A stretch of DNA of 64,000 nucleotides. It comes from Beverwykella pulmonaria. Lineage: Eukaryota; Ascomycota; Dothideomycetes; Pleosporales; Melanommataceae. Position numbers and translations under genes: made by a program. Each line of letters opens with the position of its first letter. The first letter of the stretch is position 1. The notes below the pieces were generated by a model, which did not search any database, was not told the DNA's origin, and saw only the letters and a list, made by a program, of their open reading frames with translations. The stretch covers positions 3,648,425-3,712,424 of the forward strand of contig BCHH01000002.1 of NCBI GenBank assembly GCA_001599595.1, written 5' to 3'. Shown here piece after piece: positions 1 through 64,000 of this stretch.

Positions 1-3000
1 CTGTCGTTTACTTCCGGGTCCGAGGGAAAGCCCAAGGGCGTCAAGGGGCGACACTTCTCATTGACCCACTACTTCCCCTGGATGGCAGAGACCTTTGGAC
101 TGTCAGACAAAGACAAGTTCACCATGCTGTCGGGAATTGCACACGACCCGATCCAGCGAGACATATTCACTCCCTTGTTTCTGGGCGCACAACTGCTGGT
201 TCCCAGCAAAGAGGACATCCAGCACGAGAAGCTGGCAGAGTGGATGCGCAAGTACGGCGCGACAGTGACACACCTGACCCCGGCCATGGGTCAGATTTTG
301 GTCGGAGGCGCATCCGCCGTTTTCCCAAGCCTGCACCACTCCTTCTTCGTCGGCGATCTCTTGATCAAGAGAGATTGTAGGAGGCTGCAGGACCTCGCTC
401 CCAATGTTCGCATTGTCAACATGTACGGCACTACCGAAACACAGCGAGCCGTGAGCTTCTACGAAATCAAGAGCAGGAATGAAGAACCCGACTTCCTCGA
501 CAATCTGGGAGAAGTCATCCCCGCGGGGCGAGGCATGAACAATGTGCAATTACTCGTCGTAGATCGCGAAGATCGGAACAAAATCTGTGAACCCGGCCAG
601 AGCGGCGAAATCTACGTCCGAGCAGGTGGGCTAGCCGAGGAGTATCTGGGGCTACCCGACCAAACCACTTCCAAATTCGTCGCGAACTGGTTCGTCGACC
701 CCAACACATGGGTCGAGGCAGACAAAAAGACGGTCGAGAGTCAATCCGAGCCTGAGCCGTGGAGGCAGTTCTACAAGGGACCGCGGGACAGGCTCTATCG
801 GTCTGGCGATCTAGGCCACTACGGAGTCGATGGAAACGTGCACTGTACTGGGCGAGTAGATTCGCAAGTGAAGATTCGAGGATTCCGGATTGAGCTCGGA
901 GAGATCGACTCTCACCTAGCCACCCATCCTCTGGTTCGCGAGAGCGTCACATTACTGAAGCGTGATGCGTACGAGGAGCCCACACTTGTTAGTAAGTAAA
1001 AAGCATGGGCATGAAACATACATACACCTAGCTAACTCCAAAAAAAAAGGCTACATCGTGCCTGAAATGAGGCGTTGGCAATTATGGCTGGAAGAGCGAA
1101 AGACCAAAGATAGCTTGACGGAAGATACGAGCATGGTGGCCATGTTGAAGAGGTTCAAGTATCTTCGGGATGATGTGCGAGAACATCTGAAGAAGAAACT
1201 CCCAGCATACGCTGTTCCATCCGTCTTGGTACCACTCATTCGATTCCCACTGAACCCGAACGGCAAAATCGACCGCCCCGCGCTACCTTTCCCTGAGCCG
1301 CAACAGCTAGCCGCAGCTGGAGCGAGGCGGCCTTCACAGCTTGGCGCAGCACTCACTTCGACAGAAAAGACGCTAGCCGGCATCTGGGCAGATCTCCTAG
1401 GTGACCGTGGTGTCACCGCCGATAGCATAAGCGGCAGCGACTCATTTTTCGACCTCGGTGGCCACAGTATCATCGCTCAGCAATTGTTCCTTAAGATACG
1501 ACAACAGTGGAAAGACATCGATGTGCCCATGAACACCATCTTCCAATATCCCACTTTACGAGGCTTTTCCGCAAACATTGACCAGGCCCTGGACCCAATT
1601 GGTCTCCGATTGGACACTGGAGAAGCAATCGAAGATGACCAAGAAGACGAGGCCTACTCCCTAGATGCGCGCGAGCTCTCGAAGCAGCTGAGTGACTTCA
1701 AGACGAGAGAGCCCCTGAAACCGGGAGAAGAAGTCCACACGTTCTTGACTGGCGCCACAGGCTTTCTAGGCGCATACATATTGCGGGATCTTCTCTCACG
1801 TCCTGGGAAAGTCTCTGCCCTGGTGCGAGCGGACAACGCAGAGGCAGCACTGGGTCGCATACGGCAAACCTGTCAAGCCTACGGTCTTTGGGAAGACAGC
1901 TGGCAATCTCGCGTGGAAGCCCTGGTTGGTGATCTTGCATCCAAGCAGCCCAACTTTGGATTATCACCAGATGTCTGGAACGGCCTGGCTGATTCCGTCG
2001 ACGTCGTCATCCACAACGGTGCATTGGTGCACTGGGTGCTCCCCTACTCAAGTCTCCGCAAGCCGAACGTCCTCTCCACAATCTCCGCTCTCCAACTCTG
2101 CTCCATCGGCAAAGCAAAGAACTTTGCCCTTGTTAGCTCCACATCCGTCCTCGACACGGAGCACTACGTCGAGCTTTCAGAAACGAGTGTGTCCGAAGGC
2201 GGGCCCGGCGTCCCCGAATCCGATGACCTAGAGGGCGCCCGCAAAGGGCTCGGCACCGGCTACGGGCAGAGCAAATGGGCCGCCGAATACCTCACGCGGC
2301 ACGCCGGCAAGAGGGGACTCAGCGGCTGCGTGATCCGCCCGGGCTACGTAACCGGCGACCCTGTCTCCGGCACGACCAATACGGACGACTTCCTCGTCCG
2401 CATGCTGAAAGGCAGCATCCAGCTTTCATCCCGGCCATCGATCCCCAATACCATTAACATGGTCCCGGTGACGCACGTCTCGCGCGTAGTCGTAGCGTCC
2501 GCCTTCTCGCCGCCCGTCTCGCCCCTCGGCGTAGCACAGATAACATCGCATCCACGCATCACATTCAACCGCTTCCTCGGCGCGCTCGAACTGTACGGCT
2601 ACGAAGTCCCCGAAATCACATACCCCTCCTGGAAGAAGAAAATGCAATCCTACGTCTCGGCCCAAACGGGCGCATCCTCGACCGCAAAGACGGAAGAACA
2701 TGCCCTTCTCCCCTTATATCATTTCGTGACCGGGGACTTACCCGCCGACACAAAGGCCCCCGAGCTCGATGACAAGAATGCGAGGGAAGCGTTGAGGAGA
2801 GATATAGAGTGGACGGGCCAGGATTGGACGGCTGGGGGCGCGGTCAGAGAGGACACGATTGGTGTGTATTTGAGTTATTTGATCGAGTTGGGATTTATGC
2901 CGAGACCTGAGGGGACGGCGCTATGGAAGTTACCCGAGTGTAAGGTTAGTGCAGCGCAGAGGGAGGGCATGGTGAAGGTTGGCGGGCGTAGGGGTGTTTG

Positions 3001-3001
3001 A
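1..3001 (+). CDS. LYS2: L-2-aminoadipate reductase, 3' part (5' end outside window)
   Basis: This enzyme reduces alpha-aminoadipate to its semialdehyde, using ATP and NADPH, in fungal lysine synthesis. The window opens inside the adenylation domain at a Ser/Thr/Gly-rich nucleotide loop (SGSEGKPKG). The rest of that domain, with YRSGDLG and [10 protein letters not shown], follows up to about residue 330. One intron, 992-1049 (GTAAGT, CTAAC branch, AG), joins PTLV to SYIVPEM and keeps frame, giving 980 codons here. A carrier domain has the phosphopantetheine serine in DLGGHS (near 1455). The C-terminal reductase has the Rossmann motif TGATGFLG (near 1750) and the YxxxK pair in [11 protein letters not shown] (near 2262). 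The order A-T-R is diagnostic of LYS2. It converges on the next gene with about 220 bp between. Only the N-terminus is missing. Confidence 0.95.
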
Positions 3002-3223
3002 TTTTGTTCCGTCCTTGATTTCTTTTTTTGGGAAAGAGTTATAGGGGGGATATACATGTCCAAGGCTAGATAAAAGTAAAATGGTCTGGTTACATAGGTT
3101 TCATGTCAGCTAGAAATACGACGGCGTTAAGACTGTGTGGTTGCGAAGGTCGATTCAATCCTGTTTAGAAAATGTTCTGGCAATACTACTATATGCCTAC
3201 CAATACCAAGCCCCATATCTCTC

Positions 3224-6200
3224 TCACATCCGGTCATTCCCTTCATCAGTGACCTTCTTGACCAAAATTTCCGCCTCCTTCAGCACATCCGTCCCGACCC
3301 TCCACGTCCTTAACACAACGCCCTTATTCTTGAGCACCTGCTCCGCCCTCGCCCACCGCTGCCGCCACAATACCTCCCTCTTGCTCATTTCCGGGGGGTA
3401 CTCTCCGTTTCCATTCCCACCTCCGCCTGACGTCGAACTTGTATTCGACCGATTGAGGAATTGTGTTGGCGCCGTCGTGGAGTAAGTAGCACCTGGCCGC
3501 GTTGACGGATACGGAACGGATGGCGCGTGTTGCCACGCCGAGGACGCTTTCGTGCCGACATAGCTAGCGGCAGCGAGCGGGTATGTAGTTATCCCTCGCT
3601 CTTTCTCGCGGCGCGGTGGCGGAGGGGGAGGGGGCGTCTGTTTGGTCGAGCCGCCGGAAGAGGTTTGGCCTGGTTCGGGGGAGGTCCAGTAGAGAGAGGA
3701 GGCGGCAGGGAGTTGGTTGTATGCGGAGAGGAGCTTGTCGCGGGCCATGCCTGCGTAGGTCTTTTCGGAAGAATAGGGCTGAGACTGGGGTTTGGGCCTT
3801 GGTTGGGGGTTTGAGGATGGAGTGGAGGATTGTTGGGTTAGAGGGCTGGGCTGGTAGATGTTGGAGGAGGGGCGGCGGGGACCGGGTGGCGGCGGTACTT
3901 TAAAGGGCGTTGTCGATGGTATCGGGGGGTCGCTTGAGGTGCTTCGTAGTGTGATGGGCTTTTTAGGGGGTATTGGAGGTGCGGATTTTGTGCTGGTTGT
4001 GGAGACGATCGAGCCACGCGATCTTCCTGTTTCTAGTTTCGTGTCTGTATTAGTGCGGCGAAGAGCAGGGTCAGTCTTAGGCCCATCATCGTCTGATGAG
4101 AAGTCTATTAGGTTTGCAACCGGCTCTGGGGGCGCTGGTTGAGTCCTTCGAGGAGGCAGCTTTGGCCTTAGCCCGGGGTGGTCCTGGTCGACTTCAGGGA
4201 ATATCGACTTTGATCGCCTCTGCTCATCTTCCTCCATGTGACGCAGCGAAGCCTCCATGGCAGCTTTCAGTTCTGGATCATCATCTTGAGTGTCTCCTGG
4301 AGAGCCTGAGAATCGACTGGGCGTACTTCCGGATCCGCGCTGCGATGGTGAAGAGGACCTGTCGCCTGTCTTCGAGCCGAAAGAAGAGTCAAAGAACCCG
4401 CCTCCCTCTTCTGTTGTCGTGACATCTCGAATGAAGACCGCAATCACTCGGCCAGGGTTCTCCAGGACGAAATCGGTATACACTTCGAGATCCGCTTCGC
4501 CGCTATCTCCCACTAGCATAAATCGTCTATCAGGAAAGTCGCGAGCAATCTTGTCCAGTGTGCTCTTCTTCCGCTCTGCAACAGGCTCGAAGATACCTTG
4601 GAGCATGCCACTATACTGCTTGAGATGGAACGACCCGGGAGGAAGCCCGGCCATTTGGAAGTACTTCGAGATGACTGGATAGAGTTGCCAGGGCGCATTT
4701 GAGACGTAGTGGAATTTCACACCCATCTCTGCCATCCGGTTGTACCAGTCTTTCACGCCATCAATCGTGAGGTCGCCCAGGTCCCTGATGAATGCATTCC
4801 GGAAAATCTCGCGCGCGCCACTGCTGATTGCAGAATGTTTAATCGTATCATCGATATCACTGATCACGCTGACTCCATGTGATTCTGTGATGATGATCTC
4901 CTCCGTTGCGGACAACTTGTCTGATGCGAGAATGCGGACATGTGTGGGTACAAAATCTAACGCCGCGCTAATGCTGAAATGACCCGAAGGGTTGGTATAT
5001 ACGGTTCGCTGTTTGGAGATCTCGTCGTTGTAGAAAAAAACGCTGATAGGGGTGTTCGCCATGGGGATTGCGAGGAAGTGTCGCAGTCTCGCCATCAAAC
5101 GCTGATTCGCTTCCGCAAGCTCCGCTGGACTCATGTCGGATGGCTGGTTCCATGACTCTCTTTTCTGCAACAGCTTGATGCCATCATCGCTTCTCAGAGA
5201 ATTGTTAGAGGGAGTATGGGCGAGCTGGTGGGGGCGCAGGTTGCCTTTCGAGTCTGTAGTGCGGACGCTTTCTCGACTCTGCGCACGGTACGTTTCTGTA
5301 AAGTCATCGTCTGGGGCAGGTTTCTCGCTATAAGCCCCCTTCGCTGCCGTCTCCGCCTCCTTCTCGCCTTTCCTTAGAATCTCTTGGGCTTCCTTGGCAG
5401 CTAGTTCCTCGTCGCGTTGCGCTTGTCGCATGTGCGCTCGTTCTCGAAGACCAGTGTGGCCTGGGCTTGGCTCCCTGCTACTTATGGGGCTTACAGATGA
5501 GCTTGAGGGCTTTGCGCCAGCGGGTGGTGCCTGAATTCCCACCAGCTGTCGTGCAAGACCGATAAATAGCCTCTGCTTTCTCGACATTTGCCCTTTGTGC
5601 GGCGAGTAGATCCATCCTCGGATATCCACATCTACAACAGCGTTGTCGTCCTCGTAGTTGTTCCACTGCTGCTTCCAGAATTCGGCGTCTCCAGCTCCGG
5701 CCGAATCTCGCACGTCGCGGCCGTCGCCAGGGGCTTCTTGTACGGTGCCTGGTTCTGCTTCGGGCTTTGGGGGTCAGATAGAGAAGGTTTTTAGAGTAGA
5801 TGTCATGCTTGCCTTTCGCTTGACATGCTTCCGTGCGTAGCTCGGAAACAGTATCATCTCCTCCTCCCCACTCCGCACAATGGCTGCGTCCGAAAAGCTT
5901 CCCGGTGTATCGTCGTCATATTCATACGCAGCGTCCCTTCTGCTGAAGCCAGGCGCATACTGTTCCGTGTACGACTGTCTCATTTCGTTGGCCGCTTTAA
6001 GGTACCCCGCCAGCTTCCTCCTTCTAGCACCTGGCTGTCTGCCCGCATCGCTGTCCTGATAACTCATCGCTGTCTTGTTGGATCCGACTGCACCGGGGTT
6101 CTGCGTCAGCTTCTGCCGTCGCAGGCGAGCCTCATTTTCAAGGTAATGGGTGCCTAATAGCTTCCTCGTACTGCCGCGTAATCGCTGGAGAATGCCCGGC

Positions 6201-6403
6201 TTCCTAGCGAGTTTGAGGGCCTGCCTATAGACAATGTACTTGTATATACGCGCTTGTGACCGGCGCTTGAGGGAGGGTAGCGTCTCGTGGCGGAAACGGA
6301 AAAGCTGATCGTGTGTCCGCTTACTGGTGTGGGGGAAGAGGTAGCGGAGGAATGACGAGGTGCTGTGGGCGGAGGGCTTTCGGCGGAAGGGATACTTGGG
6401 CAT
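3224..6403 (-). CDS. APP1: App1-type phosphatidate phosphatase (DUF2183)
   Basis: App1-family proteins dephosphorylate phosphatidate at cortical actin patches and endocytic sites. Two exons are read: 6403-5813 and 5764-3224, about 1,043 aa. The catalytic haloacid-type motif DIDDT, inside SVISDIDDTIKHS, lies near residue 500, followed by HYVSNAPWQLYPVI and LVGDSGEADLEVY, all standard for the family. The N-terminus is basic, with the conserved RRKLAGYLKAANEMRQ and EEMILFPSYARKH segments. The C-terminus is a long Pro/Ser-rich tail with poly-Pro runs, as expected for SH3-binding partners. The only intron (5765-5812) appears to start with GC rather than GT; with it the two exons join in phase 0. 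The N-terminal ATG at 6403 is the first good one but is not proven. Confidence 0.88.
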
Positions 6404-6744
6404 CCAGGTGGATGCTCACGATATGTCCTGATCGCAAAGGTTAATTGGGGGAAGAAGAGAATGGCAGTGTGACATGGCAAAGCTGGAATCCCGCCGCAAC
6501 GTCATTGCCGCTCGCTAATTCACGTGTGCGCACGAGCCATGCGTTTCCTCTTAGACAGGCAAGCTTGAAATCTACAAACCTCGCGAAAAATTGGAACTTA
6601 TAGTATATGAAATTTTATACATGGAACTACGAAAAGATTCTATCCCAAATCATATTACTATGGTCTGTTGATTGTCTAGAATTTTGTCTGGACCCTCTAT
6701 TCTACCAATCCCTTACAGATTCTCCGAATGTATCGCCCGCTACC
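6404..6744. other. Intergenic, no gene seen
   Basis: This stretch lies between the start of APP1 and the end of the SDR gene, both on the minus strand. It becomes AT-rich toward 6600 and should hold the APP1 promoter and the SDR 3' end. I see no further coding signal. Confidence 0.5.
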
Positions 6745-7755
6745 TCACCTAAAGCTTGTAGCTAATCTGAGTGCCTCTGTCACAGCTGGAACATTCTTCT
6801 CTAACACTTCTATGATCTCGTTCCAGACCCGGAGAGCAATTTTTTTATTCACTTCCCCTGCAAGACTGGGTGCAATAGGCTGAACAATATCACTTTTCCA
6901 GAAACGACCATGGACTCGCTCGCCCTCAGTTGTTGCGCTGACAAGAGTTCGTGATCCTTGTTCTGGCGTGCGCATCATGATCGCCGCAATTATGGCAAGG
7001 ATGAGTTTGACCCCAGGAAACTGCGTCTCACGGGCAAGATCCGTTTTGACGAAACCTGGGCAGGTAGAAGTGATGATAACATCCTGTGATGAGACCATTT
7101 CAGCGAGCCTATTGGTAGCGTACATCAGGAAGAGTTTTGTGATGGTGTATTGCGAGTCGGGGTTGAAGTTCTCGGCTTGGTTGTAGGCTTGGAGGAGGCT
7201 GGGTTCCTGGAGGAGTGGGGTGAGAATTTTGGCATTCATGATGAGACCGGAGTTGACGAATTCCAGGACTGGTATCTTGCCAGTCAATGATTTCGACGCC
7301 TTGAGCTTGGGAAGCAGTAAGATCCCGAGTAGCATACTGGACAGGACATGGACTTGCAGATCCTCTTCCCAACCAAGCTTCGACTGCACAAATTTGACCT
7401 TGCGAACTCCGGCGTTCAGGACGGCAACGTTAAGATGATCAAGGCCTTCCGCACGCTTCAAAAAAGCTACAACGCTGTCGTAAGAGTTCATGTCCAGTTG
7501 CCAGACCTCCAGCTGATCCTTCTTTCCAATCCTGGTCTCGATGGCGGCCTTTGCTGCATCGCCCTTCTGCGGATCTCGAACAGCCAAGATGACTTTCGAG
7601 GCTCCCAGGGCAGCAAACTTGGAAGCCGCTTCAAACCCGATGCCAGAGTTGGCGCCCGTAACGACAACATTCTGACCAGCAAACGACTCGCTAACGACTT
7701 TCCCTGGGCTGATCCATTTCCCTTTGAGAACATTGAACAAAAATGATGCAGCCAT
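6745..7755 (-). CDS. Short-chain dehydrogenase/reductase (retinol-dehydrogenase-like)
   Basis: A single-exon 336-aa SDR. The N-terminal nucleotide-binding motif is VVVTGANSGIGFEAA (about residues 30-45), followed by VLNAGV for the NAG element. The catalytic Tyr-Lys pair is in SQYTITKLFLM (about residue 205), followed by STCPGFVKTDLA. These match the light-chain-dehydrogenase/WWOX-like group used widely in fungal lipid and secondary metabolism. The physiological substrate cannot be told from sequence. The ATG at 7755 gives a normal SDR length with about 30 residues before the Rossmann fold. No cluster partner is obvious next to it. Confidence 0.9.
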   Translation of the reverse strand: MAASFLFNVLKGKWISPGKVVSESFAGQNVVVTGANSGIGFEAASKFAALGASKVILAVRDPQKGDAAKAAIETRIGKKDQLEVWQLDMNSYDSVVAFLKRAEGLDHLNVAVLNAGVRKVKFVQSKLGWEEDLQVHVLSSMLLGILLLPKLKASKSLTGKIPVLEFVNSGLIMNAKILTPLLQEPSLLQAYNQAENFNPDSQYTITKLFLMYATNRLAEMVSSQDVIITSTCPGFVKTDLARETQFPGVKLILAIIAAIMMRTPEQGSRTLVSATTEGERVHGRFWKSDIVQPIAPSLAGEVNKKIALRVWNEIIEVLEKNVPAVTEALRLATSFR

Positions 7756-8620
7756 AGGGGTCCACGAAAGGTTAATGCTGTTCGTCCTGGTTGAGAAGAT
7801 AAAGTAGAGAGATAGAAAAAGGTTCTACCACTCTAGAGATGTGGAATTGGAGAATTGCTTGTTTGATGCATGAATGGTGCAAGACCAATGCAGATGTGAG
7901 GAAAAGAGAAGCGCTTCAGAGACTTGGAACGGGAATGAAATGATCAAGAAAGAAATTTAGGAATCAGACATATTTATATACTTAGCATCTCCTCATTAGT
8001 ACATCCGAATATGTTTCTGCTTCTCATGGTCGTTGATGTACTGTAATCGTAAATTCTGATGATGTTATGTGAAATCTCTAATACCGAAGAGGAAGCGGTA
8101 ACAACGGGCAGGATGCCGTCCATTTGCTCAAAAAGTGTAAATTCTCAGTGTCCACGTCCCAATCTAGGAATGGTGGTTTTGTTTACGGAAACCGTATTCC
8201 TTTCTGACGCCCCTCCCTAATCATCAAAAGTAGTCTCATAGATCGCGGGGACGGATTGCGGGTTTCGTCCGAACTCAAGGGATGATTTGTAAGATTACTG
8301 TCTTGATACAAATGAAGACCCGTGGCTAAGTCTGGTAGCGTCTCGCCGACGGTAATAGAAAATAGACTGATCGGAGGTGGTGGTGATAAAAAGGAGAGGG
8401 AGGGGAGAGAGAATGCGCTAACCTTTAAATGTGCAAGCGCCTTGGCACAAAATTGGCTGTGATGTCGACCTTGACATGTTGACAGTAACACGCGTATCCA
8501 GGTGAAGGCAGACGGAAACGCCCACCCCTCACCATGCTTGCTCTATCTACACCCACCCCTCGAAGCCGCTAAACTCCCTCCTAATCCATCGAGGACACCA
8601 CGTTTGGAGAGTCATCAAGC
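7756..8620. other. Intergenic between divergent SDR and LSM1 genes
   Basis: This is shared upstream space of two divergent genes, with AT-rich stretches around 7960-8060. I see no convincing coding region. A 102-codon minus frame at 8183-8491 has no domain character and is ignored. Confidence 0.5.
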
Positions 8621-9493
8621 ATGTCTTTCAACCCAAACCAGCCCCACGGCAGGCCCCCCGCTGGAGCTCCTCCAAACATGGCTGCCAGCTTCAACGCGAT
8701 GCTGCAGCGCTCTCTCCAAGATCAAGGGCCATCTGAACCTGTTGTTGAGGCCCCTAGTAACCCACCGACCGCCATTGGTGAGATTCTGGCCCGTTCATCC
8801 TTTTTTCGAGATTATCATTGCTAAATCATTTGACCGCAGGATACGGAGGTGTATATAATGCCACGCCGCCCGCACAATTCGCCTCTCCGAACGTTCTCGG
8901 TGGCGCCAGAGGCCAGGCGCCTCAGCAGATACTCCCCGTAGATCTACCACCGCAAGCGTTCCTCACCTCTGCTATGCTCTTGGATATGGTTGACAGTACG
9001 GATACTTACTACATGGACATTTGGCTAGAAACACATTGTTGACGCGCTAGCAGAGAAAGTCGATGTTTTGCTCCGCGATGAAAAAGAGTACATTGGGATA
9101 CTGCGGTCCTACGACCAGTTTGGTAGATTCTCCCATCACCTCGACTGCCCCACATTATAACTAACGCTGCTAGCAAACCTCGTGCTCACCGAATGCTACG
9201 AGCGCATAGCCGCCCGCAACCCCGAAGCCATCGAAGACCCCACGATCCCCAAGTGGTTAATATGCGACGTCAAACTCCCTGGCGTCATGACAATTCGCGG
9301 CGAAAACGTCACCATTTGCGCTACCGTAGATCTCGACCGGGAAGACAGCCCTAGGGGAGTTACAGTTGCATCTGAAAAGGACGTGAGGGCCCTTGCAGCA
9401 GCACAGAAGGCGGAAAAGAGTACTTCGGATGCCCGAAAAGCGACGGCACTGAAAAAAGCTGGCATAGAACCAGGCTTTGGAATGCAGGGCTAG
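8621..9493 (+). CDS. LSM1: LSm1, U6-like Sm protein of the Lsm1-7 mRNA decay complex
   Basis: Lsm1 gives the cytoplasmic Lsm1-7 ring its identity and promotes decapping of deadenylated mRNA in P-bodies. Four exons are read: 8621-8777, 8840-8995, 9054-9122 and 9174-9493, with introns of 62, 58 and 51 nt. Each junction restores family sequence and gives 233 aa. The Sm1 motif is MVDKKVDVLLRDEKEYIGIL continuing into RSYDQFANLVL; the Sm2 motif is IRGENVTICATVDLD. A Pro/Gln-rich N-terminal extension precedes the fold, and a basic Ala/Lys-rich tail follows it. The loop between the two Sm motifs (ERIAARNPEAIEDP) is longer than in yeast or animals, a difference I note but cannot interpret. Confidence 0.92.
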
Positions 9494-12359
9494 AGATGTT
9501 CATGAACATGCATTGGTGGCTCAGACTACTACTATCTATGATTACACGAAGCTGTGCAAAGCTGGTTTGGCTCACGAGGACATGACGATCAGGATGTACG
9601 CCTGATATATCAATAATACCAGGACACCAAAGAGTCAGTTAGAAATGATCTCGCAGTGAAACTGGAATATATTGAGGGCTTTCAGGTGAAGCCATACTCG
9701 GAATAGCGACAGGACAACCAGTGCGAAGCAAGCTCAGTCTATATTCGAAGACAAGCCTTGTAGGACACACACAATTGTAGGAGCCTGCCACAATGTTATT
9801 CTGATAGGTGTTTCCTTGTTATTCAAAGCGCGGAATAATGTGGCTATGGAAGACGAAGATCTAGGCAATATCCACATAATTAGTCCCATTGGGTGAAACG
9901 GAATGAATTTGAGAGCTATGTATTGTAAAGGAGTGAGATGTGAATGATTCGGTAGAAAATGGAAGACTTGAGCGAGGTGATAAGATCCAAAAGAGGGCAT
10001 ACTGTTTCCGAGTGCAAGGTGCCCTTGCTCGCTGTGTCCTGTGCCTAGATTTGCGTCCTGGGGCGTCCAGGGGGACGTGGCATACTAGAGTATGTCCTTG
10101 TAAATGAAGGTGTGCAGGAGGTGTATACTGGTGAGCCAAGCAATGTGTAGACCTGAAAATATCGACGCACCTAGGATGGTATTGGGACTAAGGGTTCTTC
10201 GCAAAAAAGAAGTGTATGGACATGATAGCTTTTTGCAATATACAGAGTCTCGAGGGGTTGTTTCAGATACAGATCAAGTCTTCCCGGGATATTTTTGGGC
10301 GGATTATTGGCGACCTGGCCCTCGCTTCGAGCAGTGAGGCCGATTACGTCCATTGTAAGTTCCCGAAGAGAATCTGTATTATGATGTATTCACGCCAGGT
10401 ACGGCCTAGACACTTCAAGTATCTTCACTCTAGTCCTCGGTAAGAGTATTCGTGTATGTTTGGGTTGTTATAATGTGTAGACATAGGTTCATTGACTTTC
10501 GGGTGTCTCCGGACCTCTCGGGCTCCCAAGAGACACATAACGGACCTTTACGGAAGCCAGTGTTTTAGACAGCTTCGAAATGGTACCGTTCGGATTGGGG
10601 GTCATCGAGACCGAGCAGTACCGGCCGCTGACGAGTTGTCGGACAGCAACGCACAGCACCACTATGAAGCCAGGGGTCAGATTTGACATTCTTGAATATT
10701 TTCTTTTCTTGTACCCAGTTGTGCTCACCACTGGCTTCAAAGGATGATCTCAGTACAGGCAAGGCCCTCTCTAGTAAGCGGCCGAAAGTGCCACTCTGAG
10801 TTGTATCGCCGCGGCGAGCACGCACACCTGTACCGTATAGAGTATGAGGCAACCGATGTGGCCGAGTGGTAGTCTTCGCTGGAAGGACTCTACTATTCGA
10901 GAACGAAGCCAAGGTCACTTTGTGGCTAGTGTGTGGTCGATTCACGCCGCTTTCTGTTCGTGGAGATGATGCAGGATGCGGTGTTGTATAGATCTACTCC
11001 TAGCTCTCAGCCATCTCCAAGAACGGTCTGATACGTGGGAGGGGGTATAGGTACCCTCTGTGCCCATGGACGTTCGGAAGGGACCGTTCTTCCTCGTGTT
11101 GAGAGGGCTGAGGGCTACGGCGACGCGGTGTGGGTCGAAGACCGGCGTGGTCTGGAACAGTGCCTAACCTCGCGCCTTAGTTTCTATGGAGGAGCTGTGT
11201 CTCTCTACGACGGAAACGAGATAGCTGAAGTGGATGGGAAGGTGAGTGCTCTCTTGAATCCGCTCGCTGCTTACTTGCGTCCAAAATTCGAGTCTAGCAT
11301 CTTGATGCTTGGATCTCACTGGGAGCTGCAAGGACTAGAGCTGTGAGGGTAGTAGTTAGCAAGGTCGATTCGATACTAACCTTCAGATCATCTCGAAGTG
11401 AACAGATGTTGGAGAGTGTTGAGTCTGTTGTGGCTGGGATGGGACAGGAGCTAAGGGAACTAGCTTCTTAGGTGAGGACGTCCAGCTTAAACGTCACATC
11501 AAGCCAACATTTCTCTCCTTCGCCCTCACCATCTCTACACAATTGCGACGACATCCTTACCCAGAGTCAACAAAAGAGAACAATTGAGACAGTACAATTC
11601 AAAGAGACGCTCAAAAGTTGGAAAAAAAAGATCGACCACTCCGGAAAGGGGACTACACCCGGCAGCGGCGCGGAGATACCATCAATTAACACCAAAGAGA
11701 AAAGAATTGATTAGATTGAACAACACTGGGGTTCATTATGACCATACAAGAGTTGGACTTTGAAGGCTCTTGTGGGACGCACCAGCTACGCACCAGCAGT
11801 CATTCGGCTCCCCCTGTTATGACATTTCCTCTTCGTGTGCAGCAGAACGGGACTTGCACCTCTCTTTCTGTATCTTCCTTTCTTCATCAGAGCCGACCCT
11901 TATTCTGCTGGCCGTTGGGTGTCCAAGGGTATGGTCTACAGGTCGTCAGATCGAACTGACACCTTCGCCGTGCACCATACGTACCTCCACTCCGACGTAT
12001 GTCCTGCTTTGGCTTCCATCTCTTGGTTCATCCTTCTCTTGGGTATATGGTTCATGTCGTGCGCAAACCAGACGTATCCAATCGTCCTCAGAAAATAAAG
12101 GCGCTCAACAGCAAAGTTCCTCCCGTGTTTACGAAGTCTTTCCTGGATTTATACATCCCGTATCGGGTCATATGGCCGCGATTCCGTTGGCGAATGATCC
12201 GATGATTGAGGACTTTCTGGTGACCTGACGTCAACCCTCCGCAGTCCTGCATTTTGATTCTGGGATCCGGCTTTTAACGGCAACCCTGACAGCATGCTAC
12301 CTTCGGCTAAACATCGATATTATTAGCTACCTATACATCCATGTCCATATGCTACCCTG
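9494..12359. other. Gene-poor stretch, no confident gene
   Basis: About 2.9 kb between LSM1 and a small minus-strand candidate. Both strands show only short frames. The longest is a minus frame at 10565-10945 (126 codons), with protein-like composition but no recognised domain, start context or intron structure. I call nothing here. Confidence 0.4.
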
Positions 12360-12728
12360 TCAGGGTTTACATATCGAAATGGGTACACACAACATACCAT
12401 ACTTTCGCTGGATATCCCGCAGCAACTGCGACATTCTCCACTTCAAAATAATCATCTCCACAGCGGGTATGCCCTCTGCCACCAGCCGACCGTTTATGCG
12501 CTCTAGCATCGTGTCTTTTTCGTTCGCGGGGATAAGGATCCATCTCGTCCAGTCTGTATGCGCTTCCGACAACTGTTTGGCTTCGTCTTTGGTTATGAAC
12601 TACCTCTTGTTAGCCTAGCCCGCTCCTTCCTAGTCATCTCAACTCACATAGAACCGGTCCCATTGCTCCTTATTGTGGCCTGCAGCCATCCGGGCCTCAT
12701 TGACTGTTGCGTTTATGCGAATACTCAT
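12360..12728 (-). CDS. Small spliced hypothetical protein (candidate)
   Basis: I do not recognise this protein. It is called because a canonical 48-nt intron (12600-12647, GTGAGT donor, GGCTAAC branch, TAG acceptor) joins two open segments in frame. The exons are 12728-12648 and 12599-12360, giving 106 aa. The product is charged and amphipathic, with no signal peptide or membrane segment. It contains DWTRWILIPANEKDTMLERI and EMIILKWRMSQLLRDIQRKY, which look like a helical fold. A second 3' intron starting at the GTATGG or GTATGT near 12400 is possible and would change the last residues. It sits alone in a gene-poor region, so it could also be a decaying gene. Confidence 0.42.
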
Positions 12729-15700
12729 CTTCTACTGAATGGGCCGGGAGCAAAATGGATGTTTGAAGGTAGATCGAGCAGGCTCTGGGATTCCGAGAAG
12801 CGTGAGGTTTTAGGGCACAGCGGTACTCCCCGCTTTGGCCTAGCTTGGCACTACCCTAGGTATTATTTTGTTTTTGGGAGGCTGAGATGTACAAGCACTG
12901 ACCAGAAGAAATCGGGAAATCGACGGTGGCTGGAACTGCTCGTGCGTTACTGTCGGATAGGATCATTGGCGGGCAGCAATCAGGGTGAGAACCACAATAT
13001 CTACTCTGTATTATTTTATCCATGTTTCTCATGCCGGAGTATGTAGCTCGTGTCATATTGGTCTCGTGGTAAGCTGTCAACACTATCACCCCAGCTGTCG
13101 GAGTTGGACTGACTGTCGTGACACCAGTTTTACCTCGACCGCCCCAAGCACGGACATCGGAGGCAAGTACTACATCATTCCGGAGTATATCAAAGTCTCT
13201 TTTTCCAATAGTGTCTACTGATCGATCAGTTCTGTGGCACAAATGCTGTAGCATTGCGGCTTTCTCGGGCAGGTTGAAACAAATTCCGGATTGGCGGTCT
13301 CGGACGCCTTGCTTCCACCTAAGACCAACATTAAGGCGTTCGTTAGGAGCAATCCCCAGAGTGCTACTCTAAGCGGATGGTATATTCTCTATCTTATGCC
13401 TATATGCGCTGTTGTCGGGCGATTGGGATTCCAACTGATCAAGCGACCTCGTCGATCAACTAATGGTGGCCTTCACCATGTGTCCCACCACTGAGCACGG
13501 CCCGATTCCAACGCTTACAGGAGTGTCAAGGAAGGCCGATGAGGATCGTGCAATCAGAGGCTGCTTTCGGCTTGCAGATTGTTGAGATGGTACACAAACA
13601 TTATTTTATTCGATTGTTTGCCCCAGTCGAATCTTCCCCCCTTCTTTCATGTCTCCTCTCACAGACCGTAGGAATTCTTTTTTTTTTGATCTGCCTTCGC
13701 CTTCGTAGAAGATTCATCCTTACCCGGATAGGAAGGGAAAAGAATCAGAACATGACCTTTGCGTTGCATTCGGCATGAGAGCGGCAATTTCGGCGATATC
13801 ATCGAAGTACAAGCTCTTCAAAACGAGGACACGTAGCGCGCGACGCATATTAAACCTTAAAAGAGGACTGTAAAGAGACTTTAAGCTAACCTACCTGTTG
13901 GCTAAGCCCTATCAAGATCGACGGCTGTGCGTCTTGGTTTTGAGGAGGTTGCATTGGTTTGCAGCCTTATTTGCCTGTGAGGTGCTCAGTTCACGGCGAC
14001 GATCCTCATCAGTTGTTATTCCCAGGAGCCAAGGTGGCCATCGCCATTTTTGTGTAGAACGCCACTTGTGCGCCATACTTCCTTGCCCACGCGACGCCAT
14101 CAGCCCCAAACTCGGTTTTCTTAGGATCCGGGGCCAAAAACTAGGCGCCGCCGATCGATGTTCCACAACGTTGATCCGCGATGTCCGCAGGATCCCATGG
14201 TCATGCCTCAGTTGGCGCGGCTCGTTCCGGGCGATGCCGCTCCCTTCTGCAACGAACTCCCGGGTCGGTGTTGTATCCCAACAAATGAGGCTCTGGCCCG
14301 ATTTCGCGTTGTGGAAGCTGGCATGCGCTGCCGCGCCTCCGGTGGTCGTCATCGGAGCTGGATCATCCAGCGTCCGACTTCTTGTGCAACTTGGTGCTGC
14401 AAACTGTATGCTTTGTATCGGTAGACCGGGCACCAGTAGCCGGAAGGCGGCAGGCGGCCCTAGCGTCGATATGCCTCAGCCACGGGACGCATCATGCGAA
14501 TGTGGTACACGGACGGTGTTGGGCTTTTGTAAAACAGTACAGGTGTCCTGAGGGTGTGCACATCTTCCTCAAAGCACACGCCCAAGTCAGGGGTAATAGA
14601 CTCCTTTAAGCATTCGTGGGCATGACGAAGAACAAGAATCAGCAGCTGTGGGTGAGCATTTCTATTTGGAGGACTAAGCTGAGCGGCGTGTACGACGTAT
14701 GACACCACCCTTTTTCATGCTCGCGGACACACTTTTGGTCAGATACAGCTTACTGGGAGCAATACCCCTTGCAGATGTCTTAGATGGAAGAGTTGTTCAC
14801 CGCATTCTGGAGGCAGCGTGGTATGTTGATCCAAGGAGGATCATCGTTATTGTTTGACTTTCGCTCTCATTCCGTGAACTTTGCCCACGAATCTTCCTGT
14901 ATCCACTTCTTTTCTTGGCTTCAAGCATGGCGTTCCCTGTCAAGATGCCAGCACTCATGTCGTTCATATGTGAACGGTTTCAGAACTCCGAGCCAGCACT
15001 TAAACTCGTACGACGTGTACCGAAGGTTTTTATTTCTTTCCGCATGCTGCATACTTGTTGTCTTGATTCTACACCGCTCATGAAAGGTACGTCGCATCTT
15101 GTGAGACATGTGATGGTAGAGCGCCAATTTGGGGGGCGTGTGTCTTTGGAGATGTGTGTAAGAAGAGTCCAGGGTGGAAGGAGGAGAAGAGGGTTCATAT
15201 GTAGCCTTCTATGTCCTTACTGGTTAGTGGAATCAACTTGGCGTACTCACCTCGTCGCCGGCCCTCAATTTTCATCTCTGCGGTAATCGTTACCGGATTT
15301 TCCCCCCCGGTGGGTATGTAACCCCCGTCCATCGGCTTTGGAACCTGCACAATCACATTTTAGGGCTTAATCTCTCTAAAGGTTGCCGCGACGTTGATGA
15401 TAGACTCTCAAAGGACAACGAACCCGACTTAATGTGGTTGGAGGAGAAAATCTAGAAGTCAAATCCCCAAAGGGCAATGAGAACGGAAAAGCCTGTTGGA
15501 AAAGCATATCGAACGACAAGAATAGCACGCCATCCAGTCGCCGTCGATCATACCGGGAAGGCCAGCTTGAAAACGATAGTAGGCTTTACCGAGCAACGAA
15601 GATAAACACAACTGCTATTCGATCGACATGGTGTTGTATGTGCAATTTACACGTACGGGTAAGCCCCTGCACCCCGTTAAGTGGCCATTACTTCGTTCTC

Positions 15701-16690
15701 TACTTCCTCTAGGTCTACCGTACCACTCTCGTGATTTTAAAAGCCGTTCCAAGGCCCATGAATCGCGGATACGAATACTTGTGTTCACTTTCCAGTCGTG
15801 TGCCTATTCTCAAAGAAAAGACACATAGGGAAATGAGGTCAGTACTTTAAAGCGTCTCTCATGACGCGTTCTCTGAAGGCTTTTCATTTACCGGTTGGAA
15901 ATGGATGATGGAGAGCGTTTGGCAGATAAGGTGATAGGGTTTTGTGCCTTCGCGTTATGCCTCGAAGAGGACTGATGGTAGGTGTGGATCTTAGCCGTGG
16001 TTTTATAACGCAAAGCGACCCTCTTATAACCTTATGTTCATCATCAATTTTCTCCATTCTATGTCGTCTTCCATCATCCTTCTCCCCCCTTCTACTCAGA
16101 CAACTCGCATCCTCAAACCATCCACTACCTTTATTTCCCTCGCCAACATCCTGCACTCACGAATGGTTCTATTCCACCATTTTCCTCTCTAAGGCTGTGA
16201 TTATCTTAAATTTATACGCGTCTAGTGGTCGTGAGCCCATGGGGCTTTTTCCTGTATTTTAAGACATCTCCAACTCTCAGAGCATAAAACGTCACTGTCT
16301 AGAACATAATCATATTGAGGTTTGCATGTTGTTTGAGGGGGTGCTATTGCTCTATAATAGAGAGAGGCCAGAGATAGAAGAATGGAGGGTTTATATATCC
16401 ACTGGATGGTATGGGATGACCGATCAAGTTGAACGTTTGAAGTCTGGTTGATCATTAGGGCGCTGCTATTGTGTATGGTAGACTATGGTGTTTCATGTTG
16501 TTGTCGACACAAGGCGCCATTTGAATGAATGTGATCACGTCTCGTCTTCAGCCCTTTCCTATTGGGTGGCAATTTGCAATGCTAACCTTCATTGTCTGTT
16601 TAGGTATATACAGATAGCTACGCCCCTTTTAGCCCTTCATCTTTGCACACCTTCCATCGACAACCTTTGCTAGACAAATCGATATACATG
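12729..16690. other. Gene-poor stretch with short frames only
   Basis: About 4 kb with stops in all frames and no recognised domain. One protein-like segment at 14009-14140 is listed separately. The 14.0-14.5 kb part is more GC-rich than its surroundings, and several frames stay open there by chance of composition. The rest shows nothing I can support. Confidence 0.4.
14009..14140 (-). pseudogene. Isolated exon-like coding fragment
   Basis: After a plausible CCTAG acceptor, 43 codons run to a stop at 14009-14011. They read as an ordinary protein C-terminus, including TEFGADGVAWARKYGAQVAF and TKMAMATLAPGNN. No matching upstream exon with a clean donor was found, though the frame upstream on the same strand (to about 14370) also looks protein-like. 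I cannot name the family. It may be the last exon of a broken or missed gene. Confidence 0.25.
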
Positions 16691-16695
16691 CACTG

Positions 16696-17255
16696 ATGTT
16701 GGAATATCAATCACTCAGGGAGGATATACGGTCGAAGAGCATGAGGCTAGGATCAACCACCGAAACGCAAGAGTATATAAGTCAAGCGCTTGAATCAATA
16801 ACAAGCGAAAACGCACCAGTTGAGGATACGTACTGTACTACAAACAGGTTAAAACTCTACATAATAGTGAGCTTGAATTTATACAGTAAGTTAACGGACT
16901 CATCAAACAATTCACCTCTTTCATCAAGGAGGGTCAATTGCCCAAAAAAAAAGGCTTTATAGGAGAAGGAAACCCTCAAGGAGATCCGGGATGTCAGTCT
17001 GAAACTATTCACCCCTTAGGTAAAAGCAATCGTGAAGAGTGATTCAGAGATCGCGAGGCTTTACAAAGAACTTACAAAGCTTGAGGAAGACGTATAACTA
17101 CTGAAGGAGCAAGACAGAGGCTATGCAGCTGAAAGACGAAATTGCAAAGCTCAAAGGAGATGCATTTTGTACTGGAAGAGCGCAATCCGGAGCTATCTGA
17201 GGCATAAAGGGTGTAGAAGAAGAAAAGGAGAGAGGAAAGAAGAATTAGTGCTTAG
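16696..17255 (+). pseudogene. Decayed coiled-coil protein gene
   Basis: Charged, Glu/Lys/Leu-rich coding sense jumps between frames with intervening stops. An N-terminal piece (SQALESITSENAPVED) is followed by LIKQFTSFIKEGQLPKKKGF in another frame. Then comes SEIARLYKELTKLEEDV, an in-frame stop, and further heptad-like sequence. The pattern suits a long coiled coil broken by small indels and point stops. It could be an old gene or a retroelement gag-like region; no protease, reverse transcriptase or repeat was found beside it. Confidence 0.33.
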
Positions 17256-17411
17256 CATTCAGGCATATGCTACCAAAAACACTGACCCTTGTGGGCGGCA
17301 CGTAATGCAGCCTCTAACATTTCCCTCTTCAATCGTTCATGTACATTTTTGGACCCATATCTGAGTAAATCTTGATGCTATGTGCGTTCACTTCCTCACC
17401 GATGGCAATCC

Positions 17412-17860
17412 CTAACGGATAACCCCGTCCTTAGCCTCCCTCTCTTTCGCCTCCCTCGCCAACTGCTCCTCCGTCTTCCGATTCCCACGCTCAATTAGCT
17501 TTTCGAGGAAACTGCCCTTCTTCGGTGCGCCGGTCTTCTCGGCTTCTTCTAGGTCTTTGATGTAGGCGTCGCGCTCAGCGGGGCTCATGGCGGCGACTTC
17601 GGAGTCGATGCTAGCTCGAATATCTGCGACCAAAACCAGTAAGTATTGACGTGCAGACTGCGATAGCGAAGTGAATGTAGCATTAAAATTCGCTTAGGGT
17701 AGGAGTGATTTCGGCAGTGTATGTTGGACGGCCTAGGTAGGAATATGGGATATGGAGATGAGGCTGGGTAGTGTTGCGTCATACCTGCTTCCTCTGCTGT
17801 GGGCTGCTGCTCGACCTTGGACTTGCTGCGGATGTGAAAGGCTCTTTTGACGGACTCCAT
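17412..17860 (-). CDS. Small conserved hypothetical protein
   Basis: Two exons, 17860-17785 and 17623-17412, are joined across a 161-nt intron (17624-17784, GTATGA donor, GCAG acceptor) in phase 1. The product is 95 aa, soluble, and very rich in Glu, Lys and Arg. It begins MESVKRAFHIRSKSK and contains the regular segment AAMSPAERDAYIKDLEEAEK, then a helical basic tail ending KEREAKDGVIR. It resembles short uncharacterised helical proteins found widely in Pezizomycotina, but I cannot name a function. The intron is longer than its neighbours', so a further small exon inside it cannot be excluded. Confidence 0.6.
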
Positions 17861-18875
17861 TGTATTATTCTTATGATTGACGAAGATTTAGAAATGGATG
17901 TTGATTTCGTTGCGAGTAGGTTTGGGGCGGAGAAGATGAAGTGCTTAAAGCGAGGTGATGAGGGCCAAAATGCACTTGTACGTCATAATGTGCGGGCCCG
18001 CCATTTATGGAGTATAAGCAAGCGAGGTTTGCAGTTTGTTCTTGGGTTTGCTTGTTATTGATGATGTTTGGATGCGAAGAGAAAATGTGAAGCTATCTGT
18101 AACGTCCTGAGTCAGGATCTTAGTGCAATGGTGCTCTAGGACATGACTATTTCCTCAAGAAGTGTAGAGATTGAGCTCGTCACAAGAAACTTGCAATAGC
18201 ATGCTGAAGCCGAAGTATTTTTAACAGACATACGTTTTCTAGAGCAGAATGTGGAAATTTCTGTTGATCTGAACAATAAACAGTGCTGTCGGCGCGAGTC
18301 GGCCCTTGGTTGGACATTGATGTTGAAGATATTGGAGTTTTCGGGACAGCTCGGCGGGCTCTTCGGAAGAGAGCTCACGCTAGCTCAAACGTCAGTATCC
18401 GTCAGTATCCAGCCTGCAGCAGCTCTCGTTCAACACCACTCCTGGGATATCCGGCGCCATCCACGCTCATTTCAAAGCTGCATCGGAGGGCTATGTAGTG
18501 ACTGAGACTTTGGTGAGGATTTGCAGAATTCATGAGTCTCCAATGTTCCATTTTCGCGAAGTTCCGGAAAAGCTGTTCTCATCGGGAACCTGTCCCCGCA
18601 TTGCAAGCTAGTCTTGGCGGCTCACAAGCCGATAGCCATAGCTTCACGTCCCCTCTGCCCGGCCCTGGGCTACCACTCATGGCAGCCGGCCTAGCCTGGG
18701 CTTGATGCAACCAAAGAAGATCAGATCCTCGGTCCAGGCGAGGATGGGTGACGTCCTCAGGTCCCTCTGTATAAATAATAATTCCCCGTCTTCTCCTCAT
18801 CTCCGCACTCTGACCTCATAGCATTCCTATCCCCCATACCTCCATAGCGATAGCTACCTCTTCACCACACTCACA
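17861..18875. other. Intergenic upstream of malate synthase
   Basis: About 1 kb between divergent genes. A pyrimidine-rich stretch leads to the malate synthase ATG with a favourable CACAATGGC context. A TATAAATAA sequence near 18770 could be its TATA element. Nothing else is evident. Confidence 0.45.
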
Positions 18876-20662
18876 ATGGCAGCCAACCCAGACGCTATTC
18901 TCCGCGAGGTCAACATCCTCGGTGCATTGAATGACCAGAACCGCAAGATTCTGAGTCGCGACGCCGCCGTCTTCCTCGCTCTCCTCCATCGCACATTCAA
19001 CGAGCGCCGGAAAGCCCTGCTCCAGCGACGCATTGTCCGACAGGCCGAGCTCGATAAGGGCAATCTCCTCGACTTCCTCCCAGAGACTCGACACATCCGT
19101 GAGAACGAGACATGGAAGGGTGCTCCCCCAGCCCCCGGGCTTGTGGACAGACGTGTGGAGATCACAGGGCCGACCGACAGAAAGATGGTTGTCAATGCAT
19201 TGAACTCTGACGTGTGGACATACATGGCCGACTTCGAAGGTGAGACTTTGTCGAACGTGATATGCAGTGTGCTCAGGAAGCTCACAACCCAATAGACTCA
19301 TCCGCTCCGACGTGGGACAACATGGTCAACGGCCAGCTCAACCTCTACGATGCCATCCGCAGGCAGGTCGACTTCAAGCAGGGTGAGAAGGAATACAAGC
19401 TGCGCACCGACCGGACACTCCCCACACTCATTGCCCGCGCCCGAGGCTGGCATCTGGAGGAGAAGCACTTCACTGTTGACGGTGAGCCCATCTCTGGATC
19501 CCTGTTCGACTTTGGCCTGTACTTCTTCAACAACGCCGAGGAGCTCGTAAAGCGGGGGTTCGGCCCATACTTTTACCTGCCGAAGATGGAGTCCCATCTC
19601 GAGGCCAGGCTGTGGAATGACGTGTTCAATCTTGCACAGGACTACATTGGCATGCGACGGGGCACCATCCGAGCTACTGTCCTGATCGAGACCATTACGG
19701 CTGCTTTCGAGATGGACGAGATCATCTACGAGCTCCGTGACCATTCCTCCGGCCTCAACTGCGGCCGTTGGGACTACATCTTCAACACCATCAAGCGCTT
19801 CCGCCAGAATCCTAGCTTCATCCTTCCCGACCGAGCCGCTGTGACTATGACAGTTCCCTTCATGGACGCGTATGTGAAGCTGCTCATCAAGACCTGCCAC
19901 AAGCGAGGTGTGCATGCCATGGTAAGTCCACTATCCGACCACCTGATCAAACTCAATTGACATGGCCTAGGGCGGTATGGCCGCGCAAATTCCCATCAAG
20001 AACGACCCCGCCGCGAACGACGCAGCTATGGCCAATGTCCGCGCCGATAAGCTCCGTGAAGTGCGTGCAGGCCATGACGGAACCTGGGTTGCTCACCCAG
20101 CCCTTGCGTCTATCGCCTCAGATGTTTTCAACACACACATGCCAGCACCTAACCAGTTGTATGTGCGTCGCGAAGACGTACACATTACTGCCAACGACCT
20201 CCTCAACATGAACGTGCCTGGCAAGATCACTGAGGAAGGCATCCGCAAGAACCTCGACATTGGTCTTGCTTACATGGAAGCCTGGGTCCGAGGCGTTGGA
20301 TGTGTGCCCATAAACTACCTCATGGAGGACGCTGCCACTGCTGAAGTGTCACGCAGCCAGCTCTGGCAATGGGCCAAGCACAACGTGCAGACTGCTGAGG
20401 GCCAGACAGTGACCAAAGACTTTGCGACCAAGTTGCTCAGAGAACAAGCAGCGAAGCTCGCTGCGAAAGCACCCAAGGGGAACAAGTTTGCCTTGGCTTC
20501 GAAGTACTTTGAGAGCCAGGTCACGGGCGAGGACTATGCCGAGTTCTTGACGTCGTACGTTTTTCAATCCTCCGTACGCATTGAAATATACTAACGTGCG
20601 GTAGACTGCTATACAACGAAATCACAAATGTAGGTCCCGCCAAAGGTGCTTCAAAGCTATAG
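18876..20662 (+). CDS. MLS1: Malate synthase, glyoxylate cycle, peroxisomal
   Basis: Malate synthase condenses glyoxylate with acetyl-CoA to malate, allowing growth on fatty acids and acetate. Four exons, 18876-19239, 19296-19921, 19971-20554 and 20605-20662, with 49-56-nt introns, give 543 aa, the normal fungal length. Family signatures are present: [36 protein letters not shown], then [20 protein letters not shown] and [10 protein letters not shown] with the catalytic Arg, Glu and Asp contexts. The last 58-nt exon ends in Ser-Lys-Leu, a PTS1 signal, so the enzyme should be imported into peroxisomes/glyoxysomes. This exon is easy to miss; without it the targeting signal is lost. Confidence 0.96.
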
Positions 20663-21520
20663 CTTTCCATCTCTCGTATCCCATACCCTTGTATCACTCT
20701 TAAATCAAAAGAATATCTTTGCGGGCGCATGGGCAGACTGTATTCTACGCAATTTAAAAAGATGAATGTCGTTTGAAAGTACCTTGTATTGTTACCATCG
20801 TACATGTAATAATTACCATGTGAAAGACCATTGGCTAACATATGCGTGTTTGATAGGCCCAGTCCCCCGTTGCGGCGAGCAAGCTTTGAGCGAACCGAGG
20901 TCGATCTGGGATTGTGGTGTATTGCGGGGATGAGTCGGCCAGTGTGGCGTGGTGTGGAATGTGGGATGCACGTGGGAATGCGGAGTGCGTGGCATGTGAA
21001 AGCGAGTGAAAGATCACGCGAATCATGAGGATACGAGATGATAGAAACTTGGCATAAGCTTGTACAGGTCGGTAGCGAAACCGGCTTCACCTCGGACGTC
21101 AGGCTTTCATTAGCCTAGACACGTGATTCACCACTGTACAAGAAGTATTTGTGTCACAGCTTGAGCTGACGACCTTATGGCCAGTGCGGGTCAGCCTGCT
21201 AGTGGTGGCGATATGACGGGTCTCATGAAGTCCAGCTTTAGCTACTGAAATACGCCAACGCGGCCACGTGATATTGAATACTTGCAGCTCATCTATAATA
21301 CTGATAGACACCGTTCTTCGACTGTTCCACCTGTGCACATCTTACTTACATTGATATCTTACGCAATCCCCCTTATGCGACTCTTGCAGATTAACGATGG
21401 CGGCGACTTCAGCCTGGTCTAGCGTGTTGGCAACAAACATCCCACAGTTGCTATCCTTTCTCGCACTCGGGAAGAGATGAGGAGGAGGCTACCTTCAAAA
21501 CCTAGAGAATGGTACAGGCA
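20663..21520. other. Intergenic, no gene seen
   Basis: This is the 3' flank of malate synthase followed by non-coding sequence. A minus frame at 20521-21090 overlaps the malate synthase 3' end and has no domain character. The HET/TPR relic begins at about 21520. Confidence 0.45.
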
Positions 21521-23120
21521 AAACAAAGGTCGGCCATTACAAGATTCGCTTCTGCGGCAAGCAATCTGCTAAGGACGACCTCCATTTTTTCTGGGTAGAA
21601 TCGACATGTCAAGTAGCGCCGGGCTTTCAGAAGCTATCAACTCTATGTTACGTGTATCTGTCTCACGTTCTAGACAGTATCTCTAATAGAGGAAACCGGT
21701 TATCTCAAAGATGGACGTCGGCATTTAGGGAGAGCGGATGGTTCACCCGGGGCTGGACTCTTCAAGAGCTTACCGCTCCGGTATCAGTTGAAATTTTCTC
21801 AAAGGGGAGACGCTTCTTGGAGACAAACGATCGCTGGAACAGATTCTCCATGAGACAACAAAAATCACTGCCAAAGCCCTTCAAGGATGTCCTTTATCCC
21901 AGTTCAGCATCGATGTACGATTCCCTTGGGCCGCAAAACGCCAGACAAAACGCGAAGAGAATGCAGTATATTCTCTGCTAGGTATATTCCATACTCATAT
22001 ACCGTTGAGCTATGGAGAGGGTCGGGACAAGGCGTTCGCCCGGCTTCGGAAGGAAATTAAAATGTCTTCTAGCCTATTGAGGCGGCAGGGGCCCACGGGC
22101 TAGGTGGTGCAGGTAAGACTCAGTTACAGGTCGAATTTGCTCGACGTCACCAACACAATATCTCGTCGGTGTTATAGCATTACGGTAGCAACAAGAGCAA
22201 CCTCAAGCAAAAAATCGCCGATTGTGCGAGCCGCGTACTAGTAGGGCAGCTCGCCGAGACCAGCAGAACATGCGCTTATGGCCAGGGAGAAAACGAGGAA
22301 GGAGAGGAAGAGGAGAGGTAAATACTATGGGTGATTCATATATTAGCAATTGTATATGCGCAAAGGGGAAAGCTAGATCATGCAGAGAAGATGTACATGC
22401 GGGCGATGGAAGGGTATAATAATGCACTAGGAGCGGAGGATCTGTTAGCACTCTGCACAGTCAACAAGTTAGGCATTTTCTACTTCGATCAGGACAGATT
22501 AGACAAGGCAGAGGAGAGGTATACGCGGGCGCTAAAAGGACACAAAAAGGCACTTGGAATGAAGCGCAAGCCAACACTCACCACAGTCAATAACCTAGGC
22601 CTTCTCTACTTCAAACGCGGAAAGCTAAAAGGGAGAGCAGATGTACTCACAGGCGCTAGAAGGAAGAGTGAAGGCACTTTGTGCAGAGAGTCTGTCAACA
22701 CTTAAAACAGTCCACAACTTAGGCAGCCTCTACAAGGAACCGGGGCAAGCTAGACAAGGCAAAGAAGATGTACATTCGCGCACTGGACGGAAGGGAGAAT
22801 GCACTAGGAGCAGGGTACACGTCAACACTTGACACAGTCCACAACTTAGGCAGCCTCTACAAGGACCAGGGTAAGCTAGACAAGGCAGAGAAGATGTACA
22901 TGTGCGCACTGCCTGGATACGAGGAGGCGATTGGTTCCGAAAGCATCTCCACCTACATTCCAGCGCTACATACCATGAGCGCCCATGCTCCCCTCTTTGA
23001 AACTCAAGGTTGTGTAGATGGTTCCAGAATCTGGTACTCAAGGGCGCTCTCGGGCTGCTCAAAGGTGCTTTGGGAAGGTCCATTAGAAGTGCTAAGCTCT
23101 GCGCAACAGCCTCGCTAGAG
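21520..23120 (+). pseudogene. Decayed HET-domain/TPR gene lacking its NB-ARC region
   Basis: The first part (about 21520-22065) is a degraded HET domain. It contains HYKIRFCGKQSAKDD, CYVYLSHV and SGWFTRGWTLQELTAP, then, after a frameshift, YSLLGIFHTHIPLSYGEG. About 265 bp later a tetratricopeptide region (22331-23000) shows at least five 42-residue units of the type LGSLYKDQGKLDKAEKMYMC, with two more frameshifts (near 22640 and 22760). No P-loop or other NB-ARC sequence remains between them. The intact gene at 61659-64000 has the same HET motifs and domain order with NB-ARC in between. The simplest reading is a dead paralogue with an internal deletion. The HET domain normally triggers heterokaryon-incompatibility cell death. 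Confidence 0.75.
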
Positions 23121-23595
23121 ACAGCAGCAATGCTTCGATCGACAGAGTGTTGGCGCAAGAATATGCCGACGTCGAAGCCAATATTGATTTATTGCGCTTA
23201 GAGGAGGGGGAGGATAGCTGCGCGCAGCCTCTTTGAGGATCCATTCGACAAGGAATTGCTCTTGGTTTGGGTGTAATCCCTGCTGGTGCTTATAAGCTTG
23301 TACACGATTTATCACACCCTTAAGGCGGTTGCCTAGCATCAACTCAGGCATTGCCGCGAAGCTACCATCTGCTGGATTATGGCTGAACGCCTCTAAGTCA
23401 GAATCCATGCCAGAAAGGGGTGAATTCCGCATACACATTGAAGTCGGATACGAATAGGCCCTTGGCCCAGAACTCCGTACGCCTCGGCGGCAGCTCGTTT
23501 AGGTGGAAAACACCGGGCTTAAAAGCATTAATAGCTTGCTCTATCGCATGCTCACGAGGATCCATAGTAAATTGTATGGGGGTGGATGAAAACAC
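23115..23595 (-). mobile_element. Remnant of a pogo/Fot1-type transposase (N-terminal DNA-binding part)
   Basis: In two minus frames the sequence reads MDPREHAIEQAINAFKPGVF, then, after a break, AYKHQQGLHPNQEQFLVEWI followed by LKEAARSYPPPP. This is the helix-turn-helix (psq/CENP-B type) start of Tc1-mariner/pogo DDE transposases of fungi. The DDE catalytic part is absent. Just beyond its 5' end (23625-23665) a 14-mer TGCGCAGCTTCCCC occurs twice in direct orientation and could be a remnant of the element end. The fragment abuts the dead HET/TPR gene. Confidence 0.6.
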
Positions 23596-23599
23596 AATA

Positions 23600-24629
23600 T
23601 TTTGATTGGGTGGTGTTTTGACACGGGTGCGCAGCTTCCCCCCCGTATGCGCAGCTTCCCCGTAGCCGAGCTTATCACTGCGTCCTAATTAAGACAACAG
23701 CGTTTAGCCTCTTTCTCTTTCTTGCGAGAACTAGGTCTACTGAGCAACAGTATACTTAGACTCTCATCTTGGGTGGTCACATTGGCTAATTGGGCCATGT
23801 GATAATACAGGTATTTTCGGACAAGTTATCAGCGAGATTTGAGCCGATAGCCAGGATGATAAAAAAGAGTATCCGCAAAAGGGATTATAGACGGTTATAC
23901 TACCACAATGCGGGCGCCAACTTTACACTTCTCGCCACCACCGGGAGCAGTAGTGACCACAGCACGGGGTCGATCATCAACCAACCCAACTTAAAGACTC
24001 TTCTTATTCCATCTCCGACGAGGGGGAAGCAGCACCTCAAGAGCCGCTTTACATCTTCAAGACTCAAGTGCAGCATGAGCTGATGAGCCAATCTTCTTGC
24101 CGTCCCGCACGACGCAAAAGCTCATACGACTGATCACGTCATGCACACAGCCATATGAATAGAGACAGCTGATGGATCTGAGGCAATAGAATGGCGCACT
24201 TTAACCGGTCAACAAGTGCAACCCTCTCCTACAGTCAAACAAAAGGACACCGTTCGAGAGATGCTGTACATACCTGTAGTGAATTTACTCAGACCGTGTC
24301 CAAGATCTCGGCATAGAGTACAGACAGCGACCTGCTCTGACCGATCACAATTGCGATCCAATTTTGCCACTACTCAAACGCCTTCCGATAAAAACGAGGC
24401 TTGACGAGCTGAAGATTGATGCAACGCCCCTTCCTGTTCTTGCCCACAATTGGCTCGTTGGTTGACCTCTTCGAGACGCAGAGCGCCTCAATGTGCTTTT
24501 CCCTTCCCTCATGGCGATATCGATGAGCAGCCACAATTTAAGACGCTGTATACCCCAATGACGCTGTAGGCCACTATCAGTTTTTCCTCTCTTAATCTTT
24601 CGTTGTGTTGCGCAGAAACCTGAACGACG
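23600..24629. other. Intergenic upstream of the kinase-HET gene
   Basis: About 1 kb without supported genes. A 97-codon plus frame at 23790-24083 has no recognised domain. The region should contain the promoter of the kinase-HET gene. Confidence 0.4.
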
Positions 24630-26234
24630 ATGGACAGTTCGCAAGCGCCAGAAAGGGCGTCGAAGGCAAAAGAGCCCTCGCGACTCAGAAAATGGGCAAC
24701 TGCAATAGTCCGAATTTCCAAGAGGGAGGAGCATACTTTTCGGTCCGAGCCGCTTTCCTCTTCACAGAGCCCATTGCATCATAATCGAGATCGTGACTCG
24801 AACATCCAAAGTAGTGCCCAACCCGAACTTCAAACTTCTCAATCAAAGTGTGCACGTATCGACATTGTAAAAGACGGCGCCTCCGTCCCGGCCCGCTCAA
24901 TCAATACCACCAATGTAAAGGCAATCACTCACCATTCTTCAAGTGAGCTTCTTCCTGCAAGTCCACCATTTGTTAAAGACGCTGTTGCTGGATACACTCC
25001 GCCAATTGATGGAGCACGGAACGTTTCACCTGGATCTATCGACGTCAAACCAAATCCTCATGCATCATTATCGCGCGAAACCGACCTCTCATCCGTCAAG
25101 GCACTCGGCAATGAGATTTCGAAGATACTGGAAAGTCATGAAATTGGACTGGACGGTCCGAAATTACACTTCCCAGACTCGGAATACTCACTTTTGTTCA
25201 CACGCGACAGAATCGAGGAAGTCCTCCCGAATGCATCCCCCGAACTTATTAGCTTCATCTGTGACAAGGCGACCAAGCTATTTGCGATTACTGTATTGTC
25301 AAATCAACCAGAACTACTTCCCGCAATGAAGGCATTCTGCCGCCACAATGTGACTGACGCAAAATGTCTCCCCATCCAGCGGAAACTCACTGCAGAGGAC
25401 GAATGTGACCACTTGGGCGAAGTATCAGAATGTTCGGATGAGTGCATTGGTACAGAGCCTAGGCACTGCAAGCACGATGCATGGCTGGACGTCTTCCACC
25501 ACAAGATCTGGGACAGACTCAGTTTCAGTAACTTTTACGACAAGCAGTGGTCATTTGTGCTCCATAGCTTTCACCACGACACCTTCACGTACAGCCTGCA
25601 TGACTGGTGTATTTTGCCGTTCAAGAAAACGATCGAGAAGGATGGCAAGATTGGGCCGGGTCATTTCAGCACCGTGACCCAAGCATCGATGCTTGCGGGA
25701 TTTCAAGATACAATTGATTCAGTCAGTATACATGAATCACGTTCGAGATCTCGTCCTTCCACTAACATTAGTATTCTCAATAGAGAGGACGTGATACAGT
25801 CAAAGTTGCAATAAAAACCTTGCGCCCGCTTGAAGAAAAGGGGTACAACATCGTTGATGAATGGAACTCAGAAGCCAATGCACATAAAACACTTGATCGT
25901 CTGCAAAATGAGCATATAACTCGTGGTATTGCAGCTTATTGCCAGCATGGGAAGTACAACATCGTCTTAGAATGGGCGGATGGTGGCAGCCTCAGATCCT
26001 TCTGGAATGAGAACCCCAACCCTAAACTGTCAAAAGAGAGAATCATGGAGCTCTTGAGACAGCTTTATGGTCTAGCTGATGCTCTTGCTTCTATGCACCA
26101 TACGTCAGTGTCCTCTTCAAGAGGCGACACTAGAAGTAGGGGCAGCTCCGTTAGCTCTGCCTCTGGAGTTCATACCAGAGATTTCCAAAGAACAGGATAT
26201 TCCAAGAACAAGCCGATTGAGATCGAGGTTGATA

Positions 26235-26242
26235 GTTCCGAG
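26235..26242. repeat. Left 8-bp target-site duplication GTTCCGAG
   Basis: GTTCCGAG lies immediately before the CAGA start of the hAT element and is repeated exactly at 29235-29242. Eight base pairs is the usual hAT duplication length. Confidence 0.95.
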
Positions 26243-29234
26243 CAGACTTGGCAACAAACAAGCTCAACAAGCTAGCTTGATTGGCTTGATTGTTACTAAC
26301 AAACAAGCCAAACAAGCTGAGGAGTCGCTCCCTAACAATCAATCAAGCTGAGATTCGTCAGCTTGTTTGGCTTGTTTGTTACTTTTGTAAGTGTTGAGGC
26401 TGTAGAGATGTACGTAAAGTACGTATATCATTGATTTTCATAGTGTTGATATTCAATTGCCCCTATATCTATGGCCTCTAATTGGCTTACTAAGCGAGAC
26501 GCTAGTACTAACTAAGTAAGGTTGCAATTTCTTTGACACGCCAACCATCTCCGTCAACATCAACTGCACCTACCTGCCCTCACCTATTACACCACTTTTA
26601 CAGCAATTACCGCCGTCCTATCACTGCTAAAGACCTTACTAGGCATAAACGCTAACCTCTCGCAAGTATTCTTACAGCAGATTGAAAACGCGGGCTCACA
26701 GTTACCCTCCAACAGTGACGCAACTAATTACGCGACCAATGCGCCCTCCAAGCTCAATGCAATTAAATATCCACCTACTATAACACCTATACTGTTAGAT
26801 AATTCTATATACAAAGGCATTAACTAGAAGTGTATTCCACAGCTTTAAAAGCCTCTATATAACCCAAAGCAAAGCTATTAGAGCTAGGTTTGGTAGTATA
26901 GTTACCAAGTTTACCATTGCAAGCATCACCAACTCTACTAGCTCTGCAAATATTGCCACACCCATAAGGCCCCTAGAGGCCTATATAGGGCTAATTACTC
27001 TACAAGCTCTATTGCCAGGCATCTTGCTAAGCAGCAGAGAGGCTACAGAGTCAAAAAAGCTAGCTAAATTAACTTTCAGAAACTATTAGGTCAGCCCTTA
27101 GTGCTGGCCTAGATCCAGCAGCAACATAATATAGAGATTTGTCAAGACGTTGCCAATACGTTGGCCAATGCTTTTAAAAAGGAGTTATTTTAGCAGGCAG
27201 TTATTAACTTTGTAGTTTCCAATAATCAAGCTCTCTAAGTTATTAAGGCCCCAGCTTTTTAAGAGATAATTTAGCAGGCTAATCCTCTAGCTAAACACTA
27301 CTTATAGAGGAGCCACAACACCCTCTAGGACTACATTATTGCCAAATATAAGGCCTACTTGCCTTTAGTTATTAATTACCTCAGCCAGTCACGCTTGCTA
27401 ATACATATATTATTTAATAATTAGACATCAACTAGCAGTAAACGCGCTCTCACAGGGATCTACGTACATTATCTAGACGCTGCTAGAGTGTTACAAGACT
27501 ACGTTCTTAGGTTGCCCTCACTCCTGGGTCAACACTCTAGCAATAATATTGCTAGTGTAGTTAAAAAGACGCTTTAAACTTTTAGGATAACTCCAAAACG
27601 CCTTAGTTACTTTGTCCTTGACAATGCCCTAAATAACAACACTACAATAGAAGCCTTGGCCTTAGTGTACAACTTTAATCCCCAACACTAACAACTACAC
27701 TATTTATGCTATATCCTTAACCTAGGGGCGCAGCAAATTATATTTAGGAAGGACAGAGAGGCGTATAATAACTTAGACAAGAATATACTAGATAAGGAGC
27801 AGTTTATAGAGGAGTAGCAGAGGACTAGCCCCTTAGGTGTCCTACTTAACGTTATCACCTCTATATGTACTCCACAAGCCCGTTAGCTTCTTAAGGGCTT
27901 TTAAATTAATTACAACAACTACTTAGAAGACTCAAGATCCTTATTAGAGCCTATTAAGCCTGTTAAGACTTGCTAGAACTCCTTCTGCTTATGTTTTAAG
28001 CGCGCTGTTAAATTACGCAACCCAATTAATAACTACATTTAGTACAAGACTAATAAATACAACTAAGAGCTAGCAAAGCGTTGCAACTAGCTAGGAAATG
28101 TCCCAAAGAAGCCAAGGCTCTTTATTAAGGAGGGCGGCCTTACTGCTAAGGACTAGGCTACAATATTAGAGTACATACAAATATTGGCGCTGTTTAAAGA
28201 AGCTACCCAAGAGCTTAAAGGCAGAGGCAAGGCTGGCTTATCTAGAGCCATATAGGAAGTTATCCCAACATTTAATTGGCTTATTAATTAGCTCTAGGAC
28301 ACTATTAAGAGGCTTAATAACGCAAAGTTTAATAATATTAACAGACTAGAGGACCACCTACTTATCAATTGCAAAGCAGCTCTTAAGAAGCTATTGGAGT
28401 ACTACAATAAACTTTACAGTACCCCAGCGTACTATGCTGCCTGTAGGCTCCATCTATAGTACAAGAACTACCTAGAAGAAGCCTAGCGTGTACCTAAGGA
28501 TTACAATAAGCAGCTCTACAGCGCTAAACACCTATACAAGGGCTGGCTTAAAGAAAGCTACTGTTAATTTTAACTGCTCTAGAAGGCCTTCAAGGACTCT
28601 GCTAGGCCTTTAAGTGCTTCTTAAGCACCTCTACCAAAGAAAGTTTGCCTTAGTTACTCTACTAGTAGAGCTAACTTTATAAGGGCTACACTTAAGAGCG
28701 CTGAGAGCTCTTAGGAGAGTGATGATAAGTTTAATTACTAGAAGGCTGAGTTGCCTCTTAGCAAGAGCAAGTCATTGGCCAAGGACCTAATAAAGTACTG
28801 GCTTACAAAGGCTGAGCAGTATCCCTTGCTCTTACGCTTCGCCCTTAATATATTAAGTATACCTGCTGCAGCCACAGACTGTGAGAGGACCTTCTCAGAG
28901 CTTGGAGACTTACTAGAAGTACAACAACTCCGCATGAAGCCTAACTTGCTCTTAGCGCTCCAGAGTCTCCAGAGTTGGAAGCGCATTAGCTTGAAGCCTC
29001 AGAAAAATCAATCAGGAGTCACCTCCAAGGTCCCCATCCAGATAGATACAATATACACGATTGATGATGTGCTCACGTGACTGGGCAATTCACTTCCTAA
29101 TAAATAAACAAGCCAAACAAGCCGCCAGGCAAATATTTTCCTAACAAACAAGCCAAACAAGCCAGCCCCTTGATTGCTAACAAACAAGCAAGCCGGAGGG
29201 GCCAGCTTGTTTGGCTTGTTTGTTGCCAACTCTG
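26243..29234 (+). mobile_element. hAT-superfamily DNA transposon, transposase dead
   Basis: The 2,992-bp element starts CAGACTTGGCAACAAACAAG and ends with the complement of CAGAGTTGGCAACAAACAAG, i.e. 20-bp terminal inverted repeats with one mismatch. It is flanked by GTTCCGAG. Both ends carry further copies of AACAAGCCAAACAAGC in direct and inverted orientation. Coding sense on the plus strand shows a relic hAT transposase: YFVLDNALNNNTTIEALA near 27610, then a region with many TAG codons. The C-terminal dimerisation domain at 28751-29080 stays open (AATDCERTFSELGDLLEVQQ). Stops sit where Gln or Trp codons are expected, as CpA-to-TpA change on both strands would produce. It is therefore probably non-autonomous and was moved by a transposase encoded elsewhere. 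Confidence 0.93.
28751..29080 (+). pseudogene. hAT transposase C-terminal dimerisation domain, surviving open part
   Basis: This 109-codon open frame is the end of the transposase relic. It contains SKSLAKDLIKYWLTKAEQYP, LNILSIPAAATDCERTFSEL and LRMKPNLLLALQSLQSWKR, the conserved hAT C-terminal dimerisation signature. Upstream catalytic and zinc-finger parts are broken by stops, so no functional enzyme is expected. Confidence 0.88.
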
Positions 29235-29242
29235 GTTCCGAG
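29235..29242. repeat. Right 8-bp target-site duplication GTTCCGAG
   Basis: This is an exact copy of the left duplication, immediately after the CTCTG end of the element. The kinase-HET reading frame resumes at 29243. Confidence 0.95.
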
Positions 29243-32200
29243 GGAAAGAGCCTCGAGCCGGTGGAAATTCAGTCCCCTCATATCGTCATCACAAACGACC
29301 CAGTCCAGAACGATACCAATCATGACAATCTAATCATTCGACCACTGTCACGACAATCAACGAACAGTAAAGAGAATTGGCGTCATGGAGACATCAAGCC
29401 AGAAAACATACTTCGATTCGAAGCTGATGGCACTTGGCTAGGGACCCTCAAGCTTGCAGACCTTGGTAGAGCTAAACAACGCTACCTTGCCACCCGGGAA
29501 CTGCCTGACAAGGAAATCGACCGCTGGCGTACCAAGCCATACGAAGCTCCGGACATCTGGATCAGCAAAGGGCAAGAGTCGATGTCACGGTTGTATGACT
29601 GCTGGGCTATGGGCTGTGTATTTTTCGAAGCAATTGTTTGGATGCTCTATGGCCAGCAAGCGATCTGGAATTTCGATGTGACGACGGCCAAGGCTCAGAA
29701 GGAGGGTACTCCTTATTGGTCAAGAGTGGGCGAATCGGGTGCCGAAGTCAGTGTGCTAGCAAGAGGCTGGATGGACTACATCTTGGAGAAAGATCCAGAA
29801 TGTAATCCAAAAGCAGGGACCGTGTTGGGCGATCTCATGAGACTGGTGAAAGGGAAACTCCTCCAAATTCACCTACCCTTCAACTCTGATGTCTATGAGC
29901 AGGGGTATCGTACAAATGCCGAAGACATGCGCGAAGATATTGCAGCTATACTTGACAGAGCGGAAGCCGAAGAAAACGGCAAAACAGACGATCGATACAT
30001 ATTCACCGGGTCAGATCGGGAAAAGGTCCACCATCCCTCCATTGACCCTGACTCTACACCAGCCCAAGAACCAAAGAACGCGTCGAACTTCCTTGCTTTA
30101 CCTCATGCCCGTCAAAAGAACTCGCTCGCTGTGCCATCCCCGAAAGGAGGCGGTGGAGCGTTGACCACACGCAGCCAAAACCAATACACCCACTCCCTCA
30201 ATGACGTGTGGAAATATGTGGACGATGATCAATTTGCTATCTCGGTCCTGCAACGCAACAAATTTCCCTTCTCAACCCTGTTCTCAGAGGCCACATCCAC
30301 CATTTGCAATCCTTGCCAGGAAGTCGGGCGTCATTTCCAACACTTCACCTTTGATCGATCAATGCGAGACTTGAGGAAAGCTGTGACAACTAAGTCCTGC
30401 GATCTCTGCTCATTGCTCTACTACACGGCGAAGAATTCCAAGATTGCAAGCATAGCAATAGTAACATTCTCTACGTCTCTAGCAGGGGTGAGAATAAATG
30501 AGAATGGCAAAGACAATTTGGTCTTGAGGTTCTGCCGGTCTTGGGGTAAGTGTCCTTGCACAAGTCACCTTTGATTTATTGCCCGTCTTTTTTGATTTCT
30601 CAACCACATGAGACGATCCTCAATATCTCAATCGGCAAAATCTTACACTGCACCCCAGTGATTCCCATTGCAGAGTCACTGTATATGCGACTAATAGCTG
30701 ACCTATCTTGCAGATTTGCCAGCCAGCATGATTAAAGCACCATATCCCCCAATTGGTCTCCCAAGATTACCAAATGCTGGAAGTAAACAACACGTAAAAA
30801 TTCTTCGCGCATGGTTGAAAGATTGCGACGAACGTCATGAGTGTGGCCGGGCCGATTCAGGTCGATATTGTCCTAAACGGTTGTTGGCTGTTGGTTCGGA
30901 GCAAGAACATCCTCGATTGGTGGAGACTGCGCAGCTTGCTGAGAACGAACGAGAAGACATGAGGTATGTAGCGCTATCACACCCCTGGGGAGATCCGACC
31001 CGTCACGAACACTTTCGTACTACCACGGACACGATATCGGACTACCTGGACTCAGTGATATTGGACGACCTGCCACAGACCTTCAAGGATGCAGTCAAAA
31101 TCACGAGGGATCTGAAAATTAAATACATCTGGATTGATTCCATCTGCATCCATCAAGGGGAAGATGGGGACTTCAACGAACAGGCGCCATTCATGCAAGA
31201 CATATTTGGCTCTGCCTACTGTGTGCTTGCTGCGAGCAGTGCCGAGGGAATGACCTCGGGATTCTTAAAAGATGTAGAAGCTAAGGCAGTAGCTATCCGA
31301 GCGCAATTCGATCCGACTCCGGGCACACTATTCATTTCTCAATCAGTCGATGATTTCCAGAAAGATGTGCTCGAGAGTTGTCTCAATAAACGTGGCTGGG
31401 TCTTCCAGGAAAGAGCTCTTGCACGTCGGACAATATTCTTCGCAAAGACTCAAACTTATTTCGAATGTGCAAATGGTGTTCGATGCGAATCTTTTAGCAA
31501 ATTAGAAAAGTAAGTCTCTTCTATGGCATCTTACGACGGCAAAATTTGCTTGCTAATCATGATAACAGCTCGGAGGAAGCCTTTCTCGGCGATTCAGACT
31601 TTCCGAGATACGTAAAGCAAGAGAAGAACAAAGGTGCTCAACAATACCTTTTCGAAAGCTTGTACCGGAAATACTCTCGTCTAGAATTCTCAGAACATAC
31701 TGACAAACCCATTGCAATCTCTGGGTTGGAACAAAGGCTATTGAAAGCGTTTGAAGACCGTGGTGGTGCAGGCATCTTTGAGAAGTACTGGGGCCGATGT
31801 CTACTATGGAAGAGAGCATCCAAGGATCACCCACTCGAGCGGATCAATTTCCAGCCTCCGACCGACAAAGAAACTTCAAAATCTGGCACGAAGAAACCCA
31901 GAACAACCTACAAATTGAGGCCTCCTCCATCGTGGTCTTGGATGTCCTATATCGGCAGCATAGACTATGTTGAGCCTCCTCGTGCAGGTGTTGTTTGGAA
32001 TGTTGAGGAAGTCCAACTTCACTACACCGGAGACCGGACGACGGCCTGGCTTTCTGCTACTGAAAACATGATTATAACTGCTATAGCGAGAGACTTCACT
32101 ATTGGAGAGGATACTCATGAAAATGAGACGATGCTGACATATGACGATCAGGCATGGGAAAAACGAGCGAACAAAAAGTGCATCATCATTGGGTCGATGA

Positions 32201-32346
32201 AAACTACAACCGTGCACTATGTCCTCATCGTTAGTCCAATGGAGTCTGTGGATAGATTTGCGTATGAACGTATTGGTGTTGGATATCTACCCGAAAAGTT
32301 TATCAGTGCACTGAAAGAGCAGGGTGAGACTGTGACTGTTCTATAG

Positions 32347-33067
32347 TTAGAAATATACCTTGATGACTCTGTGCGTCGTCCTGGATCGCGCCCTTCTCAT
32401 TTTTGTGGTAAATAACTTTAGCTTGTACAATAGAAGGATGCTAGTACTCATGATGGGTAAAGATTTGAATGCGGCCTTGTCTCTTTTCTTGGTAAATTAC
32501 GCGCTCTCAATCTTAATGAAAACTGAATACAAGAACAGTATCTCTACGCCCACGAAACTCGCACTTTACATAGCAAATATTATTGAAATGGGGCGTCTCT
32601 GAGAATTTTCTTGTGCGTTGGTTTTGAAGTTTTTTTGATAATTATTTCAGCTTGTTGCCTTCCTTAGCTAGTTCAATTTCTTTGCTTGTTTACTTTTATG
32701 GTTTACTTTCTTAGTTCATTCACTATCTTAGTGTATTAACTTTCTTAGCTCATATTCTTGCTGCGCTTTTTCTTCTTTTTTTCCGGCTTGTTTGTCTTCT
32801 TGGCTCGTGCAATTTTTAGCTTATTTACGTTACTTCTACTTTCTAGCTTGTCCTTATTCGCTTTCTCGGATTTCCATTCACTTCCTTGGCTCGTTTCTTT
32901 TCACTTTCTTGACCAGGCGTGTAAATGGCGTAAAATAAGATGAATCCTCTTATGCAGTAGTTAGGCTGCAGAAATCTTTCAATTATAGGTAAGAATATTC
33001 CCTACATCAACAATTGCCTCGTTGTGCTTCGAAATCCTATCTACCTGCCCTCGATTTCACCCTTCAA
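32347..33067. repeat. Intergenic with degenerate pyrimidine-rich tract
   Basis: From about 32600 to 32930 the plus strand is dominated by loose repeats of the type TTCTTAGCTCGTT and variants (CTTAGCTAG, CTTAGTTCA, CTTGGCTCG), separated by short T-rich spacers. This looks like a degenerate minisatellite. No gene is visible here, and the tract ends just before the UstYa gene stop. Confidence 0.5.
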
Positions 33068-34090
33068 TCAGTAGATGAGATCCCTATCCCAATCCCCGTC
33101 ATTCAAATTCCTCTCCCTAGCCCAGGCTTGGATCGCTTCGAAATTACGACACACATGCGTCGACCCCATATTGATAAAGTTAATGCCAGGTTTACCTTGT
33201 GGCAATGTGAAGGAGAGCTCTGTAGCATCCTTCCAGTTCCAGTGCAAGGTCGCCACATCAGAATAACACATTATGCCCTGGCGAATGCGGTCGATGCAAT
33301 GCTCTACACTTATCAGTCGTCGTACCTTCAAAAGAGGGGACCTCTCACAGGCAGGATACATACCAAAGTGAAGGACGGCGGCTCGATCGGCGGTTCCATT
33401 TGCGTCCATAATCCCCCCGTCGGGAAAACGATCAGGGTACAAACTTTTGCGAAGAGTATTCTTTAAAGGTTAGTGGATGCAAAACTCTTGCACGCGAAAT
33501 CGTACGTACAAGACAATGGAGCTGGTGAAAGACTTCAAGCTGTACCATGTACTTCCCCGCGTGTTTTCCACTCTCTAGTTTCACTGTTTGGTTGGGGAGT
33601 CTTTTGGCGGACGTTTCGTCTAGGAGTGTTCTCGCCGTTCCTGGTATCATTATTGAGAGGCTAATCTTGTGGAAGAGGACGATTTCATACCAGCGTACAA
33701 GTCATCCCACAACTGGTCCAATTCATCCGTCGGTGTGCCCTGGTAAGGTGAGAAATTCCACTGGCCATCGGAAAAGACTTTGACTGAGTGTTCTACGATA
33801 TCGTTCGCTGGAGCTGTGTATATGATTAAAAACATTTTGAACAACAAAGACGTCCAGAACTTACAGAACACAATTTTCACAATGTTTTGAGGATAGTTGA
33901 ACGCAGCGAAGAGGAGAAAGAGGACAACAAAAGCATTGAGAAGGTATGATAGGATGTTGACAATTCCATACATCTTCAACCACCTATCTTCTCTCTCCAA
34001 CTCCAACTGCAACATACTGTGAGTCTCGACACCGTTCAGCAACCCTACACGGCTCTCGTCGTGAGCGGGGGCTTCTGTACTTTTTCCCAT
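33068..34090 (-). CDS. UstYa-family oxidase (DUF3328), candidate RiPP cyclase A
   Basis: UstYa-family proteins catalyse oxidative cyclisation of ribosomal peptides such as ustiloxins, and occur in other mycotoxin pathways. Five exons (34090-33865, 33813-33691, 33640-33510, 33460-33364, 33303-33068) with introns of 48-60 nt join in frame to 270 aa. After a short cytosolic N-terminus comes one membrane helix (YGIVNILSYLLNAFVVLFLL, about residues 41-60), then SPANDIVEHSVKVF. The two family signatures follow: HQLHCL near residue 155 and EHCIDRIRQGIMCYSDV near residue 195, then TLHWNW. These give the paired His/Cys motifs thought to bind copper. The first intron has no stop and is a multiple of three, so it is easily mistaken for coding sequence. 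It diverges from a second family member. Confidence 0.9.
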
Positions 34091-34832
34091 GGTGAAATTG
34101 CATCCAACAAAAGAGTGTTGGAAATTGACAGATTCAAATTGTTTGCAGCGCTCATCTACAGAACAATCTGCAGGTTGTTGATATTGGTAAATACCCAAAG
34201 ATTTGTCGTTACATTGTAAACACTGTTATCAACGTTACGGATTGCTTTTCGCCAGGGATCACGCAGTAGTGACCAAGCACACAAACCTGCATATATTTTC
34301 TATCCTTGGCGTTAGACCTTAGTTCCAATCCTACAGAAACTACCGATCACAAGCCGGCGGAGGGTACTTAGGAATGGTCGAATGATCTCCATCTGTACAA
34401 GTGATTGGTAAGTTCTGAGAGTCATAGTAGCATAAATGCCCGACGAAGTAACCCTGGTACATCCTTAGAACCTGATAACCTGCAGAAAATTATGCATTAT
34501 TACTTACTAAATTGAGGAAATGCGAACCCCAAATGCAGTCGGGTCCTACCTACTTTCCTTTGGCGGGGTACTCAGAACCTTAGCTTCACATAAAGATTGA
34601 GTATCCTTGAGCGGGTGCCCATATACTTGTCTTGGTTAGACATACAAAGGAGCTCATTTGCAGTGATGCACCAATGCGGTGCACAGGCCACCTAGGTCGG
34701 TGCAACACTAAAAAGAGCACCTTCGTAGGCCAACATCACAAGATAAGGCCAAGTATCGAGAGAAACAACATATTCTGGGCATTTTTCCATAGTGCATCGA
34801 TTCCCTCATCTTTTAAAAAGTCAAGATTCAAG
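34091..34832. promoter_or_regulatory. Shared upstream region of two divergent UstYa-family genes
   Basis: This 742-bp region separates the start codons of the divergent UstYa genes and should hold both promoters, which would favour joint expression. No particular factor site was recognised with confidence. Confidence 0.5.
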
Positions 34833-35793
34833 ATGGTAATCATGTTCTCAGTATTTTCTAGAGTGGATCCAATATATAGACTTCTATCTCAACTCGAAAG
34901 TGATGAAGAGGGCAAAGAAGATGTCACACATCCAGTTCGGCCGCTCATATCTCGTTCATCGTGGCACTTTCATGGGCTACTTCTCCTAGTATCTTCGTCC
35001 CTCTTCATCTCAAGTCTTTTCAATTACAAATCACCCTCGATTTACGGTATCGAGATAGCTACTGCAAAATGGTGTAGGTGAAAAACCTGTCAATCCTCTT
35101 TATAATTTAATGACCACGAGTAAAGCAAGATCACTCTCCTCCCTCTCCACCCACCCGACCAAATTCCGCGGCTCCTTTCTCGCCCCTTCAAAATTTCGAG
35201 GTTCCTTACCGGAAGCCAACAAGGAATGGGAGCGGTTCACCTTCAATCCTTACATCGATGGTACCGCGATAGTCCTCGGTGTTACCAAGGAGGATATCCG
35301 TAAGAGCAACAAGATGGCCGATGACGACTGGTTTAACTCTACAGTCGTACTCAACGAAGGAAACAACAAAGAAGAGAGAAGGTATATGGCCACACTCGAA
35401 ATCTTCCATCAAATGCATTGTCTTGATATGCTTCGTAAGTCGACATTCGGGGAGAAATACAAAGACGATGTGTCCCGAAAACACGGCCAGACACAGTTGC
35501 AGAGCCATTTGGGTAAGTCTCGTATATTCTTCTTCCTACAATCCCCCCCCTAAATTTTCTCGACAGACCACTGTATCGAAATTATCAGACAAGTCATCAT
35601 GTGCAATAGCGATCCAGGACTTATCACTTTCCACTGGGTCAAGGATAATCCTGTTCCGTATCCGGACTTCAACACCTGGCATCAGTGTCGAGATGCGGAT
35701 GCTACGTTGGAGTGGGGACGGAGGAATGCGTGGCCTTTGAAAGACTTCGTTCGGAAGAACAGGCTTGTGGTGGAGATGCCTGACGCGCCTTAG
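34833..35793 (+). CDS. UstYa-family oxidase (DUF3328), candidate RiPP cyclase B
   Basis: This second UstYa-family gene diverges from the first. Best-fitting exons are 34833-35073, 35126-35512 and 35567-35793 (284 aa). The first intron uses GTAGGT and an AAAG acceptor and is the least certain junction. A membrane helix (FHGLLLLVSSSLFISSLF) follows a 45-residue N-terminus. The lumenal part has KFRGS twice, then HQMHCLDMLRKS and DHCIEIIRQVIMCNSD, the paired signatures of the family, then TFHWV. A C-terminal WHQCRDADATLEWGRRNAW is typical of the branch. Having two UstY homologues beside one repeat precursor fits dikaritin clusters, where paired members act on Tyr side chains. The precursor candidate begins about 1 kb downstream on the same strand. 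Confidence 0.88.
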
Positions 35794-36786
35794 AAATAGA
35801 TTTCAATAGCGAACAATGGTGCTAAGGTAATTTGATCTAGGTTTACGTATGTCTGCGGCTCCTAACGGCTTTTGACGTGTTACACATTTTAGATGTCACA
35901 GTTATGGATGATTGAGAATGGATTCTAAGTGTATCATTTCAGACGAAGCAGGTCTTTTGGCGAATAATGCATCGAATGCTCAACTGCCGACGTGCCGCTC
36001 TGTTCGAAAAAGGCTCCCAACCCAGGCAAGATCAAATGTTCTAGACTTTCATCTTTACAACGGGGACAAGTTGCGATTTCACACACCCAGCGCTGCAAGC
36101 CAATATAGGGATGGGTTGGAGATTGGTCTAGGCTTAAAGAGGTAGGTAGACCATCACGCCCAGTGGATACCAGCGACTACCCAGCGAACATCTGTGAGCC
36201 CCCAGGGAACACTAGTATATGCCAAGCAACCACCAGTGAACGAACAGTCTGTTGATAGAATGTCAATGGTTACTTTCGAGCTCAACGGCACATCGTTGAT
36301 GTAACAACACAATGCCATAGTATACTTTCTTGCATTCCCTTATCTTCTTTCACTCTCCTCATTAGGAAAATGGCGTGTTATCTGCTGTTACACGGCCATG
36401 TGATACATCTTCGGTCAATGGCTGATCGTGTTGATCTGCAGCTACCCAACGTTGTGATTCAAGCTTCAAAATTTGCAATGTTCTAGGATATCCTGTACTA
36501 GCGAACACCTAGGACGGTGAAAGATAAGCTGACGTGCATCTTCACCATGTCAATCACTGCACTCCGAATCCTACCATGCGGATATCATGATTCTCGAATT
36601 CTCGGATACTGCCCCACTTACTTGCTCTGTTATATTCCCTCTCCTATAACCCCGCATAAAACAAATGTGCCAGTGTCCCATCCTTCATATAAAGCCATTC
36701 AACCATCCTATCCCATTCCCAAGCACCCTCCATCTTATTCCTCTTAGCATCTACCCTTTACCTCACAAAATCCCGCCTCTTCCACC
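35794..36786. other. Intergenic upstream of the precursor gene
   Basis: About 1 kb with no recognised gene. A run of C/T-rich sequence with the repeated motif CATCCT/CATCTT (36680-36780) lies just before the precursor ATG and is likely its core promoter and 5' leader. Confidence 0.45.
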
Positions 36787-37105
36787 ATGAAGCTCCACAA
36801 CAGTCTCAGCCTCATCCTGGCTGCTCTCACCTGTAGCACACTCGCGGCACCAATCAGTGACAAATCCCCATTTCCCCCCATCACCACTACCCGCCTGCTA
36901 ACCCAGTTCAATAGCAGCTGCCAACGACGTTGATGCTCTAGAGACTCGTATCTACTACAAAACTACCGACAGTTTTGAGAAGCGAGACAACGACGTTGAC
37001 GCTCTCGAGACTCGCATCTACTACAAAACCACCAACGACGTTGAGAAACGTGATAACGACGTCGACACTCTTGAGACGAGAATCTACTACAAATCGGAGA
37101 AGTGA
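36787..37105 (+). CDS. Secreted repeat peptide, candidate dikaritin-type RiPP precursor
   Basis: Two exons, 36787-36856 and 36915-37105, are joined across a 58-nt intron (GTGACA donor, GCTAAC branch, ATAG acceptor) in phase 1, giving 86 aa. Residues 1-22 are a signal peptide (hydrophobic LSLILAALTC, then STLAAP). The remainder is three near-identical 22-residue units, exactly 66 nt apart. Each has an acidic lead, DNDVDALETR or a variant, then IYYKTT (IYYKSE in the last). Units 1 and 2 end in EKR, the Kex2 cleavage site. Signal peptide, repeats, Lys-Arg spacing and two adjacent UstYa genes match the ustiloxin/asperipin precursor plan. The predicted core is the Tyr-Tyr segment; its exact limits are inference. 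A GTGAGT at 37101 could be a further donor that alters the last residues. I know no matching product. Confidence 0.85.
36926..37102 (+). repeat. Three 66-nt coding repeats of the precursor
   Basis: Units begin with GACGT(T/C)GA at 36926, 36992 and 37058, a spacing of exactly 66 nt, so 22 codons each. Differences between units are mostly at third codon positions (GCT/GCT/ACT after GAT/GAC; CGT/CGC/AGA), which suggests the amino-acid sequence is under selection. The last unit is cut short at its C-terminal end. Confidence 0.9.
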
Positions 37106-38814
37106 GTGAAATAGATCATTACGCTGGGTACGGGTCCGTGGAAGGTCGTGACATGGCTGGTGAGCGAGCAAGCAAGGTCTGGCGTCAATGTGAAGGGCTT
37201 TGGATATGTTCTTCGCAAGAAGATGTAGAAAAGACTCGCGCGTAGGCTGAATACATAAACTTGAGATGTTTGCAGGTGCATGTGCCAATGTTGCTATTGA
37301 ATCTTGAAGAAACGCTACTATGGAGTACAAACATGCTAAGATGGCAAAGAAGCCAAGAATCTGAGTGGGATAAGCAACGAACGAGAGCAAGCAAGAAGGT
37401 GAAAAGATGCGTTGCACTAAGACCTTTCAAATGCAGACGTTGAAAACCGTAGATAAGCGTAGTATTCTATTATTTTAGCTAAATATATCTTTCAAACACA
37501 AAAATATGTCTCAAAGGAGGAAGGATAGAAGGTATGCACGATAAAACACAGCAACAAGTACAAGAAAGCACAGAAGCGCAGAGAGGCCAACTGTCTTACA
37601 CCGCCCAGGAGACAAGAGTACGGCCCCTGTAACGTTCTGGAAGATATAGAACCACCTCTGAGTTTGAAGACTGAAGACAGCAGACAGATAACGAGAAACG
37701 GAAAGAAAAGGGGAAAGAGAAAGAGGAAGAGGAAGAGGAAGTATCGCCATCGGGAGCTCGCCGCAGTCTGCTATGGTGTAGCAACATGCTCAGACATCTC
37801 CAAGCCTACACGCCGTCAGCATATACAGCATGACTTCTCCCTCCCTTCACAGTACGAGTAGCTAAGCCCAATCCCCGAACTCCCGATCCCAGGTCTCGCT
37901 AGCGCAGGCCGTTCCTGAATCTTCCTTATGTCTTCGTCATTGACACCTTTATGTCCTCCAAGCCCCTCCCAATTAACAATGCCTAGGAACGGCTTAACGG
38001 TCTTTTTAAACAAGGGGCCCCCATGAGCGAGTTTGTAGCGTGAGCCACCGCACGGACAGATTTTGTATGGAAAGGGTCGATTTGTATGGAAATGCGCTGA
38101 CACGCGGTACAAACCCGCTCATTGGGGACCTTGTATTGGATAAATATGGTGGCGCATGCACAAGCGGTGCCTGCCGTGCTTACTCACGAGTTTCCTTGAA
38201 CGTCACCTCGTGTTCTTGAGACCAAATCCCAAAACGAAGACTTGCCTCCCAATTCGAGTATTTTCCCGTCGCTCATGTCGTGATGGCATTGCCAATATGG
38301 TTCGACGCCCCGAACACGTGTAGTTATTGTCATCACTCCACTCGCCTCGCTTACGATATGGTATGTCAACATCGTCCGGTAAATACTCCTGGCGCCATTG
38401 CACCAATATCATGTCAGATCCTCTCCAAGGCGAACAAAGCTTGTCAAAGACGTTAAAATCTCGCGAAAAAGGATATCGCGAGGTGACATCGCGAGAGGCC
38501 GGATGATGTAGATCGTGCTAATTATAGAAATTATCCCGTATTGGTCCCTGTGTGGGGCAACCTTGGAAGCTGCCAACCCCAGAGCCGCCTCTTTGGGGAA
38601 TTGCACGAGAGTCAGTCGGTAACTAACATGCTGGTTGGATGTATAAAGAGACGTTGTAGGAAAGGAGAATTAGAAAACAGCATCAATAGCTTTCATCGAC
38701 TCCTCGAGTACAGAACGAAATATCCACTCGCTTTAAGGCTCACTGTCGCTTCCAAACCACCTACTCAAACAAACTAAATTCTTGTTAAATTCAACCCCCA
38801 AAGTACCTACCATA
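37106..38814. other. Intergenic, no gene seen
   Basis: About 1.7 kb downstream of the precursor. A 159-codon minus frame at 36938-37417 is antisense to the precursor repeats and is a mirror of their periodicity. A purine-rich patch at 37690-37740 (GGAAGAGAAA type) gives low-complexity frames. No tyrosinase, methyltransferase, peptidase or P450 of a RiPP cluster was found here. Confidence 0.45.
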
Positions 38815-39387
38815 ATGTACGCCGCCATTCTCGCCTCCGTCCTGGCCTTGAGCGCCGGTGCTACCGCCGCACCCCTCGTCGAGCGCCAAACCACCCTCTC
38901 GCCCTGGCAAGTCACCGGCGTAGCAGTCTTCACTCCCTCTGGGCGTCCGGGCTCCTACCCCTGGCCGACTATCACAGCCAACGTGACGGACCCCAACGCC
39001 CTCGTTCTCGGCACCTCGCCCGAAGGCACCGAGATCTCTCTCCCTGCCGGGGGGCTCGCGGTGAACTGCCAGGCGAAATGGTTCACTGGCACCGAGCCCA
39101 CCAACCATATCTGGCCCTGCGATGCGTCGGGCGAGGGCGACGGATACTGGACGCTGGAAATTGTCGACAATGCGGGGTGGTCGACAACCAACTTTGATTT
39201 GAAGATTACAAGGGTTGCGGATGCACTGTATCGTGGAGCAGAGTATAAGAAGACGTATGTGGCTACGGGGCACTTTGAGCTTGGTGTTAATCTGGGTGGG
39301 CAGTGTGGAGGTAGCGGTGTCTGCTATTGGGGATTGGCGCAGGGGAGTAACCCCGTGCTGATTCAGCCAGCGGAGGTTGCCCCTTAG
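38815..39387 (+). CDS. Small secreted protein with four cysteines
   Basis: A single-exon 190-aa protein. Residues 1-19 form a clear signal peptide (MYAAILASVLALSAGATAA), followed by PLVERQ, a typical short pro-segment. The mature part is Gly/Thr/Pro-rich, with four cysteines in NCQAKWF, WPCDAS, GQCGG and VCYW, enough for two disulfides, and one NVT glycosylation sequon. There is no enzyme motif, membrane segment or GPI signal. It is a candidate apoplastic or cell-wall protein, possibly an effector. Family and role are not recognised. The ATG at 38815 is preferred over in-frame codons further upstream because it gives the signal peptide directly. Confidence 0.85.
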   Translation: MYAAILASVLALSAGATAAPLVERQTTLSPWQVTGVAVFTPSGRPGSYPWPTITANVTDPNALVLGTSPEGTEISLPAGGLAVNCQAKWFTGTEPTNHIWPCDASGEGDGYWTLEIVDNAGWSTTNFDLKITRVADALYRGAEYKKTYVATGHFELGVNLGGQCGGSGVCYWGLAQGSNPVLIQPAEVAP

Positions 39388-39849
39388 ATCCACTTATGGA
39401 CATATTCGAACAGCAGAAAGAATGAGGGTGGAGAAGGGGAGAGCAATGAAAATTGGCGAACATGAGCGATAGGAGGATAAAGTGAGCCCTTTAGGGATAA
39501 TGATACATAGTAATATTAAAAATAACGTTGTATAATCCGAAACGCAAACCTTAGCACTGATCTCTACGCTCCGAAGTACATACCGGTAGTATTACGTCCG
39601 ACTGAGCAATGATAACGGCTAGGTTCTTTTAGATGCTTCTGAAAAAAGGAAAAAGTAATGTATATACGGTTTCTTAAAGCCCTACAGGTTGGAAGTGGTG
39701 CCATGTGGATAAGCTCCCAGCTTCGCGCGCTATGACGTCACTTTTGATCATCTTGAGCTCAACACCAACAAACACATCGTCAACGCTTCAAACGCAACCA
39801 AGCCTCATCGCCTCCAACATCCCCCAAAAATACACCTAGGAAATTCAAT
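39388..39849. other. Intergenic, no gene seen
   Basis: This is the 3' flank of the secreted protein gene and the upstream region of the PIP-kinase gene. It is AT-rich at 39480-39560. No coding signal was seen. Confidence 0.45.
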
Positions 39850-41048
39850 ATGGGCCGCCGCCAGCGTTTGATCAGTACCTCCATCCTGCGCGCCATCTTC
39901 AAGACCACGCTACGGGATCCAAACAAACCTCCAAGCCTTCTTGCTCGCATCCTTACGTTCTTCTCCGTGTTCCAGCTCGCGCTCACGCGATACCGAGCAA
40001 GTCTTTTCAAGAGGCTCAGGAACGAGATATGGCAAATTGAGGAAGAAGAATATACCGAGTCGTTCCGCTCGCCGTCTGCAGGTAAGAGGACTGATCTCGT
40101 TGCCGCGGGAGACCTGGGGTACTCAGGTTCTGTATGTATACCACGCTGCTGTGTACTAAGCCATTTCGTCTTACGAGAGCGCTAACGGCTTTACAGACCT
40201 TCTTCACGACGCCAAACTCCAAGTACCTTCTCAAATCTCTCCCCCGCGCATTTGAGCAAGCCTTCTTCCGCGATCGCCTCCTCGACCCATACGCTGAGCA
40301 CATGGAGTTCAATCCGACATCGCTGCTCGTCCGGATAACAGACCTTCTATACTGCCCATCGCCAACGATTGGTGCTATCATCGGTACAGCGCCCTCGCAC
40401 CATATTGTCATGGAGAACATATTGTATGGACAGTCGAGCTGTGCCAAGGCGGACCAAAAGCTCTGGGAGACGTATGACCTCAAACCTAGCGACTACTTCT
40501 TCCCGGAACGCGATATCGCGGGTGGACATCTCGCACCCGAAAGCGTCAAAGAGCGCTTGATCGACGAGTTCCCGGATAAGATTCGCGTCACCATCGATGA
40601 GAAGGAGGAACTCGTGGCACAGCTGTCGAGGGACACAAAGATACTACAAGAAGCCAACGCAGTCGACTACAGCCTCTTTCTCGTTCGGTATCCCTCGTCC
40701 ATGTCATCGGCCGAGAATGGAAAGGTGCCTGTTCCTGCAGGAAGGCCTTCCATCTGGCGCAACGGCGTCGTTTCCCGCGACAAGAAGTGGATCTACCGTG
40801 CTATCCTTCTCGACTTCTTCTGGGCAAAGGACGCGCTGCAGGCGAAGGCGCTGACAGGGCTCGTCAATTCGTGGAACTTCGTGCAGTGGGGCAAGGGGAA
40901 TGGGCCAATGAGTATTACCACTTCTAGTGACGAGTACCGGACTAGGTTCCTGGGCATGGTGGAGGGGCTCATCGAGGTAACGGATAGCGCCGGGAGGCCA
41001 GCTAGGGAGGTGCGCAGGCCCCTTTCAGAAGGACCGCAGGAAGTGTAG
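39850..41048 (+). CDS. Phosphatidylinositol-phosphate kinase-like protein (PIPK core)
   Basis: PIP kinases make PI(4,5)P2 or related lipids. Two exons, 39850-40131 and 40197-41048, are joined by a 65-nt intron (GTATGT, GCTAACGG, ACAG) in phase 0 to 377 aa. PIPK signatures are present: GYSGSTFFTTPNSKYLLKSL (glycine loop and catalytic Lys), NPTSLLVRITDLLYC, HHIVMENILYG and DYSLFLVRYP, then LLDFFWAKDALQAK (in place of the usual IIDILQ-type motif) near the metal-binding end. The protein has only the core, without N-terminal regulatory regions, and is much shorter than Mss4/Its3. It is therefore a divergent or specialised member; activity toward PI4P is not assured. Confidence 0.82.
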
Positions 41049-42534
41049 TGCTGTGTACTTTTCATCGTTCGGCGAGGAGTTAGTGGTAATGTACATGCGT
41101 ATGATGATACCCAGGGATTTCAAGTCTATTCTCAAACCATCGCTCCACCACTTTGGAGATCTTGACATGCCCTAGAACCCCCGGCTAGAAGTGCGTTATA
41201 GATGTTATTCCTACAGGAACACTTACGGGTACGCTTGCCGTACTCAGGCAGACATATTCGACTGGAGCAGATCCCTGCGCTAGACACGTATGCTTGCCGC
41301 ACTCGCGTCGTCAAAAGAAGACCAATGAGTCTTTGCTCGAGGTTAAATCGCGTCTTTGTCGCATCCGTTTGGTGCGGGGGTCATCATTGTGATTGGATAT
41401 CTCAAGCTTCAGCAACGAGCGATCGTATGATGAAGCCCTCCTCTTGGTTGCACACAGACGACAGATGTTGTTGCACAAAAGCTAACAGCAAGTTTCGATG
41501 GGACTGTGAGATGGAGATGCAAATGAGGCGGGGGAAGGTATCGACCTAGCACCCCTTTTTTTTTTTTTTTTTAGCGCGCGAGCTGACGACATCATGGGCT
41601 TTGAGGAATTAGGTGCCCCAGGGATGCATAATGGCACAATTACGGTCTCTCAAGCGCATGATTGGATTGATATCAGAAGTGGATATACCTCTCGCAACAA
41701 TGGCGGTGAAGCTCGGATTGGGAAAGCTCGTCATCAGGCATGAGATGATGATCCCCTGTCCCTGTCGGTGCGGCGGTTGGGCGAGCCCGGTGAAGCTGAG
41801 CGGGCGTTGTGGAGAGCCCACGATAGGAACACGAGAGCATCCGGCTCGGGAGTGTCCAGCGTCGCTGCGCCGCCCGCAATAATGAGCGCACAGGATGCGC
41901 GTCCAACTGGCGGTGGCACCGAGGGGAAATGCAAGTGTCCACGCGATCACTGTCCAGCAACCGCTGTTCTCTCAACGCCATGTGTTGGCGATGAGCGCCC
42001 GGGCGAAAATTCTGAAGATGTTTGGGGAGATGAAATGGAAGATCGCGGTAGTGAATTGTGCTTTTGCTCAGCGTGCACGAGTGCCGTTGGAGATATCGAT
42101 GGATCGCTGTGGGGAAGCTTCCTGCGGCTCTTGGCGGCCTCGAGCGTCCGTGCGACCTGACGTCACCAGTGAGGAATCGCAACACTGCTGTTGCCCGCGC
42201 TTGATCACGCCTCCTTCCATGCGCGTCCACCAGGCTGGGGACAAATTGCTTAAGACGTCCCCCCTTCGCCGCCGCAGAAGCGTCAACCCACTGCAGCTAT
42301 TATACTCACCTCCAACGGATTGTTTCCGCCGCAGACACCGCAACCTCACCCTCTACACTCTCGCCACAGTCGACCGTCTACGCGCTATACCTCATCAAGC
42401 TGCTTGCGCCTTCGAGCAGGGACCTGGGCCTGGTTCTCCAATCAGTATTCGCGGCCGCCTCACCTCCCGCCGTGTCGCGACGTCAAGCAGTCCTGCGAAC
42501 CGGATTTCAGCCCTGCACGCCTGACGACTGAAAG
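41049..42534. other. Intergenic, with a T17 tract
   Basis: About 1.5 kb. A run of 17 T at about 41556-41572 is followed by GC-rich sequence in which several frames stay open on both strands (the longest, minus 41673-42230). None shows domain or splice structure, and I take them as composition effects upstream of the glycine-zipper gene. Confidence 0.45.
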
Positions 42535-44266
42535 ATGGCCGCCCTTGCATTCAAAGCCATCGGCTACGGCGCAGAGAAGATTCCTGACCGACTCTTTGAG
42601 AAGATACCGGGCGGCTTCTTTACGCCCGCAGAACAGAAGAAGATCAAGAAGCACCGCGACGACGACCGACGCAGGAGTGAACAGCGGCATAGCGACCGCC
42701 AACGACGCCGATCCCACCGAGACCGCACCCCTCCGACCGACTACTCCGACCACAGCGGCTACGACGACACCGACTACGAGCAAGAGTACAGGAACAAGCA
42801 GCGACGTCGTCGAGCCAGGAGCTTGGGACGAAGCTACAGCCGCAGTCTGAGCCGCGGAAGACACCGGGAGCGCACTGGTGACTGGGACCGAGAAATGGAT
42901 CGCGCAGAGCGTGGGCCTGAGTTTCCTCCCCCTCCTCCTTCAGAGTACAGGCCATACAACCCGCAGGACTATGCCCCGGCTGCTGCTGTAACAGGAGCAG
43001 CGGTGGCGAACACGTATTACGACCAGCATGGCCGTCGAGAGTCGTCGGTCAGACCCGAGTACGGGTACCCACCCCAGGTAAATAGCTTTTCTCTTCGCTC
43101 TCGAAGCGCAACGGCCGGTGCCGTGCCTTCATCTGTTGACGCTGGCGAACGCGAATGCGAACTCGAACTCGAAGTCGTACCTGTTTTCGCCAATGTTGAT
43201 GAACAGCTCTCCCTCCAATCTGTCGCGTTCGCCCCTTCTCTTGCGTTCTCTTCCCTATCCAGTTCTTTCCTCTTGCAGTTCTCCCCTTTTACGAGCTTTC
43301 TCTCCATCCTACAAGCCGCCTCTGGCGGCCTCACGCTTCCGCTCGGCCACTAACTCTCCACAGCCTCAACCATTGGGTGCTCGCCCTCCACCGTCTTCTT
43401 CTGCGGCAAAATACATTCCCGCAAATACATACCCACAGTCCCCCACGGTTGCTTCCAATCCGCAACCAAATACCGCCTACAATCCCGCTGGCTATGCGTC
43501 CCCAAGTCCATCTCAGAGAGCCCCGGCGGGTTATTACCCACCCCCGCCACCGTTCTATCGACAGCAATCGCGCTCCCAGCCATCATTGCCTCAATACCCA
43601 TATCCTGACAACCAGAACCAGGTGGCATACCTCGGACCGCCAATCCGCCACGGCAATACCTTGTCCTCGCACCATCACCGTCATGGCGATGGGAAGCATC
43701 ATAGGGCAAGGTCTGCTGGTCACCATGGTCGTTCTCGCAGCCGCGTTACTGATCAATTGCGTGACAGGTTTGACAACCTTGACGTAAAGGAGAAGGCCTT
43801 GGCGGCTTCGGTGGGGGGTGCATTAGCCGGAGGGCTAGCGGGCAATGCTGTTGGGAAGGGGGCGCTAAGCACTCTCGTAGGGGCGGCGATCGGCGGACTT
43901 GGCGGAAGAGAGTTGGAGAAGAGGCATGAGAAGTAAGTGGTGATGACGTGATGATGTGGTTGTGGAAGCTTTAGATAGCGGTTTTTGGGCCTTTTCTTTA
44001 TATTTGCTAATTTGGTTTTCCGTGACAACAGGAAGAGAGCCTCCCGCGAAGTTTCTCTAGCCTCACAGCCACTAGAGAGGAGTCGAAGCCGCCACAGCAG
44101 CAAGAGAAGGGACTCCTCTAGGTCACCATCTCGAGACAAGCGGAGGAGTGACCGCTTCCACAGCGATTCCGATTCCGATTCTTATTCTGACGATCATCAA
44201 CGAGCTGCAAGGAGGAAGCGTGGTTCTAGTAAAAGGCACGATTATGACGATATATCCTTTGTTTGA
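42535..44266 (+). CDS. Arg/Ser- and Pro-rich protein with a glycine-zipper membrane segment
   Basis: Three exons, 42535-43077, 43364-43932 and 44032-44266 (introns 286 and 99 nt), give 448 aa. The N-terminus is a short amphipathic start (MAALAFKAIGYGAEKIPDRL) followed by long Arg/Asp/Ser-rich RS-like stretches and Pro/Tyr-rich linkers. Near residue 340 a glycine-zipper pair (SVGGALAGGLAGNAVGKG, then LVGAAIGGLGG) is preceded by VKEKALAA. The last exon is a Ser/Arg/Asp-rich tail ending DDISFV. Glycine-zipper 2TM proteins insert into membranes or oligomerise; the fungal versions are uncharacterised. The first intron is long and C/T-rich, with a clear CTAAC near its 3' end. Confidence 0.75.
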
Positions 44267-45536
44267 TTAAGGACGAGACATTGGCGTTCCGCTTCTCACG
44301 ACCTTTGACAGCTTGTTTTCTTATGTTTCCTTGCATGCATAACGAATTACCACTTTACGACTGCGAACATGTCTAAGCACGAATTATGACGGATAGAGAA
44401 GGCGCATTCATGGTGGCGCATTCACGGTAGCGCTGAGGTGGCGCTGAGGTGGCGATTTCTTTCCGTGTTTCTCTCTCTTATTAGCCATTGGATCTTGATT
44501 CATGTATCGGCAAGGTTTCCTGAAACAAAGTAAAGGAGGCAGGAAACACGTTGTCGGGCTCTTGATGTTAGGATTGCCACGACTGAACTCGGCTCTGATG
44601 CAGGCGCGGGCGCGATCTTCACGGCCTGGGAAAGCAGGACTCAGGGGCTTGGTCGGTGTGAATAAGTCGGTGAGGGCACGCTCCGGAACTACTGTACACT
44701 ATGTTGAAGTACACTTTTTGGTCGAGATATTGTATACGCAAAGTTCACCTCATGTGACCTGTAGAGTGCCTCATTGAACTCTAGCGGCGGTCTCTGACAC
44801 AGTGATTTCCAAGGCTGCGCGTTTAACCCGTTCAGGGAACAGAGACGATTGACAGCCATGGAATCGAGCCAGTTAAAGCGCTAGCTGAAGGTCATCGGGC
44901 CCGGTTAGCATCTCAACCGCCGTGGGTACGCGAATCGTCTAGAATGGGCTAACACGTGGATGCCCGTCACGATTCAGGGGCACCTTCGACGTGCTCAAGA
45001 AGAACGTCTAACGTCCAAACCTTGTGGGGCGCCCTTCTGGAAAGCACTAGTCTAGAGGAAGCATCGAACAGATCGGCAAGGTGTTGCGAGGCGCGGAGGA
45101 AAACCTTGGGATTGGCGCCACTGGTAAGACCGTAGCGGCCTGCACGCGACAGTAAATTGATATTCGCCCCAGCCGCGCGAAGCGTGGGTACAAAGGCGAA
45201 CGTGGAAACGGTGGTTGTGGAAGGATTTATCTGATCCGATATGACTCGACCACTGGTGAGACTGGAGGGCCAAGGATTATTAAGGCGAAGGTGAAAGAAC
45301 GGCAATCGAGTCTGGAACGAGACTTCGCGGATAATAGCTTCATATCGAACGTCACTCGAATCGATCAACCCACGACGAGGCCCCGGCGCCGGCGCCGGCG
45401 CCAGCAGGACATATAACGCCAAATCCCACCTCCAGTGCCCACCAGAAACCTCGAAGCCAGTCCAGACCTCCACCCTCCTACGTCGTTCTAACGGTCGCAA
45501 CTCCTTCAGCAACATCATCCTTCTCTCGCTACAGCC
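44267..45536. other. Intergenic with short GC-rich repeats
   Basis: Short tandem motifs occur at 44405-44455 (GGTGGCGC / GCTGAGGTGGC units) and a run of GGCGCC at about 45385-45405. A minus frame runs 44967-45797, but its upstream half is antisense to the next gene. No gene is called. Confidence 0.4.
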
Positions 45537-46496
45537 ATGTCCAAGCGAAAAGCAGACCCATCGACCCTCCCGCAACAACGAAGCGGTAAGACACGAACGC
45601 CTGGCATCTTCAACCTGCAACCACAACCACAACCGCAACCGCAACTGCAACCGCAATCTCAATCTCCCAGTCCCCAGAAATGCTTCTTCCTCGACATGCT
45701 CCCTCTCGAGCTCCGCTTCGCCGTCTACGAGCACCTCGTCGTGTCGCCGTCGGCCCTCCGCGGCAAGACCGCGAGGAAAGAAAACGAAAAGATGCACGTC
45801 GACCTGTCCATCCTACGCGTCAACCGCCAAATCTACGCCGAAGCGCTCCCGCTCTTCTACGGAAAAAACACCTTCTACGTTAGCAGCATCCCGGACGCGT
45901 CTACCTCGGGAGCTAAGGACTCCCTACCAGAAGTTGAATTCGATCCGCCCCTTCCACGACCCCACTGGCCACTCATCCGCCACCTAAAAATCAACCTGCT
46001 CTACCTCCCGCAAATCCTCGTTTGCACCTCTGGCCGCAACGGCATCGGCTGGCAGCCCGTCTCTCCGGGTGCCTCCTCTTACATTTCGCTACTCGTCTCT
46101 CTCCTCACAACCTGCGGCCCCAAACTCCTCTCCCTTTCCCTCGTCGCCGAAGTCCCCACCTCCTTCTGCACGAAGAAATGCCTCGTTAGCTTCTTCATGT
46201 GCGACCGGGATCACCGGTTCGCCGCCGTGTTGGGGAGTTTAGAGAAGGTGAAGAGTGTGCCGCTCGCGTTTGAGTTCCCGGATTGTTACTTTAGGGTGGG
46301 CGTGGAAAAGGGGGTTTTCAAGAAGAAGAGCATTTTGGTGTTGGCTTGTCGGTTTATGTTTTGTCAGAGTCGGCTTAGGGTTAGGGCAATAGTGGAGGAG
46401 TTTGAGAAGGGGAGACGGGGGCAGGAATTTAAGGGAGAGGAGGGAGGACGGAAGAAGAGGACGGATTTAGGGCCGTTTATGGATGGGTTGTGGTGA
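45537..46496 (+). CDS. F-box-like (2EXR-type) protein with a Gln-Pro repeat
   Basis: A single-exon 319-aa protein. After a basic N-terminus, an uninterrupted Gln-Pro repeat is encoded by a CAACCR microsatellite. The domain then begins FFLDMLPLELRFAVYEHLV, continuing ILRVNRQIYAEALPLFYGKN. This is the fungal F-box-like/2EXR arrangement (a small F-box followed by a conserved RxNRQIYxEAxxLFYxxN strand). Such proteins are numerous in Pezizomycotina and probably adaptors for ubiquitin ligases, but individual targets are unknown. The C-terminus is basic (KGRRGQEFKGEEGGRKKR). Repeat length may vary between strains. Confidence 0.82.
   Translation: MSKRKADPSTLPQQRSGKTRTPGIFNLQPQPQPQPQLQPQSQSPSPQKCFFLDMLPLELRFAVYEHLVVSPSALRGKTARKENEKMHVDLSILRVNRQIYAEALPLFYGKNTFYVSSIPDASTSGAKDSLPEVEFDPPLPRPHWPLIRHLKINLLYLPQILVCTSGRNGIGWQPVSPGASSYISLLVSLLTTCGPKLLSLSLVAEVPTSFCTKKCLVSFFMCDRDHRFAAVLGSLEKVKSVPLAFEFPDCYFRVGVEKGVFKKKSILVLACRFMFCQSRLRVRAIVEEFEKGRRGQEFKGEEGGRKKRTDLGPFMDGLW
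45611..45663 (+). repeat. CAACCR hexamer microsatellite (coding)
   Basis: About eight copies of CAACC(A/G) or close variants encode the Gln-Pro run of the F-box-like protein. The hexamer unit keeps the reading frame when copy number changes. Confidence 0.85.
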
Positions 46497-47627
46497 GGGG
46501 AGGGGAAAGAGTGCAAGGTGAAGCCTGCGTGGGATGGCGAGTAGTAGATCGTGGTTCTTTCTTTCTTTCTTTCTTTCTTTCTTCTTCTTCCCTCTCTATT
46601 CTCTTTTACTTTTTTAATCCTTTTCCTTCCTCATTTCCTAGTTTCGCATAGCACAAGCAACGAGCATATCGGGGCCAGCAATAAGGAACACGGCAACTTT
46701 GAACATGCTATGGCGCATGCTGGAACTGGCTTTCTTGCCCTCTGTTTTCCCTCTGCTCCCTTCGGCAAAGATCAAAGGCGTTTGAAGCGGCGTTTTGGAC
46801 GCTTGAAACAATGGACTTTGCTTCCTGTTGGCATTGGGCATATCTCCCTCTTTCTCTCGCATTAGATTTGCGATGGTAATTTTTTTTCGCATTTTAGAGA
46901 AAAGCGCATATAGACATACTGGATGGACCGGTATACATACACACATATAATACGACATACGTACTACTGCAGGTTAGCTATCTTTGTTTCGAGCCTGATA
47001 TTATACTGCATGTTCTCACACCTAGAGAGAAAAACAAGAGTGGGCCAAGGAGAACCTTTAAAATGTTGTAAAGCGCGTGCTAGCAATTACAGTAAGGCTA
47101 AGTAGGGCAAATTTTAATTCCCTTGCCCTCTGCCTGGAATCTGGTGATTCTTCGACTGCGGGTATGTCGTAAAACGATCAATGATGTCTTGAGCCTCTGG
47201 GACAGTAATCATCCCATTTCCCGACGGAGGAACGCCAGATGTTCCAGATCCCGACGGAGAAGCGGCACAGCAGCCACCTCCGACCAGCATGCGCCATCAG
47301 CGCCAAGTGGCTGATGCTCAGTGTGACTCGGCCGAAAGCTATATAAAATTTTTATCCTCACGTTCTAAACATCATCAACGATGCTTTTGGCTCTGCTCGT
47401 CACCTCCGCAAACCGTCCGGGCGGCGACAATCTAGTGTGACGTACGTCTGATGTGCGCTAGATACTGGATGGAACGCCGAAACAGGCAAGGGGGTGGAGG
47501 AATCTGATCTCCGGACAGCGTGATGTCCCTACTGAAGAAAATGATATATATACTGGCGCACGTCTTCGAGGTGTCTGTCAACGCAGCACTCCTGATCCTC
47601 AACATCATACTACCATCACTCTCCAAA
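46497..47627. other. Intergenic with a (CTTT)n tract
   Basis: A CTTT microsatellite of about seven units lies at 46556-46590. The remainder is non-coding by inspection. The last part is the leader of the SDR gene, which includes an in-frame upstream ATG at 47523. Confidence 0.45.
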
Positions 47628-48619
47628 ATGGTCGCTTTCAATCCCGCAAAGGACATCCCCAGTCTCGCTGGCAAGGTCATTCTGGTGACCGGCGGTAGGC
47701 TCCACTTCCTCAATTGCATGTCGATGTAAAAGATAGCTAATATAAGGATGATACAGGTAACGCAGGCCTCGGCAAGCAAACAATCCAATACCTCGCCGGT
47801 CATGCGCCTACGCGCATCTACCTCGCGGCGCGAACACCCTCCAAGGCTACCTCTGCCATCGCCGATATCAAAGCCGCGGTGCCTAACGCCTCCATCGAAC
47901 ACTTGCCCCTCGACCTCACGTCATTTGAATCCATCGCCGCGGCGGCCAACACATTCAAGGCCAAAGAATCGCGCCTCGACTTGTTGATAAACAATGCAGG
48001 CGTCATGGCCATGCCCTACAGCCTCACGAACGAAGGCTACGAGATCCAATTCGGCACAAACCACGTCGGGCACGCGCTATTGACCAAACTCCTCCTTCCT
48101 ACCCTCCTCGAAACAGCCGCGCGACCTGGCTCCGACGTCCGCATCGTCAATCTGAGCAGCATGGGGCACTTCCTCGCTCCCTCGGCAGGAATCATCTGGG
48201 ACCAAGCCGCGCTGGAAAAGGACAGTACATGGGCGCGCTACGGGCAGTCGAAACTCGCAAACATCCTCTTCACCAAAGAACTCGCGGCCCGCTATCCGCA
48301 GATCACAAGTGTAGCGATCCATCCGGGCGTTATTCTCACGGACTTGTATTCGTCATTTGCAAAGGGGTTTTTCATGAAGTGGGCGACGTGGTTTTATGGG
48401 CTGTTAATGCCCATTTTGCCGGGCCACTTTGGCGATACGAAGGGCGGCGCGCTGAATCAGACGTGGGCTGCGACGGTGGATAAGAACACGTTGGTGAATG
48501 GTGGGTATTATATTCCGGTGGGCAAGTTGAGTGCAGGGAGTGGGAAGGCGAGGGATAAAGGGTTGGCGAAGAAGTTGTGGGAGTGGACAGAGGAGGAGCT
48601 GGGGAGGCATGGGTATTAG
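47628..48619 (+). CDS. Short-chain dehydrogenase/reductase
   Basis: Two exons, 47628-47694 and 47757-48619 (62-nt intron, phase 1), give 309 aa. The nucleotide-binding motif VTGGNAGLGKQTI spans the splice site, so its two halves are in different exons. LLINNAGVMAMP, VNLSSMGHF and the catalytic YGQSKLANILF (Tyr-xxx-Lys) follow, then VAIHPGVILTDLY. This is the NAD(P)-dependent retinol-dehydrogenase-like branch. An in-frame ATG at 47523 would add 35 hydrophobic residues (a possible membrane anchor). I prefer 47628 because MVAFNPAKDIPSLAGKV is the usual start of this fungal subgroup. The substrate is not predictable. Confidence 0.9.
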
Positions 48620-49362
48620 GGTGTTGGTGGCGGTGAGGATGAGTTCGAAGGGTTAATAAGTGGATTTTTAGATCTTGTTCTGCTATATATGTCTTGTATA
48701 GAATGGATGTTCGATTTATCAATGTAATCCTCAGTGGTTATCTTCAGGATAAGATTGCGGGACAATACGGCACAGCTAGCGGGCCGAAGAATATATTTAA
48801 CTTCACGAGAAGCGACTCGATCTTCTAGCAGGACTCAGCCCGTCAAGGGTGACGGCATCAACCGTATACATATCATTAAATCAACATAGGTGCACTGGTG
48901 GGTGATCCTGGTTTTTGCGCAGTGTAAGAAAGCATGTATCACTCAACATTAACCTCTGCCACATGGGTTACTTGAATACTCGTTTTAATTTTGCATCAAC
49001 TGCTCTAGATGTAATCTAATACACAATTTCTAGGTCATAGGATGTCATATTTGATGTCCTCCACTGGCAAAATCTGCGTTCTTGCCAGCACAAATGCCTC
49101 AGCACGTATACTAAAATACAGGACGTGGGGTATAATGATAAGTCATAAATCATAAGTCGGTGTCATGGAGCATTTCCCCCCGGTGAAGATATACAGATAA
49201 GGTATGAGAACGCATGCAGAAGGCAGATGACACTGAAAAATTTAAACGACTAAAGCCAAAATTCATCTTGAGTGGATATCTATGCATAGTGAAGCATACC
49301 TAGTAAACGCCGAATTCATACCTAGGAAGCGTCTCCTAGGTGTCGAGCCTAGAGAATCAGAA
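48620..49362. other. Intergenic between convergent genes
   Basis: AT-rich, with no coding signal seen. It holds the 3' ends of the SDR and the DUF262 gene. Confidence 0.5.
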
Positions 49363-51799
49363 TTACCGGAAACTGTATTTGTTCTTCGCCTTTCTGCTCT
49401 TCTTGTTCTTTGCGTATGCGTTCGATGGCAGATCGTCTACGGCTGTGTGCCCTACCCCCGATGCTGTGCTTGCCTGATGTTGATTGTCCACCGGTGCTTT
49501 TATCTTTCTCGAAGCGTGGAATTGGGTGAGGAGATTTCGGCGTTCTTGCTCCGTATCGTCGGTGAGATCGATGATGCTGTCGCCTTGGGGTAGAGGGCCA
49601 ATGGAGTACTTGCGAGCAGGTAGTGTACGAGGCTGCGCTTGTGGGCGAACTGGAAGCGGGACATTAGTGGCATTTGGCAATTCCTGATGCTGGTCTCCGG
49701 CATGGGCTGGTATTATATTGAGAGCAGACCTTCGCCTTTCAGCGGCCACGGGTGTTGTTGGTACCGCTGATGCGGAAGGTGGTGCCATCGGAGCTGTAGC
49801 AGCACGATTCGCATCTAAAGCCGCGATCCGGTTCTGGCGTGCTTGTTCTGGCGTGAGTCCACCGACGAAGCGGCTGGCGCCAGACACCTGGGCCATTGCT
49901 CCCATAACACCAGCTGGCATCTTTGATTTGCGAGCTTTCTGCGTTTTGGAAGGAGGTTGAGGGGGTACTACGGAAGGCGGAGTTGGTCTTTTTGGAGACA
50001 ACGACTGGGTAAGTGTTGCTGTATCATCTAATACCATCGGGTCCGCTGTCGATGATCTGGCACGTGAGTGGTGATCTGGCGCGGGTTGTGGAAGAACGGA
50101 TGGCTGCGTGCTTCCTTCAGAGCTCGACTCTACTCTCTGTCGTTTACGCGGATGCTGGTGAATTGGGAGATCCGATGGCGCTTCTTCTAGCGTCACTGGT
50201 GCTGCTGGTGCTGACACTGGCTTATATTGGGGTGTGACTGTGGCCGGGTTGCTTCTAGATGCAACGTGTACTTGTTTTGTCCTTGCCGTAGGACGTCCTT
50301 TCTTTACAGTTTGCGAGGCCTGTACAACGGGCGTCTGTTGTGCTGCCAGAGGCCCGTTCCTAGCGACACGTACCACGCTACGGTCAACCGTCGTTCCGAC
50401 AGCTCCACGGATCCTTTCCAAGTCATCAATGTACTCCCAGCAGTGTTTCCACACCGCTGCGTTCATTCGCAAGTCAACGAAGTGCTCGCGCAGACTCTCT
50501 CGCAAAGCAGTGATGTCCCCAAGTAGTAATTTGTTGTTTCGTGTGTCCGAATACATCGAGATGAGGATCACTACAGCGACCATTTCGACTGGAGCGAACG
50601 TTTGTACGCCCCTTAATCTCTTGTCGCCGTTTGTGAAGGTGTCAGGATTTTCCTCGATCAGGTCTCCGAATATGGTGAACACGCTTGCCAGGTGGGACTT
50701 GACTCCGTCGTCCACGGCATCGCGATTCTTTAACAGCTTAGGCAACGCCGTATAGGTGGTTTTCAGGATTGGGATACCATTGGTATTAGTAGGGTGCTGG
50801 ACTTCCATGACTTGACTGAAGCAAGACAAAGCCATTTGGAACTCTTTTGCACGCGTGCGATCCTTCAGGAGTGAAAATACCACAGGGAAGTCGTCAACAA
50901 ACATCTTGGCGAGTTCTTGCCAGGGCCCAGTAGAGGCGCGCATTTTCTCAGCTGCCGAAAGCTGGACCCCCATCTGGACGCGAGCGAACAGGTCTTCTTC
51001 CTGCTCTGGTGAGAGGTCTGCAAACTCGAACGAGACGAAATCTTTCTGGAGAAATTGCGCTTGTTGCGCATCTGATAGGACTTTCCGTCTTCCACTAGCG
51101 GAACGGTCGCAGAACCACCTAAACTAGTTAGCCATATAGAGTTTGTGCTACGCAGTGTTTAGCTACTTACCATTTTTCTCCGCGATGGTCATTGCAAGGA
51201 ATCAGGCCCTGGATGAAGGCCTTCACAGATGAGAGACGTTGCTTGCCATCTACACATACCAGGGTGTGCTTGTTGCCCTCCGTATAGTGTTTGCTCAATA
51301 TGATTGGAGGAATGTAGTAATTTTCTATACAGTCCGGTCAGCAATTGGTCTGGTTTGAAAAGCAGGCTGCTTATCTACCCATTAAGGAGTTGATCAGGCC
51401 AGTCATACGATCGGCTGAATGCAGTGGTCAGCGAGGAACAATAAACATTTGAGCACGGCTTCGGGATGTCGCACCGGTCCAGACTACTTCTCGTTGATAC
51501 TCGGGGTCAACGTTAATGTGTCCAGTTTCGAGCTGCTCTGTCGAGATGATTAGACAGATGAAGACAGTGCAGAGGTGAGCTCACTCATCAGCCACTTCAG
51601 TGGACGCATGACGACGGACGATGGCGAAAGTTGAGGCCGCGGACGATAAGAAGAACCATCGTCTTCCTCGGACAACTCTTCGAGGTGAAAATCATCTCCC
51701 TCCGCTTCATCTTTGAGACATAGCTACAGCGTGTAAGCAGACAGTTACCAAAGTGAAGGCGAGCTCGTTGCTAACCTGGCTCTCTTGATTGGGCTCCAT
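49363..51799 (-). CDS. DUF262 / GmrSD-N-like protein
   Basis: Six exons on the minus strand (ATG at 51799; five introns of about 50-60 nt between 51780 and 51120) join in frame to about 720 aa. The N-terminal DUF262 fold has DPEYQREVVWTADRMTGLI, YYIPPIILSKH and the key loop CVDGKQRLSSVKAFI, equivalent to the DGQQR nucleotide-binding loop of GmrSD and ParB-like proteins. FVSFEFADLSPEQEEDLFARVQMG follows. The long C-terminal half is disordered: Pro/Ser/Ala-rich, with a basic KRQRVESSSE patch and a SIIDLTDDT segment resembling a SUMO-interacting motif. Bacterial relatives are modification-dependent restriction enzymes; the fungal version lacks a visible DUF1524 HNH domain, so nuclease activity is doubtful. 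The role is unknown. Confidence 0.85.
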
Positions 51800-53646
51800 G
51801 ATGGTGGTTGCATGCCAAGGTAGGTTGCTGATATATAGCGCAAGCCTTCCAACCTTGCCGAAGACTTTAATACCGCACTAGCACGTGGCTGTAACTTAGC
51901 TTTAGCTTCTTTACCAAAATCAAACTAGCGTTTGGTAATTTATATCGGAAGCTTAATCTTCATTATTAATTGCATTATAAGCCCAGCGCTATCATAAGAA
52001 ATGGAAGGAAAGAATAAATGAAGAGCAAAATGGCAAATTCCCACTTTTATATAGTAGCCAAGAAGTGGAGCGCATTTGCTACCTAAAACAACACAGAGTA
52101 TATCATTGGACAACTGAACACCGACTTTTCGAAGTCACCCAAAGGTTGATATCTATCGATTTTTCATCGAAATACTACTCAAATGCCTTCTTAAATCTGT
52201 TTTCTAAAGTCCCTTTCTCGCTGCAGGTGTGTGTTGTGGCAGGCGCGCTGCCATCTTGAGTCTTTGACCTGAAATTTCTTCAAAATGGTCTGTGCGCCAT
52301 TCAGATTTTCGCGTTCGGTCGAAGGCACACTACTACAGAGATTTGGAGGCAGCCCCGTTACTCCTCTTTCTCGCAATCCATAGGGCATGGCCAGTCCTTA
52401 TACGAAATCTCTCTCTCCTCTGAGCAGAGCCACGGCTCCTACCCGACAGAGCACCGGCTCTCGACACCTACGCACGCGACAGAGCACCGGCTCTTTACTA
52501 CAGTCGCTACAGCAAAGCAACGATCTCGATAACCTGAGGACATCCCCTGCCTCAACAAAGCAAGAACTAGCTGCCGCTATGACAGCTACCACAGCCGCCA
52601 CAGTAAAGCAACAAACTCAATAACCTGAGAGCACCCCCTGCCTCATACAAATTAACAAAAGGCTGCCTCTCTACGCCTAGCTGATTTGTTTAGGATGCTC
52701 TTTGAGTATTACTACACCGACTTAATTACAAATACATAATCATAACCTGGAATTCAGGCAGAGTGTAGTTATGCTATACAGTTATCAACATAACTTAAGA
52801 TGGATACAAAATTGTTACAAACACAACCCAGGAACTACTGACGACAAGTCATACTGTCCGTAATAGTAGCGCGGCAAGCGACCCGATAAAAAGGCCATAA
52901 GACTACGACATGGGGGACGATGCCCCACCATCAGATAGTGAATCAAACTGAAATAATACTGTAAGCTACAGTATTATGTGATGGATTAGTGGATCTGTTG
53001 GATCTGTAAATCACAGAGCCACAGAGCCACAGAGCCATATCTTGGCCAACAGATCCAGTCGAATATATAAACTTTACGAATCTCCTAGATAGTCTGCATA
53101 GTCAATTCAATCGTATCCCCTGCATACATCTGTTCTGACATTGACGCCGCTCACAGTGAAGCCTCTCGCCAGTCAGGAATTTATTGTCTATCACATTACC
53201 CTCTCCTTGCTTCGACATCAACCTTGTATTCACCCCTCTCACCCTCCACCACCTAGGAGAACTCAGCCCTACCTGTTATGTGATGATGCCACAGGATTCG
53301 GGACCCACCATTAACATATACTTTGCACGCCGGAGGTGTAAGACTCCTGCTGTAGCTACCTGCTTTAGAGCCCTAGTAAAGAGGGATTAGTAGAGTAAGC
53401 GCAGTGCTTCATAGCCTAATGGGCTGAACAAGCATCATTGTATTAGCCTAGCAGCCGATAGTATCAATGTGAATGATTGAAGTATATATATATCATTAGA
53501 CATTTGTTTTAATCACAAGATCAGTTGCATTAGTACTTCCAAATCTGTGTTTCAAGCCAAGAGCTGTTGGGCTGAGCATTACATTCGTTCAGAACATTAC
53601 TGTACGACTTCAAGAGTCTTGCGGAGTGGAGGGAGAAGGCACGTGT
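51800..53646. other. AT-rich intergenic with repeats; possible LTR remnant
   Basis: About 1.8 kb. An internally repeated patch at 52430-52660 contains CGACAGAGCACCGGCTCT twice and ACCTGAG(G/A) plus CCCCTGCCTCA twice. A perfect 11-bp hairpin lies at 52953-52977. From 52996 to 53140 the sequence starts TGTTGG, has three tandem CACAGAGCC units and a TATATAAA, and ends ACA, like a short LTR, but no 5-bp duplication flanks it. No gene is supported. Confidence 0.4.
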
Positions 53647-54778
53647 CTATTGCAACCCGACTTCCTCTCCGCGGTAATCCGCCATGCCCTCTTTCACAAT
53701 TTTCCTCAAATGCGCAGCAGCCCGCCCAAGTTCACCCCCTCCTTTCGCTGCCTGCTCCAGTCCCGCGACAATTGCTGGCTCCACTCTCTCGTGAAACACC
53801 CTCTGCCGATCTTCTCGATCTTCGTACATTTCTGCCTCCTCGTCTCTCGGTGCCCCAAAAAGGTTCAAGTGAGCGTATGCATTCGACCGTTGTGATAGAA
53901 CATGATGTTGTGTTTGCCAGAGAGGGAAGCTACTCCCACTCCCATCAATCGCTGCTACTGCTTGAGGTAGTATCAGGCCAGCCTTCAGGAACAATGCGAG
54001 CGCACCCATCTGCTTGACTTGCACCTTTGCATCCCCGCCGGCTTTTCCGAATGACTTGGCTGTTGACCATTTTCCGGACGTGTCATTCTGCCAACCTAAG
54101 AGGCCGAGGAAGCACTTGAGCATCTTTACCCACCCGCCAGCGCAACTAACAACCTCATCGGCTGCGGCCGCAAGTAGCCACTCCAGAACATCAAGAGCAA
54201 AAATTCGGATCTCTGCGGCGAGATGTGTCATGCCAGCTCGAGTATGAAGTAAAAGCTGATCAGTCTGGCTCGCGATATCTCCCTTCGGTAGACTCTGAAG
54301 GAGCTTCAGAAGCTGTTCTCGAACTTTGTTGGATCCATCGAGGATAAGTCGCTGCACTGCAGGAAGTATTACTGATGATGGCTGTGGTAGGGGAGTTCCT
54401 GGAGCATTGTTGGTAATTGCAGTGGTCAAGTATGCCAAAGAATCGCGCCTCTGCGTGTCGGATTTGTGGTTGAGTAATGCCAGGTGATGGGCACATTGTG
54501 CTTCTACGGAAGGAGCATTTGCGGAAAGAGATTGTTGCTTTAGCGCAATTGCTGAGCGTAATGTAAGCCATGCGCTTTGAGTCCGTTACTGCAATTCAAC
54601 CTACATTTGGCCTTGAAACTTGTGTCCGTGGCATTGGCTGCTTTTGGCTTCCCCTTTCCGACTCTCAGTTTTTGTTTCTGTTGGAATGTCAGAATAATTC
54701 TTATGATTCAGTGATCCAACGTCAACGGACCTGGAAATCCTTCTTCTTTTCTTTCTTCTTTTTTGCGCTTGAACCCAT
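53647..54778 (-). CDS. IPI1: Pre-rRNA-processing protein Ipi1
   Basis: Ipi1 is part of the Rix1 complex needed for 60S pre-ribosome maturation (ITS2 processing) in the nucleus. Three exons, 54778-54731, 54677-54605 and 54551-53647 (two 53-nt introns), give 341 aa. The N-terminus is the family's lysine-rich start (MGSSAKKKKEKKKDFQ) followed by KLRVGKGKPKAANATDTSFK, as in the TEX10/Ipi1 group. A helical repeat body follows, with ALLNHKSDTQRRDSLAYLTT and LILDGSNKVREQLLKLLQSL, then IRIFALDVLEWLLAAA. The gene is divergent from the dynein light-chain gene, with about 290 bp between start codons. Confidence 0.92.
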
Positions 54779-55068
54779 CCTGCCAGCTCAGCCGCTATCG
54801 AGATATCTTCTCCGGATTGAGTGCCGATATTCTGGTATCGTAGAAAGCATGAATGCCACGAACGGAGGCAACTAACATTGAAGTCCTCAAGTGAATTTGG
54901 TTGCGAATGTCAGGAAATTTTGGAAGATCATTATACGCTAGTCCATTTTAAGTAAGACTGCTCTTGGCAAGCCAGCATACCTGACCCTCCACCGTCCAGC
55001 TCTCTGCTTTCGCGCTACTGACATAAAGCTAGGGGATCTTGGTTACGATTCACCTAGACTCCTACGCG

Positions 55069-55587
55069 ATGACTCAAAACGCGGTAAGCCGTTGCAAATT
55101 CCGTCACTACCTTATGGTCGACTTAACAATGTGAACAGCCGGAAGAGACTCTCTCCCTCCTCACACGCCTCAGTCAAAAACCCGGAGTCCAAAGCACCCT
55201 CGTCCTCTCCCGCGAAACCGGCGCAATCGTGCGAACGTCCGGCCTGATCTCCAATACCACATCTGCGAACCCCAACAGCACCCTACCTGCATCTCTCGAA
55301 ACCGCGCCCGACAACTACAGCAATGGAAGGAAGGAGAGCGGAATACAGAGTGCAGAAGACGTGGCGAGCATGGTCTGGTCATTTTTAAGTGCGGCAGGAA
55401 AACTGGTGGATGGACTAGACAAGGAAGATGAGGTTAAGCTGTTGAGACTCAGGACAAAGAAGAACGAGTTGGTCATTGTACCAGGTGCGTGAAGCAAAGT
55501 GTGATAAACCATACATTGAAGTTGACTAATACGAAGATAGATCCCAAATTCATCTTGGTAGTTATACACGATACACCGCCGGCATAA
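55069..55587 (+). CDS. Roadblock/LC7-type dynein light chain
   Basis: Roadblock light chains bind the dynein intermediate chain. Three exons, 55069-55083 (only five codons), 55139-55484 and 55541-55587, give 135 aa. The fold begins ETLSLLTRLSQKPGVQSTLV, LSRETGAIVRTSGLI, and ends NELVIVPDPKFILVVIHDTP. A Ser/Asn-rich insertion (about 35 residues) separates the second strand from the conserved helix VASMVWSFLSAAGKLVDGL and is longer than in animals. The tiny first exon and short last exon would be missed by simple gene finding. Confidence 0.9.
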
Positions 55588-55672
55588 AGATACCTGGATG
55601 AATGCACGTAGAGATGGTGTGGCATGCTTTCAATGATACCCCTTCAGAAAGAGTTCCAAGCGCGTTTGCTGT

Positions 55673-56235
55673 TCACCAATGGGCCTCATTGATCTCCACC
55701 TCGTTCACGTCCACACCATCCTTAAACCATCGATCTGGCGAGAATATTAGCAGCTGCATGCTGGGATCATTTCGAAAGGCTTAGAATACCCACCTGACAC
55801 CTCAATATCGACATCATTACCGCTCATCTGCCTTCTGCGCATCTTGCCATCTTCCGCGAAGGTCCAGTCCTCCAGGCCATAGCAGCGCTTCCACTTCATT
55901 CCATCATGAGCGTCTTGATATTCATACCAGAATTGGACTGCAATCTTGTTCTCTGAGAAGGCGAACAGCTCCTTTCGGAGACGGTAGCTCTTCTCCTTTT
56001 CCCACTTCTTAGTTAGGAAATCTTCGATCGCAGCAGTCCCAGATAGAAACGACGTGCGGTTCCTCCAAATGCTGTCCGGAGTATACGCGCTCGCAATGGT
56101 CTTAGGATCCCTAGCACGATCAGATCAAGCCTTTGAACAGTGGGTGCGCACGATTTACTGGCTGTTCCAGAGGTCTTGTGCCTTCTTCACTTTGGCCTGC
56201 GCGGTCTCCTTAGTGAACGGTGGAACAAGAGACAT
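55673..56235 (-). CDS. DUF1348 / NTF2-like (SnoaL-type) protein
   Basis: Three exons, 56235-56159, 56110-55794 and 55734-55673 (introns 48 and 59 nt), join in frame to 151 aa. The protein matches the DUF1348 group of small cone-shaped NTF2-like proteins: LVPPFTKETAQAKVKKAQDL, then DPKTIASAYTPDSIWRNR, FLTKKWEKEKSYRLRKELF, AVQFWYEYQDAHDGMKWKR and DWTFAEDGKMRRRQMSGNDV, ending in NEVEINEAHW. Bacterial and fungal members are uncharacterised. No catalytic residues can be assigned. Confidence 0.9.
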
Positions 56236-56876
56236 CTTAGGGATCCAAAATTCCGGAAGTTTATGGACAGAAAGTTAATATCGAAGAGTGCGTTGTGAAC
56301 CAGCGGAGTCAGCCATGGTGAACCTTATAGATGGCTAGCTCTTTGATTCTAAACTACAATCGGGATAGTACACATCTGGCGAAATGGTGAAGGCCAGCCA
56401 TCCTTGAGGTTTCACGGTCAACAAACGCGAGTGTAAGGCCGTTGCTACTAAGCAGCATGCGTTTCGTTGCCGTGGAGTGCCGACGGCAGTTTAGTGTGAT
56501 TGAATGCATGGGTTTGGCTTATGTTTCTCGCCCGACTATTTTCCGAGGCCCGCACGAAGGCAGCCGATGAGTGTTTGCAACGGAGGACGATGAGTTATCT
56601 CACATGAACAAGAATCCATGATATGCGCAGGAGTCTGCACAATCTGTCCCGTCTTAGGAATACTAGAAGTGCTGTAGTGCGGAGATCTTTTGACGCCCGG
56701 TCGGAGTTCGCATTGCGTCATTAGTGCCCCGCTGCCCGTTCGAGTAATGAAGCTGTTCAAACGCTGTTCAAACGCTGCCCCTCCAAACTCAAAATCTCAC
56801 TCTCCCACCTTCATACTCCCACGCCACAGCTTCGTAACACAATCATCTCCCTCTACTAAAACACCAATTAATCAAC
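56236..56876. other. Intergenic, divergent promoters
   Basis: This region lies between the NTF2-like gene and the peroxiredoxin gene. A short direct repeat TTCAAACGCTG occurs twice around 56755-56780. No coding signal was seen. Confidence 0.45.
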
Positions 56877-57655
56877 ATGGCACCTCTCCAAGTCGGTGAT
56901 TCCTTCCCGGAAGGAGTCAAGTTCGAGTACGTGTTCAGGATCCCTTCCCCCGCAGTGGCTCCAGGGTCCGGCTAACGGATCGTACAGATGGGCTCCAATC
57001 ACGGATTCTGACCCCACCGCCTGCGGCCTTCCTCAAACATATGATGCGAGCAAAGAATGGAAGGGCAAGAAGGTTGTTCTCTTCTCTGTTCCTGGTTAGT
57101 CTTTCACACCTCGGCAGCCCTATCCAGAGTTGATAAGATGTTCCAGGTGCATTCACCCCCGGCTGCCAGGCGCGTCACCTCCCACCGTATATCGAGAAGC
57201 TCGGCGAGCTGAAAGCCAAGGGCGTTGATATTGTGGCCGTCATTGCTTCGAACGATGCTTGGGTCATGAATGCTTGGGGCAAGGTCAATGGGGTAAAGGG
57301 CGATGATCTCGTAAGCAAAATAATCAAGGAGCTTGAGTTGAGTAAGCACTGACATGGAAAATGTAGTTGTTTCTCAGCGACACCAAGACATTCTTCTCTA
57401 AAGAGCATGGATGGCAAGCCGGCATGGGAGATCGCAAGTATGTCGGCCTTGTTTCATTGAGTATCCAACGCTAATGCCTCCAAAGTGGACGTTGGGCCAT
57501 GATCTTTGACAAAGATGGCAAGGTCGTCTACGCTGACAACGAGAAGAATCCGGGCGAGATATTGGTAAATTTTGAACCATAATCATGACGGCCTCGACAA
57601 GAAGCTAACGAACTCACAGGTCTCGAGCGCTGAGGCTATTCTCTCCAAATTGTGA
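56877..57655 (+). CDS. PMP20: Peroxiredoxin of the Prx5/AHP1 type with a peroxisomal signal
   Basis: Prx5-type peroxiredoxins reduce hydrogen and alkyl peroxides. Six exons (56877-56926, 56988-57094, 57147-57310, 57367-57437, 57486-57564, 57620-57655) give 168 aa, all phases consistent. The peroxidatic Cys is in [15 protein letters not shown] (about residue 61); a second Cys in TACGLPQ is a possible resolving residue. [20 protein letters not shown] and [17 protein letters not shown] complete the fold. The last 36-nt exon ends Ser-Lys-Leu, a PTS1 signal, placing the enzyme in peroxisomes, like fungal Pmp20. Together with malate synthase upstream it is the second PTS1 protein in the window, though they are not linked as a cluster. 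Confidence 0.93.
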
Positions 57656-58590
57656 AGAGGTGCACTTCATTGTCGGCCTTTCACCCTGGGTGTTGTTTCA
57701 CAGCGCCGAATACAGGTAGTTTCCATCTGAATAGACGACCATGCTCCTCTATCTGAGGTAATAGACTAGATATCCAGTCACTCTCGGAAAAAGAGTTTTC
57801 CTGGAAGTCTGAGATGCTCAACCCGGTGTCGCTGGTGCCGTGATGGACTGCTTGCCTATCTACTAAAATGCGGCTACATTCTGAACATATTGGATCTTGA
57901 TATATTGGATCAAACATCAAACTGCTTGCTTAAATGGCTGCACTGAGTACATCGGGATCACCCAGCTCATTGATATGAGCCTCACGGCCTATCCACATTT
58001 TCTCCACCCCAGGATCCTAAAGAACAGGCTTAGAACTGTCAATGTGTGCAAAGGTCTTATCCTCTGCACGTGCCCTACAGCATGTTTCTAAACACAAGAA
58101 AAACAGATCTAACCATTTACCCCATATCTAGCTATGAGACAGAGGTGTCATCATTCTTCTTCGTTACCCCCCTCTATCTGCCAGAGGGTAGTAAAGAGAT
58201 CACTGTGACTCCCTCGATTTCCCCTGTAAGTGACAACATGCAGTACGTTAGAGAAGCGGTATTAATCCTTCTGTGTGCTCAAATACAGTATCATTGAGCT
58301 CTTACACGTTTATCTGTAGTAGCATCCACGAAAGCTATATCAAGCAATGCGCGCGTAGACATGCGCCCTAGCAGGGGACGTTCCGTTGCTTTTGCTTCCA
58401 ACACGGGTCAGCGCGCATTTTTTCAAAACTCATTGCTTTCCTCCTAGACAAAAAGGAAAGCAACAAAGAACATAACTCTCTCCAAAAACTGTTACTCTTC
58501 GCTTGTTACACATGAATTCTACAATGCGCAGAAATCTGGCAAAAATGAAAGTTTCTCTCCCTCGGGGAACTGACTTTGGTTAATTCCATG
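57656..58590. other. Intergenic, no gene seen
   Basis: Non-coding by inspection. A short CA/T-rich stretch and scattered stops in all frames are all that is seen. It precedes the tRNA-like fragment. Confidence 0.4.
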
Positions 58591-58614
58591 TATTCAGAAA
58601 TATCTGAGAAGAAG

Positions 58615-58690
58615 TACTCACTCGAACCCCGGTCTCCCGCGCTTGGTATCGAGTGCGATGACAAGCGGAAATCATGACCACTGCTTTTTG
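58615..58690 (-). pseudogene. tRNA-Asp-like fragment (degenerate)
   Basis: On the minus strand, AGTGGTCATGATTTCCGC followed by TTGTCAT resembles the D arm and anticodon arm of tRNA-Asp(GTC). A possible intron of about 15 nt follows, then GCGCGGGAGACCGGGGTTCGA, a T-arm B-box. The 3' side of the T stem and both sides of the acceptor stem do not pair, and the 5' acceptor half is missing. It is best read as a tRNA pseudogene or a tRNA-derived repeat end rather than a working tRNA. Confidence 0.5.
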
Positions 58691-59071
58691 TTAGCGGTGT
58701 TGGCGTGCAAGGTGAGTAGTGAGGTTACTGACCTAGACCAAGGAAGATTTCGTTTGATTATTGAAGGCCGAGGTGAAGATAATTAATCTATATACGGAGT
58801 GATAATGGGCTAGGAGAGGCGAGAATCATGTGAATATTGATTATAGGACAACATATCTTACAGTAGCACCTTGCCAAAGTGGTAGAGACGTCATAAGTTG
58901 ATATTAAAGATTACTAACTTCCCTCACTGGCATGATATTTTAGCGTGTATTAGTGAGCATTAGTATGTTTATATTATACCATATTTAATGGTATTTTATT
59001 TGATACTATACTCCTTTTAGAATAACGGTATCGCACCGCCATTGTTGCCCACCACTGCTTGGAGCCCCTGA

Positions 59072-59981
59072 TGGCATTATGCTTGCTCTGAAACTGGATA
59101 CACTAACTCCAAGATCAGCTTGGAGTGGCTTAAGCTTGTGTTTGATCCCCAAACCAAAAATCAGGCTAACATTAAGCCACGGATGCTATTACAAGATGGT
59201 TTCAGGACACACGAGACCCTTAAAATCTTGGAGTTCTGTTTTGAAAACAATATCATCCTAGGCCGTATCCTCTCTCACACCTCACAAACTCCAGCCCTGT
59301 GACGTCGGCCCACTCAAGGCAGCCTATCGCAACTGGGTTGAACGACTAGAGCGAGGAGGTGTGGGAACAATCGGCAAGGAGCATTTTACCTATCTGTACA
59401 GCCCTGCAAGGGAAAGAGCGCTCACACCTCGTAACATAAAGGCGGGATTCGAAGCGTGCGGTTTGTTTCCATTCAACCCCAACAGAGTACTCACAGATAT
59501 GCCAAAGCCTCCCCCTGAACTAACCGCTCCGGAAGCCAATGAGATGATGATAAGGTTTTGTCCGCAAGATAAAGCACTGCAGCAACCAGTGACGCCAGTG
59601 ACAGCAGAGGCTCTTACATCACTGCACAGCCTAATCGAACAGGACGCACAAGTGCTCGATGAGAAGAGCAAAATGACCCTAAAGAGACACCTACAGAAGT
59701 TCGCCAACGCGGTCCAGATATCCTTTGCCGAACGGGCCCTCCTTCAGAATCGAGCTCGATTCTTAACTATAACGAACAACGAAGCCAAAGTTCGCCGATC
59801 GACCAAGTCGGTGGTGCTAGGGAAGGGGAAATTGATGAGATATGAGGACCTTGAGAAGGCCCGAGCGGACCGTGCTACGAACGATGCAACTAAAGCGAAG
59901 GGAAAGGGAAAACGATGTCGGAAGCCCAAGCCAAAGAGTGCCGCACTAGAAGCAGAGGAAACTCCCCAGTGGCGCGGATGA
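59072..59981 (+). mobile_element. Decayed pogo/Fot1-type DDE transposase, C-terminal half
   Basis: Coding sense begins near 59072 with WHYACSETGYTNSKISLEWL, continuing KLVFDPQTK, then DGFRTHETLKILEFCFENNI, the DDE integrase core of fungal pogo/Fot1 elements. A small deletion near 59290 shifts frame. After it the sequence continues CDVGPLKAAYRNWVERLERG, YSPARERALTPRNIKAGFEA and CGLFPFNPNRVL, then a basic Lys/Ala-rich tail to a stop at 59981. The N-terminal DNA-binding domain and first catalytic Asp are not recognisable upstream. No terminal repeats or target duplication were found, so this is a truncated relic. Confidence 0.82.
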
Positions 59982-61658
59982 GCGAAGCGCAGGTTGCAGA
60001 AGATGAGGTTATTCAATTTGAATCGGTTTCTTAAGGCAGGCTCGCGTTGGCTTTCTGTTACTACGTAGTGATTAATTAATTAACGTCAGTCCCTATGAAG
60101 CGAAAGACCCTATCAAACGAAAGGTGCCGAACGCCTTCCAATACAACAACGTCGACTTTATATTAAAATGCTCATTATTCTCGGAATAAACTCTTAACAT
60201 AATACTCTTCAACACGGTATAATGTTATACGCAACGGGCTTCTGGTTACTCTGTAATACCCCTTTTAAGTTGAATGCAGTGTGAACTTAATTTCATAAGT
60301 TATGTTGGATAAGGTAATTAGACAGTCTATAATCTCCACAAATAAATGATAAAGTATATGCGCCCTTTATGTACATAGTATCCCGAGCACACCGAGCATA
60401 TCTTGAGGCTCATTTATGCTCGTATACTGCATTGATCGGACCAGACAGATAAAGCCCACAACAACATGCACGAGCTCAAGATTTCGTGCATGAATGCGAC
60501 AGCCGCCTATCGCCATCTGAATCTTGCTCCTCTCCGGCTACATGCGTCGCCGTCTTTTGACTCTTGACTTGAGCTGCCTCACCCCATCTTTTCATGATGC
60601 TTTTTTCCCCCACGGTCATATGGAGTGCCGTTCTCTTCGCACCCAAGCTCCGCATATTCTCCTCCGTAGTATTCCAGCCGGTACTTCTATTGTAAAAACA
60701 AACAACTGCAAACAATATCTCCTTCACTTACGTTACGCTCTCTCTGCTCTTCATTATGCTCATGCTGCAGACCAATTCTAAAGCTACTAAAAACGATATT
60801 CGAATGATGCTTGTTCTAGCTACCTACACCAATACATTAGCTATTAAGGTTACTTCAACGTCGCAACACTCACTGGAGCTCTCAGGTTTATTTTGACTCT
60901 ACTTTGATTCTGATTGTCCCTCACCGGCTAGGAATCAACTATTTCATACTTAGCATATCTCGTAGTTCCCTCGTCCTTTCATTCCCTAATTCCATTATTA
61001 ATTTTCCATGCGGTACAATGTAGTGGCGCGCCGTCTCGTAGCTGTGTAACTCGTTTGGGAGTAGTACACCTATATCATACTGAGCTCAGAAGGAAGAGAA
61101 GGAAGTTATTATCGTGGGTGGGTCCACAGTAGTTGTACAAGGGCACAGCGTCGTTCAAATGAATTACAGATCCTGTTCGCTAATTACTTGTGAGCAGAGA
61201 GAGTGCCGACTGATGTTGCGCAAAATGGCAGGCAGAACATGGTCCAAACGGTTGTGGACGATGACGGGGAACTGCAGCAGAGGTCAAAGCGAGTGGGAAG
61301 GCGTAAGGCCCGATCCTCGGATTCTCAAGGCCACCATAGTGAACGAAGACAGCATCGGGTAGATAGGTGGAATTTCAATCATTTTTGGATTATGGCGACT
61401 TCACTGGTCAAGTTTCTAACTTTCTTTGACGTACTCACGATAGTATCGATAAAATTGAAGGGCAGAGTTTGAGGCTAAGCCCCGCGCGCACGTGAGCTTG
61501 TGGCTGAGCTGACCGGGGAGGAGCACCAACGACCACACAGCCTCGAGCACCAGCGGCTGCCTGCTCGATGTGTTCCTGACTCACCTCGATAAAACGCTTG
61601 CTTGGCGGTCGATCTCGACCTTATCTCCTTGCTCGTGTGAGAGCATACGAGCACCGCG
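59982..61658. other. AT-rich intergenic upstream of the NLR gene
   Basis: About 1.7 kb with stops in all frames. TTAATTAATTAA occurs at about 60073. No gene, repeat or RNA was recognised. Confidence 0.4.
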
Positions 61659-64000
61659 ATGCGCCTGCTAAAACGCTCAACAAACGGCGACTTGGACCTG
61701 GTTTCTTTCGACGATGACGACTCTCCTTCGTATGCCATCCTTTCGCACACTTGGATTGACGGCGAAGAAGTCACATATGACGAGCTAGTGGCCGGAATAG
61801 GCAAGGACAAGCCTGGCTATGCCAAAATCCGCTTCTGTGGAGAAAGAGCGGCTCAAGACGGACTGCAGTATTTCTGGGTTGATACCTGCTGCATCAACAA
61901 ATCTACTCTTCAGGAGCTCCAGACGGCTATCAATTCTATGTTCCGCTATTATCAGCGCGCAAGCAAGTGCTACGTATACCTGTCGGATGTCTGGATCCCG
62001 GATGAGATCATTGATGTCCAGGCATTCCGGATAACGTGGGCAGAGACGTTCCGACGATGCCGATGGTTCACGCGCGGCTGGACGTTGCAAGAGCTTCTAG
62101 CACCGCCCACGGTTGAGTTCTTCTCCAAGGAGGGCAAGCGACTGGGTAGTAGGATATCGCTGGAACAGGAAATCTACGAGACTACCAAGATCCCTATCGA
62201 AGTACTAAGAGGACAAAGTCTCTCCGAGGTTAGCATTGAGGAGCGGATGAGCTGGGCAGCCGAACGCACGACAACATTCAAGGAGGATAGAGTATACTGT
62301 CTACTAGGAATCTTTGGAGTATTTTTGCCGCTCATTTATGGAGAGGGAGAAGCATACGCAACTCTACGACTAAGAGAGGAGATAGAGAAGCGGCGGGAAG
62401 GGCGAGGAATAGAGAGTCTGCATGATCTAACAGGTATGTTCTTGTCTAAATGAAGGAGTGTTTATTTATTGAGTAATCATCGTATACCTAACAATGCGTA
62501 GTCTCATCGCCATTACCTTTTCCAAGAAATGAACTCTTCATCGGACGGGAAGACGAGCTTCAATCTCTCGAACAGTTCCTCCTCCCCAAAACCCACCGAC
62601 GCATAACAATATACGGTCTAGGAGGCTGCGGCAAATCGGCACTTGCCCTTGAGCTTGCATACCGCGTGCTAGCTCGATATGCTGGACGTCTAGTTTTCTG
62701 GGTGCCTGCCATCAGCCAAGAGAGCTTTGAGCTTGCCTATCTGGAGATCGGGATCCGCCTTCGTATACCAGGAATTACCGACGACAATGCGGATATTAAG
62801 CAACTGGTTAAAAATTCATTAAACTCGAATAGCGCGGGTCGCTGGTTGATGATAGTTGACAATGCTGATGACCCTGGAGTCCTCATGTGCGGCGCTGGTG
62901 GCGACCCGCGGTCAAGCCGACTATTCGACTACCTCCCAAACGGCAATGGCGGCAAGATTCTCTTGACTACACGAAGCGGGAAGGCTGCTGAAGATTTAAC
63001 TCAGAGCAGTGTCTTAGAGCTTATTGATATGGGCAAAGCTGAAGCTAGGCAGCTGCTAGCGCGGCGGGTGACGAAGCAGGCGTTGCTTAATAACGAGAGG
63101 GCAGTTGACGAATTGCTAGATTTACTTGCATATCTACCGCTCGCTATTGTCCAGGCAGCCGCCTTCATCAACAAGAACGGTATAACAGTATCTGCATACA
63201 TCTCATTGTTCCGACAAGTGGGTGCTGGTGCCGAGCTCTTCGGCGAGCATTTCGAGGACCCCGGCAGATACCAAGAGATGGACAGCACGATTGCGAAAAC
63301 TTGGCATATCTCGTTCGATCAGATACGACGGCAAGACCCACTTGCTACAGAGTTCCTTTCCTTTATAGCGTGCATAGATCGCATCAACATTCCCCAGTCG
63401 CTGTTGCCTCTCAGCAGCTCTCTGGTGCAGCAAACCAAGGCGATCGGGACGCTGAAAGGATATGCATTTATTAGGGAACGTCAACAGGCCACACAGGAAC
63501 TAGAAAGCGAGACGATCTTCGATATGCACCGATTGGTCCACATGGCATTGGAATGGTGGCTCGATGGGCATGAAGAGCAGATGATTTGGAGAGCCAAAGC
63601 GGCAGCGCGACTAGAGGAGCTAATCCCATACGGTGGGCATGAGAGGAGGGAAGCGTGGACGACATACCTTCCACACGCAATCCACGTGGCCAGATCAGAC
63701 GGCAGGCTAGATGGGACAGTAAGAGCGTCGCTTTTAGATCGGATTGGGCGATGTCAAGCAAGCCTTGGGCAATACTCATCAGCGGAGAAGACGCACCAAC
63801 AAGTACTTTCATTAAGAGAGGAGAGTTTAGGAAAGGAAGATAAGCAAACACTCACAAGTATGAATGAGGTGGGGGTTGCTCTAGAAAACCAAGGCAAGTA
63901 CGAAGAGGCGGAATTGATGAACAGGCAGACGCTGGCGCGGAGAGAGAAGGTGCTTGGGGCAGAGCATCCAGACACTCTGACGAGCATGAGCAACTTGGCG
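61659..64000 (+). CDS. HET-NB-ARC-TPR protein (fungal NLR), 3' end outside window
   Basis: This is an NLR-type protein for self/non-self recognition: HET death effector, NB-ARC switch and TPR sensor. Exon 1 is 61659-62433; a 68-nt intron (GTATGT...CGTAG, phase 1) leads to exon 2 from 62502, still open at the window end. The HET domain is in the first 250 residues: MRLLKRSTNGDLDLVSF, YAILSHTWIDGEEVTYDELV, YFWVDTCCINK, RGWTLQELLAP and VYCLLGIFGVFLPLIYGEGE. The NB-ARC follows with Walker A IYGLGGCGKSALALEL, Walker B RWLMIVDNADD, ILLTTRSGK and LPLAIVQAAAFINKNG. TPR units start near 63740 (LGQYSSAEKTHQQVLSLREE, then NQGKYEEAELMNRQTLARRE). At least two TPR copies are visible; the total is unknown. 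A dead relative lies at 21520-23120. Confidence 0.93.

Follow-up and report, generated by a model that had tools for sequence, protein, structure and literature searches.

A probable dikaritin-type locus with two divergent UstYa genes and a Kex2-repeat precursor

In the window (the whole 64-kb stretch of DNA that was analysed), two divergent UstYa (DUF3328) genes, UstY-A and UstY-B, are followed by the gene of a small repeat precursor (Table 1). The span 33068..37105 given by an earlier, sequence-only reading is exact, as 33068 is the last base of the minus-strand UstY-A gene and 37105 is the end of the precursor stop codon, and the back-to-back UstYa genes with paired HxxHC motifs and the distance of about 1 kb to the precursor, which it also described, are both confirmed. 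The splice sites of all three genes have been picked by eye from the GT-AG borders and the reading frame.

Table 1. Positions of the genes and features of the locus in the window.
Feature	Position	Strand	Remarks
UstY-A gene	33068..34090	-	Frame maintained through GT-AG introns; Pfam UstYa 158.3 bits
UstY-A exons	34090-33865, 33813-33691, 33640-33510, 33460-33364, 33303-33068	-	Modelled
Divergent intergenic stretch UstY-A/UstY-B	34091..34832	.	742 bp; candidate shared promoter
UstY-B gene	34833..35793	+	Splice model; Pfam UstYa 150.2 bits
UstY-B exons	34833-35077, 35130-35512, 35567-35793	+	Modelled, two introns
TATAAA box	36688..36693	+	99 bp upstream of precursor start codon
Precursor gene	36787..37105	+	Start codon to stop; 993 bp past UstY-B end
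Precursor exon 1	36787..36856	+	Signal peptide MKLHNSLSLILAALTCSTLA, then API and first base of next codon
Precursor intron	36857..36917	+	61 bp, phase-1, GTGACA...TAGCAG; acceptor possibly 3 bp earlier
Unit 1 ANDVDALETRIYYKTTDSFEKR	36920..36985	+	Ends in Kex2 site KR
Unit 2 DNDVDALETRIYYKTTNDVEKR	36986..37051	+	Repeat comparison
Unit 3 DNDVDTLETRIYYKSEK and stop (37103-37105)	37052..37105	+	Repeat comparison

The UstY-A model has 270 residues and four introns of 49-60 bp, and the UstY-B model has about 284 residues, with alternative in-frame donor/acceptor pairs present for the exon 34833-35077. Both proteins match nearly the whole of the Pfam UstYa profile (positions 8-220 of 220 with E = 3.5e-46 for UstY-A, positions 9-219 with E = 9.9e-44 for UstY-B). 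The spliced proteins carry the motifs HQLHC and HFEHC (UstY-A) and HQMHC and HLDHC (UstY-B). The second motif becomes visible in both only after splicing, because it is interrupted by a phase-1 intron, which is located in the identical codon of the two genes (H-x-|x-H-C). Each protein has one N-terminal hydrophobic helix, as judged by eye. The sequence identity between the two is 34% over 125 aligned positions, and they are therefore diverged paralogues. With UstY-B as the query, no match to a solved structure is found up to E = 1.

The signal peptide of the precursor has been assigned by eye. Exon 2 begins at 36918. Its AG acceptor can be chosen in two ways that keep the frame and differ by three bases, giving 85 or 86 residues, such that the 86-residue protein described earlier is one of two possible forms. 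The three units are 22, 22 and 17 residues long; units 1 and 2 end in EKR, whereas unit 3, which had also been counted as a 22-residue unit, has no Kex2 site and extends to the stop codon. The sequence N-D-V-D-x-L-E-T-R-I-Y-Y-K, and with it the Tyr-Tyr pair, is present in all three units, and the proposed IYYKT core is found in units 1 and 2, being replaced by IYYKS in unit 3. The changes between the units are mainly silent, with pairwise dN values of 0.103, 0.096 and 0.062 versus dS values of 0.82, 1.92 and 1.27, calculated from only 22, 14 and 14 codons. A genome-wide search with E up to 10 returns the precursor itself as the single match, and a title search of the literature for RIYYK, IYYKT and YYKTT (supplements being outside the search) finds no work on fungi or similar peptides. 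The calculated [M+H]+ values of the linear, -2H and -4H forms are 586.3235, 584.3079 and 582.2922 for IYYK, 687.3712, 685.3556 and 683.3399 for IYYKT, and 2374.1045, 2372.0888 and 2370.0732 for the whole Kex2/Kex1 peptide DNDVDALETRIYYKTTNDVE.

The repeats have been detected with a purpose-made self-match scan, whose scores carry no calibrated E-value. The precursor ORF scores 27. When the 64-kb window is resampled 40 times with a Markov-1 model, the best score is 8, and none of the resamples contains an ORF with a score of at least 9 and at least two KR sites. Nor does the real window, after low-complexity filtering, contain a further ORF with a score of at least 9 and at least two dibasic sites; two weak rows, a TPR ORF at 22723 and another at 52401, have been discarded. 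No word of 11 or 12 bases is common to the precursor promoter and the divergent promoter of the UstY genes; the two share 12 words of 9 bases (13.8 expected) and four of 10 bases (3.3 expected). This is the chance level, and there is therefore no sign of a common regulator.

The absence of the usual extra enzymes, noted earlier, also stands within the sets that were searched. Tyrosinase has no match in the window or on the contig (38 matches genome-wide), and S41 peptidase has none in the window, with one of its eight genome matches on the same contig, about 1.4 Mb away. No P450 match is found in the window when 92 of 342 candidates are scored, and the P450, methyltransferase, transporter and tyrosinase models have no Pfam match among 37 of the 88 window ORFs (stop-to-stop, at least 120 residues), a type of search that genes split into short exons might escape. 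The same 37 ORFs include no transporter and no isoflavone-reductase-like gene of the asperipin type; two short-chain dehydrogenases are matched, at 6748-7824 and at 47741-48616, the latter about 10.6 kb past the precursor. The Pfam-bearing ORFs closest to the locus are HET, kinase and PIP5K. The earlier argument that the locus would be a minimal cluster is weak, because tyrosinase genes were counted 341 times near the 7,878 such precursors of a survey of 1,461 fungal assemblies (PMC7329392), and because the asperipin-2a cluster, as described, has just four genes (PMC6514808). In this survey 1,758 precursors are beside DUF3328 genes, with an average of 1.7 DUF3328 genes each, and Tyr occurs in 65.6% of the repeats of these precursors versus 38.2% elsewhere (PMC7329392). 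Given this number, the view that the arrangement is unusual is not supported.

Further UstYa loci of the same genome have been scanned, among them ten double-flank loci; at two of these, C2:698829-705201 and C4:333086-337704, the scan covered the two flanking stretches. Spliced precursors are found close to a UstYa match on C3 (L020; 14 YPESYKR units, 211 residues) and on C17 (L031; five units with VYPDTGLYAENG, 137 residues), and both have in common with the window precursor a signal exon, then a phase-1 intron, then Kex2 repeats. Several loci of this type, with differing cores, appear to be present in the genome. At 12 of the 15 UstYa loci examined no clear precursor is found (10 of 15 when L013 and L027 are counted as weak candidates), and a UstYa gene alone therefore does not predict one. 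Of the two weak candidates, L013 has two units and one KR site at the edge of the stretch examined, and L027, in which RR replaces KR, is kept without a traced signal exon. Rows at L014 (two), L016, L021 and L026 (three) have been dropped as short or low-complexity repeats or minisatellite with fewer than two KR sites, and rows in L020, L027 and the window as antisense or shifted-frame echoes.

A dikaritin-type RiPP cluster is the best explanation of the locus, with a probability of about 80%, as the sequence-only reading had proposed; this is because of the gene structure, the intact copper-binding motifs, the low dN/dS between the units and the parallel loci in the genome. The features of this class are present: a secreted precursor with three units and two Kex2 sites, two UstYa genes near it, the nearer one adjacent, HxxHC(x)nHxxHC in both UstYa proteins, and Tyr as the cross-linkable residue of a conserved core. 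The ustiloxin/phomopsin subtype is not recognised, as tyrosinase and S41 peptidase have no match in the window. The locus adds a member, with a core sequence of its own, to a known class of system and has the standard dikaritin layout. Counted against this assignment are the two full units and one partial unit, where the mean is given as about five repeats per precursor (PMC10512285), the lack of a usual tailoring gene among the matches nearby, the 10 to 12 of 15 UstYa loci at which the scan shows no such precursor, and the reported service of UstYa proteins in non-RiPP pathways as well (PMC12048977).

If the UstYa pair acts on something else, the precursor may instead yield linear, unmodified secreted peptides (signal, repellent or effector). 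Linear products are common, since a DUF3328 neighbour is present for 1,758 of 7,878 Kex2 repeat precursors and absent for 78% (PMC7329392), and in this genome UstYa loci without a clear precursor are also frequent (10 to 12 of the 15 examined). This alternative is nevertheless unlikely, as no other substrate-making gene is seen close by among the ORFs compared with Pfam, the ORF at 959-2998, which has a carrier (PP-binding) domain and a reductase domain, being about 30 kb away, and as the core is rich in Tyr and precursors accompany UstYa genes at further loci. Less probable still is the decay of a larger dikaritin cluster, with loss of its other enzymes and most of its repeats. The small number of units and the lack of tailoring enzymes among the matches would fit, as would the position within a GC dip, with TpA/ApT raised to 1.6 at 26-28 kb, as would be left by repeat-induced mutation; but at the locus itself (32-38 kb) this ratio is 0.76-0.85 versus 0.79 for the whole window, all three genes keep an open frame over their seven modelled introns, the motifs are intact and the unit-to-unit changes are mainly silent. 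To our knowledge, there is no likeness between the core and any known pheromone. An alpha-factor-type mating pheromone precursor, although similar in build (signal peptide, repeats, KR sites), is highly improbable, as DN and not an XA/XP dipeptide follows both KR sites, and as the annotated pheromone precursors nearly all lack a DUF3328 neighbour, with three exceptions described (PMC7329392).

For the dikaritin-type cluster we infer co-expression and joint action of the three genes, together with the core borders, the copper chemistry, the cross-link and the product, in the following scheme. The precursor would enter the ER and be cleaved by Kex2 behind both KR sites, with probable Kex1 trimming, generating three related peptides. 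Anchored to the membrane within the secretory lumen, UstY-A and UstY-B would each be capable of binding two copper ions through HxxHC(x)nHxxHC and would oxidise the I-Y-Y-K part of the core, such that one or both Tyr phenol oxygens become tied to a core beta-carbon (of Ile, Tyr or another residue), and the ends would be trimmed by further proteases encoded elsewhere. It is conceivable, though doubtful, that the three genes with housekeeping Kex2/Kex1 and general proteases suffice for a new IYYK-type scaffold (di-tyrosine, lysine-bearing, mono- or bicyclic), with the work divided between UstY-A and UstY-B, which might form a heterodimer with a shared copper site. Such a minimal pathway with two oxidases would then involve no tyrosinase, no reductase, no transporter and no protease of its own.

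With three genes, the locus belongs to those that can be expressed as a whole at the lowest cost and is therefore a convenient case for studying the joint action of two UstYa enzymes without tyrosinase, and several loci with different cores would permit comparison within one strain. Only five dikaritins are reported according to a 2022 review (PMC10512285), versus the 1,758 precursors predicted next to UstYa genes (PMC7329392).

Among the known systems, asperipin-2a (apr) of Aspergillus flavus is also described as a small, tyrosinase-free cluster with a Kex2 repeat precursor and a UstYa-family oxidase, and its core FYYTGY, in which Tyr ether bicycles are formed, shares the YY of IYYK (PMC6514808); unlike here, it has one UstYa homologue, and its reductase and transporter have no counterpart in the 37 of 88 window ORFs. 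In the epichloecyclins (gigA, Epichloe), also made from a repeat precursor, a link between N-terminal Ile and an internal Tyr is described as likely (PMC9233826) and Lys methylation is reported (PMC6514808), but these are cyclic nonapeptides from a different repeat. Ustiloxin B and phomopsin share the repeat precursor, the KR sites and the UstYa-family proteins (two for ustiloxin), and are described with a Tyr-Ile ether (PMC7329392), but need tyrosinase and further enzymes. Several loci per genome are also described for Venturia inaequalis, whose nine dikaritin clusters are called by DUF3328, signal peptide and kexin-site repeats (PMC9632046), a likeness by description. The cyclochlorotine hydroxylase CctR, although acting on a non-ribosomal peptide, is also a DUF3328 protein with one membrane helix and HxxHC(x)nHxxHC; it is shown as a homodimer with a lumenal domain, and in each monomer this motif, which depends on its His and Cys residues, binds two coppers (PMC12435403).

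Three genes, two coding for UstYa (DUF3328) proteins and one for a repeat precursor, are found between positions 33068 and 37105 of the window, which is C2:3648425-3712424 in a genome of 45.6 Mb (31 contigs). The HET and UstYa genes, together with the short introns, suggest a filamentous ascomycete. The start codons of the two UstYa genes, UstY-A and UstY-B, are divergent and separated by 742 bp, and the Pfam UstYa model is matched over nearly its full length with 158.3 and 150.2 bits, respectively (cut-off 25). A recent duplication is ruled out by the identity between the two proteins, which is only 34% over 125 aligned positions. The HxxHC-type motifs are HQLHC and HFEHC in UstY-A and HQMHC and HLDHC in UstY-B, and in both genes the second motif is formed only on splicing, with a phase-1 intron inside it at the same codon. 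Among the 58 UstYa profile matches of the genome, 14 begin at profile positions 160-168, taken here, unaligned, as the place of this motif intron; if so, the intron is common in the family in this genome, which supports the two gene models. In CctR, the HxxHC(x)nHxxHC arrangement is reported to hold two copper ions per monomer, and activity is lost in Ala mutants of the motif His and Cys residues (PMC12435403). The single N-terminal hydrophobic helix of CctR is also seen, by eye, in both UstY-A and UstY-B.

The spliced precursor has 85 residues (86 with an alternative acceptor) and contains the units ANDVDALETRIYYKTTDSFEKR, DNDVDALETRIYYKTTNDVEKR and DNDVDTLETRIYYKSEK; in the 13-residue stretch N2-K14 all three agree at 12 positions, whereas the tails are variable. 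The unit-to-unit dN values are 0.103, 0.096 and 0.062, compared with dS values of 0.82, 1.92 and 1.27 (22, 14 and 14 codons), and therefore, judging from these small numbers, the peptide seems to have been kept constant while silent sites drifted. The repeat is more than chance: its self-match score is 27, whereas resampling the window 40 times with a Markov-1 model gives a best ORF score of 8, none reaching at least 9 with two KR sites, and the rest of the real window (low-complexity filter applied) has no ORF with a score of 9 and two dibasic sites. The precursor matches no Pfam family, and no second copy or relative is found in the genome at E values up to 10.

Features of the window and of comparable UstYa loci elsewhere in the genome (G000; C2, C3, C4, C17 and C20 are contigs; L013, L020, L027 and L031 are stretches from the flanks of UstYa loci)
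Feature	Position	Strand	Description
UstY-A	33068-34090	minus	spliced model, five exons, 270 aa
UstY-B	34833-35793	plus	spliced model, three exons, about 284 aa; first splice somewhat doubtful
TATAAA box	36688		ahead of precursor
Precursor, signal-peptide exon	36787-36856	plus	
Precursor, intron	between the two exons	plus	61 bp, phase-1
Precursor, repeat exon	end at 37105	plus	
Small protein	38815-39387	plus	190 aa, 1.7 kb past precursor
PP-binding and reductase ORF	959-2998		Pfam domains
Short-chain dehydrogenase	6748-7824		
Short-chain dehydrogenase	47741-48616		about 10.6 kb past precursor
HET, TPR and kinase-like run	21481-32346		upstream of locus
TPR	22322-23118		
Kinase-like	25784-26275, 29174-30574		
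HET	30698-31513		
C3 precursor	L020 6096-6665 (about 344.9-345.5 kb)	minus	211 aa spliced; 14 units, type NDEAIAYPESYKR, YPESYKR
UstYa matches near C3 precursor	C3:347347-348774		
P450 near C3 precursor	C3:350398-351687		
C17 precursor	L031 6308-6791 (about 317.8-318.3 kb)	plus	137 aa spliced; five units, type DRDEDIVYPDTGLYAENGKR, VYPDTGLYAE
Two UstYa matches near C17 precursor	C17:315790-316942		
Weaker candidate	L013 1-426 (G000:C2:703702-704127)	plus	two VNLLAPRIG units, one KR; beside UstYa match
Weaker candidate	L027 3122-3313 (G000:C4, about 151.1-151.3 kb)	plus	three GVDTVAKFF-type units, RR sites; beside UstYa match
Tyrosinase	C3:4549360-4550006		about 0.5 kb from UstYa match C3:4550520
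Tyrosinase	C20:10504-11165		about 3.2 kb from UstYa match C20:14397

The locus is flanked upstream by malate synthase, TPR, kinase-like and HET ORFs and downstream by a PIP5K ORF, a small protein and others; this small protein, which by eye begins like a signal peptide and matches no Pfam family, is outside the locus count. The HET, TPR and kinase-like run is reminiscent of fungal self/non-self recognition genes. Between 26000 and 30000, a few kb from the locus, the GC content falls to about 0.41 and TpA/ApT rises to 1.3-1.6 (window average 0.79), a composition like that of repeat-induced mutation. Profile searches give no tyrosinase or S41 peptidase match in the window. The comparison with Pfam covered 37 of the window's 88 stop-to-stop ORFs (minimum length 120 aa), and none of the 37 matches a P450, transporter, methyltransferase or tyrosinase model; the genome-wide searches scored 9 of 560 transporter and 92 of 342 P450 candidates. 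Two of the 37 ORFs match short-chain dehydrogenases; these and the PP-binding/reductase ORF are, we think, not part of the pathway because of their distance.

The genome matches were merged by eye into 31 UstYa loci, and the flank scan covered 15 of these: ten with 8.5 kb per side (the middle unscanned in two), four each inside a single 10-kb stretch, and the window. A clear Kex2 repeat precursor (at least two KR) is present at three of the 15, namely in the window, on C3 near 345 kb and on C17 near 318 kb, the last of the five C17 units having no KR. The C3 and C17 precursors are the second and third dikaritin-type candidates of the genome. All three precursors have a phase-1 intron after the signal exon (splice sites by eye). 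Enzymes of the kinds not found in the window do occur at other UstYa loci of this genome: the C3 P450, one of those scored, is less than 2 kb from the UstYa matches, and tyrosinases are near two further UstYa matches. Counting the two weaker candidates, at most five of the 15 loci have a precursor. The scan of stop-to-stop ORFs, which is blind to single-core precursors and to units broken by introns, finds none at the other ten, and therefore a UstYa gene alone is disfavoured as a precursor predictor. The C3:4550520 and C20:14397 loci, each near a tyrosinase, are candidate ustiloxin/phomopsin-like loci; no repeat precursor is seen in the ORF scan at the former.

Dikaritins are described as RiPPs derived from Kex2-processed repeat proteins that are cyclised by UstYa homologues (PMC10512285), and at the level of sequence these features are present at the window locus; UstYa proteins are also reported to function outside RiPP pathways (PMC12048977). 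The absence of a tyrosinase counts against the ustiloxin/phomopsin subtype only. The sequence-only reading had taken the lack of extra enzymes as the mark of a special minimal cluster, an argument that fails because of published survey counts and the asperipin-2a cluster. The survey's count of tyrosinase genes in the neighbourhood of 7,878 such precursors was 341 (4.3%), with some concentration where DUF3328 genes are also present, and DUF3328 genes occur near 1,758 of these precursors, with a mean of 1.7 per precursor (PMC7329392). The asperipin-2a cluster has four genes, with one UstYa homologue (PMC6514808), compared with two at the window locus. Nine such clusters are reported in a single species, Venturia inaequalis (PMC9632046). 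The window core sequence was not found in open-access main texts, which says little, as supplements were outside this search. The locus is real, well-formed and of a known kind, and what is new is its own core sequence; it is good material for a product hunt and no surprise to a specialist.

In the proposed pathway, the precursor would enter the ER and Kex2 would cleave it behind each of the two KR sites, and UstY-A and UstY-B would work on a common core in the lumen. I-Y-Y-K with one or two further residues is the best guess for this core, because this stretch is invariant, tyrosine-bearing and directly after the invariant E-T-R; its beta-carbons would be linked to Tyr phenol oxygens. By analogy, the nearest chemical models would be asperipin, with the core FYYTGY, in which Tyr side chains are ether-linked to beta-carbons (PMC6514808), and the epichloecyclins, with Ile at the N-terminus and Tyr internal (PMC9233826).
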